Shown in pieces: positions 1 through 46,857 of a stretch of DNA of 46,857 nucleotides (the first letter of the stretch is position 1; each line of letters opens with the position of its first letter). The notes below the pieces were generated by a model. That model ran no database searches and was not told where the DNA came from. It saw only the letters and a program-made list of their open reading frames with translations. The stretch spans positions 1-46,857 of the forward strand of contig CANGGL010000006.1 in the NCBI GenBank assembly GCA_947453465.1, in the 5' to 3' direction. The stretch comes from Microbacteriaceae bacterium (lineage in GTDB: Bacteria > Actinomycetota > Actinomycetes > Actinomycetales > Microbacteriaceae). A program made the translations under genes and the position numbers.

Positions 1-926
1 ACGCTGTGGTGTTGAAGCCGGCTCGAAGCACCCCGCTGACCTCATTGGCAATCGCACAGTGCTTCATCGACGCCGGCTTGCCCGAAGGGGTGCTCTCGGT
101 GATCACCGGTTCTGGCTCGTTGCTTGGTGACGCATTGGTTAGCGACAAACGCGTTCGCAAGGTTTCATTCACTGGCTCAACTAAGACTGGCGAGCACATT
201 GCCCGTGTTGCCGGCGTGAAAAAGCTTTCGCTCGAATTGGGTGCTTCAGGCCCGGTGATCATTATGGGAGATGCCGACATCGAATATGCGGCAAACGCGA
301 TTTCCTTGGGTGGTTACATTAATGCCGGCCAGGTTTGCATATCAGCCCAGCGCGTCATCGTCGAAGAGTCTGTGATGGAAGAATTCTTGGCTGCGCTTCA
401 GCCGAAGGTTGAGGCTATTAAGGTCGGCGACCCATTCGCTGCCGACACCAAGGTTGGCGCACTGATTTCAAAGACCGAGGCCGACCGTGTGTCTCAGGCG
501 ATTCGTTCGGCTGTCGCCGACGGTGCAACCTTGCTAACGGGAGGTGAGCAGGATGGCACGATTATCACGCCTGCAATCGTCACCAATGTCGACCCATACT
601 CGGCTTTTGCCCAGGATGAACTCTTTGGCCCGGCGGTTGCAGTCAGCGCGGCGCGTGATGCAACTCATGCCATCGAACTAGCGAACAGCACCATATATGG
701 GCTCGGCGCTGGAATTTTCACCAACAACATGAACACGGCCGTTCAAGCTATGCGCAAAATTGATTCGGGCGTGGTGCACATCAACTGGACACAGCTCTGG
801 CGTGCTGATCTGATGCCTTATGGCGGTTTCAAGTCGAGCGGAATTGGCAAAGAAGGCCTGCGCTCAGCTGTCGAAGAAATGACCGAAGTAAAAACCATCA
901 TCATGCACGGCCAGGCCTGGAACTAG
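1..926 (+). CDS. NAD(P)-dependent aldehyde dehydrogenase, 5'-truncated by window
   Basis: This is the C-terminal two thirds of an aldehyde dehydrogenase, which oxidises an aldehyde to the acid with NAD(P). The frame is open to the window edge, so the GTG at 6 offered by the ORF track is probably internal. The general-base glutamate lies in LSLELGASGP and the catalytic cysteine in NAGQVCISAQR. The C-terminal ELFGP and YGGFKSSGIGKEG stretches are also family typical. Its place just upstream of iolD suggests the malonate-semialdehyde step (IolA), but the cysteine context does not look like classical CoA-acylating IolA. It resembles lactaldehyde or semialdehyde dehydrogenases instead. The family is certain; the substrate is not. 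Confidence 0.9.
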   Translation, partial: AVVLKPARSTPLTSLAIAQCFIDAGLPEGVLSVITGSGSLLGDALVSDKRVRKVSFTGSTKTGEHIARVAGVKKLSLELGASGPVIIMGDADIEYAANAISLGGYINAGQVCISAQRVIVEESVMEEFLAALQPKVEAIKVGDPFAADTKVGALISKTEADRVSQAIRSAVADGATLLTGGEQDGTIITPAIVTNVDPYSAFAQDELFGPAVAVSAARDATHAIELANSTIYGLGAGIFTNNMNTAVQAMRKIDSGVVHINWTQLWRADLMPYGGFKSSGIGKEGLRSAVEEMTEVKTIIMHGQAWN

Positions 927-940
927 GAGCGACAGACAAA

Positions 941-2914
941 ATGGTTCAACCAAACTATGGCGAAACGATTCGACTGACCGTAGCCCAGGCAGTGGTCAAG
1001 TACATCGCCGCTCAATACTCGGTTACCGATGGCGTTCGCAAGCGCTTCATCCCAGCCGCGATGGGCATCTTCGGACACGGCAATGTCGCCGGTCTAGGCC
1101 AAGCCCTTGACCAGCTAAGCGATGAGCTGCCTTTCGTGCAGGGTCGCAACGAGCAGGCCCTTGGCCACGCAGCTATGGCATTTGCAAAGCACACTCGCCG
1201 CACCCAGGCAATCGCTGTCACCGCGTCAATCGGCCCAGGTGCCTTGAACCTGATTACCGCCGCCGGAACCGCAACTGTGAACCGCATACCGGTCTTGCTA
1301 TTGCCAGGCGACACCTACGCAACCCGCCGCCAGGGCCCAGTGCTCCAGCAGCTCGAGAACCCAAGCGCACCTGACCTAACCGTCAACGATGCTTTCCGCC
1401 CGGTGTCGCGCTTCTTCGATCGCATCAACCGCCCAGAGCAGCTGCTTTACTCGCTGCCAAAGGCTTTCCGCGTCCTAGCGAACCCGGTCGAGACCGGCGC
1501 CGTTGTGATTTCTCTGCCTCAGGACGTTCAGTCACACGCCTTCGACTTCCCGAAGAGCTTCTTCGAGCCACACGACTGGAAGATTCGTCGCCCAGAACCT
1601 AGTGCCGATGAAATTGCTGAAGTTGCCGCCATGATCAAGCAGGCGAAGTACCCGCTAATCATCGCCGGTGGTGGAATCATCTATTCGAACGCGACCGCAG
1701 AGCTAGAAGCGTTGGCCGATGCAACTGGCATCCCAGTCACCGAAACTTTTGGAGGCAAGGGTGCCGTTCAGAAGAAAGCCGAATGGGCCGCATGGGGCAT
1801 TGGCCTAGAGGGTTCGCCTGAGACCAACAAGTTGGCCAATAAGGCTGACCTAATCGTTCACATCGGAACCCGTCTCACCGACTTCGCAACCGCTTCGCAG
1901 TCGATCTTCCAGAATCCAAACGTGAAGTTTGCCTCGATCAACGTTTCAGAATTCGATGGAATCAAGCAGGGTGCAACCACCATCGTGGCCGATGCCAAGC
2001 TAGCCATCGCAGCTCTCACCAAGGCCGTTGCCGGTTATAAGGTGCCTGCTGAGTGGACCGCAGAGGTTATTGAGAAGAACGCAGTATGGGTTAAGGCCCG
2101 CAACGCGGCGCTCGACGTGAACTACACCTTCGACAAGTCGACTCTGGACCCAGCATTCTCTGAAGACACCGATGCAATCATGACCCAGGGTCAATTGCTC
2201 GGCGTGCTTCAGAACCACAGCCGTTCGGGCGACGTAATCATCGCTGGTGCCGGAGGCCCTCCGGGTGACGTTCAGAAGGTTTGGGATGCAACCGCAGGTC
2301 GCTTTGCGCACCTCGAGTTCGGCTTCTCTTGCATGGGTTACGAACTGCCTGCCGCGATCGGTGTGCGTTTGGCAAACCCAAACCCAGCCAACCGAATCAC
2401 CACCTTCATCGGTGACGGCACTTGGACCATGGCTCCTACCGAGTTGGTAACGGCAGCCCAGGAGCGGCTGCCACTAACCATCGTTGTGTCTGAGAACCAC
2501 GGTTACCAGGTAATCCGTCGTCTGCAGATGTGGCGAGTTGGCAACAGCTTTGGCAACGAGTTCCGCTATCGCCAGGATGGACCAATGGTCACCGAGTCTG
2601 CAGAGGCAGCCGGCAAGGCTCCTCGCCTCGAGGGTGACTTCCTGTTCCTTGACATCGTGAAGATGGCCGAGGGCATGGGCGCCAAGGCGTTCCGCCCAAT
2701 GACCACAACCGAATTTGCCAAGGTCTTGGATGACACCCGCAACGAGTCAGGCCCAGTTGTGATCGTGGTTCCGACCATCCCTCACGCTAACCTCCCTGCT
2801 TCAAATGTTTGGTGGGATGTCGCACCGGCAGAGGTTCACGAGAACTCGCCATGGATTCAGGCCACCTCGGATGACTACAACGCCGGTCTAAAGACTCAGA
2901 GATTCCACTACTAA
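941..2914 (+). CDS. iolD: 3D-(3,5/4)-trihydroxycyclohexane-1,2-dione hydrolase (IolD)
   Basis: This is a thiamine-diphosphate enzyme of inositol catabolism. It opens the trihydroxycyclohexanedione ring to give 5-deoxy-glucuronate. The 657 residues match the IolD length and show the usual three-domain plan: an N-terminal Pyr domain with the activating glutamate in QGRNEQALGHAA, a central domain at about 220-370, and a C-terminal PP domain with the TPP/Mg motif GDGTWTM near residue 490. The N-terminal sequence (MGIFGHGNVAGLGQAL) is characteristic of IolD rather than acetolactate synthase. It starts 14 nt after the aldehyde dehydrogenase, and its TAA stop overlaps the ATG of the next gene by one base, so the two are translationally coupled. 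Confidence 0.93.
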   Translation: MVQPNYGETIRLTVAQAVVKYIAAQYSVTDGVRKRFIPAAMGIFGHGNVAGLGQALDQLSDELPFVQGRNEQALGHAAMAFAKHTRRTQAIAVTASIGPGALNLITAAGTATVNRIPVLLLPGDTYATRRQGPVLQQLENPSAPDLTVNDAFRPVSRFFDRINRPEQLLYSLPKAFRVLANPVETGAVVISLPQDVQSHAFDFPKSFFEPHDWKIRRPEPSADEIAEVAAMIKQAKYPLIIAGGGIIYSNATAELEALADATGIPVTETFGGKGAVQKKAEWAAWGIGLEGSPETNKLANKADLIVHIGTRLTDFATASQSIFQNPNVKFASINVSEFDGIKQGATTIVADAKLAIAALTKAVAGYKVPAEWTAEVIEKNAVWVKARNAALDVNYTFDKSTLDPAFSEDTDAIMTQGQLLGVLQNHSRSGDVIIAGAGGPPGDVQKVWDATAGRFAHLEFGFSCMGYELPAAIGVRLANPNPANRITTFIGDGTWTMAPTELVTAAQERLPLTIVVSENHGYQVIRRLQMWRVGNSFGNEFRYRQDGPMVTESAEAAGKAPRLEGDFLFLDIVKMAEGMGAKAFRPMTTTEFAKVLDDTRNESGPVVIVVPTIPHANLPASNVWWDVAPAEVHENSPWIQATSDDYNAGLKTQRFHY

Positions 2915-3681
2915 TGGCATCTCCGCTAAGCCGCGGCGGCTTCCTAGAAACCCTAAAGCAGGGCCAACTGACCGTTGGCACCTTCCTGGGTTTGGCATCC
3001 CCGCTGGCTGCCGAAGTTGCCGCGGTTAGCGGTGTCGACTGGGTCTTGCTCGACCTCGAGCACGGCGGCGGTGGCGAAGAGCAAGTTTCGCCAACCGTCG
3101 TTGCTTCCGGTGGATACGGCGTGCCGACTTTGGTGCGCGTCGAATCATCCGAGCGAATTCGCATTGGCCGAGTGCTTGACTCTGGTGTTGCCGGTTTGAT
3201 GCTTCCTCGCGTTGACACCGTTGAGCAGGTTGAAGTGGCAGTTCGTCACATGAGTTACCCGCCAAACGGTGACCGGGGCGTTGCAACCTACAATCGCGCG
3301 GTTGCCTGGGGCAAAGACTTGGATGCGCTTGCACCACAGCCAAAGTCGGCTTTGATCGTGCAAATCGAAACTCTTGGCGCACTGGCAGCGGTAGAAAAAA
3401 TTGCAGCGGTGCCCGGCGTTGACGCGCTCTTTGTTGGGCCACTTGATTTGAGCTATGCGCTTGGCGTGCCACGTGACTTCAAGAACTCAAAGTTCCTTGA
3501 GGCGCTTCAGAAGGTCTTGGCAGCAGCGAACTCTCAAAACAAGGTCGCCGGCATCCTCGCCTCAGACACCACAATCGCTCGTTTCTATGTAGAGATGGGT
3601 TTCAAGTTCATCGCCATTGGTTCAGATTCAACCCTGATGGCAAAAGCAATCACCGACGCTGTAAACGAAATCAGAAAGTAG
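2914..3681 (+). CDS. HpcH/HpaI-family class II aldolase
   Basis: This 255-aa protein belongs to the HpcH/HpaI aldolase/citrate lyase family, whose members cleave 2-keto-3-deoxy acids in a divalent-metal-dependent retro-aldol reaction. Family marks include VDWVLLDLEHG near residue 45, a PRVD motif (LMLPRVDT), the metal-binding QIET segment and FVGPLDLSYALG. The ATG overlaps the iolD stop (TAATG), so it is expressed with iolD. In known inositol pathways the aldolase is IolJ, of a different fold. This enzyme may supply a downstream cleavage of a 2-keto-3-deoxy intermediate, which is inference. Specific relatives would be 2-keto-3-deoxy-L-rhamnonate or 4-hydroxy-2-oxoheptanedioate aldolase. Confidence 0.88.
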   Translation: MASPLSRGGFLETLKQGQLTVGTFLGLASPLAAEVAAVSGVDWVLLDLEHGGGGEEQVSPTVVASGGYGVPTLVRVESSERIRIGRVLDSGVAGLMLPRVDTVEQVEVAVRHMSYPPNGDRGVATYNRAVAWGKDLDALAPQPKSALIVQIETLGALAAVEKIAAVPGVDALFVGPLDLSYALGVPRDFKNSKFLEALQKVLAAANSQNKVAGILASDTTIARFYVEMGFKFIAIGSDSTLMAKAITDAVNEIRK

Positions 3682-3684
3682 AAC

Positions 3685-4896
3685 ATGTCAAACACACCTC
3701 GCACCGTTGGCGTTGGCCTAATCAGTGTTGGCTGGATGGGTAAAGTACACAGTCGTGCTTACCAGGCCCTGCCAGTTGTTTACCCTGAGCTAGGAATCAA
3801 ACCTCGCCTAATCATCGCTGCCGACACCGCTCAAGACCGCGCCGACTATGCCGTTGACGTTTTGGGTTACGAGCAGGGCACCCTTGACTACCACGATGTA
3901 TTGAACCACCCTGAGGTTGAGGTTGTTTCAATCTGTGCTCCAAACTTCTTGCACGCCGAGATCGGCATCGCTGCCGCTAAGGCCGGAAAGGCTTTCTGGA
4001 TTGAGAAGCCAGTCGGCCGTGGTGCAGCCGAGACCGAGGCCGTTGAGGCCGCAGCCAAGGAAGCCGGAGTTATCTCAACTATCGGCTTCAACTATCGCAA
4101 CGCACCTGCCGTTGAGCACGCCAAGAAGATAATCGCCGAGGGCCAGCTTGGCCGCATCACCAACCTGCGGGGCACCTTCTTCGCAGACTATTCGTCAGAG
4201 CCAAACGGTGCTTTGTCATGGCGCTTCATCCGCAAGCTTGCGGGTTCAGGTGTGCTTGGAGACCTAATGGGTCACCTAGCCGACCTCATGCACTACGTTG
4301 TTGGCCCTATCGCTGAAGTATCAGCAATCAGCAAGACCGTTTACACCGAGCGCCCAATCCAGCAGATGGGTGTTGGAACTCACTTTGACGTCATCGAAGG
4401 CGGAGAAAAGGGCCCTGTGGAGAACGAGGACTACGGAGGCATGTTGGTTCGCTTCGCCGACAACGCAGTTGCCGCCGGCGCAGTTGGAACCCTTGAGGCT
4501 TCACGCGTTTCAGTTGGTCCACGTGCGAGCTACAACTTCGAGATTTATGGCACCGAGGGTTCACTAAAGTGGGACTTCGAGCGCATGAACGAGCTTGAAA
4601 TCGCAATCGGCCGCACCGGCCAGCACATTGGCTATCAGCGAGTTATGGTTGGCGCCGGCTTCGGCGACTTCTCACACTTCCAGCCAGGTGCCGGTACCGG
4701 TATGGGTTATGACGACCTAAAGACCATCGAGGCACGCAAGTTCCTTGAGTCATACGTCGGTGGCCCTTCACTGAACTCAAATATCCACGACGCTGTTGCT
4801 TCGGCACGCGTGATCTCTGCAGCTGAGAAGTCAGCCGAGACCAAGCAGTGGGTCACGGTTGAGCCAGTTGCTGGAACCACAGCTGCAAAGAAGTAA
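3685..4896 (+). CDS. Gfo/Idh/MocA-family oxidoreductase
   Basis: This is a 403-aa NAD(P)-dependent sugar or polyol dehydrogenase. The N-terminal Rossmann fold has a variant dinucleotide motif (GLISVGWMGKVHSRAY), and the diagnostic EKP motif lies in FWIEKPVGRG near residue 108. The C-terminal half has the substrate-binding GDLMGHLADLMHY segment, equivalent to the D-x-x-x-H active site of IolG/IolX enzymes. It starts 3 nt after the aldolase stop. In this setting it is likely an inositol-isomer dehydrogenase such as scyllo-inositol dehydrogenase, or a dehydrogenase of a related cyclitol. The window has a second family member (iolG, minus strand), so the two probably serve different stereoisomers or cofactors. 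Confidence 0.88.
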   Translation: MSNTPRTVGVGLISVGWMGKVHSRAYQALPVVYPELGIKPRLIIAADTAQDRADYAVDVLGYEQGTLDYHDVLNHPEVEVVSICAPNFLHAEIGIAAAKAGKAFWIEKPVGRGAAETEAVEAAAKEAGVISTIGFNYRNAPAVEHAKKIIAEGQLGRITNLRGTFFADYSSEPNGALSWRFIRKLAGSGVLGDLMGHLADLMHYVVGPIAEVSAISKTVYTERPIQQMGVGTHFDVIEGGEKGPVENEDYGGMLVRFADNAVAAGAVGTLEASRVSVGPRASYNFEIYGTEGSLKWDFERMNELEIAIGRTGQHIGYQRVMVGAGFGDFSHFQPGAGTGMGYDDLKTIEARKFLESYVGGPSLNSNIHDAVASARVISAAEKSAETKQWVTVEPVAGTTAAKK

Positions 4897-4900
4897 TCAA

Positions 4901-5815
4901 ATGCAAATCGTTGTTGGCCTTGGGCCGGTCGAAACCGATGTGGTTCAGCCGGTCCTTGGCGGCGATATTCGTTTTATCGAGTCACCGACCGAGGCCGAAA
5001 TTGCCGAGGCCGCAGGCGCAATCGTTCGAGCAGCTTTTGTTTTTGACGCTGCTCAGTTTGCCAAAATGCCAAACCTCAAAGTTGTGGCGCGCACCGGTGT
5101 GGGCACTGATCTTGTCGACCTCGATGAGGCCTCGCAGCGTAGCATCCCTGTGGTCATCACCCCGGGTAGCAACACCAATGCCGTTGCCGAGGGTGCAATT
5201 GCGCACGCACTTCACCTGACCAAACGGCTTGGCCCGCTGCACCGATTGGTTTCCGGCGGCGGCTGGAACGACCGGACAAAATACCCGGTTGGAGATTTTG
5301 AATCAAAGACCATCGGCATCGTGGGTTTCGGCCGAATCGGCCGTCGGGTCGCAAAGCTTGCCGAGGCGTTTGACATGAGTGTCTTGGCCTATGACCCGTT
5401 CGCGGACATCCCGGCGGAAAATTCCGTGAAAGACATCGTTGATTTGGTGAGTCGAAGCGATGTTGTCTCTTTGCATGTGCCGCTCACCGCTGAGACGAAC
5501 CAGATGGTCAACGCAGCACTGCTGGCCAGCTTCAAGTCGGGAGCGGTCTTGGTGAACTGCGGCCGAGGTGCGTTGATTGACCTGGAAGCAGCGTTGGTGG
5601 CACTGAACAATAGGCAGCTCGGCGGCCTTGGGCTTGATGTCTTTGACCCGGAACCTCCGTCACACCACGCTCTCTTTGATCACGAAAATGTCGTTTTAAC
5701 CCCGCACGTGATGGGTCTGAGCGTTCAGTCAACCGCCCAAACCTTCATTGACGCTGCCCTCGGCGTACGTGATGTTTTGGAGGGGCGCCGACCCCGTGCG
5801 ATAGCAAACACTTAG
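4901..5815 (+). CDS. D-isomer-specific 2-hydroxyacid dehydrogenase
   Basis: This 304-aa NAD-dependent dehydrogenase reduces a 2-keto acid to the D-2-hydroxy acid, or the reverse. The nucleotide motif is GIVGFGRIGRRVA. The catalytic arginine sits in NCGRGALID, followed by the glutamate in DVFDPEPP and the histidine in LTPHVMG. I moved the start from the ORF-track 4859, which lies inside the upstream gene, to the ATG at 4901 just after that gene's stop; this gives the normal family N-terminus (MQIVVGLGPVETD). Relatives include phosphoglycerate dehydrogenase SerA and hydroxypyruvate/glyoxylate reductases, but there is no ACT/ASB regulatory domain, so biosynthetic SerA is unlikely. In this operon it probably handles a catabolic keto acid. 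Confidence 0.88.
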   Translation: MQIVVGLGPVETDVVQPVLGGDIRFIESPTEAEIAEAAGAIVRAAFVFDAAQFAKMPNLKVVARTGVGTDLVDLDEASQRSIPVVITPGSNTNAVAEGAIAHALHLTKRLGPLHRLVSGGGWNDRTKYPVGDFESKTIGIVGFGRIGRRVAKLAEAFDMSVLAYDPFADIPAENSVKDIVDLVSRSDVVSLHVPLTAETNQMVNAALLASFKSGAVLVNCGRGALIDLEAALVALNNRQLGGLGLDVFDPEPPSHHALFDHENVVLTPHVMGLSVQSTAQTFIDAALGVRDVLEGRRPRAIANT

Positions 5816-5873
5816 CATCAAAGAAATCAAAAAATCCGATAAAACCAACCGACCAACAAACAAAAGGCACAAC

Positions 5874-6770
5874 ATGTCAGCAAAAAACGTAAAGATCGCC
5901 GGAGCACCAATTTCTTGGGGTGTGTGCGAGGTTCCGAACTGGGGTCACCAGATGACCCCCGATCGAGTGCTAACTGAAATGGCCGAACTGGGTCTTGGTG
6001 CAACCGAGTTTGGCCCACTGGGCTTCTTGCCGGTTGAGCCATCGGACCGCGCGGCGGCACTGGCCAAGCACGGCATGGAGGCCGTCGGTGGCTTCTTCCC
6101 GATCGTCATCCACAACCCCGACTTCGACCCGATTCCGGCAGTGCTCGAAGAGCTGAAGAGCTATGCTGCTTCGGGCGCAAAGACTCTGGTGCTTTCGGCC
6201 GAGACTGGTCTAGAAGGCTATGACACCAAGCGCCCAGACCTCGACGCGGCAGGTTGGGCAACCGTGTTCAAGAACCTTGAACGCATCAAGGATGCCGCGG
6301 CAGCGCAGGGCGTAACCACGGTGCTGCACCCGCACGTTGGCACCATGGTTGAGACCGAAGCCGATGTCATGCAAGTGCTAAATGGTTCGACCATTAAGTT
6401 CTGTCTAGACACCGGCCACATGATTATCGGTGGCACCGACCCCGTTGCCTTCGCCAAAAACCACGCCGATCGTGTCGCCCACTCGCACCTCAAGGATGTA
6501 AACCTAGCCGTTGCCGACCGCGTTCAGTCTGGTGAAATCACTTACTACCAGGGCATTCTCGAGGGCATGTATGTGCCGCTGGGTACCGGAGACGTTGACG
6601 TTCGCTCAATCGTTCGCAGCCTAATTCAGGCCGACTATGACGGCTGGTTCGTGCTCGAGCAAGACAACGTGATTATTACCGAGCCAGGTGAGGGCCAAGG
6701 CCCATTCGCTGATGCAAAGGCGAGCGTTGAGTTCATTCGCGCAGTGGCAGCGGAGCTCGCCGCCGAATAA
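5874..6770 (+). CDS. iolE: Inosose (2-keto-myo-inositol) dehydratase (IolE)
   Basis: This 298-aa TIM-barrel protein of the xylose-isomerase-like/AP-endonuclease-2 superfamily matches IolE in length and motifs. The N-terminus runs APISWGVCEVPNWG, and metal ligands appear in GATEFGP, FCLDTGHM, HSHLKDV and the C-terminal FVLEQD. IolE removes water from scyllo-inosose to give the diketone used by IolD. The gene follows a 58-nt A-rich spacer with a weak AAAGG ribosome-binding site and is the last plus-strand gene before a strong terminator. With iolD upstream and iolG convergent, it makes the inositol assignment secure. Confidence 0.92.
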   Translation: MSAKNVKIAGAPISWGVCEVPNWGHQMTPDRVLTEMAELGLGATEFGPLGFLPVEPSDRAAALAKHGMEAVGGFFPIVIHNPDFDPIPAVLEELKSYAASGAKTLVLSAETGLEGYDTKRPDLDAAGWATVFKNLERIKDAAAAQGVTTVLHPHVGTMVETEADVMQVLNGSTIKFCLDTGHMIIGGTDPVAFAKNHADRVAHSHLKDVNLAVADRVQSGEITYYQGILEGMYVPLGTGDVDVRSIVRSLIQADYDGWFVLEQDNVIITEPGEGQGPFADAKASVEFIRAVAAELAAE

Positions 6771-6833
6771 CAAAAAGACTTAGGAGCGCCATACTCCTAG
6801 TAAGCGAGACGGTTCCCAAATTGCTCTCGAAAA

Positions 6834-6863
6834 GAAAGGGCCTGGCTTTCGCCAGGCCCTTTC
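6834..6863. terminator. Bidirectional intrinsic terminator between iolE and iolG
   Basis: This is a perfect 13-bp hairpin, GAAAGGGCCTGGC / GCCAGGCCCTTTC, with a 4-nt TTTC loop. T-rich sequence follows on the plus strand and A-rich sequence precedes it, which gives a T-tract on the minus strand. It lies between two convergent genes and probably ends both. Confidence 0.92.
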
Positions 6864-6888
6864 CCTTTCTTGAAGGACACAACTCGTT

Positions 6889-7899
6889 CTAAGAAAGGTC
6901 TACCTTTACCGCTTGACCGGTTTCGGCAGACAACTGTGCGGCATCAGCCAAAACCAAAGCAGCGCGACCATCCTCGAAGGTTGGGTTTACGTTGTTACCG
7001 GTCTGAATGCCTTCGATGAATAGTTCAAGTTCACGACGGTATGAATAGGCGTATCGCTCGAGGAAGAACTCCATGTATGGAGCGCGAGCCTCGACGACTG
7101 AATTGTTGTATAGCTTGACGGTGGTCGGTGAGACGTTGGTTGCCAATAGCGCACCCTTGTCACCGAAAGCCTCGAGGCGCTGGTCGTAACCGTATGAGGC
7201 GTGACGAGAGTTGGTGATCGAAACCAATTCACCGTTGGCGCCACGGAGTGTGACCACGGCGCTGTCGAAGTCGCCAATTTCACGAATGTCATCGCTGAAG
7301 GTGTTTGCACCAGCCGCATAGACCTCGACGATGTTTGGAACGAAGAACCGCGCCATGTCAAAGTCGTGAATGGTCATGTCGCGGAAGATTCCGCCCGAGA
7401 CCTCAAGGTATGACTTTGGAGCTGGGCCCGGGTCGCGGCTGATGATGGTTAGTTGCTCAAGATTGCCGATTTCTCCGGCAGCAACGCGACGCTGAATCTC
7501 GTTGAACTGCTGGTCAAATCTGCGGTTGAAACCAAGTGCCACGATGGTCTTTGCATCGCGTGCTTTGGCGCGCAATGTGTCGACGCGGGCAATGTCTAGA
7601 TCAATCGGCTTCTCGCAAAGCACGTGCACGCCAGCGTCGATTGCCGCGCTGATTAGATCGATGTGGGTTGGAGTTGGCGAGGCAACAACAACTGCATCAA
7701 CTTCGCCCGAAGCAAACACGTCGGCAGGGTCGGCGGTGACTTTGCCTCCATACTTGGCAGCTAGCCTTTCGGCGCCTTCGATGAAAACGTCGGCTACGTA
7801 GGTCAGCTCAACGTTCGGGTTTTCGGCGATGCTCATGGCGTGAACCAAGCCAATGCGGCCGGTTCCTAGAAGGCCAATGCGTACTTTCTTGTCGCTCAC
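6889..7899 (-). CDS. iolG: Inositol 2-dehydrogenase (IolG)
   Basis: This Gfo/Idh/MocA dehydrogenase converts myo-inositol to scyllo-inosose with NAD, the entry step of the pathway. The ORF-track start at 8259 gives a 120-residue N-terminal extension with no family resemblance that crosses the divergent promoter. The GTG at 7899, preceded by AGGAA, gives a 336-aa protein starting VSDKKVRIGLLGTGRIG, the usual IolG length. It has the EKP motif (VLCEKPIDLD) and the active-site lineup GGIFRDMTIHDFDMARFF, with the conserved Asp and His. It is transcribed towards iolE and separated from it by the shared terminator, with its own promoter region facing the epimerase gene. Confidence 0.92.
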   Translation of the reverse strand: MSDKKVRIGLLGTGRIGLVHAMSIAENPNVELTYVADVFIEGAERLAAKYGGKVTADPADVFASGEVDAVVVASPTPTHIDLISAAIDAGVHVLCEKPIDLDIARVDTLRAKARDAKTIVALGFNRRFDQQFNEIQRRVAAGEIGNLEQLTIISRDPGPAPKSYLEVSGGIFRDMTIHDFDMARFFVPNIVEVYAAGANTFSDDIREIGDFDSAVVTLRGANGELVSITNSRHASYGYDQRLEAFGDKGALLATNVSPTTVKLYNNSVVEARAPYMEFFLERYAYSYRRELELFIEGIQTGNNVNPTFEDGRAALVLADAAQLSAETGQAVKVDLS

Positions 7900-7942
7900 G
7901 GCTGTTCCTGTCTCGTAAAAAGTCGGTGGGTGTGAAGATAGC

Positions 7943-7955
7943 CCAGATATTCTGG
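7943..7955. promoter_or_regulatory. Palindrome in the iolG/epimerase divergent promoter region
   Basis: CCAGA-TAT-TCTGG is a small inverted repeat in the 136-bp divergent region. On the minus strand it falls between a TTGGAA -35-like and a CTATCT -10-like element (18-bp spacer), a place where a repressor could act on iolG. Both the promoter and the operator are tentative. Confidence 0.3.
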
Positions 7956-8035
7956 ACCGTTCCAATGGTATTGTAAGCACAAACTTTCTAACCGAAATCA
8001 AATAGTCCAGTTCAACGTCGAAAAGGAACCAAATC

Positions 8036-8995
8036 GTGACAAAAATCGCCATCACCGGTTCGACCGGCTTCGTCGGTAGCAACATCGCTGCCGTTCTAGT
8101 GAAGTTTGGGCACGAAGTGGTGGGGCTCGGCAGGAAGAGCCCTGAGGTTGCTGCCGGCTGGCCAATCAATGTTGTTGATTTCAACGATGTCGATTCAATC
8201 GCGGGTGCCCTCGACGGTTGCGAGGCAGTCGTCCACTGTGCGATCGCCAATGATTTCAATCGCCTAGTCGACGATCGAGAATTCGCCTACGATGCCTTCG
8301 CAGGTTTGACCCAACGCGTGACTTTGGCGGCCAACAAAGCGGGCGCCCGGCCAATCTTGATTTCAACCGACTGGGTCATGGATGGTACGGGCCACCGTAT
8401 TGCCGAAACCGACCCGGGCAATCCAGTCAACTTCTATGGGGTGCTCAAGGTTTTGAGCGAGCAAGTAATCCGTGACCTAGCTCCACATAACGGAGCCATT
8501 TGCAGAATCGCGGGTGTGATGGGCCGACACCAACTCGCTGAGAGCCCTAGGTCGCAAGACGTTGGCTTTGGCTATTTTGTGCTCTCTTTGGTCGAAGCCC
8601 TCCGTACGGGTGAGCCCTTCACCGTCTGGGGTGGAGATCGGGTAAATCACGTAACCTCACCGTCGCTTGCGGCTGAAATTGGTGCTCAAATAGAGCGGGT
8701 AGTTACGCGAAAGGCTGCGGGCACTTTCCATTTGGTTGGCGATGAAGCTATCGAGCGGAGGGCGTTGGCAAGCTTGGTTTGCGAGGTCTTTGAACTCGAT
8801 GCTTCGCTATTGCGAGAGAGCGAACCACCTGCCGAAGCCTTGTTCCCTGCCGCCGTCCCGGTTGATTCTTCACTTGGCAACGAATTGACCAAAGCACGTC
8901 TTGGAATCGCACCTCAGACACTGAGAGACATTCTCACGGCATTCAAGGTTGAATTGGAAACCGGTGAGATTCAAACATTGACCAAGCCTGAATAG
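8036..8995 (+). CDS. NAD-dependent epimerase/dehydratase (extended SDR, RmlD-like)
   Basis: This 319-aa Rossmann-fold protein has the extended-SDR glycine motif ITGSTGFVGSNIA at the N-terminus, VVHCAI after strand 4, and the catalytic tyrosine-lysine pair in NFYGVLKVLSEQV (Y-x-x-x-K). The STDWVMDG segment recalls dTDP-4-dehydrorhamnose reductase (STDYVFDG). The start is GTG at 8036, with AAAAGGAA about 8 nt upstream. It is divergent from iolG and is the only gene before the glpX promoter region. The substrate cannot be told from sequence: it may act on a free sugar or cyclitol in the neighbouring catabolic pathways, or on a nucleotide sugar. Confidence 0.85.
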   Translation: MTKIAITGSTGFVGSNIAAVLVKFGHEVVGLGRKSPEVAAGWPINVVDFNDVDSIAGALDGCEAVVHCAIANDFNRLVDDREFAYDAFAGLTQRVTLAANKAGARPILISTDWVMDGTGHRIAETDPGNPVNFYGVLKVLSEQVIRDLAPHNGAICRIAGVMGRHQLAESPRSQDVGFGYFVLSLVEALRTGEPFTVWGGDRVNHVTSPSLAAEIGAQIERVVTRKAAGTFHLVGDEAIERRALASLVCEVFELDASLLRESEPPAEALFPAAVPVDSSLGNELTKARLGIAPQTLRDILTAFKVELETGEIQTLTKPE

Positions 8996-9093
8996 GGCGG
9001 CAAGTCATTAACTGGACCAAGATGCTTCTAGAGTCTGCCAAGAAGGCCGGCGTTCGATAGTCTCAAAGTGTACAAAACAACATACAAAGGAGT

Positions 9094-10122
9094 ATGAATT
9101 TGTCAGATTTCAACCTGCGTCAGAGCGCACCGCTAGACCCCGCCCACCCAGACCGTAACCTCGGCATGGAGCTGGTGCGAGCCACCGAAGCCGCCGCAAT
9201 TAAGGCCAGCGCATTTATTGGCCGAGGTGACAAGAATCAGGTCGACGGTGCTGCGGTTGATGCGATGCGCGGATTTCTTGCCACTGTCGATTTTGCCGGA
9301 ACCGTCGTGATCGGCGAAGGTGAAAAAGACGAAGCCCCGATGCTCTTCAATGGTGAGCGCGTTGGCAACGGCAATGGCCCGGAGTGTGACGTTGCGGTTG
9401 ACCCGGTTGATGGCACCAGCGTGACCGCCGCCGGCCGATCGCACGGCATTTCGGTGATCGCCATCGCCGATAAGGGGTCGATGTATAACCCTCAAGACGT
9501 CTTTTATATGGACAAACTGGTTACCCCGGGGGTTGGCGCCGGCAAGGTCAGCCTCAAGCAGTCAGTGGCTGAAAACATTCGTGAATTGGCTCGTGCCCTA
9601 AACAAACCGGTAAGTGAAATCACCGTCGCGATGATTGACCGCCCTCGTCATCGAGGCCTCATGGATGAGGTTCGCGCAGCCGGTGCTCGAACCAGACTCT
9701 TCTTGGATGGCGACGTCGCGGCTAGCATCCTGGCAGTGACCGGCGGTGGCAACATCGACATGTTGCTCGGAACCGGTGGAGCGCCTGAGGGAACCATCGC
9801 AGCCTGTGCAATTAAAGCTTTGGGTGGCTATATGGAAGGCAGAATCAACCCGCTCTCGGCACAGGAACTTGAACGGGCAACCGCCGCAGGGCACGACTTC
9901 GACCGCATTTTCACGGCAAATGATCTGGTTTCGAGTGACAACACATATTTTGTTGCCACCGGTGTTACCGATGGTTTGCTGCTCAATGGGGTTAGCCGCC
10001 ACGGCAACATCGTGCGCACCGAGAGCATGATTCTGCGTTCACATTCAGGAACGATTCGCCGGATTAGCGCCGACCACCAGGCTGACCGGTGGTTGCCGGC
10101 CGCACCTAACGGTGCCTGGTAA
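9094..10122 (+). CDS. glpX: Class II fructose-1,6-bisphosphatase (GlpX)
   Basis: This enzyme hydrolyses fructose 1,6-bisphosphate to fructose 6-phosphate in gluconeogenesis, which is needed when cells live on inositol, uronates or other gluconeogenic carbon. Diagnostic stretches are GRGDKNQVDGAAVDAMR, VVIGEGEKDEAPML and the metal/phosphate motif DPVDGTS. The length of about 340 aa is normal for GlpX. The start is ambiguous: the GGAG at 9089-9092 is only 1 nt from the ATG at 9094 but 7 nt from a TTG at 9100, so TTG 9100 (MSDFNLRQ) may be the true start. It stands alone between the epimerase and the importer promoter. Confidence 0.93.
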   Translation: MNLSDFNLRQSAPLDPAHPDRNLGMELVRATEAAAIKASAFIGRGDKNQVDGAAVDAMRGFLATVDFAGTVVIGEGEKDEAPMLFNGERVGNGNGPECDVAVDPVDGTSVTAAGRSHGISVIAIADKGSMYNPQDVFYMDKLVTPGVGAGKVSLKQSVAENIRELARALNKPVSEITVAMIDRPRHRGLMDEVRAAGARTRLFLDGDVAASILAVTGGGNIDMLLGTGGAPEGTIAACAIKALGGYMEGRINPLSAQELERATAAGHDFDRIFTANDLVSSDNTYFVATGVTDGLLLNGVSRHGNIVRTESMILRSHSGTIRRISADHQADRWLPAAPNGAW

Positions 10123-10196
10123 AAGAAAGTAAACCCCAACCGAGCCCCCTGTTCCACGGCGCCAAAACAGCACACCCGAGTAGTTTCTAAACAGTT

Positions 10197-10214
10197 TTGG
10201 CACTCGGTTGCCAA
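10197..10214. promoter_or_regulatory. Uronate-regulon operator 1 (LacI-family palindrome)
   Basis: TTGGCACTCGGTTGCCAA is an 18-bp palindrome with arms TTGGCA/TGCCAA around a central CG. It is the distal of two copies upstream of the importer operon. A half-site, GCCAAAAC (10161-10168), lies further upstream. Near-identical copies occur at 10276, 16776 and 19548. The two-operator arrangement would suit looping or cooperative binding by the LacI-family protein encoded at 15731. Confidence 0.8.
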
Positions 10215-10275
10215 CGCTACTTTCCTCTATTTATAAGGATTTAACTTACTGTTACTAATTCGTTATCGAAATATC

Positions 10276-10293
10276 TTGTCAACCGGTTGCCAA
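10276..10293. promoter_or_regulatory. Uronate-regulon operator 2
   Basis: TTGTCAACCGGTTGCCAA has the same palindrome plan as operator 1, with its centre 79 bp away (a little over seven helical turns). It overlaps the -35 element of the predicted importer promoter, so binding should block RNA polymerase. Confidence 0.82.
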
Positions 10294-10316
10294 ACTGTGC
10301 TAACTACCCCTAATCT
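10288..10316 (+). promoter_or_regulatory. Predicted sigma-70-type promoter of the importer operon
   Basis: TTGCCA (10288-10293), a 17-bp spacer and TAATCT (10311-10316) lie about 65 bp upstream of the binding-protein start. The -35 is part of operator 2. Confidence 0.55.
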
Positions 10317-10382
10317 GATTCCGAGCTGGAAATCGAGAATGTAGTGCCATCCAGCAAAAGTCATTTGAAAGTAGGAAACACA

Positions 10383-11894
10383 ATGAAGCTAACCAAGCGC
10401 ATCACAGCAGCGGCTTCCGCTGTTGCAATCGCCTCGATGGCTCTTGCTGGAAGCACCGCCGCCCAGGCGGCCAGCACCACAACTCTCACAATCGGCAACA
10501 TCATCGACGTAAAGTCTTGGGATCCAAGCCAGGCTGACATCGGCCACCTAGCTCCGCTTTACCAGGCAGCCTATGACAACCTCATTCTGCGCACCCCAAC
10601 CGGTGGCTACAAGGCAAACTTGGCAACCGCCTGGAAGTTGAACTCTGACAACACTCAGATGACACTGACCCTGCGCACCGGCGTAAAGTTCACCGACGGC
10701 GAGATCTTCGACGCAGCTGCCGCCAAAGCAAACCTAGACAACTTCATCAAGGGCAACGGACCACAGGCGGGCACGCTTGCCGGTGCAAGCGTTTCTGTGG
10801 TTAACCCGACCACCATCACCATCACCCTCAAAGACCCAAACCCAGAGCTTGCTTACTACCTATCAACCACCGATAGCTACATGGCGAGCCCAAAGGCTCT
10901 TGGAACCGCTGGTCTAAAGACCAAGCCGGTTGGCTCTGGCCCTTACATCATTGACCCGTCCTCATCGGCTGGTTCGCTGGAGGTCTTCGTGGCCAACCCG
11001 AACTACTGGGACAAGTCAAAGATCAAGTTCAAGAAGGTTGTCTTCAAGATCATGGCAGACACCACTGCTCGACTAAACGCGCTGCTATCTGGCCAGATTG
11101 ACTCGGCCATTCTTGACACCAAGACTTCGGGCACTGCCAAGAAGCGGGGAATGACTCAGTATCTGAACAACGTTGACTGGCAGGGAATCTTGCTGCTTGA
11201 CCGTGCCGGCAAGATCGTCCCTCAGCTAAAGAGCGTCAAGGTTCGTCAGGCCATCGAGTATGCAATCGACCGCCCGGCTCTATTGAAGGCGATGCAGGAT
11301 GGCCAGGGTGAACTGACCAATCAGGTATTCGCCAAGACCTCACCTGCCTTCGACAAGAAGCTCGACAGCACCTACCCGCACGACGTCAAGAAGGCCAAGC
11401 AGTTGCTCACCGAAGGAAACGCATCGGGCGGCTTTGACATCACCATGCCAGCCTGGCCAGACCCAACCATGAACGCGGTGCTTGGCGACCAGCTAAAGGC
11501 AGTCGGCATCAACGTCAACTGGGCGCAGGTTCCGGCAGCTGACTACCGCAACGCAATGAAGTCGGGCAAGTATGGAGCCGGTATTTACCAGTTGTTCCAG
11601 GGCACTCCTTGGGTTGCCATTAACCAGATGGCCACTCCAAACGGTTCATGGAACGTGCTGCACTCGACCGACCCGGTCATCGACAAGGCGCTAAACAGTC
11701 TCAAGGATGACGCTTCGGCCAAGAACCTAAACGCACAGGCCAAGGTAATCAACCGATTCCTTACCGAAAACGCTTGGTACGTGCCGTTCTACCGTGTTCC
11801 TCAGCTCTACTTCACCGGCAAAAAGGTGAAGACCGTGAACCAGGCACAGAACGCAGTGCCTTACCTATACAACTACGCACCAACCGGTAAGTAG
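10383..11894 (+). CDS. Extracellular solute-binding protein, family 5 (Opp/Dpp type)
   Basis: This is the secreted ligand-binding subunit of an ABC importer. I place the start at ATG 10383, with AGGAAA just upstream, giving 503 aa that begin with a clean Sec signal peptide (MKLTKRITAAAS...AAQA). There is no lipobox cysteine, so it is not an obvious lipoprotein, which is somewhat unusual for a Gram-positive binding protein. SBP_bac_5 marks are DPSQADIGHLAPLYQAAYDNL, VKFTDGEIFDAAAAKANLDN and VRQAIEYAIDRPALL. The family binds peptides, nickel, and in many bacteria oligosaccharides. The operators shared with glucuronidase and uronate genes suggest that glucuronides or oligouronides are the ligand here (inference). 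Confidence 0.92.
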   Translation: MKLTKRITAAASAVAIASMALAGSTAAQAASTTTLTIGNIIDVKSWDPSQADIGHLAPLYQAAYDNLILRTPTGGYKANLATAWKLNSDNTQMTLTLRTGVKFTDGEIFDAAAAKANLDNFIKGNGPQAGTLAGASVSVVNPTTITITLKDPNPELAYYLSTTDSYMASPKALGTAGLKTKPVGSGPYIIDPSSSAGSLEVFVANPNYWDKSKIKFKKVVFKIMADTTARLNALLSGQIDSAILDTKTSGTAKKRGMTQYLNNVDWQGILLLDRAGKIVPQLKSVKVRQAIEYAIDRPALLKAMQDGQGELTNQVFAKTSPAFDKKLDSTYPHDVKKAKQLLTEGNASGGFDITMPAWPDPTMNAVLGDQLKAVGINVNWAQVPAADYRNAMKSGKYGAGIYQLFQGTPWVAINQMATPNGSWNVLHSTDPVIDKALNSLKDDASAKNLNAQAKVINRFLTENAWYVPFYRVPQLYFTGKKVKTVNQAQNAVPYLYNYAPTGK

Positions 11895-11925
11895 TTGGCC
11901 GCTGCCGAAGGGCAGCACCCAAAAC

Positions 11926-11968
11926 ACCCGGGTGGGATGGATGGCCGATCCTCCCGTCCCACCCGGGT
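11926..11968 (+). terminator. Intra-operon stem-loop after the binding-protein gene
   Basis: A 12-bp perfect stem, ACCCGGGTGGGA / TCCCACCCGGGT, encloses a 19-nt loop and has no T-tract. Such hairpins after the binding-protein gene of importer operons usually stabilise the upstream mRNA or cut read-through, giving more binding protein than membrane subunits. I read it as an attenuating or stabilising hairpin rather than a complete terminator. Confidence 0.65.
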
Positions 11969-12040
11969 TACCACCCCTTTGAACCGCCAGTTTCAGCACC
12001 GCTGATCCCCAGATCACTAAAGCAAAAATCGGAGTAAAAG

Positions 12041-12979
12041 ATGTTTGCATTTATCGCCAGGAGACTTGGCTCAGGAGCACTGTTGCTCTTGGTCATCTCC
12101 ACGATTGCTTACTTCCTAATGTTCTTCAGCACATCAAATGTCGCGATGAACATCCTAGGAGAGGACGCCTCGCCCGAGGCCATCATCGCCAAGCAACAAG
12201 AGCTAGGCCTTGATAAGCCCATCCTTGAGAGATTTTGGGGCTGGTTAACCCACGCGGTCACCGGTGACTTCGGCACCTCTTGGTTCACCAACGAAGAAAT
12301 CATCAAAACCATCTTCAACCGTTTGCCGGTCACCATGACTTTGGTTATCGGAGCAATCCTGATCGCTGCCGTCCTGGCAACCGTGTTGGGTATGACCGCC
12401 GCCGTCAAGGGCGGTGCAATTGACCGCCTGGTTCAGTTTCTGGCCGTTGCCGGTTTTGCCGTCCCAAACTTTGTCGTGGCCATCTTTTTGGTGACACTGT
12501 TTGCAATCAACTTCGCGCTCTTGCCAGCCACCGGTTGGGTTCCAATTCAAGATGACCCGGCGCAGTGGTTCTTGTCGCTGATTCTGCCAACCAGCGCTCT
12601 GGTCATCTCGACCGTCGCATCTGCTGCCCAACAAATTCGTTCGGCCATCAAGGCTGTTCTTGAAAAGGATTGGGTTCGCACTCTGCGCAGCCGCGGAATC
12701 CCGCAGCGAGAGATTCTGTTCAAGCACGTCTTGCGCAGCGCAGCGCCATCGGGCCTAACCGTGCTTAGCCTTCAGTTCGTGGGCATGCTGGGCGGAGCCG
12801 TAATCATCGAATCAATTTTTGCTTTGCCAGGAATCGGCCAACTAGCCGTGGAGAGCACAAGTAAGGGCGATACCCCGGTAGTAATGGGTGTCGTCGTTTA
12901 CACCGTCGTAATCGTCATTGTTGTCAACCTGGTCGTAGACCTTGTAAACGGTTGGCTGAACCCAAAGGTGCGTGTCTAA
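12041..12979 (+). CDS. ABC importer permease, DppB/OppB type
   Basis: This 312-aa inner-membrane permease has six predicted helices: the first at about residues 9-30, and the rest between about 100 and 305. The EAA loop that docks to the ATPase reads KDWVRTLRSRGIPQREILFKHVLRSA near residue 208, typical of DppB. The start is ATG 12041 after GGAGTAAAAG. Its TAA overlaps the ATG of the next gene by one base. It pairs with the permease half of the next protein to form the transmembrane channel for the solute delivered by the upstream binding protein. Confidence 0.93.
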   Translation: MFAFIARRLGSGALLLLVISTIAYFLMFFSTSNVAMNILGEDASPEAIIAKQQELGLDKPILERFWGWLTHAVTGDFGTSWFTNEEIIKTIFNRLPVTMTLVIGAILIAAVLATVLGMTAAVKGGAIDRLVQFLAVAGFAVPNFVVAIFLVTLFAINFALLPATGWVPIQDDPAQWFLSLILPTSALVISTVASAAQQIRSAIKAVLEKDWVRTLRSRGIPQREILFKHVLRSAAPSGLTVLSLQFVGMLGGAVIIESIFALPGIGQLAVESTSKGDTPVVMGVVVYTVVIVIVVNLVVDLVNGWLNPKVRV

Positions 12980-14775
12980 TGTCTACTTCAACTGCCGCCG
13001 CAACGCACGGCTCAGCGATCGTTCGCAAGAGCCTCTTCAAGCGCCTTGTCGCCAACCCGATGGGCGCAACCACAGGCGTGTTCCTCCTGCTTGTCGTGAT
13101 CATCGCCTTCATCGCACCACTGATTGCCGGCTTTGACCCAGCTGCCACCGACACTAACAACTTGATGACTGCCCCGGGCGGAGCCCACCTGCTCGGCACC
13201 GACAGCGCCGGCCGCGATGTGCTCGCGCGAATCTTCTTCGGAGCACAGACCACCCTGATCTCCGCTGTTCTAGTGGTTGTCACCTCAATTGCCATCGGTG
13301 TTCCAACCGGCCTCGTCGCCGGTTACTACGGTGGAAAATTTGATGGGATTGCATCCTGGATTGCCAACATGTTAATGTCACTTCCATCCATCATCGTGCT
13401 GCTTGCGGTTCGTGCCGCTCTCGGCCCATCGATCTTTGTTTCAATGGTGGTCTTTGGCATCCTGATTGCACCAGGTTTCTATCGCCTGACCCGCACCGCG
13501 GTGATGTCGGTGCGCAACGAGCTCTATGTTGATGCCGCGAAGGTCTCTGGCCTGAGCGATGTGCGCATCATCGCGAAGCATATCTTCACCGTGGTTCGTG
13601 CACCGATCGTGATTCAGGCGGCCATGATTTCGGGCATCGCAATCTCGATTCAGTCTGGCCTTGAGTTCTTGGGCCTTGGCGATTCATCGATGATCAGCTG
13701 GGGTGTGATGCTCAACGAGGGCTTCCGCAACATCTTCGTCAACCCGCTACTTGTGCTCTGGCCTGGCATTGTCATCTCGCTCACCATCGGCTCATTCGCG
13801 CTGTTCGGCAACGCCATGCGAGATGCGCTTGAAGACAGCCAAAAGATCTCAGCCAAAAACAAGAAGCGCAGCGATGCCTCTGCAGCGGCGAGTTTTGCCG
13901 TCGCAGAAACTGAAGTTCCGGCTGACGCCGACAAGCACCTGCTGACCGTTGGTCACCTGAGTGTCGGTTATCCGCAGGGCGATGGCTCGCTCAAAAAAGT
14001 TGTCTCTGACGTATCATTCTTCGTCGACAAGGGCGAAGTCCTCGGCATCGTTGGCGAGTCCGGTTCGGGCAAGTCTCAGACCGCATTCTCAATCCTCGGT
14101 TTGTTGCCAAGCAACGCCAAGATTGCCTCTGGGCACATCCTGTTCGAGGGCTCAGAGCTAGTAAGCGCAACCGAGGGAGCAATCTCTCAGCAGGCGATGA
14201 CCCAGTTCCGTGGCAAGCGCATCGCCTACATTCCTCAAGAACCGATGAGCAACCTTGACCCGTCTTTCACCATCGGCTACCAGCTAGTCCGCCCGATGAC
14301 CGAGGTGCTTGGCATCTCGAAGAAGGAAGCCAAGGCACGTGCCATCGGCCTACTTGAAACCGTGGGCATCAATAACCCAGAGCGCGTTTTCAAGAGCTAC
14401 CCGCACGAGGTTTCGGGCGGCATGGCTCAGCGCGTGCTGATTGCCGGTGCGGTTTCGTGTGAACCAGACCTGCTTATTGCCGATGAACCAACCACCGCCC
14501 TCGATGTGACGGTTCAGGCTGAAGTGCTTGACCTGCTTCGTGATCTGCAGAAGCGCCTGGGCATGGGCATGGTTTTGGTGACTCACAACTTTGGCGTGGT
14601 TGCTGACCTAGCCGACCGAGTGGTTGTCATGCAGTATGGCCGCGTTGTAGAGACCGGCGATGTGCGCAGCATTCTTCGCAACCCGCAAGAGGAATACACC
14701 CAGGTGCTCCTCAGCTCGATGCTCGAAGGCAAAACCCCAATGACCATGCTTACCGGAAACGCAAAGGAGCAGTAG
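12979..14775 (+). CDS. Fused ABC importer permease-ATPase (DppC-DppD fusion)
   Basis: Two subunits are joined in one 598-aa chain. Residues 1 to about 290 form a DppC-type permease with the HLLGTDSAGRDVLARI stretch and an EAA loop (DAAKVSGLSDVRIIAKHIF near 185). From about 320 a DppD-type ATPase follows, with Walker A GESGSGKSQT near 360, signature VSGGMAQRV, Walker B LLIADEPTTALD near 497 and the switch histidine in VTHNFGVVAD. A linker rich in Lys and Ala (about 290-318) joins them. I chose ATG 12979 (MSTSTAAATH), overlapping the previous stop, over the track's 12952. Such fusions are known in actinobacteria, and all catalytic motifs are intact, so this is not a frameshift artefact. Confidence 0.93.
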   Translation: MSTSTAAATHGSAIVRKSLFKRLVANPMGATTGVFLLLVVIIAFIAPLIAGFDPAATDTNNLMTAPGGAHLLGTDSAGRDVLARIFFGAQTTLISAVLVVVTSIAIGVPTGLVAGYYGGKFDGIASWIANMLMSLPSIIVLLAVRAALGPSIFVSMVVFGILIAPGFYRLTRTAVMSVRNELYVDAAKVSGLSDVRIIAKHIFTVVRAPIVIQAAMISGIAISIQSGLEFLGLGDSSMISWGVMLNEGFRNIFVNPLLVLWPGIVISLTIGSFALFGNAMRDALEDSQKISAKNKKRSDASAAASFAVAETEVPADADKHLLTVGHLSVGYPQGDGSLKKVVSDVSFFVDKGEVLGIVGESGSGKSQTAFSILGLLPSNAKIASGHILFEGSELVSATEGAISQQAMTQFRGKRIAYIPQEPMSNLDPSFTIGYQLVRPMTEVLGISKKEAKARAIGLLETVGINNPERVFKSYPHEVSGGMAQRVLIAGAVSCEPDLLIADEPTTALDVTVQAEVLDLLRDLQKRLGMGMVLVTHNFGVVADLADRVVVMQYGRVVETGDVRSILRNPQEEYTQVLLSSMLEGKTPMTMLTGNAKEQ

Positions 14776-14777
14776 CC

Positions 14778-15632
14778 ATGAGCAACCTCGTATTAGATGT
14801 GAAGAACCTGGACGTGACCTACCCGGCGGCCGGTTTCGGCAAGAAGCCGTTCAAGGCGCTTCACAACATCAACATCCAGGTTGGCCAGGCTGAAACGCTT
14901 GGCTTGGTTGGTGAATCGGGTTCAGGCAAGACCACTCTTGGCCGCGCGATTCTTGGGTTGGCACCGGTCAGCGCCGGCACCATAGAGTTTCTTGGCAAAG
15001 ACATTAGTCACGCCACCCGCAAAGACCGCCGCGCACTGAGCCGCGATCTTCAGGTGGTCTTCCAAGACCCTTACACCTCACTCAACCCATCGATGGAAAT
15101 TGGCCAGATTTTGGCCGAGCCACTGCAGATTCAGGGTTTGGGCGAGGCCGAGGCCAAGCGCCGAATTGCCGAACTGCTTGACCAGGTTGGTTTGCCAAGC
15201 GATGCTTTGAACCGTTTGCCACGAGAGTTCTCTGGCGGGCAGCGTCAGCGTGTGGCAATTGCCCGAGCGCTCGCGCTCTCGCCAAAGCTGATTGTCTGCG
15301 ATGAGCCGGTTTCGGCGCTTGACCTAACCACCCAAGCCCGCATCCTTGATTTGTTCTTGCAGATTCAGAAGGACACCGGGGTTTCTTACCTTTTTGTCTC
15401 GCACGACCTCGATGTGGTTCGCCACATCAGCCACCGCGTTGCGGTGATGTACAAAGGTGAGATCGTCGAGCAGGGCCCATCGGCCCAAGTCACGGTTAAC
15501 CCAACTCATCCTTATACCCAGCGCCTATTGATGGCATCGCCGGTGCCAGACCCAGACCGTCAAGAAAAGCGCCGCGTTGAGCGAAAGCATTTGCTCGAGC
15601 AGCAAGCACGTGAGTTGCAGTCTCAGGGCTAG
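14778..15632 (+). CDS. ABC importer ATPase, DppF/OppF type
   Basis: This second ATPase of the importer has 284 aa. Motifs are Walker A GESGSGKTTLGR near residue 45, Q-loop VVFQDPYTSLNP, signature FSGGQRQRV, Walker B LIVCDEPVSALDL near 170 and switch histidine LFVSHDLDVVRH. It ends with the oligopeptide-transporter C-terminal extension (NPTHPYTQRLL). It starts 2 nt after the fusion gene's stop and completes a full importer. The four genes form one unit, followed directly by the LacI-family regulator gene. Confidence 0.93.
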   Translation: MSNLVLDVKNLDVTYPAAGFGKKPFKALHNINIQVGQAETLGLVGESGSGKTTLGRAILGLAPVSAGTIEFLGKDISHATRKDRRALSRDLQVVFQDPYTSLNPSMEIGQILAEPLQIQGLGEAEAKRRIAELLDQVGLPSDALNRLPREFSGGQRQRVAIARALALSPKLIVCDEPVSALDLTTQARILDLFLQIQKDTGVSYLFVSHDLDVVRHISHRVAVMYKGEIVEQGPSAQVTVNPTHPYTQRLLMASPVPDPDRQEKRRVERKHLLEQQARELQSQG

Positions 15633-15667
15633 AACCACGTAAACCCAGCGCATAGTCAGCGCTAAAC

Positions 15668-15706
15668 TGGCAACAAGTTTCCACTCGTTGCCAAAAGTTG
15701 CCAAAA
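15668..15706. promoter_or_regulatory. Half-site cluster upstream of the LacI-family gene
   Basis: This stretch holds TGGCAAC, an inverted GTTGCCA 12 bp away, then two direct copies of GTTGCCAAAA back to back (15687-15706). These are the arms of the regulon palindrome in a non-canonical spacing. They suggest weaker autoregulation of the regulator gene. Confidence 0.55.
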
Positions 15707-15730
15707 CACAACGAGGAGGAGGCCAGGAAG

Positions 15731-16732
15731 ATGCGCGTGAGCAAAAAAGCAGCGACGATTTATGACATCGCCCAGCTTGCCGGGGTTAACCCGTCAACCG
15801 TTTCTCGCGCCCTGACCACCCCTGGCCGAATCAACGCCAAGACCGAAGCCAAGATTCGGGCCGCAGCCACCGAGCTCAATTATCGAGTGAACCCGTTTGC
15901 ACGCGCTTTGCCAACCGGCCGCACCAAGATGCTGGCCGTTATGGTTGCCGACATCACCAACCCGGTCTTCTTCGATGTGGTTCGTGGCGCCGAGAGCGCA
16001 GCTGCCGAAGAGGGTTACACATTGGTGATTGCCGAGTCTCAAGAGTCGAGCATCAACGAGGCCGATGCACTCGAGCGCATCACCCCGGCTGTCGATGGCG
16101 TGATCTTGGCCACTACTCGTCTAGACGACCAGACCATTCAGGGTTTGAATCGCCAAAAGCCAGTGGTACTGGTGAATCGTGAAGTTGAAAACGTCTCTGA
16201 TGTCGTGCCAGATAACTTGCCCGGCATCAAAGAAGCGGTTGAGCATCTAGCGGCCAACGGTCACAAGCACCTTGCGTTCTTGAGCGGCCCATCTGCTTCA
16301 TGGATCAACATTGCCCGCTGGGAGGCGCTGCTTAAGTTTGCCGTTGCCTATGGCATGACCATCGTTGAAATTGGCCCGAACGAGCCAAACCTAGAGGCCG
16401 GCTCAAAGGCCATCGAGCGCATTCAAGCATCGGGCGCCACCGCAGTCTTTACATATAACGACCTAATGGGCATTGGCCTATTGCGGGCGGCCGCCGAGCG
16501 CGGCATCAAGGTGCCGAAAGAGCTAAGCATCATTGGCTTCGACAACATCTTTGGCTCTGACTTCACCACCCCGCCTTTGTCAACGATTGCCCTGCCGCTC
16601 GTGCAGGTGGGTCGCAACGCGGTCGAGGCAGTGCTGCGTCAGCTTGACTCGAATGAGGATGTGGTGCCGCACGGCTCAGATCTTCAAACTGCATTTATTT
16701 TGCGCGGCTCAACTGGCCAGGTAAAGGCCTAA
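15731..16732 (+). CDS. LacI-family transcriptional regulator of the uronate regulon
   Basis: This 333-aa regulator has an N-terminal LacI helix-turn-helix (ATIYDIAQLAGVNPSTVSRA, about residues 7-26), the hinge helix region NPFARALPTGRTKMLAVMVAD, and a periplasmic-binding-protein-like effector domain to the end. I chose ATG 15731, with GGAGGAGG 8 nt upstream, rather than the track's 15698, whose extra residues are unlike the family. The gene sits between the importer and uxaC. Palindromes with the central CG expected for LacI proteins flank both operons, so it is the natural candidate to bind them. The effector is probably glucuronate, fructuronate or a derivative (inference). Confidence 0.93.
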   Translation: MRVSKKAATIYDIAQLAGVNPSTVSRALTTPGRINAKTEAKIRAAATELNYRVNPFARALPTGRTKMLAVMVADITNPVFFDVVRGAESAAAEEGYTLVIAESQESSINEADALERITPAVDGVILATTRLDDQTIQGLNRQKPVVLVNREVENVSDVVPDNLPGIKEAVEHLAANGHKHLAFLSGPSASWINIARWEALLKFAVAYGMTIVEIGPNEPNLEAGSKAIERIQASGATAVFTYNDLMGIGLLRAAAERGIKVPKELSIIGFDNIFGSDFTTPPLSTIALPLVQVGRNAVEAVLRQLDSNEDVVPHGSDLQTAFILRGSTGQVKA

Positions 16733-16775
16733 AAAATGAAAAAAATAACGATTGAATCACGTCTGCACGATTATT

Positions 16776-16793
16776 TTGGCAATCGGTTGACAA
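16776..16793. promoter_or_regulatory. Uronate-regulon operator 3, upstream of uxaC
   Basis: TTGGCAATCGGTTGACAA is the same palindrome as the importer operators. Its right arm is embedded in a consensus TTGACA -35 element, so the repressor would sit on the promoter of the uxaC-uxuB operon. Confidence 0.85.
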
Positions 16794-16821
16794 AACTATC
16801 TGAAAGTGGTCGAATCTAATC
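16787..16821 (+). promoter_or_regulatory. Predicted promoter of uxaC, probably giving a leaderless mRNA
   Basis: TTGACA (16787-16792), a 17-bp spacer and TCGAAT (16810-16815) are followed by 6 nt and then the uxaC ATG. Transcription would start at or next to the start codon. No Shine-Dalgarno is visible, which fits a leaderless message. Confidence 0.55.
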
Positions 16822-18228
16822 ATGAAGAGCCTCACCCAGTTGAATCCTCAGCGATTGTTTCCAGCTGAGCCGACCGTTCGCGCCGTGACCGAAGAGCTCT
16901 ATGACTCGGTGAAAGATCTCCCAATCGTCTCGCCACACGGCCACGTCGATCTTCAACTCCTGGTTAAAAACGAGCCTTTCAAAAACCCGGCTGATCTCTT
17001 CATCTACTTCGATCACTATGTGACCCGCCTGCTGCACACCCAGGGCTATGACCTGAGTGAACTTGGCAAGGGTGACACCGATGAAGCCGCCGCCCGCAAG
17101 GCATGGAGCATTCTCTGCTCAAACTGGCACATGTTGGCCGGCACCAACTCGGGCTACTGGTTGGCTCACGAGTTCGGCACATTGTTCAACATCGACGAAA
17201 CGCCGAATTCTGAGAATGCGGCCGAGCTCTATGACATCGTGCAAGAGCACCTTGACCAACCAGCGTTCTTGCCGCGCGCGCTCTTCGACCGTTTCAACAT
17301 CGCCTTCTTGGCCACCACCGATGACCCTTGCGATGACCTCGCCGGCCACCGAGACTTGGCAAATGACCCAACGTTCAGCGGTCGAGTCGCGCCGACCTTC
17401 CGTCCAGATGCCTACCTAGATCCTCGCAAACCTGGATGGGCACAGAAGGCCGGAAACCTCATCGCAGCGGCCGGTCTCAATGGCCAGTCCTTCGTAAACT
17501 TCATCGAGGCCTTCCGCATCCGCCGCGAGTTCTTCCAGATCAATGGAGCCGTATCGGTTGATGTGGGTGTGACTGAGCCTTACACCGTGGAGCTCACCGA
17601 GGCTAAGGCAACCGAGCTTTTCGAGCAGGCCCTGGCCGGCAAGATCAGCGAGACCGATGCCCGCGAATTTGCCGGGTTCATGCTCTTCGAGCAGATTCGT
17701 ATGAGTGCTGAGGATGGCCTGGTGCTCACCCTGCACGCCGGTGTGATCCGCAACCACTCAACCACAACCTTCGAGAAGTTCGGCCCAGATACCGGCCAGG
17801 ATATTCCGGTTGCTGTCGAGTTCGTCGAGAACCTTCGCCCAGCCCTCGAGCGCTTCGGCCTCAACAAAAACCTGCACCTAATCCTGTTCAGCATCGATGA
17901 AACTACCTGGTCACGCGAGGTTGCTCCACTTGCCGGTTTCTATCCATCGGTGTTCATTGGTGCCCCTTGGTGGTTCCTTGATGCACCCGATTCACTGCTG
18001 CGCTTCCGTGTTGCAACCACCGAGATCGCCGGCTTCTATCGAGGCTCTGGCTTCATCGATGACACCCGCGCCTTCCTCTCGATTCCGGCCCGCCATGACA
18101 TGGCCCGCCGAGTTGACTGCTCATTCTTGGCGCGTCTTGTTGTCGAAGGCCGCATCACGATGGCGCAGGCCGAAACCATCGCTGTTGACCTTGTCGTGAC
18201 CATCCCAAGGAAGGCGTTCAAACTATGA
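16822..18228 (+). CDS. uxaC: Glucuronate isomerase (UxaC)
   Basis: This enzyme converts D-glucuronate to D-fructuronate (and galacturonate to tagaturonate), the first intracellular step of hexuronate breakdown. The 468-aa length is normal. The amidohydrolase-like N-terminus has the metal-binding SPHGHVDLQ motif near residue 35, and the central LTLHAGVIRNHS and C-terminal DDTRAFLSIPARHDMARRVDC stretches are characteristic of UxaC. The last four bases overlap the next start codon (ATGA), so it forms a tightly coupled pair with the fructuronate reductase. The operator and promoter immediately upstream place it under the LacI-family regulator. Confidence 0.94.
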   Translation: MKSLTQLNPQRLFPAEPTVRAVTEELYDSVKDLPIVSPHGHVDLQLLVKNEPFKNPADLFIYFDHYVTRLLHTQGYDLSELGKGDTDEAAARKAWSILCSNWHMLAGTNSGYWLAHEFGTLFNIDETPNSENAAELYDIVQEHLDQPAFLPRALFDRFNIAFLATTDDPCDDLAGHRDLANDPTFSGRVAPTFRPDAYLDPRKPGWAQKAGNLIAAAGLNGQSFVNFIEAFRIRREFFQINGAVSVDVGVTEPYTVELTEAKATELFEQALAGKISETDAREFAGFMLFEQIRMSAEDGLVLTLHAGVIRNHSTTTFEKFGPDTGQDIPVAVEFVENLRPALERFGLNKNLHLILFSIDETTWSREVAPLAGFYPSVFIGAPWWFLDAPDSLLRFRVATTEIAGFYRGSGFIDDTRAFLSIPARHDMARRVDCSFLARLVVEGRITMAQAETIAVDLVVTIPRKAFKL

Positions 18229-19538
18229 AGCTGACTCGTGCGAATCTAGAGGTTGCAACTGGCCAGGACTTCAGCCCGGCTCCGGTTCGAATCGTGCACA
18301 TGGGCCTCGGTGCATTTCACCGTGCCCACCAGGCTTGGTATACCGATGAGGTTGATGTTAACCGCGAGTGGGGAATTGCTGCCTTCACCGGCCGCACAGC
18401 TACCGAGGCCGAAAAACTGAACCAGCAAGATGGCTTGTTCACCCTGATCACCCGCGGTGACACCGACAAGTTCGAGGTCATCCAGAGCATCGTTGAGGCC
18501 CACGATGGCAATGACACCCAGGCTTTCACCGATCTGGTGGCCAAACCTTCGACTGCAATTGTCACCTTGACCATCACCGAGGCCGGCTATGGTTTCGATA
18601 AGTCGGGCAAAGTTGACCCGGCCAACCTGGCCCCGGCCATGGCGCGCTTGGCCAAGGCTCTGATTGCTCGCCGCACCCACGGTTCGGCACCAATCGCCGT
18701 GGTCAGCTGTGACAACATCCCGGCAAATGGTGAGCTACTTGGCCGCGCTATGCGTGCCGTTTTTATCGAACTGGGTGACGAGATGCTGGCCTGGTTGAAC
18801 GCCAATGTCAGCTTTGTCTCAACCTCGATCGACCGCATTACGCCAAAGATCACCGATGCAGACCTTGCTATTGTGGCCAGCGCCACAGGTTTTGAAGACG
18901 CCAGCCCAGTGGTCACCGAACCGTTCAGTGACTGGGTGCTAAGCGGTGATTTCCCGGCCGGTCGACCAGCCTGGGAGAAGGCCGGTGCCAAGTTCGTCGA
19001 GAACATCCATGACTTTGAAAACCGCAAGCTTTGGCTGCTCAATGGGTCACACAGCCTGCTGGCCTATGCCGGCCAGCTTCGTGGTCACCAGACGGTGGCT
19101 CAGGCCATCGCCGATGAAGCCTGCCTCGGCTGGGTTCAAGATTTCTGGACCGAGGCGGTGAACAATTTGCCAATCGTGGGCCTCGATCTCGATGTCTATC
19201 GCGCCAATCTTCTTGCGCGCTTTAGCAACGGCAACATTGCTCACCGCCTTGGCCAGATTGCAATTGACGGCTCAACCAAGCTCTCGGTGCGCGTTGCGCC
19301 GATTGCTCTGGCCGAGCTGGCTAAGGGCAACCGAGCCCAAGGCTGCGCGCTAGCGATCGCCGCCTGGGTCAAGTTCGTCAGCAACAACGAATTCACCGAT
19401 AGCCGCAAGGCCGAGGTTGAAGAGGCCAGCGCCGCCTCGGGTGACCGAGTGCAGAACCTGGTGTCTGTGATCAACGAAGAACTCGCTGCAAACTCAAGTT
19501 TCATGGAGGACGTGAAGCGCGCCCTCCAGCTTTTCTAA
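18225..19538 (+). CDS. uxuB: Mannitol-dehydrogenase-family oxidoreductase, probable fructuronate reductase (UxuB)
   Basis: This 437-aa long-chain polyol/hexuronate dehydrogenase reduces D-fructuronate to D-mannonate with NADH. The N-terminal cofactor region reads IVHMGLGAFHRAHQAWYTDE, the family form of the Rossmann entry. The catalytic region is LLNGSHSLLAYAGQLRGH near residue 270. The start overlaps uxaC by 4 nt. The alternatives in the family (mannitol 2-dehydrogenase, tagaturonate reductase) cannot be excluded by sequence. The downstream mannonate dehydratase and glucuronidase make the fructuronate to mannonate step by far the most likely. Confidence 0.9.
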   Translation: MKLTRANLEVATGQDFSPAPVRIVHMGLGAFHRAHQAWYTDEVDVNREWGIAAFTGRTATEAEKLNQQDGLFTLITRGDTDKFEVIQSIVEAHDGNDTQAFTDLVAKPSTAIVTLTITEAGYGFDKSGKVDPANLAPAMARLAKALIARRTHGSAPIAVVSCDNIPANGELLGRAMRAVFIELGDEMLAWLNANVSFVSTSIDRITPKITDADLAIVASATGFEDASPVVTEPFSDWVLSGDFPAGRPAWEKAGAKFVENIHDFENRKLWLLNGSHSLLAYAGQLRGHQTVAQAIADEACLGWVQDFWTEAVNNLPIVGLDLDVYRANLLARFSNGNIAHRLGQIAIDGSTKLSVRVAPIALAELAKGNRAQGCALAIAAWVKFVSNNEFTDSRKAEVEEASAASGDRVQNLVSVINEELAANSSFMEDVKRALQLF

Positions 19539-19547
19539 ACACCCTAA

Positions 19548-21383
<1,836 letters not shown>

Positions 21384-21408
21384 CTGGCAGCCCCACCCAA
21401 ACCGAAAC

Positions 21409-21425
21409 TTTGCAAGACCTGCAAA
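21409..21425. promoter_or_regulatory. Small inverted repeat upstream of the mannonate dehydratase gene
   Basis: TTTGCA-AGACC-TGCAAA lies in the 72-bp gap before the dehydratase. It could be a degenerate, one-base-shorter relative of the regulon operator, or an mRNA hairpin. The call is weak. Confidence 0.3.
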
Positions 21426-21455
21426 CCTAACCAAATCAAATAGAAAGCAACTGAG

Positions 21456-22718
21456 ATGAAAATCGCAAAAGCAGAAGTATTTGTTCACTCACCAGGCCGC
21501 AACTTTGTGACCCTGCGAATCACCACCGATGACGGCCTAGTCGGCCTCGGTGACGCAACGGTCAATGGTCGCGAGCTAGCGGTTGCGGCATACCTGCGTG
21601 ACCACCTAGCCCCGATGTTGATCGGCCGCGATGCTCACAACATCGAAGACACCTGGCAATACTTCTATCGCGGTTCATACTGGCGTCGTGGCCCAATCAC
21701 GATGACCGCAATCGCCGCAATCGATATGGCGCTTTGGGACATCAAGGCAAAGGCCGCCAACATGCCGCTTTATCAGCTGCTCGGTGGCGCAAGCCGTGAG
21801 GGTTGCTTGGCATACGGCCACGCATCTGGTCGCGAGTTCAACGAGATCTTCGACTCGATTCGCGAACACCAAGAAAAGGGCTACAAGGCCATCCGTGTGC
21901 AGACCGCCATCCCTGGTTTGAATTCGGTTTACGGTGTGGCGGCTTCGGCCAACGCATCGGCCGGATCTGGTTCGGGCAAGGGCGCTTCATCAGAGCGCTA
22001 TGACTATGAGCCAGCTCGCCGCTCAACCGTGCCGGTTGAAGAAGAGTGGGACACCCGCGCTTACCTCAACTACATCCCATCGGTGTTCGAAGCGGTTCGC
22101 AACGAGTTCGGCCCAGACCTGCCGTTGCTTCACGACGGTCACCACCGCCTTACTCCGATTCAGGCAGCCCGCCTGGGCAAGTCGCTTGAGCCATACGATC
22201 TGTTCTGGCTTGAAGACCTAACCCCGGCCGAGAACACCGATGCGTTCCGCCTGATTCGCCAGCACACCACCACCCCGCTGGCCGTCGGTGAGATCTTCAA
22301 CACCATCTATGACTACAAGGATCTATTTGAAGAGCAGCTCATCGACTATGTTCGCAGCCCGGTCAGCCACGGTGGCGGCATCACCCCGCTAAAGAAGATC
22401 TTCGATTATGCGGCGGTCTACCAGATCAAGTCAGGCGTTCACGGTCCAACCGACGTTTCACCAATCGGTCACGCCGCTTCGCTGCACCTTGGCATGGCAA
22501 TTCACAACTACGGCATCAGCGAATACATGCAGCACAGCTCAGACACCAACGATGTGTTCCAGCCGGAATACACCTTCAGCGATGGTCTGATTCGCCCGGG
22601 CACCAGCCCAGGCCTCGGTGTTTCTTACGACGAGAAGTTGGCGTCGCAGTTTGAGTATGAGCCTGCCTATCTGCCAGTCAACCGCCTAAAGGTTGATGGC
22701 ACGATGCACGACTGGTAA
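21456..22718 (+). CDS. manD: D-mannonate dehydratase, enolase superfamily (ManD type)
   Basis: This 420-aa protein dehydrates D-mannonate to 2-keto-3-deoxygluconate (KDG). It is the enolase-superfamily ManD/RspA type, not the unrelated metal-dependent UxuA. Marks are the N-terminal capping domain ([18 protein letters not shown]), [30 protein letters not shown], the metal ligands in [19 protein letters not shown] and [10 protein letters not shown], the base-containing [15 protein letters not shown], and the C-terminal [12 protein letters not shown]. ManD proteins vary widely in activity, and some homologues act on gluconate. The operon context here (uxaC, uxuB, uidA) supports true mannonate dehydratase. 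It starts 72 nt after uidA. Confidence 0.91.
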
Positions 22719-22722
22719 ACCG

Positions 22723-23259
22723 ATGAACTCCGATACTCTTGTGCCCATCATGCGGATTTTGGTTATGGGAGTTTCGGGCTGTGGGAAGTCCTCGGTCGGC
22801 CATGCGCTAGCCGAGGCACTTTCTCTCACCTTCATCGACGGCGATGACCTGCACCCAAAATCAAACCGCGACAAGATGGCTGGCGGAACCCCGCTGACCG
22901 ACGATGACCGTTGGCCCTGGCTCGACAAGGTCGGTAAGGCACTCGCCGAAGCAGATGCCCCCGGAATTGTGATTGCCTGCTCTGCGCTAAAGCGCACGTA
23001 TCGAGACCGGATTTTGGCCGCCTCGCCAGAGACCGTTTTTGTGCACCTGACCGGTTCACGTGAGTTGTTACTTCAGCGCATGCAAGGCCGAGGCAACCAC
23101 TTTATGAAACCCGAAATGCTCGACTCGCAGCTGGCGATTCTCGAACAGCTGGCCGAGGACGAACCCGGAATCAGCATCGATGTGGCAAAGCCTCTGCGAG
23201 AGATTGTTGCCGCCTCGGTTGATTACGTTTTAGGCGAAAACTCAGGAAAAACCGACTGA
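22723..23259 (+). CDS. gntK: Gluconokinase-type P-loop kinase (GntK)
   Basis: This small kinase phosphorylates gluconate to 6-phosphogluconate with ATP. Walker A is VMGVSGCGKSSVG. Other family marks are FIDGDDLHPKSNRDKMAGGTPLTDDDRWPWL, CSALKRTYRDRIL and MQGRGNHFMKPEMLDSQLAILE. The track start at 22693 lies inside the dehydratase gene. ATG 22723, just after that gene's stop, gives 178 aa, and ATG 22750 (MRILVMGVSG) is equally plausible. As the last gene of the uronate run it occupies the slot where a KDG kinase would be expected, but KdgK is a PfkB-fold enzyme and this is not. Confidence 0.92.
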   Translation: MNSDTLVPIMRILVMGVSGCGKSSVGHALAEALSLTFIDGDDLHPKSNRDKMAGGTPLTDDDRWPWLDKVGKALAEADAPGIVIACSALKRTYRDRILAASPETVFVHLTGSRELLLQRMQGRGNHFMKPEMLDSQLAILEQLAEDEPGISIDVAKPLREIVAASVDYVLGENSGKTD

Positions 23260-23278
23260 CCGCACGCAAAATAGATGC

Positions 23279-23857
23279 ATGACCACACACGAGGACGGGC
23301 CTGACCTAGAGGCCGACCCAGCCATCGAGGCTTGGGGTGGCGATGTCAGCCAACTCGTTGTGGTCAAGGATGGCCAGGCCAAAGTTGGGCACATCCCGTT
23401 CTATAAGTTTCTCTATTACCCCGACGTGCTCGACATGCGCAAGTGTGGCTATGAAGTTGAGGCCTTTCACCCTTTGCTTGATCAGCTTGATAACGCGCAC
23501 ACCTCAAACGCCAAGATCGTGCACCACCTGCTGCACTTGCCTTCAGACATGTATGGCCGGATGGGCGATGGCTCTGGCGGAAATCAGATTTGGAACCCGC
23601 GCCGAGCACGCGAACTTGAGTTCACCGTGCGTGCCGCACTGCACCGATACGGCCTCAGCGACATCGCAATTCTTCTGCGCCGCATGATCGGCAAGGCCTT
23701 CCCCGGCGATTCAATCAGCCACCTTGGCGTTGACCTGCTCAACGTTTTCTTCTGGTCGGCGATGGCTCAGGTGGCCCGCGATTATGCCTGGCGCGACCCG
23801 CGCCTCGAATACGCCGCCGACTACTTGGAATACCCGGTGAAGCGGGCATTTCGCTAA
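23279..23857 (+). CDS. Conserved-looking hypothetical protein, 192 aa
   Basis: I do not recognise this protein. It is 192 residues, soluble, acidic at the N-terminus and rich in aromatic residues, with several possible motifs: FYKFLYYPDVLDMRKCGYEV, HHLLHLPSDMYGRMGDGSGG and LEYAADYLEYPVKRAF. There is no signal peptide or membrane segment. It starts at ATG 23279, 20 nt after the kinase, with no Shine-Dalgarno. A CAAAAT hexamer 6 nt before the ATG would allow a leaderless transcript. Codon use looks like that of its neighbours, so it is probably a real resident gene. The stop codon lies within the first of the repeats that precede fic. Confidence 0.75.
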   Translation: MTTHEDGPDLEADPAIEAWGGDVSQLVVVKDGQAKVGHIPFYKFLYYPDVLDMRKCGYEVEAFHPLLDQLDNAHTSNAKIVHHLLHLPSDMYGRMGDGSGGNQIWNPRRARELEFTVRAALHRYGLSDIAILLRRMIGKAFPGDSISHLGVDLLNVFFWSAMAQVARDYAWRDPRLEYAADYLEYPVKRAFR

Positions 23858-23909
23858 AAACAATCGCAAAATCTACTCTTACGATTGTTATTTGCTAAAA
23901 ACAATCGTA
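23850..23909. promoter_or_regulatory. Repeat cluster and palindrome at the fic promoter
   Basis: Two direct copies of TTYGCTAAAAACAATCGY (23850-23867 and 23891-23908) flank an inverted copy of the core. TACGATTGTT (23880-23889) and AACAATCGTA (23900-23909) form a perfect 10-bp-arm palindrome with a 10-bp spacer. It ends 11 nt upstream of the fic ATG and overlaps the predicted -10. This is the layout of an autoregulatory operator. The Fic protein's own C-terminal winged helix is the obvious candidate ligand (inference). Confidence 0.7.
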
Positions 23910-23919
23910 TGGTTGCCAA
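23908..23919 (+). promoter_or_regulatory. Predicted -10 of a leaderless fic transcript
   Basis: TATGGT (23908-23913) is followed by 6 nt and the fic ATG at 23920, with no Shine-Dalgarno. The hexamer overlaps the right arm of the palindrome, so operator occupancy would block initiation. Confidence 0.45.
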
Positions 23920-25110
23920 ATGGAACTAAATTCAGAGTCGAAATGGCCAAAAGTTGGCTCAACTCGAGTTGCCTGGGCTCGAGACTACGAGCAAAATTCC
24001 TCCAGAAAACAAACACTTTTACATCGCGGTTTCTACAACGCGGCCGTAGTTCCCAAGATTGCCAATCTGGACTTCGTAATAAGCAGCCAGTTGCAGAGTC
24101 ACGCGGAAGACGCCGCGGTGGCACTGGCGAGATTCGACGCCGAAGTCGGTCAGATGGTTGCACCATTCGCCGCGATGTTGCTGCGCAGCGAGGCTGCCTC
24201 ATCCTCGCAAATTGAAAACCTCACGGCTTCCCCCGCCACTATCTTGAAAGCCGAATACGGGTTGGGCGAAACGCCAAACTCAGCACTCATCGTCAGCAAT
24301 CAAAAAGCAATGACTGCAGCTATTGCCGTCAGCGGCGAGATGAGCGTGGCCTCAGTGCTGACAATGCATGAAGCTTTGATGGCGCAGGCCGATCCTCGCA
24401 ATGCAGGCATGTTAAGAACCGAGCAAGTATGGATTGGCGGTAGCAACCTATCGCCGCACGGCGCAAAATACATCGCTCCCGAACATGCGGCGGTCCCAGA
24501 GCTTATGGCTGACCTTGTGAACTTCGCGCATCGCTTGGATTTATCCGCGATTGTTCAAGCCTCTCTCGCACATGCTCAATTCGAAACAATCCATCCGTTC
24601 ACTGACGGCAATGGACGAACGGGGCGAGCCCTGGTGCATGCACTACTGCATCGTTTAGGTGTCACAAACTCGGTAACTGTTCCTGTATCTGCGGGGTTAT
24701 TGAAAGACACATCCCGTTACTTTGAGGCATTGGCTAAATATCGAGATGGCGAGATTGAGCCAATAATCAATGTTTTTGCGGATGCCGCATTTGATGCTGT
24801 TGATAATGGCAGGCGGCTTGCACGTGAAATTCAAGAGGCAAGGATGCGATGGCAAACTTTGATTCCAATGCGTGTCGGAGCAGGTGCGACCCGGGTAATG
24901 GAGAATCTGCTTGAACAGCCGATAGTTAGCCGAGGGACCACGAGTGAGCTTCTGGGTACGACGCCCGCCAACGCACAGTTGGCAATTAACCGACTCGTCG
25001 AGGCTGGCATTCTTTCGCAACTTGGCAGCGGCAAACGCAACCGCATTTGGCAGGCCACCGATGTGGTCAATGCGCTTGAGCGTTTTGCCGAGCGCAGCCG
25101 TCGCAGGTAG
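23920..25110 (+). CDS. Fic-domain AMP-transferase with N-terminal inhibitory helix and C-terminal winged helix
   Basis: This 396-aa Fic protein probably transfers AMP from ATP to a hydroxyl side chain of a target protein. The catalytic motif HPFTDGNGRTGR (near residue 227) is complete, with its histidine, so the enzyme should be active. An inhibitory-helix motif, S-x-x-x-E-N in SSSQIENL near residue 95, places it among Fic proteins held inactive by their own N-terminal helix. The last ~70 residues form a winged-helix-like segment (GTTSELLGTTPANAQLAINRLVEAG). No antitoxin gene is adjacent, consistent with intramolecular inhibition. It is slightly less GC-rich than the uronate genes. The target is unknown; such proteins may modify themselves, gyrase or other partners. 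Confidence 0.92.
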   Translation: MELNSESKWPKVGSTRVAWARDYEQNSSRKQTLLHRGFYNAAVVPKIANLDFVISSQLQSHAEDAAVALARFDAEVGQMVAPFAAMLLRSEAASSSQIENLTASPATILKAEYGLGETPNSALIVSNQKAMTAAIAVSGEMSVASVLTMHEALMAQADPRNAGMLRTEQVWIGGSNLSPHGAKYIAPEHAAVPELMADLVNFAHRLDLSAIVQASLAHAQFETIHPFTDGNGRTGRALVHALLHRLGVTNSVTVPVSAGLLKDTSRYFEALAKYRDGEIEPIINVFADAAFDAVDNGRRLAREIQEARMRWQTLIPMRVGAGATRVMENLLEQPIVSRGTTSELLGTTPANAQLAINRLVEAGILSQLGSGKRNRIWQATDVVNALERFAERSRRR

Positions 25111-25128
25111 GAATAAAGCCCCTCTTTA

Positions 25129-25153
25129 CTGAGTTGAGTCAACAATGACTCAG
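25129..25153. promoter_or_regulatory. Nested palindrome overlapping the exporter start codon
   Basis: CTGAGT-TGAGTCA-ACAA-TGACTCA-G is a 7-bp perfect inverted repeat (TGAGTCA/TGACTCA) with a CTGAGT/ACTCAG pair overlapping its outer end. The ATG at 25145 lies inside it. It could be a repressor site or a translation-blocking hairpin. No Shine-Dalgarno is visible for the gene. Confidence 0.4.
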
Positions 25154-26632
25154 ACACCAGCACGACCAACCTTTGCCCCTGCACCAAGATCATCCTGGTT
25201 GGCACTTGCTGTCTTGCTGGCCGGTTTCTTCATGGCTTTGGTTGACGCAACCATCGTGAACGTTGCTCTGCCAAGCATTCGCACCAGCCTTGATGCCAGC
25301 GAGTCAACTCTGTCTTGGATCATCTCGGGCTATGCCCTGACCTTTGGTCTTGCGCTGATTCCGTCGGGTCGCCTGGGTGACCGCTTCGGTCACAAGTGGG
25401 TTTACATCATCGGCATCGTGCTGTTTACCGCTGCCAGCGCATACTGTGGCATCGCGGCAAATGACTTCGACATCATCATCGGTCGTGTGCTTCAGGGTCT
25501 AGCCGGCGGCATCTTTGTGCCAGCCGTTGGCTCATTCATTCAGCTTTTGTTCAATGGCAAAGAGCGCGGCAAGGCTTTTGCCATCATGGGTTCGGTCATC
25601 GGAATCTCGAGCGCCGTCGGCCAGATTGCCGGTGGTCTTCTAATTCAGGCGTTCGGCGAGGCCGAGGGTTGGCGCTGGGTGTTCTTCGTGAACCTGCCGA
25701 TCGGCATCATCACCGCAATCTTCGCCATTCGCCTGCTTCCGGCAGGCGATGCCCACGCCGACCGCAGCAATCGCATGGACTGGTTTGGTGTACTTCTGCT
25801 CAGTGCCGGCCTGGTCGCGATTCTTGTTCCTCTTATTCAGGGCCAGCAGGATGGCTGGCACGCGTGGACCTGGTGGACAATGGTCGCCGGTGTAGTCGGC
25901 CTAGTCTTGTTTGCGATCTGGCAGGTTGCCTTCACCAAGCGCGGCGGTTCGGCCCTGGTGCCACCGCGCCTATTTCACCACCTGAGCTTCACCTTCGGCA
26001 CGATTCTTGCCCTGGTTTACTTCGCGGGCTTCACCTCAATCTTCTTCACGCTTTCACTGCTATGGCAGGGTGGCTTTGCACACACCGCACTTGAGTCCGG
26101 TTTCCTAACCCTTCCGTTTGCAGTGGGAACCGCGATCTTCTCGTCGCAGAGCTCCAAGTGGGCGGCCAAGATGGGTCGAAGCGTGCTGGTTTATGGTGCG
26201 GCTCTGGTGACCATCGGTCTCGGCGTCACTTGGTTCTTGCTAGCCAACATTGGTGCGGCTGATCTGAACAACTGGATCCTGCTGCCGGGCATCTTTATCG
26301 CCGGTGCCGGAAACGGTTTCTTCTTGGCCCCGAACGTTCAGTTCATCGTCGCAACCGTCGAAAACTCAGAAGCCGGCGCAGCCAGCGGTGTGGTTCAGAC
26401 CGCCCAGCGCGTAGGTTCGGCAATCGGTGTTGCAGTTATCGGCTCGATCTTGTTTGGCACCTTGAACTTCGGTCAGGGTCAGCCAACCCCGCAGATCATT
26501 GCAAACACCTTCAAGGATGGCGCTGCCAACGCAATGCTGATGTCAGCAATCCTTGCCGCGGTCGCCTTCCTCTTGGTGTTCGCGCTACCAAAGCGCATCC
26601 AGTTGCACGGTGCAGCACCAGCAGCAGATTAG
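25145..26632 (+). CDS. MFS drug exporter, DHA2 (EmrB/QacA) family
   Basis: This 495-aa inner-membrane proton-coupled exporter has about 14 hydrophobic helices. The first helix carries the DHA2-typical VDATIVNVALPSIRTSL motif. Motif A-like LIPSGRLGDRFGHKWVY lies between helices 2 and 3, and motif C-like GSVIGISSAVGQIAGGLL in helix 5. Substrates of the family are diverse toxic organic compounds; none can be assigned here. It is monocistronic, following fic by 34 nt. Its stop overlaps the stop of the convergent yqhA-like gene by 4 bp, so there is no room for a conventional terminator between them. Confidence 0.93.
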   Translation: MTQTPARPTFAPAPRSSWLALAVLLAGFFMALVDATIVNVALPSIRTSLDASESTLSWIISGYALTFGLALIPSGRLGDRFGHKWVYIIGIVLFTAASAYCGIAANDFDIIIGRVLQGLAGGIFVPAVGSFIQLLFNGKERGKAFAIMGSVIGISSAVGQIAGGLLIQAFGEAEGWRWVFFVNLPIGIITAIFAIRLLPAGDAHADRSNRMDWFGVLLLSAGLVAILVPLIQGQQDGWHAWTWWTMVAGVVGLVLFAIWQVAFTKRGGSALVPPRLFHHLSFTFGTILALVYFAGFTSIFFTLSLLWQGGFAHTALESGFLTLPFAVGTAIFSSQSSKWAAKMGRSVLVYGAALVTIGLGVTWFLLANIGAADLNNWILLPGIFIAGAGNGFFLAPNVQFIVATVENSEAGAASGVVQTAQRVGSAIGVAVIGSILFGTLNFGQGQPTPQIIANTFKDGAANAMLMSAILAAVAFLLVFALPKRIQLHGAAPAAD

Positions 26633-27162
26633 TCGCCGTGAACCGGCTTGCCTTCGTTGCGGGCGGCAATCGCATCCATAAGGGCAAACATCACACCTGA
26701 AACCACAAAGACTAGGTGAATGATTACGCGCCAAATGAGAGAGTTGTCAACTTTGTGACCCTCGCCGAGGCCGATGAAATCTTTGAGCAGTTCGATAACC
26801 GAGATGGCAACCAGTGAGCCAATTAGCTTGAGCTTGAGGCCGGAGAAGTCGATGGTGCCCATCCAGTGTGGGCGGTCTTCAGATTCGTGCGCGGCGTCAA
26901 TCTTTGAGACAAAGTTTTCATAGCCGGCGAAGATCACAATCAGAATCAGGTTGGCAAGCAGCACGATGTCGAGCAGCGCCAATACATCAAGGATGAAGGT
27001 CTTTGACTCATTGGCAAAGACGTGCTGAACGGTTGAGACAAACTCGAAGCCGAAACGAACCAGCACAAGAACGAGCACTGCAACAAGCCCTAGGTATAGC
27101 GGGCTGAGTAGCCAGCGTGACGAGAAAAGAACCTGTTCTAGGGCGTGCGCAAATTTCTTCAT
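26629..27162 (-). CDS. YqhA/UPF0114 family membrane protein
   Basis: This is a 177-aa integral membrane protein. Family marks are LEQVLFSSRWLLSPLYLGLV at the N-terminus and FAGYENFVSKID in the middle, followed by GTIDFSGLKLKLIGSLVAISVIELLKDF. It has about four helices, at residues 18-38, 58-80, 110-130 and 143-165. The biochemical role of the family is not known. A TAAACT hexamer lies 6 nt before the ATG on the minus strand with no Shine-Dalgarno, which suggests a leaderless transcript. The channel gene lies upstream on the same strand, 46 nt away. Confidence 0.88.
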   Translation of the reverse strand: MKKFAHALEQVLFSSRWLLSPLYLGLVAVLVLVLVRFGFEFVSTVQHVFANESKTFILDVLALLDIVLLANLILIVIFAGYENFVSKIDAAHESEDRPHWMGTIDFSGLKLKLIGSLVAISVIELLKDFIGLGEGHKVDNSLIWRVIIHLVFVVSGVMFALMDAIAARNEGKPVHGD

Positions 27163-27168
27163 GTCACG

Positions 27169-27174
27169 AGTTTA
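27169..27174 (-). promoter_or_regulatory. Predicted -10 of leaderless yqhA-like gene
   Basis: TAAACT on the minus strand is exactly 6 nt from the ATG at 27162. It is the same geometry as at fic and the neighbouring channel gene. Confidence 0.4.
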
Positions 27175-27208
27175 TTGCCGCGGCAAAACATCAGCTAGAA
27201 ATTGACAG

Positions 27209-27940
27209 CTACTTGCGCTTAGTCGAGTTCTTGCGCTTGGTGATGTCGTATTCGAGGCGGTTCAAGAACATGGTTGCCACCGAAACCGCGATCACCGAGA
27301 CAAAGGCCAGGCCGGCAATCATTAGGAAGACCGCGATCATGCGACCCTCAAACGTGACCGGGTAATAGTCGCCATAACCAACCGTTGCCAGGGTCACAAA
27401 GGCCCACCAGGTTGCATCACCAAACTGCTTGATGTTGGCGCCTGGGGCTAGGTGCTCGGCTTCATAAACGCCAAGTGCACAAACATAAATGAGCAGTGGC
27501 AAAATCAACCCGACATAGATGTTGATGCGAGCACTCAGGGTCTTGCCAACGCGAGACAAAAAGCCGAGGGCAATCACCACACGAAACATTCTGAAGGCTC
27601 TGAAGAACGGTAGAACCAGCGAGACAAGCTCGATTGCGTTGGCTCGTAGAAACCGACCTTTTTGGTTGCTCAAGATAAAGCGAGCTAGAAAGTCGACGAT
27701 AAAGATGCCCCAGATGACGTCAGACATGGCGACGAAGTCGAAGAGCACAACGCTGGTCCAGTGACCCAGGACCTCCATTGAATAGAGGCCCAAATACACC
27801 AAAGCCAAAATGGCCAACGGAATAGTCGACCAACGCTCCCATACGTGAACAGCGTGCTCAGCTCGAGTCTCGGTCTCGCCATCGTTCAAAAAGTCAATGG
27901 TGTCTTTACCGTTTAGCGGGTTCCCCTGTGTTGGTGCCAT
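27209..27940 (-). CDS. Six-helix voltage-gated-type potassium channel
   Basis: This 243-aa ion channel subunit would assemble as a tetramer in the cytoplasmic membrane. It has an S1-S4-like module with a short Arg repeat (FFRAFRMFRVV), then S5, a pore loop with the canonical K+ filter in TLATVGYGDYYPVT, and S6 (MIAVFLMIAGLAFVSVIAVSVATMFL). The basic C-terminus (KRKNSTKRK) is very short, with no RCK or cyclic-nucleotide domain. A TAGATT hexamer 6 nt before the ATG, without a Shine-Dalgarno, suggests a leaderless transcript. A divergent paralogue with an altered filter lies at 44845. Confidence 0.92.
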   Translation of the reverse strand: MAPTQGNPLNGKDTIDFLNDGETETRAEHAVHVWERWSTIPLAILALVYLGLYSMEVLGHWTSVVLFDFVAMSDVIWGIFIVDFLARFILSNQKGRFLRANAIELVSLVLPFFRAFRMFRVVIALGFLSRVGKTLSARINIYVGLILPLLIYVCALGVYEAEHLAPGANIKQFGDATWWAFVTLATVGYGDYYPVTFEGRMIAVFLMIAGLAFVSVIAVSVATMFLNRLEYDITKRKNSTKRK

Positions 27941-27946
27941 AGAACT

Positions 27947-27952
27947 AATCTA
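27947..27952 (-). promoter_or_regulatory. Predicted -10 of leaderless channel gene
   Basis: TAGATT on the minus strand is followed by AGTTCT and the ATG at 27940. There is no Shine-Dalgarno. Confidence 0.4.
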
Positions 27953-27996
27953 CCGGCGACAGGTTTCCGATTGGTTAATCGTCAATTCTGAGCGGC

Positions 27997-29157
27997 TTAC
28001 TTCTTAGGTAGGTAACCCTTTGGGCACTTCGGAGCTGCCCCCGAAACCTTGGTTACCAACTTGCCCTTGGCGCAGGTGATTGTTTGAATTTTCAGAGGCT
28101 TCGAAGCCGGAGCGCCGGCGCGAACCAGTTTGATTGTGGGCTTTGAATAGTGGAACCCCGAGGCTGAAACAAAAATCTTTCCATCTTTGTGCGTGACCTG
28201 GTTGATTGCTGTTTGGGTTGTGCCGTCTTCGCTGATGATGCGCACTTCAAGCTTTGGTGAACTTGAGAGGGTGTTTCCTGGCCACTTGCAGTTGATGTAA
28301 TCGTCGCTCGTCCATAGTTTGAAGAAACCAGTGTTGGCGGCTCCGCTGGCTTTTGAGTGTGGAGACTGAATCGCAAAATCCAACGACTGGGTCGCGTTGT
28401 TCCAACTTGGAGAACCAGCCGAGTTCGAGTTAAAGGCTTGAACTGTGTATCCCTTGTCGCCACAGACAGCCGGCCAATAACCGCGAGTCAGGTCTGAGTC
28501 GCCGTGGTGAACGATGAAGTGCAGTGTTGCACTGTCCACATCGGCTTGAGCTGAGAAGTCCTTCTTGTTTGCCGCCGAATAATCGCTGTAGAAGGAAACT
28601 GGAGTGCCCTTGCCCTCAAACATCCAGGTGTTGCCGCCCTTGATTTTGGTCTGTGAGAAGTCAGAGTCTTCGGCCACGAGCTGGACATTCTGTGGGATGA
28701 GGTAACTGGTGCGGATCTTGAATCGGACATGGGTTTGCAAGAGGTTGGCAGATTCAACACTCGGTCGCAGAGATGCGCCGTAGTGCAAGGCGCCATCGGG
28801 GGCCTTGAAGATGACATATTTGGGTGACTGAAGTGGCACATCGAGCGATGCGCTGGCTGCATTCCCATCTACCGTCGCGGTCCAGATGGATTGCTGAATT
28901 TTGAGGGGGTTGTCGTTTTGGCCAACCATCGCTGACAGCGGGGTGTTGGTTGAAGTGGCGGCGACGTACGCGCCGCTCTTGCTGATGAAGCCAAAGGATT
29001 CTATGCAGTCAAGCTCGGCCGGTGTGACGCAGGGTACCAAGTGGTACTCGGTAGAGCCGCTGAAGTCTTTTGCACCGTCAGCGGCAGTGGCTGAGACGGC
29101 TCCGGAAATAGAGATAACAAGTGCAAAAACTGCTGCTGTGGCAATGGATAGTTTCAT
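27997..29157 (-). CDS. Secreted protein with Cys/Lys C-terminal module, 386 aa
   Basis: The function is unknown. The start is set at 29157 (MKLSIATAAVFAL...), preceded by GGGGGAAAA, not the track's 29196. It has a Sec signal peptide ending near SATAA, a body of about 270 residues with no recognised domain, then a C-terminal beta-rich segment (ASGFHYSKPTIKLV). The last residues form the tail ITCAKGKLV...KCPKGYLPKK. The same segment-plus-tail occurs in the seven tandem paralogues and in the 35006 gene, although the N-terminal parts are not alike. It is divergent from the small secreted gene at 29231. The product is probably exported and surface-associated; whether the tail is an anchoring signal is untested. 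Confidence 0.82.
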   Translation of the reverse strand: MKLSIATAAVFALVISISGAVSATAADGAKDFSGSTEYHLVPCVTPAELDCIESFGFISKSGAYVAATSTNTPLSAMVGQNDNPLKIQQSIWTATVDGNAASASLDVPLQSPKYVIFKAPDGALHYGASLRPSVESANLLQTHVRFKIRTSYLIPQNVQLVAEDSDFSQTKIKGGNTWMFEGKGTPVSFYSDYSAANKKDFSAQADVDSATLHFIVHHGDSDLTRGYWPAVCGDKGYTVQAFNSNSAGSPSWNNATQSLDFAIQSPHSKASGAANTGFFKLWTSDDYINCKWPGNTLSSSPKLEVRIISEDGTTQTAINQVTHKDGKIFVSASGFHYSKPTIKLVRAGAPASKPLKIQTITCAKGKLVTKVSGAAPKCPKGYLPKK

Positions 29158-29230
29158 TTTTCCCCCGGAGGCAAATCTAACATTGGCACCTCCCAATGGA
29201 CTGCCGCTAATCTAATCCCTGGGGGTTTAG
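29158..29230. promoter_or_regulatory. Divergent promoter region with a G5 tract facing each gene
   Basis: In these 73 bp each flanking start is preceded by GGGGG: GGGGG-AAAA-ATG on the minus strand (29157) and GGGGG-TTTAG-TTG on the plus strand (29231). TTAGAT on the minus strand and TAATCT (29208-29213) on the plus strand resemble -10 elements upstream of the tracts. Confidence 0.5.
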
Positions 29231-29722
29231 TTGCGATACAAATCAAAGGCACGGGCAGTGTTTGCTGCATTCTTGACGATTCTCGCCACGCTGTCACCGA
29301 TTTCGATCGCCCCAGCCCAAGCTGGCCTAAGCACCTTTTACTTGAACAGCAAGCCCGGCTGCTATTCGTTCACCGTGCCGGCCGAAGACAATTACGCCAT
29401 CGAGAACACTCGATACAAACTGCTCTTTAGAGGCAGCTGCGATGATGATCACCACATCCAAATAATTTATTCGGGCCCAATCAAGACCAAAAACGGTTCT
29501 TCGGCAACCGAGACTCAGGTCTATAAGGCATGTGAGGCCTATTACAAGAAGGTTGTGGGCACGACTCCACCGACCACGATTCAAAATAAGAAGCCTTACT
29601 TGCGCTATTGGTGGCCAGATGCCGGGCTTGAAACCCTGAAGTACAACAACAAGATTGTTTGCTACGTGCACCAGGCTGACAAAACTTATACGAATTACGC
29701 CATCATGATTGGCGGCTACTAA
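29231..29722 (+). CDS. Small secreted protein of unknown function, 163 aa
   Basis: I do not recognise a domain. The TTG start at 29231 lies 5 nt after a GGGGG tract. The N-terminus is a signal peptide (AVFAAFLTILATLSPISIAPAQA). The mature part of about 130 residues is rich in Tyr and Lys and has four cysteines, in KPGCYSF, RGSCDDD, YKACEAYY and KIVCYVH, which could form two disulfides. Its TAA overlaps the ATG of the DUF4436-like gene by one base, so it is coupled to two membrane proteins of that family and may work with them outside the membrane (inference). Confidence 0.78.
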   Translation: MRYKSKARAVFAAFLTILATLSPISIAPAQAGLSTFYLNSKPGCYSFTVPAEDNYAIENTRYKLLFRGSCDDDHHIQIIYSGPIKTKNGSSATETQVYKACEAYYKKVVGTTPPTTIQNKKPYLRYWWPDAGLETLKYNNKIVCYVHQADKTYTNYAIMIGGY

Positions 29723-30705
29723 TGGCTAAGAAGCACTTCAAGCGCATTGGTTTTGCGGCCGGTTCCCTGTCAGTTTTAGCCGCTTTTCTACTACTGCTCT
29801 TTTCTGCCGGATCATCCACTTATGCCGCCACGCCAGCATTAGATCGCGACTACACAAAAACTGGCACACCAACCGGCGGTAAAGATGTGGTTAGCCTCGA
29901 GCTTGCCGTCACCAACGTTGACCCAAACTCTTCGGCCTTCGCCATCATCGCAACCCCGCGTCTAGCAGGCAGTTATGGCTCGGTGCTCGGCAACGGCTCG
30001 CTAGTTGAAACCCCTCTTCAGTTTGTCTTTGACGCCTATTCGGGTCAGGGTCGCTGGAGCAACGACGTTGCCGAGATAGCCGGTGGCATGGACATCGCCC
30101 TCAAGTTATTCGGTGATGTTCGCGACTATCCGTTCGACCGCTACAACTCATACCTGATTTCAACCGCTTCAGACATCAGCACTAAGAACCCGGCTCAAAC
30201 CGGCCTCTATATGCAAGACAGTAAAGAGGTTGTGCCCGGCTTCAAAGTTGCCAGCGAACTATTTTCAGTTTCAGCCGACGATAAGGCCAGCAAGAAACTT
30301 ATCGCCAGCACCATCGAAAGAGAACAGGTGATTGGCATCACCGGTGTGAAGTGGACGATTGAACGCAGCTTCGACACCGTTCTAACCGTGCTGCTCATGG
30401 CCTTGCTGATGATTCTCGGCGCCGTGGTCAGCACGCTCATCACAATTGCAATCATCCGTGGCAAACGCCCGCCTTCACTAAACTCGCTTGGTTGGCTGGC
30501 AGCGTTCTTGTTTGCAATGTTCTCGCTGCGCACCCAGTTGCCGGGCAACCCGCCAAACGGCATCCTCTTTGATCTCTGGGTTTTCTATCCGGTGGTTCTA
30601 GTGCTCGTGCTGCTCATCGCGGTCACCGTCACCTCGTGGATTCTTCGCGACGACTGGGACATGGCCAACCCGGTGGTTGCGATTCGCGGCAAGCGAGACG
30701 AATAG
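29722..30705 (+). CDS. DUF4436-like membrane protein, first copy
   Basis: This 327-aa protein has an N-terminal hydrophobic segment (residues 12-35), an extracytoplasmic beta-rich domain of about 170 residues containing VRDYPFDRYNSY, and three C-terminal helices. The loop IRGKRPPSLNSLGWLAAFLF and the FSLRTQLPGNPPNGILFDLWVF stretch match what I recall of DUF4436 proteins. The function of the family is unknown. The start overlaps the preceding stop (TAATG), and its own TAG overlaps a GTG start of a second copy (TAGTG), so the three genes form one coupled unit. Confidence 0.82.
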   Translation: MAKKHFKRIGFAAGSLSVLAAFLLLLFSAGSSTYAATPALDRDYTKTGTPTGGKDVVSLELAVTNVDPNSSAFAIIATPRLAGSYGSVLGNGSLVETPLQFVFDAYSGQGRWSNDVAEIAGGMDIALKLFGDVRDYPFDRYNSYLISTASDISTKNPAQTGLYMQDSKEVVPGFKVASELFSVSADDKASKKLIASTIEREQVIGITGVKWTIERSFDTVLTVLLMALLMILGAVVSTLITIAIIRGKRPPSLNSLGWLAAFLFAMFSLRTQLPGNPPNGILFDLWVFYPVVLVLVLLIAVTVTSWILRDDWDMANPVVAIRGKRDE

Positions 30706-31730
30706 TGCGCAACCTTTTCGGTCACACCCGTGCCACTCGTCTGCCTGGGCTGCTCCTAGTCATCTCGACTATCTTGCTCGCGATCTATGGACTGTTCGCC
30801 GCTGGCTTGCAGACCACCCCGGTGAGCGTCGACAAACATCTCGCCGACAACCGCACCGACATTTGCACCCCCAAATATGTCGAGGGTCTTGACCCAGAGT
30901 TCATTTCAGAGAACGGTTGCCCGAGCGTGGTTCAGGCGCTGGTCACCTTCGACAAGGTTGACGTGGTAAGCGCGAAGCAGGCAAACCTTCGCATCCGCTT
31001 GTTCCCGGATGGCGACCAAGGCATGTCTCTCCATAACGGCGGCGTGCTGTTCGGTGGCACCCTGCTCAGCTTCGACGGCACCGGCCAAACCAACTTCTAT
31101 TTGAACGCGGATGAATGGGCTCAGGCTCAGACGGCGACGGTGCCCCTCAAAAATATGGCGGCCCTATCGGGATATCCGTTCGACAAATATGACGGCAACT
31201 TTTCGATGCTTCTGCAGAGCACCGAAACCGGAGAAACTCTGCCGCTCTGGTTGACCGCGAGCCCGACCGAGGTTCCCGGATACTCGGTGACGTTGAAGAA
31301 GGTGCCGCAACCCGAAGACATGGGCAGGGTTGTTTCGGCCAATACCGTCGGCTATGGCAAGCTCGATTTTCACATCGAACGCTCAACCAGCGACATCTTC
31401 CAGGTAATGCTGCTGATGTTCGTCTTGTTGGTTGGTGCCGCCTCAGCCGCGCTAACCACCTGGTTTATTGTTCGCGGGCACCGTCCACCATCGCTTGGCA
31501 TCCTGGCTTGGTTGGCAACTTATCTGTTCTCACTAATCCAAGTTCGCAATCAGTTTCCGGGCAGTCCGCCACTCGGTCTGAACCTCGACCGCTTCTTTAC
31601 CTTCCCGGCGATTGCGCTTGTGCTGGTCTTCATCCTCATCACCGCTTGGGCCTGGCTTCACCGCGCTGACTGGGATATGGGAAATAACGATGATGACAAA
31701 ACCGTAGATGTGCCAGAGCGGGTTGGATAA
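30705..31730 (+). CDS. DUF4436-like membrane protein, second copy
   Basis: This 341-aa protein is a diverged paralogue of the preceding gene. The start is GTG 30705 (MRNLFGHTRATRLPGLLLV), which overlaps the previous stop; the track's 30636 lies inside the upstream gene. It shares the topology: one N-terminal helix, an external domain with LSGYPFDKYDGNF, and three C-terminal helices with VRGHRPPSLGILAWLATYLF and FPGSPPLGLNLDRFF. The external parts differ strongly between the copies, which may mean a heterodimer or different ligands. It ends 30 nt before the first long paralogue of the secreted family. Confidence 0.82.
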   Translation: MRNLFGHTRATRLPGLLLVISTILLAIYGLFAAGLQTTPVSVDKHLADNRTDICTPKYVEGLDPEFISENGCPSVVQALVTFDKVDVVSAKQANLRIRLFPDGDQGMSLHNGGVLFGGTLLSFDGTGQTNFYLNADEWAQAQTATVPLKNMAALSGYPFDKYDGNFSMLLQSTETGETLPLWLTASPTEVPGYSVTLKKVPQPEDMGRVVSANTVGYGKLDFHIERSTSDIFQVMLLMFVLLVGAASAALTTWFIVRGHRPPSLGILAWLATYLFSLIQVRNQFPGSPPLGLNLDRFFTFPAIALVLVFILITAWAWLHRADWDMGNNDDDKTVDVPERVG

Positions 31731-31751
31731 ACTCAAAACACAGTAGTTTTC

Positions 31752-31760
31752 GGGGGAAAA
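31752..31760 (+). promoter_or_regulatory. G5-A4 leader in front of the first tandem paralogue
   Basis: GGGGGAAAA lies directly before the ATG at 31761. The identical nine bases precede the starts at 29157 (minus) and 44545. GGGGG could pair with the anti-Shine-Dalgarno CCUCC through a central G-U wobble. Confidence 0.55.
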
Positions 31761-33338
31761 ATGAATAAAATCGTCCGCATCGCGGCCATCATCTCGGCAC
31801 TCGTTCTGGTTCCAGCATTGCCGTCTTTCGCCGCTGGCTTTGTTCCTACTGGAATAAATGAAGACAAGACCGGGAAGGTCGCATTCACAGTCGAAGACCT
31901 GCCTGATGGCGCCCCTTGGATTTCGCTAGCAACTGCGCAAGATGCGCCGGGCACATCACCGACAAACTCGAGCACAATGTGTCACAGCTTCACGAAGGAT
32001 GACTGTGCCACAAGTACTAACATGTTTGGAACCGCGATCATGCCGGTCTGCGGCGAAATAGTTGAAAACTGCATCGCAGGGCTCAAGATTTACAAGGTCG
32101 GCGAAGAGCCGGTTGCCGCTAAGTTCATCAAACAAGTTCAAGGTTTTACTTTCCCAAGTGAGCCACAGTACGGGAATCCGCAAGGATCAACACCTTCGGT
32201 GTGGGAATCAAACGTCGTAAACGCGGGTGGATCAACAAAGTATGTTGTCAGCCCACACATCAACTTCAGTATTACGGCCGGCAGACTTCATTATGCAAAT
32301 TTTTCGGCAAACGTCTTTCCGATTGTCGACAAATTTGCAGCCAACTTCAGGCCATCGGATATTCGTACTGTTACAGAAAATGGCTATCGAGTTTCAAATC
32401 ACGACAACGGTGAAAACACAGGAAATGATCTTTGCGCGGCTACCGAAACTGGCTGGTGCGCCTATCGTTCAGACTTTGCCCCGAACACTCGCGTGGAGCT
32501 CGACTTGAAGCTTTCAAACGCCGTCACCGGTTGGCTTCACGGGCGTCTCACTGCTCCTGAGATTGAAGTGACCAATATCGATGGCAACTTCAATGCCGTT
32601 TCAATTACAGGGAACCCAGTAGAAATCCCGATGATGTACGCCGTGATTGACAAATCAAAGGCATCCGCAGCAGTGCAGGATGCCCTTTCTAGAGGAAACA
32701 ATTCTTGGGGTGGCCTTCACCAAAACGGTGAGCTGTGGCGCAAATACTCGAGCGATAACAGTCTTGCACGCACGCTAATTCCAGAGGTGGCGGCCTCAAT
32801 TAAAGACACCGCCGCTGACAGCAACACCAGCTGGCAAGTGAAGTCGATCCAGACCCAAGGCTACGAAAACGAATGTCTTAAAGACACGAGTCGTTTGATT
32901 GGCCTAGTAACCACTAATGCAATGGCCTATGCTGGCGGGGCACCTGCTTGGGAAAATAACACACTCGCTTACGAAGTGGCCGGCCTCCACTACATGCCAG
33001 ACGGCAAGACCGCTGTCGAGGGAACCTATGATTTGGCGATCCGAAGTGATACTGCACGCTGCTTGTATGGCTTCAGCAAGGCGCCAATTTCCGCGACGAT
33101 CAACGTCACCGGGGCTAATGGAGAGACCAAGACCGCTACGACTGTAGTAAATGAAAAAGACGGTTGGCTCAAGCTCGCCGCTTACGGTTTCACGTTCAGC
33201 TCGCCAACGATCTCAGTGAAGCTAAGCCAAGCCAAGGCGCCGGCCAAGAAGACCACAATCTCCTGCGCAAAGGGCAAGCTCGTCAAGAAGGTAACGGCAG
33301 TTGGCCCTAAGTGCCCTGCCGGTTACAAGAAGAAGTAG
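31761..33338 (+). CDS. Tandem secreted paralogue 1 (525 aa, Cys-rich, KKK tail)
   Basis: This is the first of seven related secreted proteins of unknown function. The signal peptide is MNKIVRIAAIISALVLVPALPSFAA. Landmarks shared by all seven are a C-x(7-9)-C pair near residue 75, CGEIVENCI near 95, a CAATETGWC pair near 230, the GWLHGR motif near 256 (followed by P-E-I), and ECLKDTS. Next come VTTNAM, the RCLYGFSKAPISATI block near 432, a beta-rich segment GFTFSSPTISVKL, and the tail CAKGKLVKK...CPAGYKKK. This copy has a G5-A4 leader and heads the array, with gene 2 starting 3 nt after its TAG stop. No catalytic motif, LPXTG or transmembrane anchor is visible. Confidence 0.85.
   Translation: MNKIVRIAAIISALVLVPALPSFAAGFVPTGINEDKTGKVAFTVEDLPDGAPWISLATAQDAPGTSPTNSSTMCHSFTKDDCATSTNMFGTAIMPVCGEIVENCIAGLKIYKVGEEPVAAKFIKQVQGFTFPSEPQYGNPQGSTPSVWESNVVNAGGSTKYVVSPHINFSITAGRLHYANFSANVFPIVDKFAANFRPSDIRTVTENGYRVSNHDNGENTGNDLCAATETGWCAYRSDFAPNTRVELDLKLSNAVTGWLHGRLTAPEIEVTNIDGNFNAVSITGNPVEIPMMYAVIDKSKASAAVQDALSRGNNSWGGLHQNGELWRKYSSDNSLARTLIPEVAASIKDTAADSNTSWQVKSIQTQGYENECLKDTSRLIGLVTTNAMAYAGGAPAWENNTLAYEVAGLHYMPDGKTAVEGTYDLAIRSDTARCLYGFSKAPISATINVTGANGETKTATTVVNEKDGWLKLAAYGFTFSSPTISVKLSQAKAPAKKTTISCAKGKLVKKVTAVGPKCPAGYKKK
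33240..33338 (+). repeat. 99-bp 3'-end repeat, copy in paralogue 1
   Basis: The last 99 bases of this gene and of paralogue 2 (34821-34919) differ at only two positions by eye: one internal a/c and the final base of the stop codon. The upstream parts of the two genes differ widely. This points to recent gene conversion or strong constraint on the tail-coding DNA. Confidence 0.85.
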
Positions 33339-33341
33339 GAC

Positions 33342-34919
33342 ATGAAGAAACTAATCCGCATAGCAGCCGCTGTCGCCGCATTGGCATTGATTCCGGTTCT
33401 TCCGGCTTTCGCGTCAGACTACACCCCGCCAGGCGCAGACGTCACAAAGGGCATGGTCGGCGTTTACATCCCTGACCTGTCTATTGGTGCAATGAATAAT
33501 TCTCTAGTTGTCGACGGTAATTCAGTCCCTGATGCTGCCGGGCTCAGAAAGTTTTGCCCCTCGATGGAAACCGGTGGCTGTGGCCTCACTGGTAACTACT
33601 TTTACAAGGTGATGGCGGTGCTGCCTCCCTGCGGAGCCATTCAGGACAACTGCATCGAATCCGTTGATATTTACAAGGATGGCCAGCAGCCATCGCCCGC
33701 GAAGTACCTCAAGAGTGTCAATGGAATTAGCTTCTCAACTACCCCCGGAATTGGAAATCCAACGGGGTCCACTCCTTCAATTTGGGAAGCAGCGTCCGTA
33801 CCCAATTCCGCAGGATCGACCAAGTATGTCGTTACCCCAGGGCTCAACTACGAGGTCAGGAACGGCAAGTTTACGATCACTAATTTCGGCCTGATGGTTT
33901 CTCCGGTCGTGGATGTTTTAAACGATAATTTCACTCCTGCAAAAATCGGATACAACACCATAAATGGGCAGATAAGCACTCACGTTGAAGATGGAAATAG
34001 GTCAGGAACCATGGAATGCGCGGCAACCGATTCAGGGTACTGTGCTAAAAAGGTGGACTACTCAGACGGAACCAGAGTTCGCGTGTCGCTCCGTCTTTCT
34101 AACAAAGTGACGGGCTGGTTGCACGGTCGTGTCTCAAATCCTTCAATCAGCGTCGAGAAGATATCTGGAGTTTCGAACCGAATCACAATCGATGCAGACC
34201 CAGCCGTCGTGCCGGAAATGTACGCAGAGGTTGATTACCAGGCTCAAACTCCAAGGGTTCAACATGATTTGGATAACATGTACAGCGGCGGAGGAAATGA
34301 CTTCCTCCACAAGACGTGGCGCACGTATCCACCGGAGAGCCCGATGGCATTTGACTTTGTTCAACTCTTTGCTAGCCAGGCAAAAGATACCGTCGCAAAT
34401 GTGAAAACCTCTTGGACAATCGCTTCGTTCGGAGAGGGTACTAGCGACAACGAGTGCCTCAATGACAACTCCAAGTTAGTGGGTGTTGTCACGACCAATG
34501 CGCTTTCGTATGACGGTGGAGCACCACGTTTCGATGGCACTACGTTGAAATATCGAGTAGCTGGACTGCACTGGATGCCGGATGGCAAAACGCCGGTTGA
34601 GGGCACCTATGACCTTACGATGCGAAGTGAAACAGCACGTTGCCTCTATGGATTCAGCAAAGCACCGATCTCGGCATCGATCACTGTCACAGGTGCGAAC
34701 GGGGAATCTAAAGTGGCCACGACCGTGGTTAGCGAAAAGGATGGCTGGCTTCACTTGGCGGCCTATGGGTTCACATTCTCTAGCCCAACTATCTCGGTGA
34801 AACTTAGCCAGGCAGCTGCACCGGCCAAGAAGACCACAATCTCCTGCGCCAAGGGCAAGCTCGTCAAGAAGGTAACGGCAGTTGGCCCTAAGTGCCCTGC
34901 CGGTTACAAGAAGAAGTAA
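33342..34919 (+). CDS. Tandem secreted paralogue 2 (525 aa)
   Basis: It has the same architecture as paralogue 1. The signal peptide is MKKLIRIAAAVAALALIPVLPAFAS, followed by the cysteine pairs FCPSMETGGC, CGAIQDNC and CAATDSGYC. The GWLHGR motif is near residue 256, with ECLNDNS, RCLYGFSKAPISASI and the KKK tail beyond. ATG 33342 is only 3 nt after the previous stop, whose TAG forms part of AAGTAGGA. Ribosomes probably re-initiate after finishing gene 1. It is closest to paralogue 1, sharing a nearly identical 99-bp 3' end. A strong terminator follows, so genes 1 and 2 make one transcription unit. Confidence 0.85.
   Translation: MKKLIRIAAAVAALALIPVLPAFASDYTPPGADVTKGMVGVYIPDLSIGAMNNSLVVDGNSVPDAAGLRKFCPSMETGGCGLTGNYFYKVMAVLPPCGAIQDNCIESVDIYKDGQQPSPAKYLKSVNGISFSTTPGIGNPTGSTPSIWEAASVPNSAGSTKYVVTPGLNYEVRNGKFTITNFGLMVSPVVDVLNDNFTPAKIGYNTINGQISTHVEDGNRSGTMECAATDSGYCAKKVDYSDGTRVRVSLRLSNKVTGWLHGRVSNPSISVEKISGVSNRITIDADPAVVPEMYAEVDYQAQTPRVQHDLDNMYSGGGNDFLHKTWRTYPPESPMAFDFVQLFASQAKDTVANVKTSWTIASFGEGTSDNECLNDNSKLVGVVTTNALSYDGGAPRFDGTTLKYRVAGLHWMPDGKTPVEGTYDLTMRSETARCLYGFSKAPISASITVTGANGESKVATTVVSEKDGWLHLAAYGFTFSSPTISVKLSQAAAPAKKTTISCAKGKLVKKVTAVGPKCPAGYKKK
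34821..34919 (+). repeat. 99-bp 3'-end repeat, copy in paralogue 2
   Basis: This is the partner of 33240-33338, with two mismatches by eye. It encodes the beta-segment end and the two-cysteine lysine tail. Confidence 0.85.
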
Positions 34920-34946
34920 CCAAGCACAGGACGCTCAGTGCCAAAC

Positions 34947-34983
34947 AAGTGATGCCCCGGTCAAATTGACCGGGGCATCACTT
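34947..34983. terminator. Bidirectional terminator after paralogue 2
   Basis: This is a long perfect hairpin. AAGTGATGCCCCGGTC pairs with GACCGGGGCATCACTT around AAATT, followed by TTTTG on the plus strand. It separates paralogue 2 from the convergent minus-strand gene at 35006. Confidence 0.93.
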
Positions 34984-35005
34984 TTGAATCGGGAAAGGGT
35001 TCGAT

Positions 35006-36256
35006 TTACTTCTTAGCCTTGCCTGCACCACAGGTGTAAGCGGTGACCTTTGAGACCTTCTTGGTCTTGAGGTCAACACAGGTTAGCTTCGCCTTCACAG
35101 CCCACTTCTTGTACTTAGGGTTGCGGATGATCTTGAAGTTTGGCTTTGAGTAGCTGTAACCAGATGAGTCGATGATGATTTTGTTGTTCTTCACAGCAAC
35201 CTTGGTAAGCGCAGCTGAGCTTCCACCCTCTTCGGTAGTGATCTGAACGGTGAGAGCCGAAGCAGCATCCTTAGGGTTGGTTAGGCCCCAAAGAAGAAGC
35301 GCATCGTTCACCGGAATCGAAGCCTTGTAGAAACCCTTGTTCACGGTCACGCCATCCTTGGCAAAGTGAGGTGCCGACGCTGTCCATGAAAGCGACTTGG
35401 TCGCTTCGTCCCAAACCGGGGTCGAGGTTCCACATGAGCCGTTGGTGCCAACTGCCATGTTGCCTGAAACGCCATCAACACCGAAGCCCATGTCATCGTT
35501 AGCAACGATGATGGTTGCCTGCAGCTGAGAAACGTTGGCGATTGCAACGCCAGCCTCACCTGAGCAAGCACTCACCTTGTCGGCGATTGCAACCGGTACT
35601 GCTGAACCAGAGATGGTCAAGGTGTTGCCCTGAGCATCGGTGCCCTTGGTTACTGAGATTGAGTTGCCGATACCGACAGTTACGTCAGTGATGGCAGCAC
35701 CAACGCGAACCTTGATGGTGATGATGTCATCTGGGCTCAGCGAAACCGCATACTTGGCGTTGTCAGCCTGGTTTGCCTGGGTGGTCGCGTTTGAGGTTGG
35801 GTCAACCTTTACTGGGCGAACATCGAAAAATAGGTGGTTGGTGAAAGCGTTAGCTGCCTTCACATCAACGAAAAGGCCGTCATAACCAAGGGCGTTGCGG
35901 CCATCGGCAGACCAGGTCTCAGTTGACCAGCGGCCTGCAACGGCAGCGCCTGCAACCGAAGTAACAACGGCTGGCTTGTCGGTGGCGTCAGCGGTGCCGG
36001 TGGTTGCCGGTGCTGCCGGAGTGGCCACCGCCCCCAGGGCAACGCCTGACTTAGCGAAGGTAAGTGGCTCGCCCTGAGCCATGCCAAGTGACTGAATCGA
36101 GACTGACTCGACACAGAAGGTGACCCAAGTTTCGTCACAGGCTTTGAATGAAGTTTTTGGCACTGCAAAGGTCGGGGCAGCTGTTGCTGCTGAGACCGGA
36201 GCTAGTGCTGCGCCGACCAAAATGGCCGAGGCAATGATTGCTTTAATGCGGTTCAT
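35006..36256 (-). CDS. Secreted Ala/Thr-rich protein with C-terminal module, 416 aa
   Basis: The function is unknown. The signal peptide is MNRIKAIIASAILVGAALAPVSAATAA. The mature protein is rich in Ala, Thr and Val and beta-prone. Its C-terminal part (SSGYSYSKPNFKIIRNPKY) aligns with the beta-segment of the seven paralogues, and the tail KLTCVDLKTKKVSK...YTCGAGKAKK is a degenerate version of the two-cysteine tail. It interrupts the array on the opposite strand between paralogues 2 and 3. Its leader reads GGGGG-TTTCATTC-ATG. It is diverged from the 525-aa family over most of its length and is closer in plan to the 27997 protein. Confidence 0.82.
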   Translation of the reverse strand: MNRIKAIIASAILVGAALAPVSAATAAPTFAVPKTSFKACDETWVTFCVESVSIQSLGMAQGEPLTFAKSGVALGAVATPAAPATTGTADATDKPAVVTSVAGAAVAGRWSTETWSADGRNALGYDGLFVDVKAANAFTNHLFFDVRPVKVDPTSNATTQANQADNAKYAVSLSPDDIITIKVRVGAAITDVTVGIGNSISVTKGTDAQGNTLTISGSAVPVAIADKVSACSGEAGVAIANVSQLQATIIVANDDMGFGVDGVSGNMAVGTNGSCGTSTPVWDEATKSLSWTASAPHFAKDGVTVNKGFYKASIPVNDALLLWGLTNPKDAASALTVQITTEEGGSSAALTKVAVKNNKIIIDSSGYSYSKPNFKIIRNPKYKKWAVKAKLTCVDLKTKKVSKVTAYTCGAGKAKK

Positions 36257-36441
36257 GAATGAAACCCCCAGTTTCTAAAGTGGTGCAAAGCACGTCTGCC
36301 GTGCTTCCCCAAGTTCTGCCTAAACGGGCATTGTTTTAAGCGTAGCGGAAATGCCCAAACCGAGCCGAGTTCGTTATAAAAACGGCATTTTGACGAATCT
36401 CGTAACCGGTAATCTTAAAGTCACGAACTTGGGGGTTTTCG
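36257..36441. promoter_or_regulatory. Divergent promoter region between the 35006 and 36442 genes
   Basis: This is a 185-bp gap. A G5 tract faces each gene: GGGGGTTTCATTC before 36256 on the minus strand, and GGGGGTTTTCG (36431-36441) before 36442. A TAATCT hexamer at 36410-36415 is a possible -10 for the plus-strand operon of paralogues 3-7. No clear operator was seen. Confidence 0.5.
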
Positions 36442-38022
36442 ATGAATAAGCGCTCGCGCATCCTTGCTACTGTCACGGCAGTGGCACTAGCCATTGGAGT
36501 TCCGAACGCCGCTGCCTTAGCCGACAGCTGGGCGGTTCCACAGCCAAACACTGCGCCGTCGGATGGCAGCTGGGTAGTCGTGAACGAATCCGGCGGCTTC
36601 GACCTTTGGTCTACTCGAGAATCACACCGAGGTGGCAGCGAGGGATACATTTGCGCAAACGGACTTGGCACGCTGTCTTGCGACTTCACAGATCAGGTTT
36701 GGCATTTCACGGGCTCTCAAATTTTGCCTTTTTGTGTGACAGATGACCAGGAAAACTGCCTCGAGGGCATTTCGGCCATAAAGGCCGACGGCGCAGTTGT
36801 CCAAGGTAAGTTTCTTCACACCGTAGAAGGCGAAAAGTGGAAGGCCGTACCTGAAACTGGTCTTTATGAGGCGACTATGCCTGCCCTTTTCGAAATTCCT
36901 GGCGTGAAGAACAGCAGCGGAGCTGCCACCTACGTTGTTGTTGTTAAGACCAGCCTCGAATTCGACCAGTCAACCAAGAAGTTCGTCACTCGTTCGATGT
37001 CTGCCAATGTTTTTGGCTATTCGACGAAAACTTCAGGCTCCCAACCGACTAGGACTGAGGCGAAAATCGATTCCGACGGCATTAGCCGCATTTATCAGTT
37101 TCATGACCCAAATTGTCTATTCACTGAGACCAACGTGTGTGGAATCGAACAAGATTTCCCTAAGGACACAGCCTTTCAAGTTACGGCGCGAATCCCAAAT
37201 GAGGTGGCCGGTTGGTTCCATGGCCGCATGACCCATCAGGAAATTGCCATTGACAAATTTTCCGCGACAAACAACAAAGTTTCGATAAAGGCGAACCCGG
37301 CAGACGTTGCGCGCATGGCAGTTATTGCTACACGTGCCAACTCTTCAGAAACTGCTCAAGCTATGTTGATGCACCGCGGCGGACACGGCGGTTACACAGC
37401 ATTCAACGGAAATAGCATCAAGGACTTTTGGGCAACCGAGGGCGCTGAGGCATTCTTCGCGCTCAACGAATGGCGAGACGAGATGAAAGACACGGCGGCC
37501 GGAATATCAACGGAATGGAACTTTGCAACCGTTGGCAGTCAACCCGGAAATCAGTGCATGAAGGACACAGCCAAGGTGCTTGGAATGGTGACTACCAACG
37601 CGACGCTTTATAGCGGCGCAGCGCCCGAGTTCACCGGTGGCCAACTGAAGTACACGGTCGGCGGGCTTCATTATCAGCCAGATGGCAGGAGTCTTAACGA
37701 AGGTACTTATGACCTACTTATGCGATCGGATGTTGCCCGATGCCTATATGGCTTCAGCAAGGCCCCAATCTCAGCAACCATTTCAGTCGTCGGCGAAGGT
37801 GGCGAAAGCAAGGTTGCAACGACCGTTTTAAATGAAAAAGATGGTTGGCTGCACCTAGCTGCCTATGGCTTTAGTTTCAGCTCGCCAACGATTTCAGTTA
37901 AGCTCACGCAGGCCGGTTCGACTTCGGCTAAAAAGACCACAGTCACTTGTGCCAAGGGCAAGCTGACCAAGAAGATAACTGCAGTTGGGCCGAAGTGCCC
38001 TGCCGGTTACAAGAAGAAGTAG
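36442..38022 (+). CDS. Tandem secreted paralogue 3 (526 aa)
   Basis: This is the head gene of the second run of the family (paralogues 3 to 7). The signal peptide is MNKRSRILATVTAVALAIGVPNAAALA. Shared marks are CANGLGTLSC, CVTDDQENC, CLFTETNVC, GWFHGR near residue 255, QCMKDTAK and VTTNATLY. The RCLYGFSKAPISATI block, GFSFSSPTISVKL and tail CAKGKLTKK...CPAGYKKK complete the pattern. The start is preceded by GGGGGTTTTCG instead of a purine-rich Shine-Dalgarno. The C-terminal third is far better conserved with the other copies than the N-terminal two thirds. The product is probably exported and surface or matrix associated (inference). Confidence 0.85.
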   Translation: MNKRSRILATVTAVALAIGVPNAAALADSWAVPQPNTAPSDGSWVVVNESGGFDLWSTRESHRGGSEGYICANGLGTLSCDFTDQVWHFTGSQILPFCVTDDQENCLEGISAIKADGAVVQGKFLHTVEGEKWKAVPETGLYEATMPALFEIPGVKNSSGAATYVVVVKTSLEFDQSTKKFVTRSMSANVFGYSTKTSGSQPTRTEAKIDSDGISRIYQFHDPNCLFTETNVCGIEQDFPKDTAFQVTARIPNEVAGWFHGRMTHQEIAIDKFSATNNKVSIKANPADVARMAVIATRANSSETAQAMLMHRGGHGGYTAFNGNSIKDFWATEGAEAFFALNEWRDEMKDTAAGISTEWNFATVGSQPGNQCMKDTAKVLGMVTTNATLYSGAAPEFTGGQLKYTVGGLHYQPDGRSLNEGTYDLLMRSDVARCLYGFSKAPISATISVVGEGGESKVATTVLNEKDGWLHLAAYGFSFSSPTISVKLTQAGSTSAKKTTVTCAKGKLTKKITAVGPKCPAGYKKK

Positions 38023-38025
38023 GAA

Positions 38026-39621
38026 TTGAACTTGAAGGCATCACATAACCTCATTGCTGGTCTTGCTGGCCTTCTAATGCTCGGCTCAGCCTTGCCTGCA
38101 TTTGCCGCGGATCGCTACAACCCGATGGACACCCCGGCTCAACCTGGAACCCACCAAGGCACTGGCCAGGTCATCACCTCGATCGTCGACGGTGGCGGTG
38201 GCGGTGGCGAAAATGACCTAGTCATTCAACCGGGAGCCGTCGAAGCAGGCGGAACACGCGGAGAGTGGCTTCACTGCTATGGTTCGGGCGACCCAACTTG
38301 TGATTACAACAAGCCTGGCATCGACATTTTGTCTTGGGTCATTTTGCCTAACTGCTCAAATACATCCTCGCCTTATTGTGTGAAATCGCTAGAGGTTGCC
38401 GCGCCGGGCGAAGAGCTGAAACCTGCCGAGTTCCTTGGTGAGGCAAAAAAGGGCCTCATTATCCCGGGCGACCCGGCAACGGGGTTAATCCAGTCCGGTC
38501 GACCATCGCTTTTCGATGCTACAAATGCCGCAAATGCCGGCGGTTCAACAACCTATTCGGTGACAGTAGTTGCCACTTCTCACTTCAATCAGGGAACCAG
38601 GCAATATCAAATAACGGATCTAAACGCCTCAATTGTGGCCTACAAGAACGAGGCGGGGCAATATCAGGCGAGCTACTTCGATAAGAGCCAGAAACCTGGT
38701 ATGGCACGTCGCGGAGGCGGTGACATGTCAGTTTGCGCGTTCTATGAGGATGGCAATTGCGGCCGCATTCAGGATTTCACTTCGGGGACTCGCTTCAAAC
38801 TTCAAATGGTGATTCCTAAGGCTGTCGGCGGTTGGTTCCAGGGCCGAATGAAGGATCCACAGATCGCTGTCGATTCTTCCTCAACTCTTGGCAACGCCGT
38901 GACCATTGAAGCCGAACCAGTGACGGTTCCGCGCATGGCGGTTGTTCGAAACTTCAGCGATTACACCACCGAAGAGAAGACCTGGTTCCAAAACAACGGC
39001 AGTTGGGGCTCCGGTGGCAAAATCGGCACCGGTCCGCTAGCCGGTCAGTACAACGTTTTCGATGTGGTTGATTTCTACCGTCCTTTCGCCAAGGACACGG
39101 CTTCAGGCGTTCAGACTTTCTGGTATCTGGGAACCGTGATGGGAGGTCCGGGTAGCCCATGTCTCTCCGACACTTCAAAACTTATGGGCGTAGTGACAAC
39201 CAACGCTATGGGTTTCGACGGTCGTTCGCCAGCCTTTGAAAACGGCTACCTGAACTACCGGGTTACCGGTTTTCACTTCATGCCAGATGGCACTACCCCG
39301 GTTCAAGGAACATATGACTTATTGATGTCGAGTGACGCTGCCAGATGCCTTTATGGCTTCTCAAAGGCTCCAATCTCGGCAACAGTTTCAGTCGTAGGCG
39401 GTGACTCGAATTCTGTCGCGACCACGGTGGTTAGCGAAAAGAATGGTTGGCTAAAAATGGCCGCCTATGGCTTCACTTTCAGCCAGAAGACACTGAGCGT
39501 GCACATGACACAGGTCAAGGCGCCAGCCGTCAAGAAAACAATTACCTGCGTTAAGGGGAAAGTCACTAAGAAAGTGACGGCGATTAATGCGTCCTGCCCT
39601 GCTGGCTATCAGAAGAAGTAG
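38026..39621 (+). CDS. Tandem secreted paralogue 4 (about 530 aa)
   Basis: The signal peptide is HNLIAGLAGLLMLGSALPAFAA. A Gly-rich stretch (DGGGGGGEND) follows and is unique to this copy. The cysteine pairs are CYGSGDPTC, CSNTSSPYC and CAFYEDGNC. The GWFQGR motif is near residue 268, with CLSDTSK, VTTNAM, RCLYGFSKAPISATV and the tail CVKGKVTKK...CPAGYQKK after it. The start is uncertain: TTG 38026 is 3 nt after the previous TAG, while TTG 38032 has better spacing from AGGA. The ribosome-binding site is formed by the end of the preceding gene (AAGTAGGA). Confidence 0.84.
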   Translation: MNLKASHNLIAGLAGLLMLGSALPAFAADRYNPMDTPAQPGTHQGTGQVITSIVDGGGGGGENDLVIQPGAVEAGGTRGEWLHCYGSGDPTCDYNKPGIDILSWVILPNCSNTSSPYCVKSLEVAAPGEELKPAEFLGEAKKGLIIPGDPATGLIQSGRPSLFDATNAANAGGSTTYSVTVVATSHFNQGTRQYQITDLNASIVAYKNEAGQYQASYFDKSQKPGMARRGGGDMSVCAFYEDGNCGRIQDFTSGTRFKLQMVIPKAVGGWFQGRMKDPQIAVDSSSTLGNAVTIEAEPVTVPRMAVVRNFSDYTTEEKTWFQNNGSWGSGGKIGTGPLAGQYNVFDVVDFYRPFAKDTASGVQTFWYLGTVMGGPGSPCLSDTSKLMGVVTTNAMGFDGRSPAFENGYLNYRVTGFHFMPDGTTPVQGTYDLLMSSDAARCLYGFSKAPISATVSVVGGDSNSVATTVVSEKNGWLKMAAYGFTFSQKTLSVHMTQVKAPAVKKTITCVKGKVTKKVTAINASCPAGYQKK

Positions 39622-39627
39622 GACACT

Positions 39628-41196
39628 TTGCGTAAAAAATCCGCCATCACTCTGGCACTTGTTTCGGCGCTCACGCTCTGTCCTGTTGTGGCTTTAGCGG
39701 CAGATCAGTATGCGCCTGACCGTGTCGAGATGCTGCCACGCGATTCTAAAGTCTTGGTGATGATCACCGAAGAAGGGCTAGTCAACAACGAGTCTGGCAT
39801 GGTCATTCAAAACCGCCAGTTTGACCCAGCGAATCCGCATCCTGGGCCCTGGTGTACCTCAACGAAAGTCTCAACCTGTGACCTTTCAAAAGCAGAGCAG
39901 GACATACTCGCTAGCTCCATCTTGCCAATGTGTGTCGCGGCAAATGACCCGGCATGCATCGAAAAACTTGAACTGGCACCGGCCGGTGGCGATTTTGTAG
40001 AAGCCAAGTATGAACGTACGGCGACTGGTGGGTTTCTCCACGATGCAGATCCAAAGTTGAACCTTCTTCAGGGTGCAGCAGGCTCTATTTTCGATGCGCC
40101 ATCGGTTCCAAGCGCTAGTGGAACCTCTAAATACGCTGTTGTCTTAAAGGTCGGGCAGAATTTTAGTCATGCAGCTGGAAAGTTCAACTCGCCGGAATCC
40201 ATCAAGGCCATGGTTGTTCCGGTGCGCGATGACACCGGTGCCCAGTATGGAAACATCGCTGCTGATGGAAGTGGTGGAGGCGCCACAAACGTGTGTGCCT
40301 ATTTTGACGTTGGGCACTGCGGCATTCCCCAGGATTTCGCGGATGGGACTAAAGTCAGGCTCTCTATTCGCGCACCTAAGACTCTCGGAGGATGGTTTCG
40401 GGGCCGAATCAAAAGTCCGAATATCTCAGTCGAATCAGCAAATAGTTCGAGCAACCGAATTGTGATGGAGGGCGAATCTAACAACGTTGCCCGACTTGCT
40501 TATGTGCAAGAAAAAGTAACTATGACTGATGATGATCGCAACTTCCTCAGCACAACCTCTAACTGGGGAAGTCAGGCAGGAATCGCTTATGGATTCGACG
40601 GTAGTGAACAGAAGGCTCCAGAGCTTATTGACCACTTCCGCACAAAAATGAAAGACACGGCAACCGGCACTAGTTCTTTTTGGACAATGGGCACGATCCC
40701 AGGTGGTTACGGAAGTGGCTGTCTGTCGGACACATCCAAGGTATTGGGGATTGTGACCACCAATGCGATGGCATACGAAGGCTCGGCGCCGTCGTTTAGA
40801 AATGGTGAGTTGGACTACAAGGTAGCCGGTCTTCACTACCTGCCCGATGGCAAGGATGAAGTCCAAGGCTCATACAACTTAGTTTTGCGAAGCGAAACCG
40901 CCCGTTGCCTCTATGGCTTCAACAAGGCGCCAATCTCAGCCAAGATCTCGGTCACCTCAGCATCTGGGGAGGCGAAAGTTGCCACCACGGTTATGTCTGA
41001 AAAAGATGGCTGGGTCAAACTCGCTGCTTATGGCTTCACCTTCAGCTCGCCAACAATTTCGGTGAAACTAACCCAAGAGGGTTCAGCTTCTGCACCATCG
41101 GCCAAGAAGACTACTATCACCTGCACCAACGGCAAACTAACTAAGAAGGTCACCTCGGTTGGCCCTAAGTGCCCAGTCGGATATAAGAAGAAGTAG
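39628..41196 (+). CDS. Tandem secreted paralogue 5 (522 aa)
   Basis: It has a TTG start and the signal peptide MRKKSAITLALVSALTLCPVVALAA. Cysteine pairs are CTSTKVSTC, CVAANDPAC and CAYFDVGHC. The GWFRGR motif is near residue 254, with CLSDTSK, VTTNAMAY, a RCLYGFNKAPISAKI block, GFTFSSPTISVKL and the tail CTNGKLTKK...CPVGYKKK. It starts 6 nt after the preceding stop (TAG-GACACT-TTG), again using the stop codon region as ribosome-binding site. An additional Cys in the signal peptide (TLCPV) is not in a clear lipobox context. Confidence 0.84.
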   Translation: MRKKSAITLALVSALTLCPVVALAADQYAPDRVEMLPRDSKVLVMITEEGLVNNESGMVIQNRQFDPANPHPGPWCTSTKVSTCDLSKAEQDILASSILPMCVAANDPACIEKLELAPAGGDFVEAKYERTATGGFLHDADPKLNLLQGAAGSIFDAPSVPSASGTSKYAVVLKVGQNFSHAAGKFNSPESIKAMVVPVRDDTGAQYGNIAADGSGGGATNVCAYFDVGHCGIPQDFADGTKVRLSIRAPKTLGGWFRGRIKSPNISVESANSSSNRIVMEGESNNVARLAYVQEKVTMTDDDRNFLSTTSNWGSQAGIAYGFDGSEQKAPELIDHFRTKMKDTATGTSSFWTMGTIPGGYGSGCLSDTSKVLGIVTTNAMAYEGSAPSFRNGELDYKVAGLHYLPDGKDEVQGSYNLVLRSETARCLYGFNKAPISAKISVTSASGEAKVATTVMSEKDGWVKLAAYGFTFSSPTISVKLTQEGSASAPSAKKTTITCTNGKLTKKVTSVGPKCPVGYKKK

Positions 41197-41202
41197 GACC
41201 CA

Positions 41203-42780
41203 TTGAAACTCTTAATTCGATCATTGGCGATGGCAGGTGCACTAGTTCTTGTTTCATCAACTACTGCGGTTGCCAAGGATGCCTGGGCTCTAGATAACTA
41301 TCCCGAAGCGACTATGGCGGCTGACATGGCGGCGGGCATTCAGCGGGTAAATGTGTCTGAAGATGGCCAATATGTCACGACCTCAAGCATGTACGCACAG
41401 TGGAAAAGCGCCGACGGTCGCGATGACTTTGGCTTGTGCACAAACGTCGCCAAGGATGATTGCGGAAAATCGAACCTAAGCCGTATCTTCGGAACCTCGC
41501 TGTTGCCAATTTGCGGCGATGTCGTTGAGAGCTGCATCAAGGGCCTAGAGGTCTATAAAGAAGGCGCCGCGCCTGAGGCTGCAAAACTGGTTAAGCAGAT
41601 TCCTACTTTCAAAACCGAGGGTGACCCAAGGGCCGGAATCCCGCAGGGCTCAGGACTGAGCGTATTTTCAGCTCCCAACGCGCCACACACGGGTGGTAGC
41701 GAATACACCGTTATGGCGGCAGTTTCTTGGGAGTTCCGCGATGGAGAGGCTTACATCCAACAGGTTCGGATTAAGGTCTCAGGTACATCGGAGCAAGCAA
41801 ACCAGCAAGCGAGATTGCAATATCCAGGTGTTTGCACCTCTCCTGTCGGCTCAATGAACGCGGGCCAGCGAACTCCTTGCGGTGGCCCTGGGGGGCCAGC
41901 TTGCGTTTATCACCTGGTGGGCTTCTGCGGCAAAGAGCAAGAGCTTTCTCCGAATACCCGCATCAAGCTGAGCTTGCAGGTGCCCAATCAGCTAGTCGGC
42001 TGGTTCCAAGGCCGCCTCAAAGATCCGAGTGTAGAGATTTCGCCAATCGACGCTCACTACAACAAACTGTCGATTGATGCTGCTGCGGTGACTGTGCCAA
42101 GGCTCTTTGTGAAATATGACACTAAGAAGTTTGGCAATGCCCTCGAAGGCGTTTCATACGGCACAAGTGGCCTAGATGTCAAAGAAATTGAGGCGAGCAG
42201 CGACAAGACTCGCGATGTGATTCGCAAGCTAACTCTTGCCGACAATGACACTGCTACGGCAACATCAACTCTCTGGACTGTTGCCACATTAAACTCCGGC
42301 GGTAACCCGTGTTTCGCCGACACCAGCAAGGTTGTCGGAATCGTGACCACTAATGCGATGGCCTACCTGGGTTCCGCTCCGGAGTTCAAGACCGGCTCAC
42401 TGAGCTATCAGGTTGCGGGAACGCACTATCTTCCGGACGGGGTCACCCCTAGCGAGGGCACCTATGACTTGGTTATGCGGTCTGAAACAGCACGCTGCCT
42501 CTATGGCTTTAGCAAGGCTCCGATCTCGGCCACGATCTCTGTGGTGTCTGACAAGGGTGAAAACAAGGTAGCAACAACTGTGATCAGTGAGAAAAATGGA
42601 TGGTTGAAACTAGCTGCCTACGGCTTCACGTTCAGCTCTCCAACTGTCTCGGTGAAACTATCTCAGGCTGGTGCAGTTGCTTCAGCCAAGAAAACCACGA
42701 TCGCCTGTGTTAGGGGAAAGCTCACCAAAAAGATCACCTCTGTTGGGCCGAAGTGCCCTGCCAGTTACAAGAAGAAGTAA
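41203..42780 (+). CDS. Tandem secreted paralogue 6 (525 aa)
   Basis: It has a TTG start 6 nt after the preceding TAG (AAGTAGGACCCA-TTG) and the signal peptide LLIRSLAMAGALVLVSSTTAVA. It has more cysteines than its sisters in the middle region: CTSPVGSMNAGQRTPC followed by CVYHLVGFC. This suggests one extra disulfide in an insertion before GWFQGR (near residue 266). The rest follows the family: CFADTSK, VTTNAMAY, RCLYGFSKAPISATI, GFTFSSPTVSVKL, and tail CVRGKLTKK...CPASYKKK. Confidence 0.84.
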   Translation: MKLLIRSLAMAGALVLVSSTTAVAKDAWALDNYPEATMAADMAAGIQRVNVSEDGQYVTTSSMYAQWKSADGRDDFGLCTNVAKDDCGKSNLSRIFGTSLLPICGDVVESCIKGLEVYKEGAAPEAAKLVKQIPTFKTEGDPRAGIPQGSGLSVFSAPNAPHTGGSEYTVMAAVSWEFRDGEAYIQQVRIKVSGTSEQANQQARLQYPGVCTSPVGSMNAGQRTPCGGPGGPACVYHLVGFCGKEQELSPNTRIKLSLQVPNQLVGWFQGRLKDPSVEISPIDAHYNKLSIDAAAVTVPRLFVKYDTKKFGNALEGVSYGTSGLDVKEIEASSDKTRDVIRKLTLADNDTATATSTLWTVATLNSGGNPCFADTSKVVGIVTTNAMAYLGSAPEFKTGSLSYQVAGTHYLPDGVTPSEGTYDLVMRSETARCLYGFSKAPISATISVVSDKGENKVATTVISEKNGWLKLAAYGFTFSSPTVSVKLSQAGAVASAKKTTIACVRGKLTKKITSVGPKCPASYKKK

Positions 42781-42786
42781 CTTACC

Positions 42787-44373
42787 GTGAGTATTAAACG
42801 CCTATTAATTGCAACTTTACTGGCCGCAACTTTAGTCGCCGGTGTGGCATCGGTAAGTACAGCGGATACTTACCACGCACCTATGAACTCGATCCCTCAC
42901 GGTCAGTTAGGCGTTCACATTGTCGACCAGGCCTACTGGGGCGAGGGCGTGTCTGGGATATCGGTTGATCTCAAAGCCGGCGCTAAGTCGGGCACGATCC
43001 TCTGCGGTGGGCAAACTGGAACAGCTTGTGATTTTGACGCACTTGGCGCTTTGCGCATGCGGGCGAACCTGGTTATGCCTAAATGTGCCGATGAGGTTGA
43101 GGAAAACTGTATCGAAGACCTCGCTGTCTACAAAAGTGGCACCACTGCAAAGCCCGCCTCTTTTCTCAGGCAGGTCGAAGGTTCAACAACTGAACCTGAC
43201 TTGGCACAACAGCTGACTCGAGGATCAACTGCATCTCTCTGGAACGCCGAGGGTGTGAGTAATTCCGATGGCGTCGAGACGTACTCAGTCCTGGCCGTCC
43301 TAAATATGCAGCGCAATTCAGCCGCATCGAAATTTAGAGCTGGGTCGCTTAGCATCATGGTGATGCCTTACTTGGAAAAATCTTCGAAGTGGCAAATACC
43401 TGCCTCTGTGGTGCAAAATACCCGGGCTGACGGTTGGAGTACGGTGGGGAATCAGGGCGGAAATCCAGACTGCGCATGGGTAGATCAGGGCAAGTGCGGA
43501 TTTGTTTCAGACTTTGCGCCAGAGACTCGAGTGCGCCTTGCAGTGCGTTTGACGAATAGCCTCGGTGGGTGGTTCAAGGGGCGATTGAACGCTCCTGACA
43601 TCGCAATATCGAATTTCAGTTTGGGGGCCAACAGAGTTGTTCTCGATGCTGAGCCATCATCAGTTCCCCAGTTTTTCAGCCAACTAGATTTGGCGACTGG
43701 GCCAACTGACCTTGTTTCCTATATGCACGCTGGTTCTTCAGCACTAAGCGACCCTCGTGCTCCCGGAGGTACGTCATCGACTTGGTCAGACCAACAAAGT
43801 GCTTTCGATTGGATTAACAAGTTCCGATCCTTCACGAAAGACACCGCCTTTGGGGTATCTACAATCTGGTCAGCTGGAACTATTCAAGGTGGTCAAGGGG
43901 GTAAGTGTCTGAGCGATACCTCAAAGGTGTTGGGAATAGTAAGCACGAATTCGATGGTCTATGAAGGCCAGGCTCCGAGCTTTGATGGAAAAACCCTTGC
44001 CTATAAAGTCGCAGGATTGCACTTCCTTCCTGGCGGTGCTAAGGCGGCCAGAGGCACATACGACTTAGTCATGCGTTCAGATGTGGCTCGCTGCCTCTAC
44101 GGCTTCGGTAAGGCTCCTGTCTCTGCAACTATCTCGGTGGTCTCGGATAGCGGTGAAAACAAAGTTGCCACTACGACCGTGAGCGAAAAAGACGGCTGGT
44201 TGAAACTTGGTGCCTATGGGTTTACGTTTAGTGAAAACTCAATCAAGGCAAAGATCACACAGGCTGGTGCGGCAAGCGCCAAGGTTTCGAACGTTACTTG
44301 CATTAGGGGCAAAGCTTCACGCAAAGTTACTGGAGTGTCCCCTCGGTGCCCAGCGGGCTACAAGAAAAAGTAG
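42787..44373 (+). CDS. Tandem secreted paralogue 7 (528 aa)
   Basis: This is the last gene of the array. It starts with GTG, 6 nt after a TAA stop, and lacks the AGGA seen at the other junctions. The signal peptide is RLLIATLLAATLVAGVASVSTA. Cysteine pairs are CGGQTGTAC, CADEVEENC and CAWVDQGKC. GWFKGR is near residue 260, with CLSDTSK, VSTNSMVY, RCLYGFGKAPVSATI, GFTFSENSIKAKI, and tail CIRGKASRK...CPAGYKKK. It is the most diverged copy in the C-terminal block, where changes from the shared pattern are frequent. Confidence 0.84.
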   Translation: MSIKRLLIATLLAATLVAGVASVSTADTYHAPMNSIPHGQLGVHIVDQAYWGEGVSGISVDLKAGAKSGTILCGGQTGTACDFDALGALRMRANLVMPKCADEVEENCIEDLAVYKSGTTAKPASFLRQVEGSTTEPDLAQQLTRGSTASLWNAEGVSNSDGVETYSVLAVLNMQRNSAASKFRAGSLSIMVMPYLEKSSKWQIPASVVQNTRADGWSTVGNQGGNPDCAWVDQGKCGFVSDFAPETRVRLAVRLTNSLGGWFKGRLNAPDIAISNFSLGANRVVLDAEPSSVPQFFSQLDLATGPTDLVSYMHAGSSALSDPRAPGGTSSTWSDQQSAFDWINKFRSFTKDTAFGVSTIWSAGTIQGGQGGKCLSDTSKVLGIVSTNSMVYEGQAPSFDGKTLAYKVAGLHFLPGGAKAARGTYDLVMRSDVARCLYGFGKAPVSATISVVSDSGENKVATTTVSEKDGWLKLGAYGFTFSENSIKAKITQAGAASAKVSNVTCIRGKASRKVTGVSPRCPAGYKKK

Positions 44374-44389
44374 CTACTGAGGATAAAAT

Positions 44390-44548
44390 GTGCGTATCGC
44401 CTCACGTCTTGCCAACTCACCGGTCTCGTCGGCACTATCCTCATCAATCCATCATTGGCTCAGCTTAATGTGGCTAACCAGATCCTGGTCAACGATGGAT
44501 AGACTCTCAAGTGGGATGTTCTGCGTGCAACCTAAGGGGGAAAAATGA
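44390..44548 (+). other. Possible 52-codon leader ORF or decayed secretory gene fragment
   Basis: GAGG (44379-44382) precedes a GTG at 44390 that opens a 52-codon ORF (MRIASRLANS...). Its TGA overlaps the DUF3761 ATG (ATGA). A different frame over the same bases reads LTGLVGTILINPSLAQ, which looks like the end of a signal peptide. So the region may instead be the remnant of a secreted gene broken by a frameshift near 44411. The 171-bp gap holds nothing else I can identify. Confidence 0.25.
44536..44544 (+). promoter_or_regulatory. G5-A4 leader of the DUF3761 gene
   Basis: GGGGGAAAA lies directly before ATG 44545. It is identical to the leader of paralogue 1 and of the minus-strand gene at 29157. 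Confidence 0.5.
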
Positions 44549-44841
44549 ATATTCGTAATCCAAAATCACCTATGTTGCTGTTGGCCGTCACCTTGTTGGT
44601 CGGTTTGATGTCTAACGGTCCCGCCGCGATTGCTATGGATGCTTCATCGCAGGTGCACATTCATACTTGCAGTAAGGGCTATTACAAGAATTCAAACGGC
44701 GCCTGTACGAAGTCCCCAACAGCGTCTATTTCTTGGCCTGCTGGTGCGAGTGCAAAATGCCGTGATGGCTCCTACTCTTTTAGTGCCCACAGAAGTGGCA
44801 CTTGTTCTCGCCACGGAGGGGTAGCGGCTTGGACCAAATAG
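44545..44841 (+). CDS. Small secreted DUF3761-type protein, 98 aa
   Basis: The signal peptide covers about residues 1-30 (MLLLAVTLLVGLMSNGPAAIA). The C-terminal 45 residues carry the pattern AKCRDGSYSFSAHRSGTCSRHGG, which I recognise as the DUF3761 signature. A preceding CSKGYYKNSNGAC pair adds a second likely disulfide. The family has no assigned function; members are small exported proteins, often with such GYYKN and HRSGTC segments. It lies between the tandem family and a cation channel gene that starts 3 nt after its stop, so it is probably cotranscribed with that channel. Confidence 0.83.
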   Translation: MNIRNPKSPMLLLAVTLLVGLMSNGPAAIAMDASSQVHIHTCSKGYYKNSNGACTKSPTASISWPAGASAKCRDGSYSFSAHRSGTCSRHGGVAAWTK

Positions 44842-44844
44842 AAA

Positions 44845-45486
44845 ATGTTCATGTCTTTACTTCGAAAATTAGCCGCTACCTTCGCGCGTAACAGCGGATT
44901 CCTAATAGTTCTAGCAGTTATCTACTTGGCGATTTTTGCTTATCAAGTGATATCTGAACCAAGCGGAAATTTCTCTGCTTGCCTAGATCTCCTTAGTTAT
45001 GCAATCAACTTGATTTTTGTTGTGGATTTTATTTTGCGATTAGCGACCTCGCAAAGTCGAGTCCGTTTTGTTTTCTTGAATTTTATTGAGTTGCTCTCCT
45101 TGGTGTTGCCATTCATAAGAGCACTTCGCGTTTTCAGATTGATCGTCGCAGCCAATGCCATACAAAAACATCTCGGGACGAGACAAGTGCGAGCTGGCGT
45201 TAACTTGGCGATCTCGCTACCGCTCGTAGTGTTTGTGTCTGCACTCGCGATATTGGATGTCGAGAGGCATGCACAAGGAGCAACAATCACAAATTTTCCA
45301 ATTGCCATTTGGTGGAGCGTCGCTACCATGGCGACTGTTGGAGACGGAAGCTTTTCACCCGTCACTTGGGAAGGTCGAGTTGTCGCTTCAGCCCTGATGA
45401 TCGTTGGGATTGGTTTATTCGGCGCAGTGGCAGCACTCTTTGCAGCAAATTTCATCAACCCTAAGATTTCAGAAGAGAACAAATGA
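44845..45486 (+). CDS. Six-helix cation channel with a NaK-like TVGDG filter
   Basis: This 213-aa protein is homologous to the potassium channel at 27209. They share the S1-S6 plan, IELLSLVLPFIRALRVFRL at S3-S4 and the ATVG pore loop, but here the filter reads TVGDGSFSPVT instead of TVGYGDYYPVT. TVGDG is the filter of the bacterial NaK channel, which passes both Na+ and K+, so reduced K+ selectivity is predicted. Predicted helices are at about residues 18-35, 44-65, 73-90, 124-143 and 176-203. There is no cytoplasmic regulatory domain. It is visibly more AT-rich than the metabolic genes, which could reflect transfer. Its stop overlaps the next ATG (ATGA). Confidence 0.87.
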   Translation: MFMSLLRKLAATFARNSGFLIVLAVIYLAIFAYQVISEPSGNFSACLDLLSYAINLIFVVDFILRLATSQSRVRFVFLNFIELLSLVLPFIRALRVFRLIVAANAIQKHLGTRQVRAGVNLAISLPLVVFVSALAILDVERHAQGATITNFPIAIWWSVATMATVGDGSFSPVTWEGRVVASALMIVGIGLFGAVAALFAANFINPKISEENK

Positions 45487-46181
45487 CTGAAGGCCAGTTT
45501 GTATTTGCTGTACTGCTAATTGTGCTGATTGTAGTTTTTATAAAGGCTTCGCAGCGATATCCCAAGTTTGCAGCACTGTTTAAAAGAAGTCGCGGGGTTA
45601 GTTCCGAGACAGTTAGCAACGAACCGAGAATCGCTGAGCTCCGCTTATCAATTCAACTCCTTGATGGCACTGTACTTCAAAAGGATGTTGACGTTTCCAG
45701 CCCAGCAGTTTTGAAAAAAGGTGAATTCATAATTCACCAGACCCAAGGTTATTTACTTGAGTACGTTGAAGGCCCCACTCAGTTCCAAGGCGGTTCAACA
45801 GGGGTGTCGTTCGGTTTGGGTGGCAGCGTCCGAATGAATGTTGGAGGCACTAAAGGCCAAATTCAGCGAGGTCAGGAAACATTGACTGCCGTAGATCAGG
45901 GTTACATCGTATTTACTTCCAAGAGAATTGTCTTCGCGGGTTCTCGAGAGAGCCGAGAATGGACGTTGTCAAAAATATCAAATGCACAAGGTATCGAGGA
46001 TAGAAGCGGCTTCATGATTGGTTACGCGTCGCGAGCAAAACTCGAAGGTCTAAAAAGTCTTGGGTCCGATCCCTTAGTCTGGGCGCTCGAGGCTTCTTCA
46101 GCAGTCAGCCAGGACGATAAAGAGACGGCAAAAACTAAAATCGAAACGGAACTGGTCCGACTGGGGGACCCCCAGAAGTAA
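45483..46181 (+). CDS. Membrane-anchored protein with a PH/GRAM-like segment, 232 aa
   Basis: It has one N-terminal transmembrane helix (FVFAVLLIVLIVVFI, residues 6-20), a basic linker (RYPKFAALFKRSRG), then a soluble domain. The stretch GYIVFTSKRIVFAGSRESREWTLSKI near residues 139-165 resembles the strand pattern of bacterial PH/GRAM-like domains. I cannot name a family with certainty. The 4-nt overlap with the channel gene suggests the two are made together, and this protein may be an accessory or regulatory subunit on the cytoplasmic side (inference). It ends at the terminator before purL. Confidence 0.7.
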   Translation: MTEGQFVFAVLLIVLIVVFIKASQRYPKFAALFKRSRGVSSETVSNEPRIAELRLSIQLLDGTVLQKDVDVSSPAVLKKGEFIIHQTQGYLLEYVEGPTQFQGGSTGVSFGLGGSVRMNVGGTKGQIQRGQETLTAVDQGYIVFTSKRIVFAGSRESREWTLSKISNAQGIEDRSGFMIGYASRAKLEGLKSLGSDPLVWALEASSAVSQDDKETAKTKIETELVRLGDPQK

Positions 46182-46196
46182 CCCGAATGCAGAAAT

Positions 46197-46228
46197 CCCG
46201 CCAAGCCCCAAAAGGCCTGGCGGGTTTT
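46197..46228. terminator. Intrinsic terminator between the 45483 gene and purL
   Basis: CCCGCCAAGCC / GGCCTGGCGGG forms an 11-bp stem with one mismatch and a short CCAAAA loop, followed by TTTT. It lies between convergent genes and could also serve the minus strand less well. Confidence 0.85.
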
Positions 46229-46244
46229 CTAATTCAACGAGTCA

Positions 46245-46857
46245 CTAGCCAAACAACTCAGCCAAAGTGCCCTTGTGGGCAGAGGCCAAGTCGCCTAGGT
46301 TCCAGTTTGCGATGTCCTGAATTTCTAGGGTGCCTGAGTTGTCGGTGACGCCGATGCGGAGGACTGGGATTCCGCGGGCTTCGCAGAGGCCGACGAACTT
46401 CACGTCATCCTCGCGACCAACAGAAACTAGAACGCGGCCGGTTGACTCTGAGAACAGTGCTGCGGTGCGGTCGACGTTGTCGCGCTCACAGATCTCGCCA
46501 AGCCAGATGCGGGCACCCATGCCAAATCTGAGGCTACACTCAACCACTGCTTGAGCGAGGCCGGCCTCGCTAAGGTCGTGAGCCGAGGCGATTAGACCCT
46601 GCTCGCTGCCGGCGGCGATTGCCTCGGCAAGCTGCTTCTCGAAAGCCAAGTCGACTACCGGTGGGCGACCGCCCAGGTGGCCGTGGATTACCTCTGACCA
46701 AACTGAGCCATCGAGTTCATCCTTGGTGACACCACGAAGGTAGATGTTGTTGCCCTCGTCTTGCCAAGCTGATGGAATGCGGCGAGCAACGTCATCGATC
46801 ACACCGAGCACACCGACCACCGGGGTTGGGTGAATGGCAACGTCACCGGTCTGGTTA
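46245..46857 (-). CDS. purL: Phosphoribosylformylglycinamidine synthase II (PurL), 5' part outside window
   Basis: This is the C-terminal ~200 residues of the PurL synthase subunit, which makes FGAM from FGAR, ATP and glutamine-derived ammonia in purine synthesis. The frame is open to the window edge, and the first visible residues read GDVAIHPTPVVGVLGVIDD, diagnostic of PurL. ASAHDLSEAGLAQAVVEC is the second conserved AIR-synthase-like motif. The ORF-track start at 46820 is an internal GTG within that continuous frame, not a true start. It is a housekeeping gene and marks the right border of the unusual locus. Confidence 0.95.
   Translation of the reverse strand, partial: NQTGDVAIHPTPVVGVLGVIDDVARRIPSAWQDEGNNIYLRGVTKDELDGSVWSEVIHGHLGGRPPVVDLAFEKQLAEAIAAGSEQGLIASAHDLSEAGLAQAVVECSLRFGMGARIWLGEICERDNVDRTAALFSESTGRVLVSVGREDDVKFVGLCEARGIPVLRIGVTDNSGTLEIQDIANWNLGDLASAHKGTLAELFG

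Follow-up and report, generated by a model that had tools for sequence, protein, structure and literature searches.

The residues that make a K+ filter non-selective have been worked out largely from engineered mutants of NaK, a two-helix channel from Bacillus cereus (PDB 2AHY, 3E83). The NaK filter, TVGDGN, has only the two inner ion sites (S3 and S4) and passes both Na+ and K+, and two point mutations turn it into NaK2K (TVGYGD), a K+-selective pore with four sites (PMC8689586, PMC9822992). NirBac and NaKTs provide further precedent for a K+-channel scaffold whose replaced filter forms a non-selective pore (PMC4607889, PMC5052707). Specifically, NirBac2.1 has TTGTD on a KirBac scaffold and NaKTs has LPMGNGPLSP on a two-helix scaffold. 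HCN and CNG channels have six helices, cyclic-nucleotide-binding domains and non-selective filters akin to GYG, namely TIGETPPP in CNG and CIGYG in HCN (PMC2766643).

The stretch of DNA analysed here (46,857 nucleotides, hereinafter the window) encodes a channel subunit, P0001, with six helices and the filter TVGDGS, unlike that of NirBac2.1, NaKTs, HCN or CNG. We propose, with a probability of roughly 0.6, that P0001 forms a homotetrameric channel in which an intact voltage sensor is joined to a pore that does not select between Na+ and K+, its filter having been switched.

A six-helix subunit with a NaK-type filter

The gene and its segments are as follows.

44845-45486, + strand: P0001, a 213-residue six-helix (VGIC-type) channel subunit with a TVGDGS filter (open reading frame, Pfam)
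44902-44952, + strand: S1, residues 20-36 (hydropathy peak)
44983-45033, + strand: S2, residues 47-63, with the charge-transfer-type residues F58 and D61 (hydropathy)
45067-45117, + strand: S3, residues 75-91, including E82 (hydropathy)
45118-45138, + strand: S4 arginines R92, R95 and R98 (RALRVFR; R92-x-x-R95-x-x-R98)
45205-45255, + strand: S5, residues 121-137 (hydropathy)
45334-45351, + strand: selectivity filter T164-V-G-D167-G-S169, with the D167 codon GAC at 45343-45345
45352-45360, + strand: F170-S171-P172, directly past the filter and NaK-like (alignment)
45391-45441, + strand: S6, residues 183-199 (hydropathy)

P0001 matches Ion_trans_2 (1.6e-12) and Ion_trans (3.9e-10, residues 19-203), each above its Pfam cut-off, and the Ion_trans profile spans S1-S6 with 39.8 bits against a cut-off of 25. 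Hydropathy and the homologue alignment define six hydrophobic or S4 segments and a pore loop. The filter reads WWSVATMATVGDGSFSPVT, and VGDGSFSPVT at 45337-45366 (+ strand) lies in frame with the open reading frame. The initial annotation, made from the letters of the window, had described a six-helix subunit whose filter is NaK-type, TVGDG with FSP after it; the open reading frame and in-frame read, Pfam and hydropathy support this. Its S4-like arginine repeat is likewise confirmed as R92, R95 and R98, and is accompanied by F58 and D61 in S2 and E82 in S3.

We aligned 82 homologues, sampled from genus to class. F58 is kept in all 82 and D61 in 75, and the position of E82 is Asp or Glu in 71. 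The pore retains the WW pair that forms the aromatic cuff in K+ channels. S4 has only three arginines, which leaves voltage gating uncertain. No cyclic-nucleotide-binding domain was matched in Pfam, and the chain ends about 10 residues past S6, in a short tail without a cytoplasmic domain. The AlphaFold model of P0001 (pLDDT 51) is too poor to rely on.

The arrangement S1-S6, the S4 motif RxxRxxR, F58/D61 and the WW pore helix are shared with bacterial six-helix VGIC-type K+ channels (Ion_trans or Ion_trans_2) of Microbacteriaceae and other Actinomycetes, but the filter of those channels is [TS][VI]GYGD in 80 of the 82 sampled. KcsA resembles P0001 in its pore helix (WWSVxTxxTVG) and in the S5-S6 region (E ~1e-14), but has two helices, a GYGD filter and K+ selectivity. 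NaK shares TVGDG followed by x-F-S-P-x-T in an identical pore-loop register, but its two-helix subunit has no voltage sensor, and it has YF in place of WW and Asn in place of Ser after TVGDG.

The K+-selective signature, GYG or GFG followed by Asp, is replaced in P0001 by TVGDGS. At position 167, Tyr is found in 80 of the 82 homologues and Asp in two, namely P0001 and L010; at position 169, Asp is found in 80 and Ser in the same two. If the sites are taken as independent and the rows as exchangeable, the coincidence of the two proteins at both sites has a probability of about 3e-4. Among the 82, the FSP that follows is exclusive to P0001 and L010. Relative to those 80 GYG homologues, the changes in P0001, Tyr to Asp and Asp to Ser, fall at both positions that convert K+-selective NaK2K to non-selective NaK.

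L010 emerged from a search of 67 genomes of the genus, in which 15 channels were found; it is the one channel besides P0001 without GYG. It belongs to a sibling species (MAG contig CANCKM010000032.1, Microbacteriaceae, genome G050).

1447-2142, - strand, contig CANCKM010000032.1: L010, channel of the purL-linked locus, with the filter QVGDASFSPIT

L010 departs further from the filter, with Gln at the position of T164 and Ala at that of G168, which makes its behaviour harder to predict. We know of no match to its QVGDA filter. L010 is 59% identical to a GYG channel of the survey (L013).

A sequencing or assembly error at D167, a concern that the initial annotation itself had raised, is very improbable. 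A T-to-G change in a TAC codon is a single base, and the source MAG is 85% complete in 74 contigs. However, the codons differ jointly (GAC, AGC, TTT TCA against TAT, GAC, TAT TAC), and on both sides the contig runs colinear with a single contig of another genome of the genus (G056), which argues against a chimaera. L010 carries the same residues in a separate assembly, which largely removes the concern, and a base error is made very unlikely by the combination of D167, S169 and FSP, which only these two of the 82 proteins have.

Origins and rarity of the filter

Trees were built with the filter columns left out and with NaK excluded. L010 falls among the GYG channels of the genus (support 100/94), and P0001, on a long branch, belongs to a different set. 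A topology that unites the two is rejected (AU p 0.0024), and it is rejected again (AU p 0.039) when class-level relatives are included and the longest outlier and KcsA are taken out. Both trees thus reject one shared origin of the D filter for the genus, although the second p value is modest and the branch of P0001 is long. The fewest changes to a D filter on the tree are two, and the filter is, on this phylogenetic evidence, apparently of two origins in P0001 and L010. Copying of pore-loop DNA between the two was also considered and found no support: they share 46 of 81 bases, fewer than the 50 of 81 that either shares with the second channel of the window, P0002.

The likeness to NaK drawn in the initial annotation holds for the filter (TVGDG, FSP) and is confined to it. 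In pore searches, KCNQ3 and KcsA chains outscore NaK as matches to P0001. Because NaK is not the nearest relative, the NaK-like filter of P0001 is best read as convergent. Four two-helix plasmid relatives of NaK have GYG or GFG, and none has GDG.

P0001 might instead still be K+-selective, or be a decaying channel with a neutrally drifting filter. The long branch, the failure to find a P0001 orthologue in the 67 genus genomes and the loss of T164 and G168 in L010 are consistent with this. It is nevertheless improbable, because the reading frame is open, the sensor residues and WW pair are conserved, GYG is kept in 80 of 82 homologues, and the double change with FSP has two origins, an outcome that neutral drift would not predict.

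Samples of the genus, family, order, class and phylum yielded no relative of P0001 above about 43% identity, and plasmid and phage searches returned distant channels only. The best candidate for an orthologue of P0001 reached about 40%. A degenerate pattern, [aromatic]2-xxx-T-xxx-[VI]GD[GA]-x-[FY]-x-P-x-T, gave three matches over 84,980 species genomes, L010 and two chance matches, and no match in the viral contigs scanned. A looser family scan gave three further matches, which were discarded as lacking channel homology. Bacillus NaK matches the pattern whichever codons encode it, yet was not returned; we infer that the scanned collection lacks or masks it. Thus, rarity is not fully established, and the claim is limited to that collection. 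No description of a six-helix channel with a TVGDG filter was found in the literature searched, mostly without subscription papers.

A variable locus with two channels

P0001 lies at one end of a variable stretch, with a second channel at the other.

26629-27162, - strand: UPF0114 membrane protein beside P0002 (Pfam PF03350, 2.1e-33)
27209-27940, - strand: P0002, resident six-helix K+-type channel, with the filter TVGYGD at 27368-27385 (open reading frame, Pfam)
44545-44841, + strand: small DUF3761 protein, signal-like at its N-terminus, 3 bases ahead of the P0001 start (Pfam PF12587, 2.1e-24)
45483-46181, + strand: 232-residue protein with one transmembrane segment and a soluble domain, its start overlapping the P0001 stop (ATGA) (open reading frame)
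46245-46856, - strand: 3' part of purL, the fixed flank of the variable stretch (homologues of 79-96% in four genus genomes)

The last of these is taken to be purL from its sequence. Three of the four genomes with purL homologues (G056, G023 and G042) carry a channel downstream of purL, as do G041 and G050. In G042, G041, G023 and G056 it is a GYG channel on the same strand, about 1 to 37 kb from purL; in G050 the VGDA channel L010 lies 2.2 kb downstream, where its relatives carry GYG channels.

In the window, purL and the resident GYG channel bracket 18 kb, which contains an array of genes for ~525-residue proteins and, next to purL, the module DUF3761 - P0001 - 232-residue protein. Members of the genus differ in the length of the stretch from purL to the resident channel (27209-46856 in the window), about 1 to 37 kb, and this variation makes it look like an insertion hotspot. 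The array, at 31761-44373 (+ strand) and also 27997-29196 (- strand), comprises seven head-to-tail or nearby genes with signal-like N-termini; its GC3 is intermediate (0.51 in one gene). Two members were read over their whole length: 42787-44373 and 27997-29196, which is shorter and looks related. Both end in a tail of the type TCxxGKxxxKVxGxxPxCPxGYxxK.

The initial annotation had placed a GYG paralogue in the same region. The GYG channel is present, with the pore TVGYGDYYPVT, but P0001 and P0002 are not recent paralogues: they are 38% identical over 190 residues. A recent tandem duplication was rejected on this identity, and also because P0002 is 86% identical to its G056 orthologue (L009), no orthologue of P0001 was found in the 67 genus genomes, and the two differ in GC3. 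Specifically, P0001 and the 232-residue protein gene have a GC3 of 0.44; the resident channel has 0.66, and the other genes checked outside the array have 0.64-0.69. The low GC3 suggests that the module was acquired rather than duplicated in place.

The gene for the 232-residue protein is probably co-translated with P0001. The protein has no Pfam match above cut-off, and its homologues (~27-41% identical) occur in 32 of the 67 genus genomes. None lies in the other channel loci examined, and no channel was detected beside the homologues examined; a role for the gene as a conserved partner of the channel is thus not supported. The UPF0114 protein also adjoins the channel in G041 and G042, in reversed order, and may be functionally linked to the resident GYG channel.

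The presence of P0001 and P0002 in one genome, on a common scaffold, raises a different role for P0001. It could be a modulatory or dominant-negative subunit that co-assembles with P0002 and lowers its selectivity or conductance, with no pore of its own; the short tail without a cytoplasmic domain and the long branch would fit such a subunit. We regard this as unlikely, since 38% identity is low for co-assembly and the motif is coherent (Asp, Ser, FSP) rather than degraded. In addition, G050 (87% complete) has no second channel at E<=1e-5 besides L010, which would have to work alone there.

Predicted permeation and its meaning

In the proposed homotetrameric channel, each subunit would consist of a four-helix voltage-sensor domain, with three S4 arginines, F58 and D61 in S2 and E82 in S3, and a pore whose filter, formerly TVGYGD of the K+ type, is now NaK-type TVGDGS-FSP. 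On the model of NaK, Tyr to Asp and the next filter Asp to Ser would abolish the outer ion sites S1 and S2. Sites S3 and S4 would stay, beneath a wide vestibule, and Na+ and K+ would pass alike, from which we infer loss of K+ selectivity. Gating would probably be through the S1-S4 domain, in which the key residues are present. Opening of P0001 would lead to depolarisation and Na+ entry, while the resident GYG channel would allow K+ exit.

Ser169 in place of the NaK Asn, and WW in place of YF, mean that the pore of P0001 could behave differently from NaK; these residues could leave room for differing divalent permeation, gating or assembly with P0002. The filter might pass divalents or be mainly Na+/Ca2+ permeant, the ring of four Asp at the outer filter binding Ca2+ in the manner of CNG-like or NaK external sites, and external-mouth ion sites and divalent effects are seen in NaK-derived and NaKTs filters (PMC8553846, PMC5052707). 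That reading has little probability, as the backbone TVG sites S3 and S4 are still there and NaK, whose filter shares TVGDG, passes Na+ and K+; it differs in degree from the non-selective Na+/K+ pore proposed here.

What is new is a known scaffold and a known filter type in a combination that we have not found described, with two origins in one genus. It is possible, at somewhat short of even odds, that these proteins represent a new class of bacterial cation channel, non-selective and of voltage-sensor type, whose NaK-type filter evolved at least twice from K+ channels in one actinobacterial genus. If so, the genus would offer 'before and after' pairs made by nature at a single genomic locus, and this genome would hold a depolarising channel beside a repolarising one. 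The same two residues have apparently been swapped twice in nature, each time in a six-helix subunit, and GYG sisters at the same locus serve as controls. This makes it possible to test directly whether Tyr to Asp plus Asp to Ser (or Asn), together with FSP, is enough to abolish K+ selectivity in a Kv-like scaffold. The finding also raises the question of paired depolarising and repolarising channels in small bacteria.
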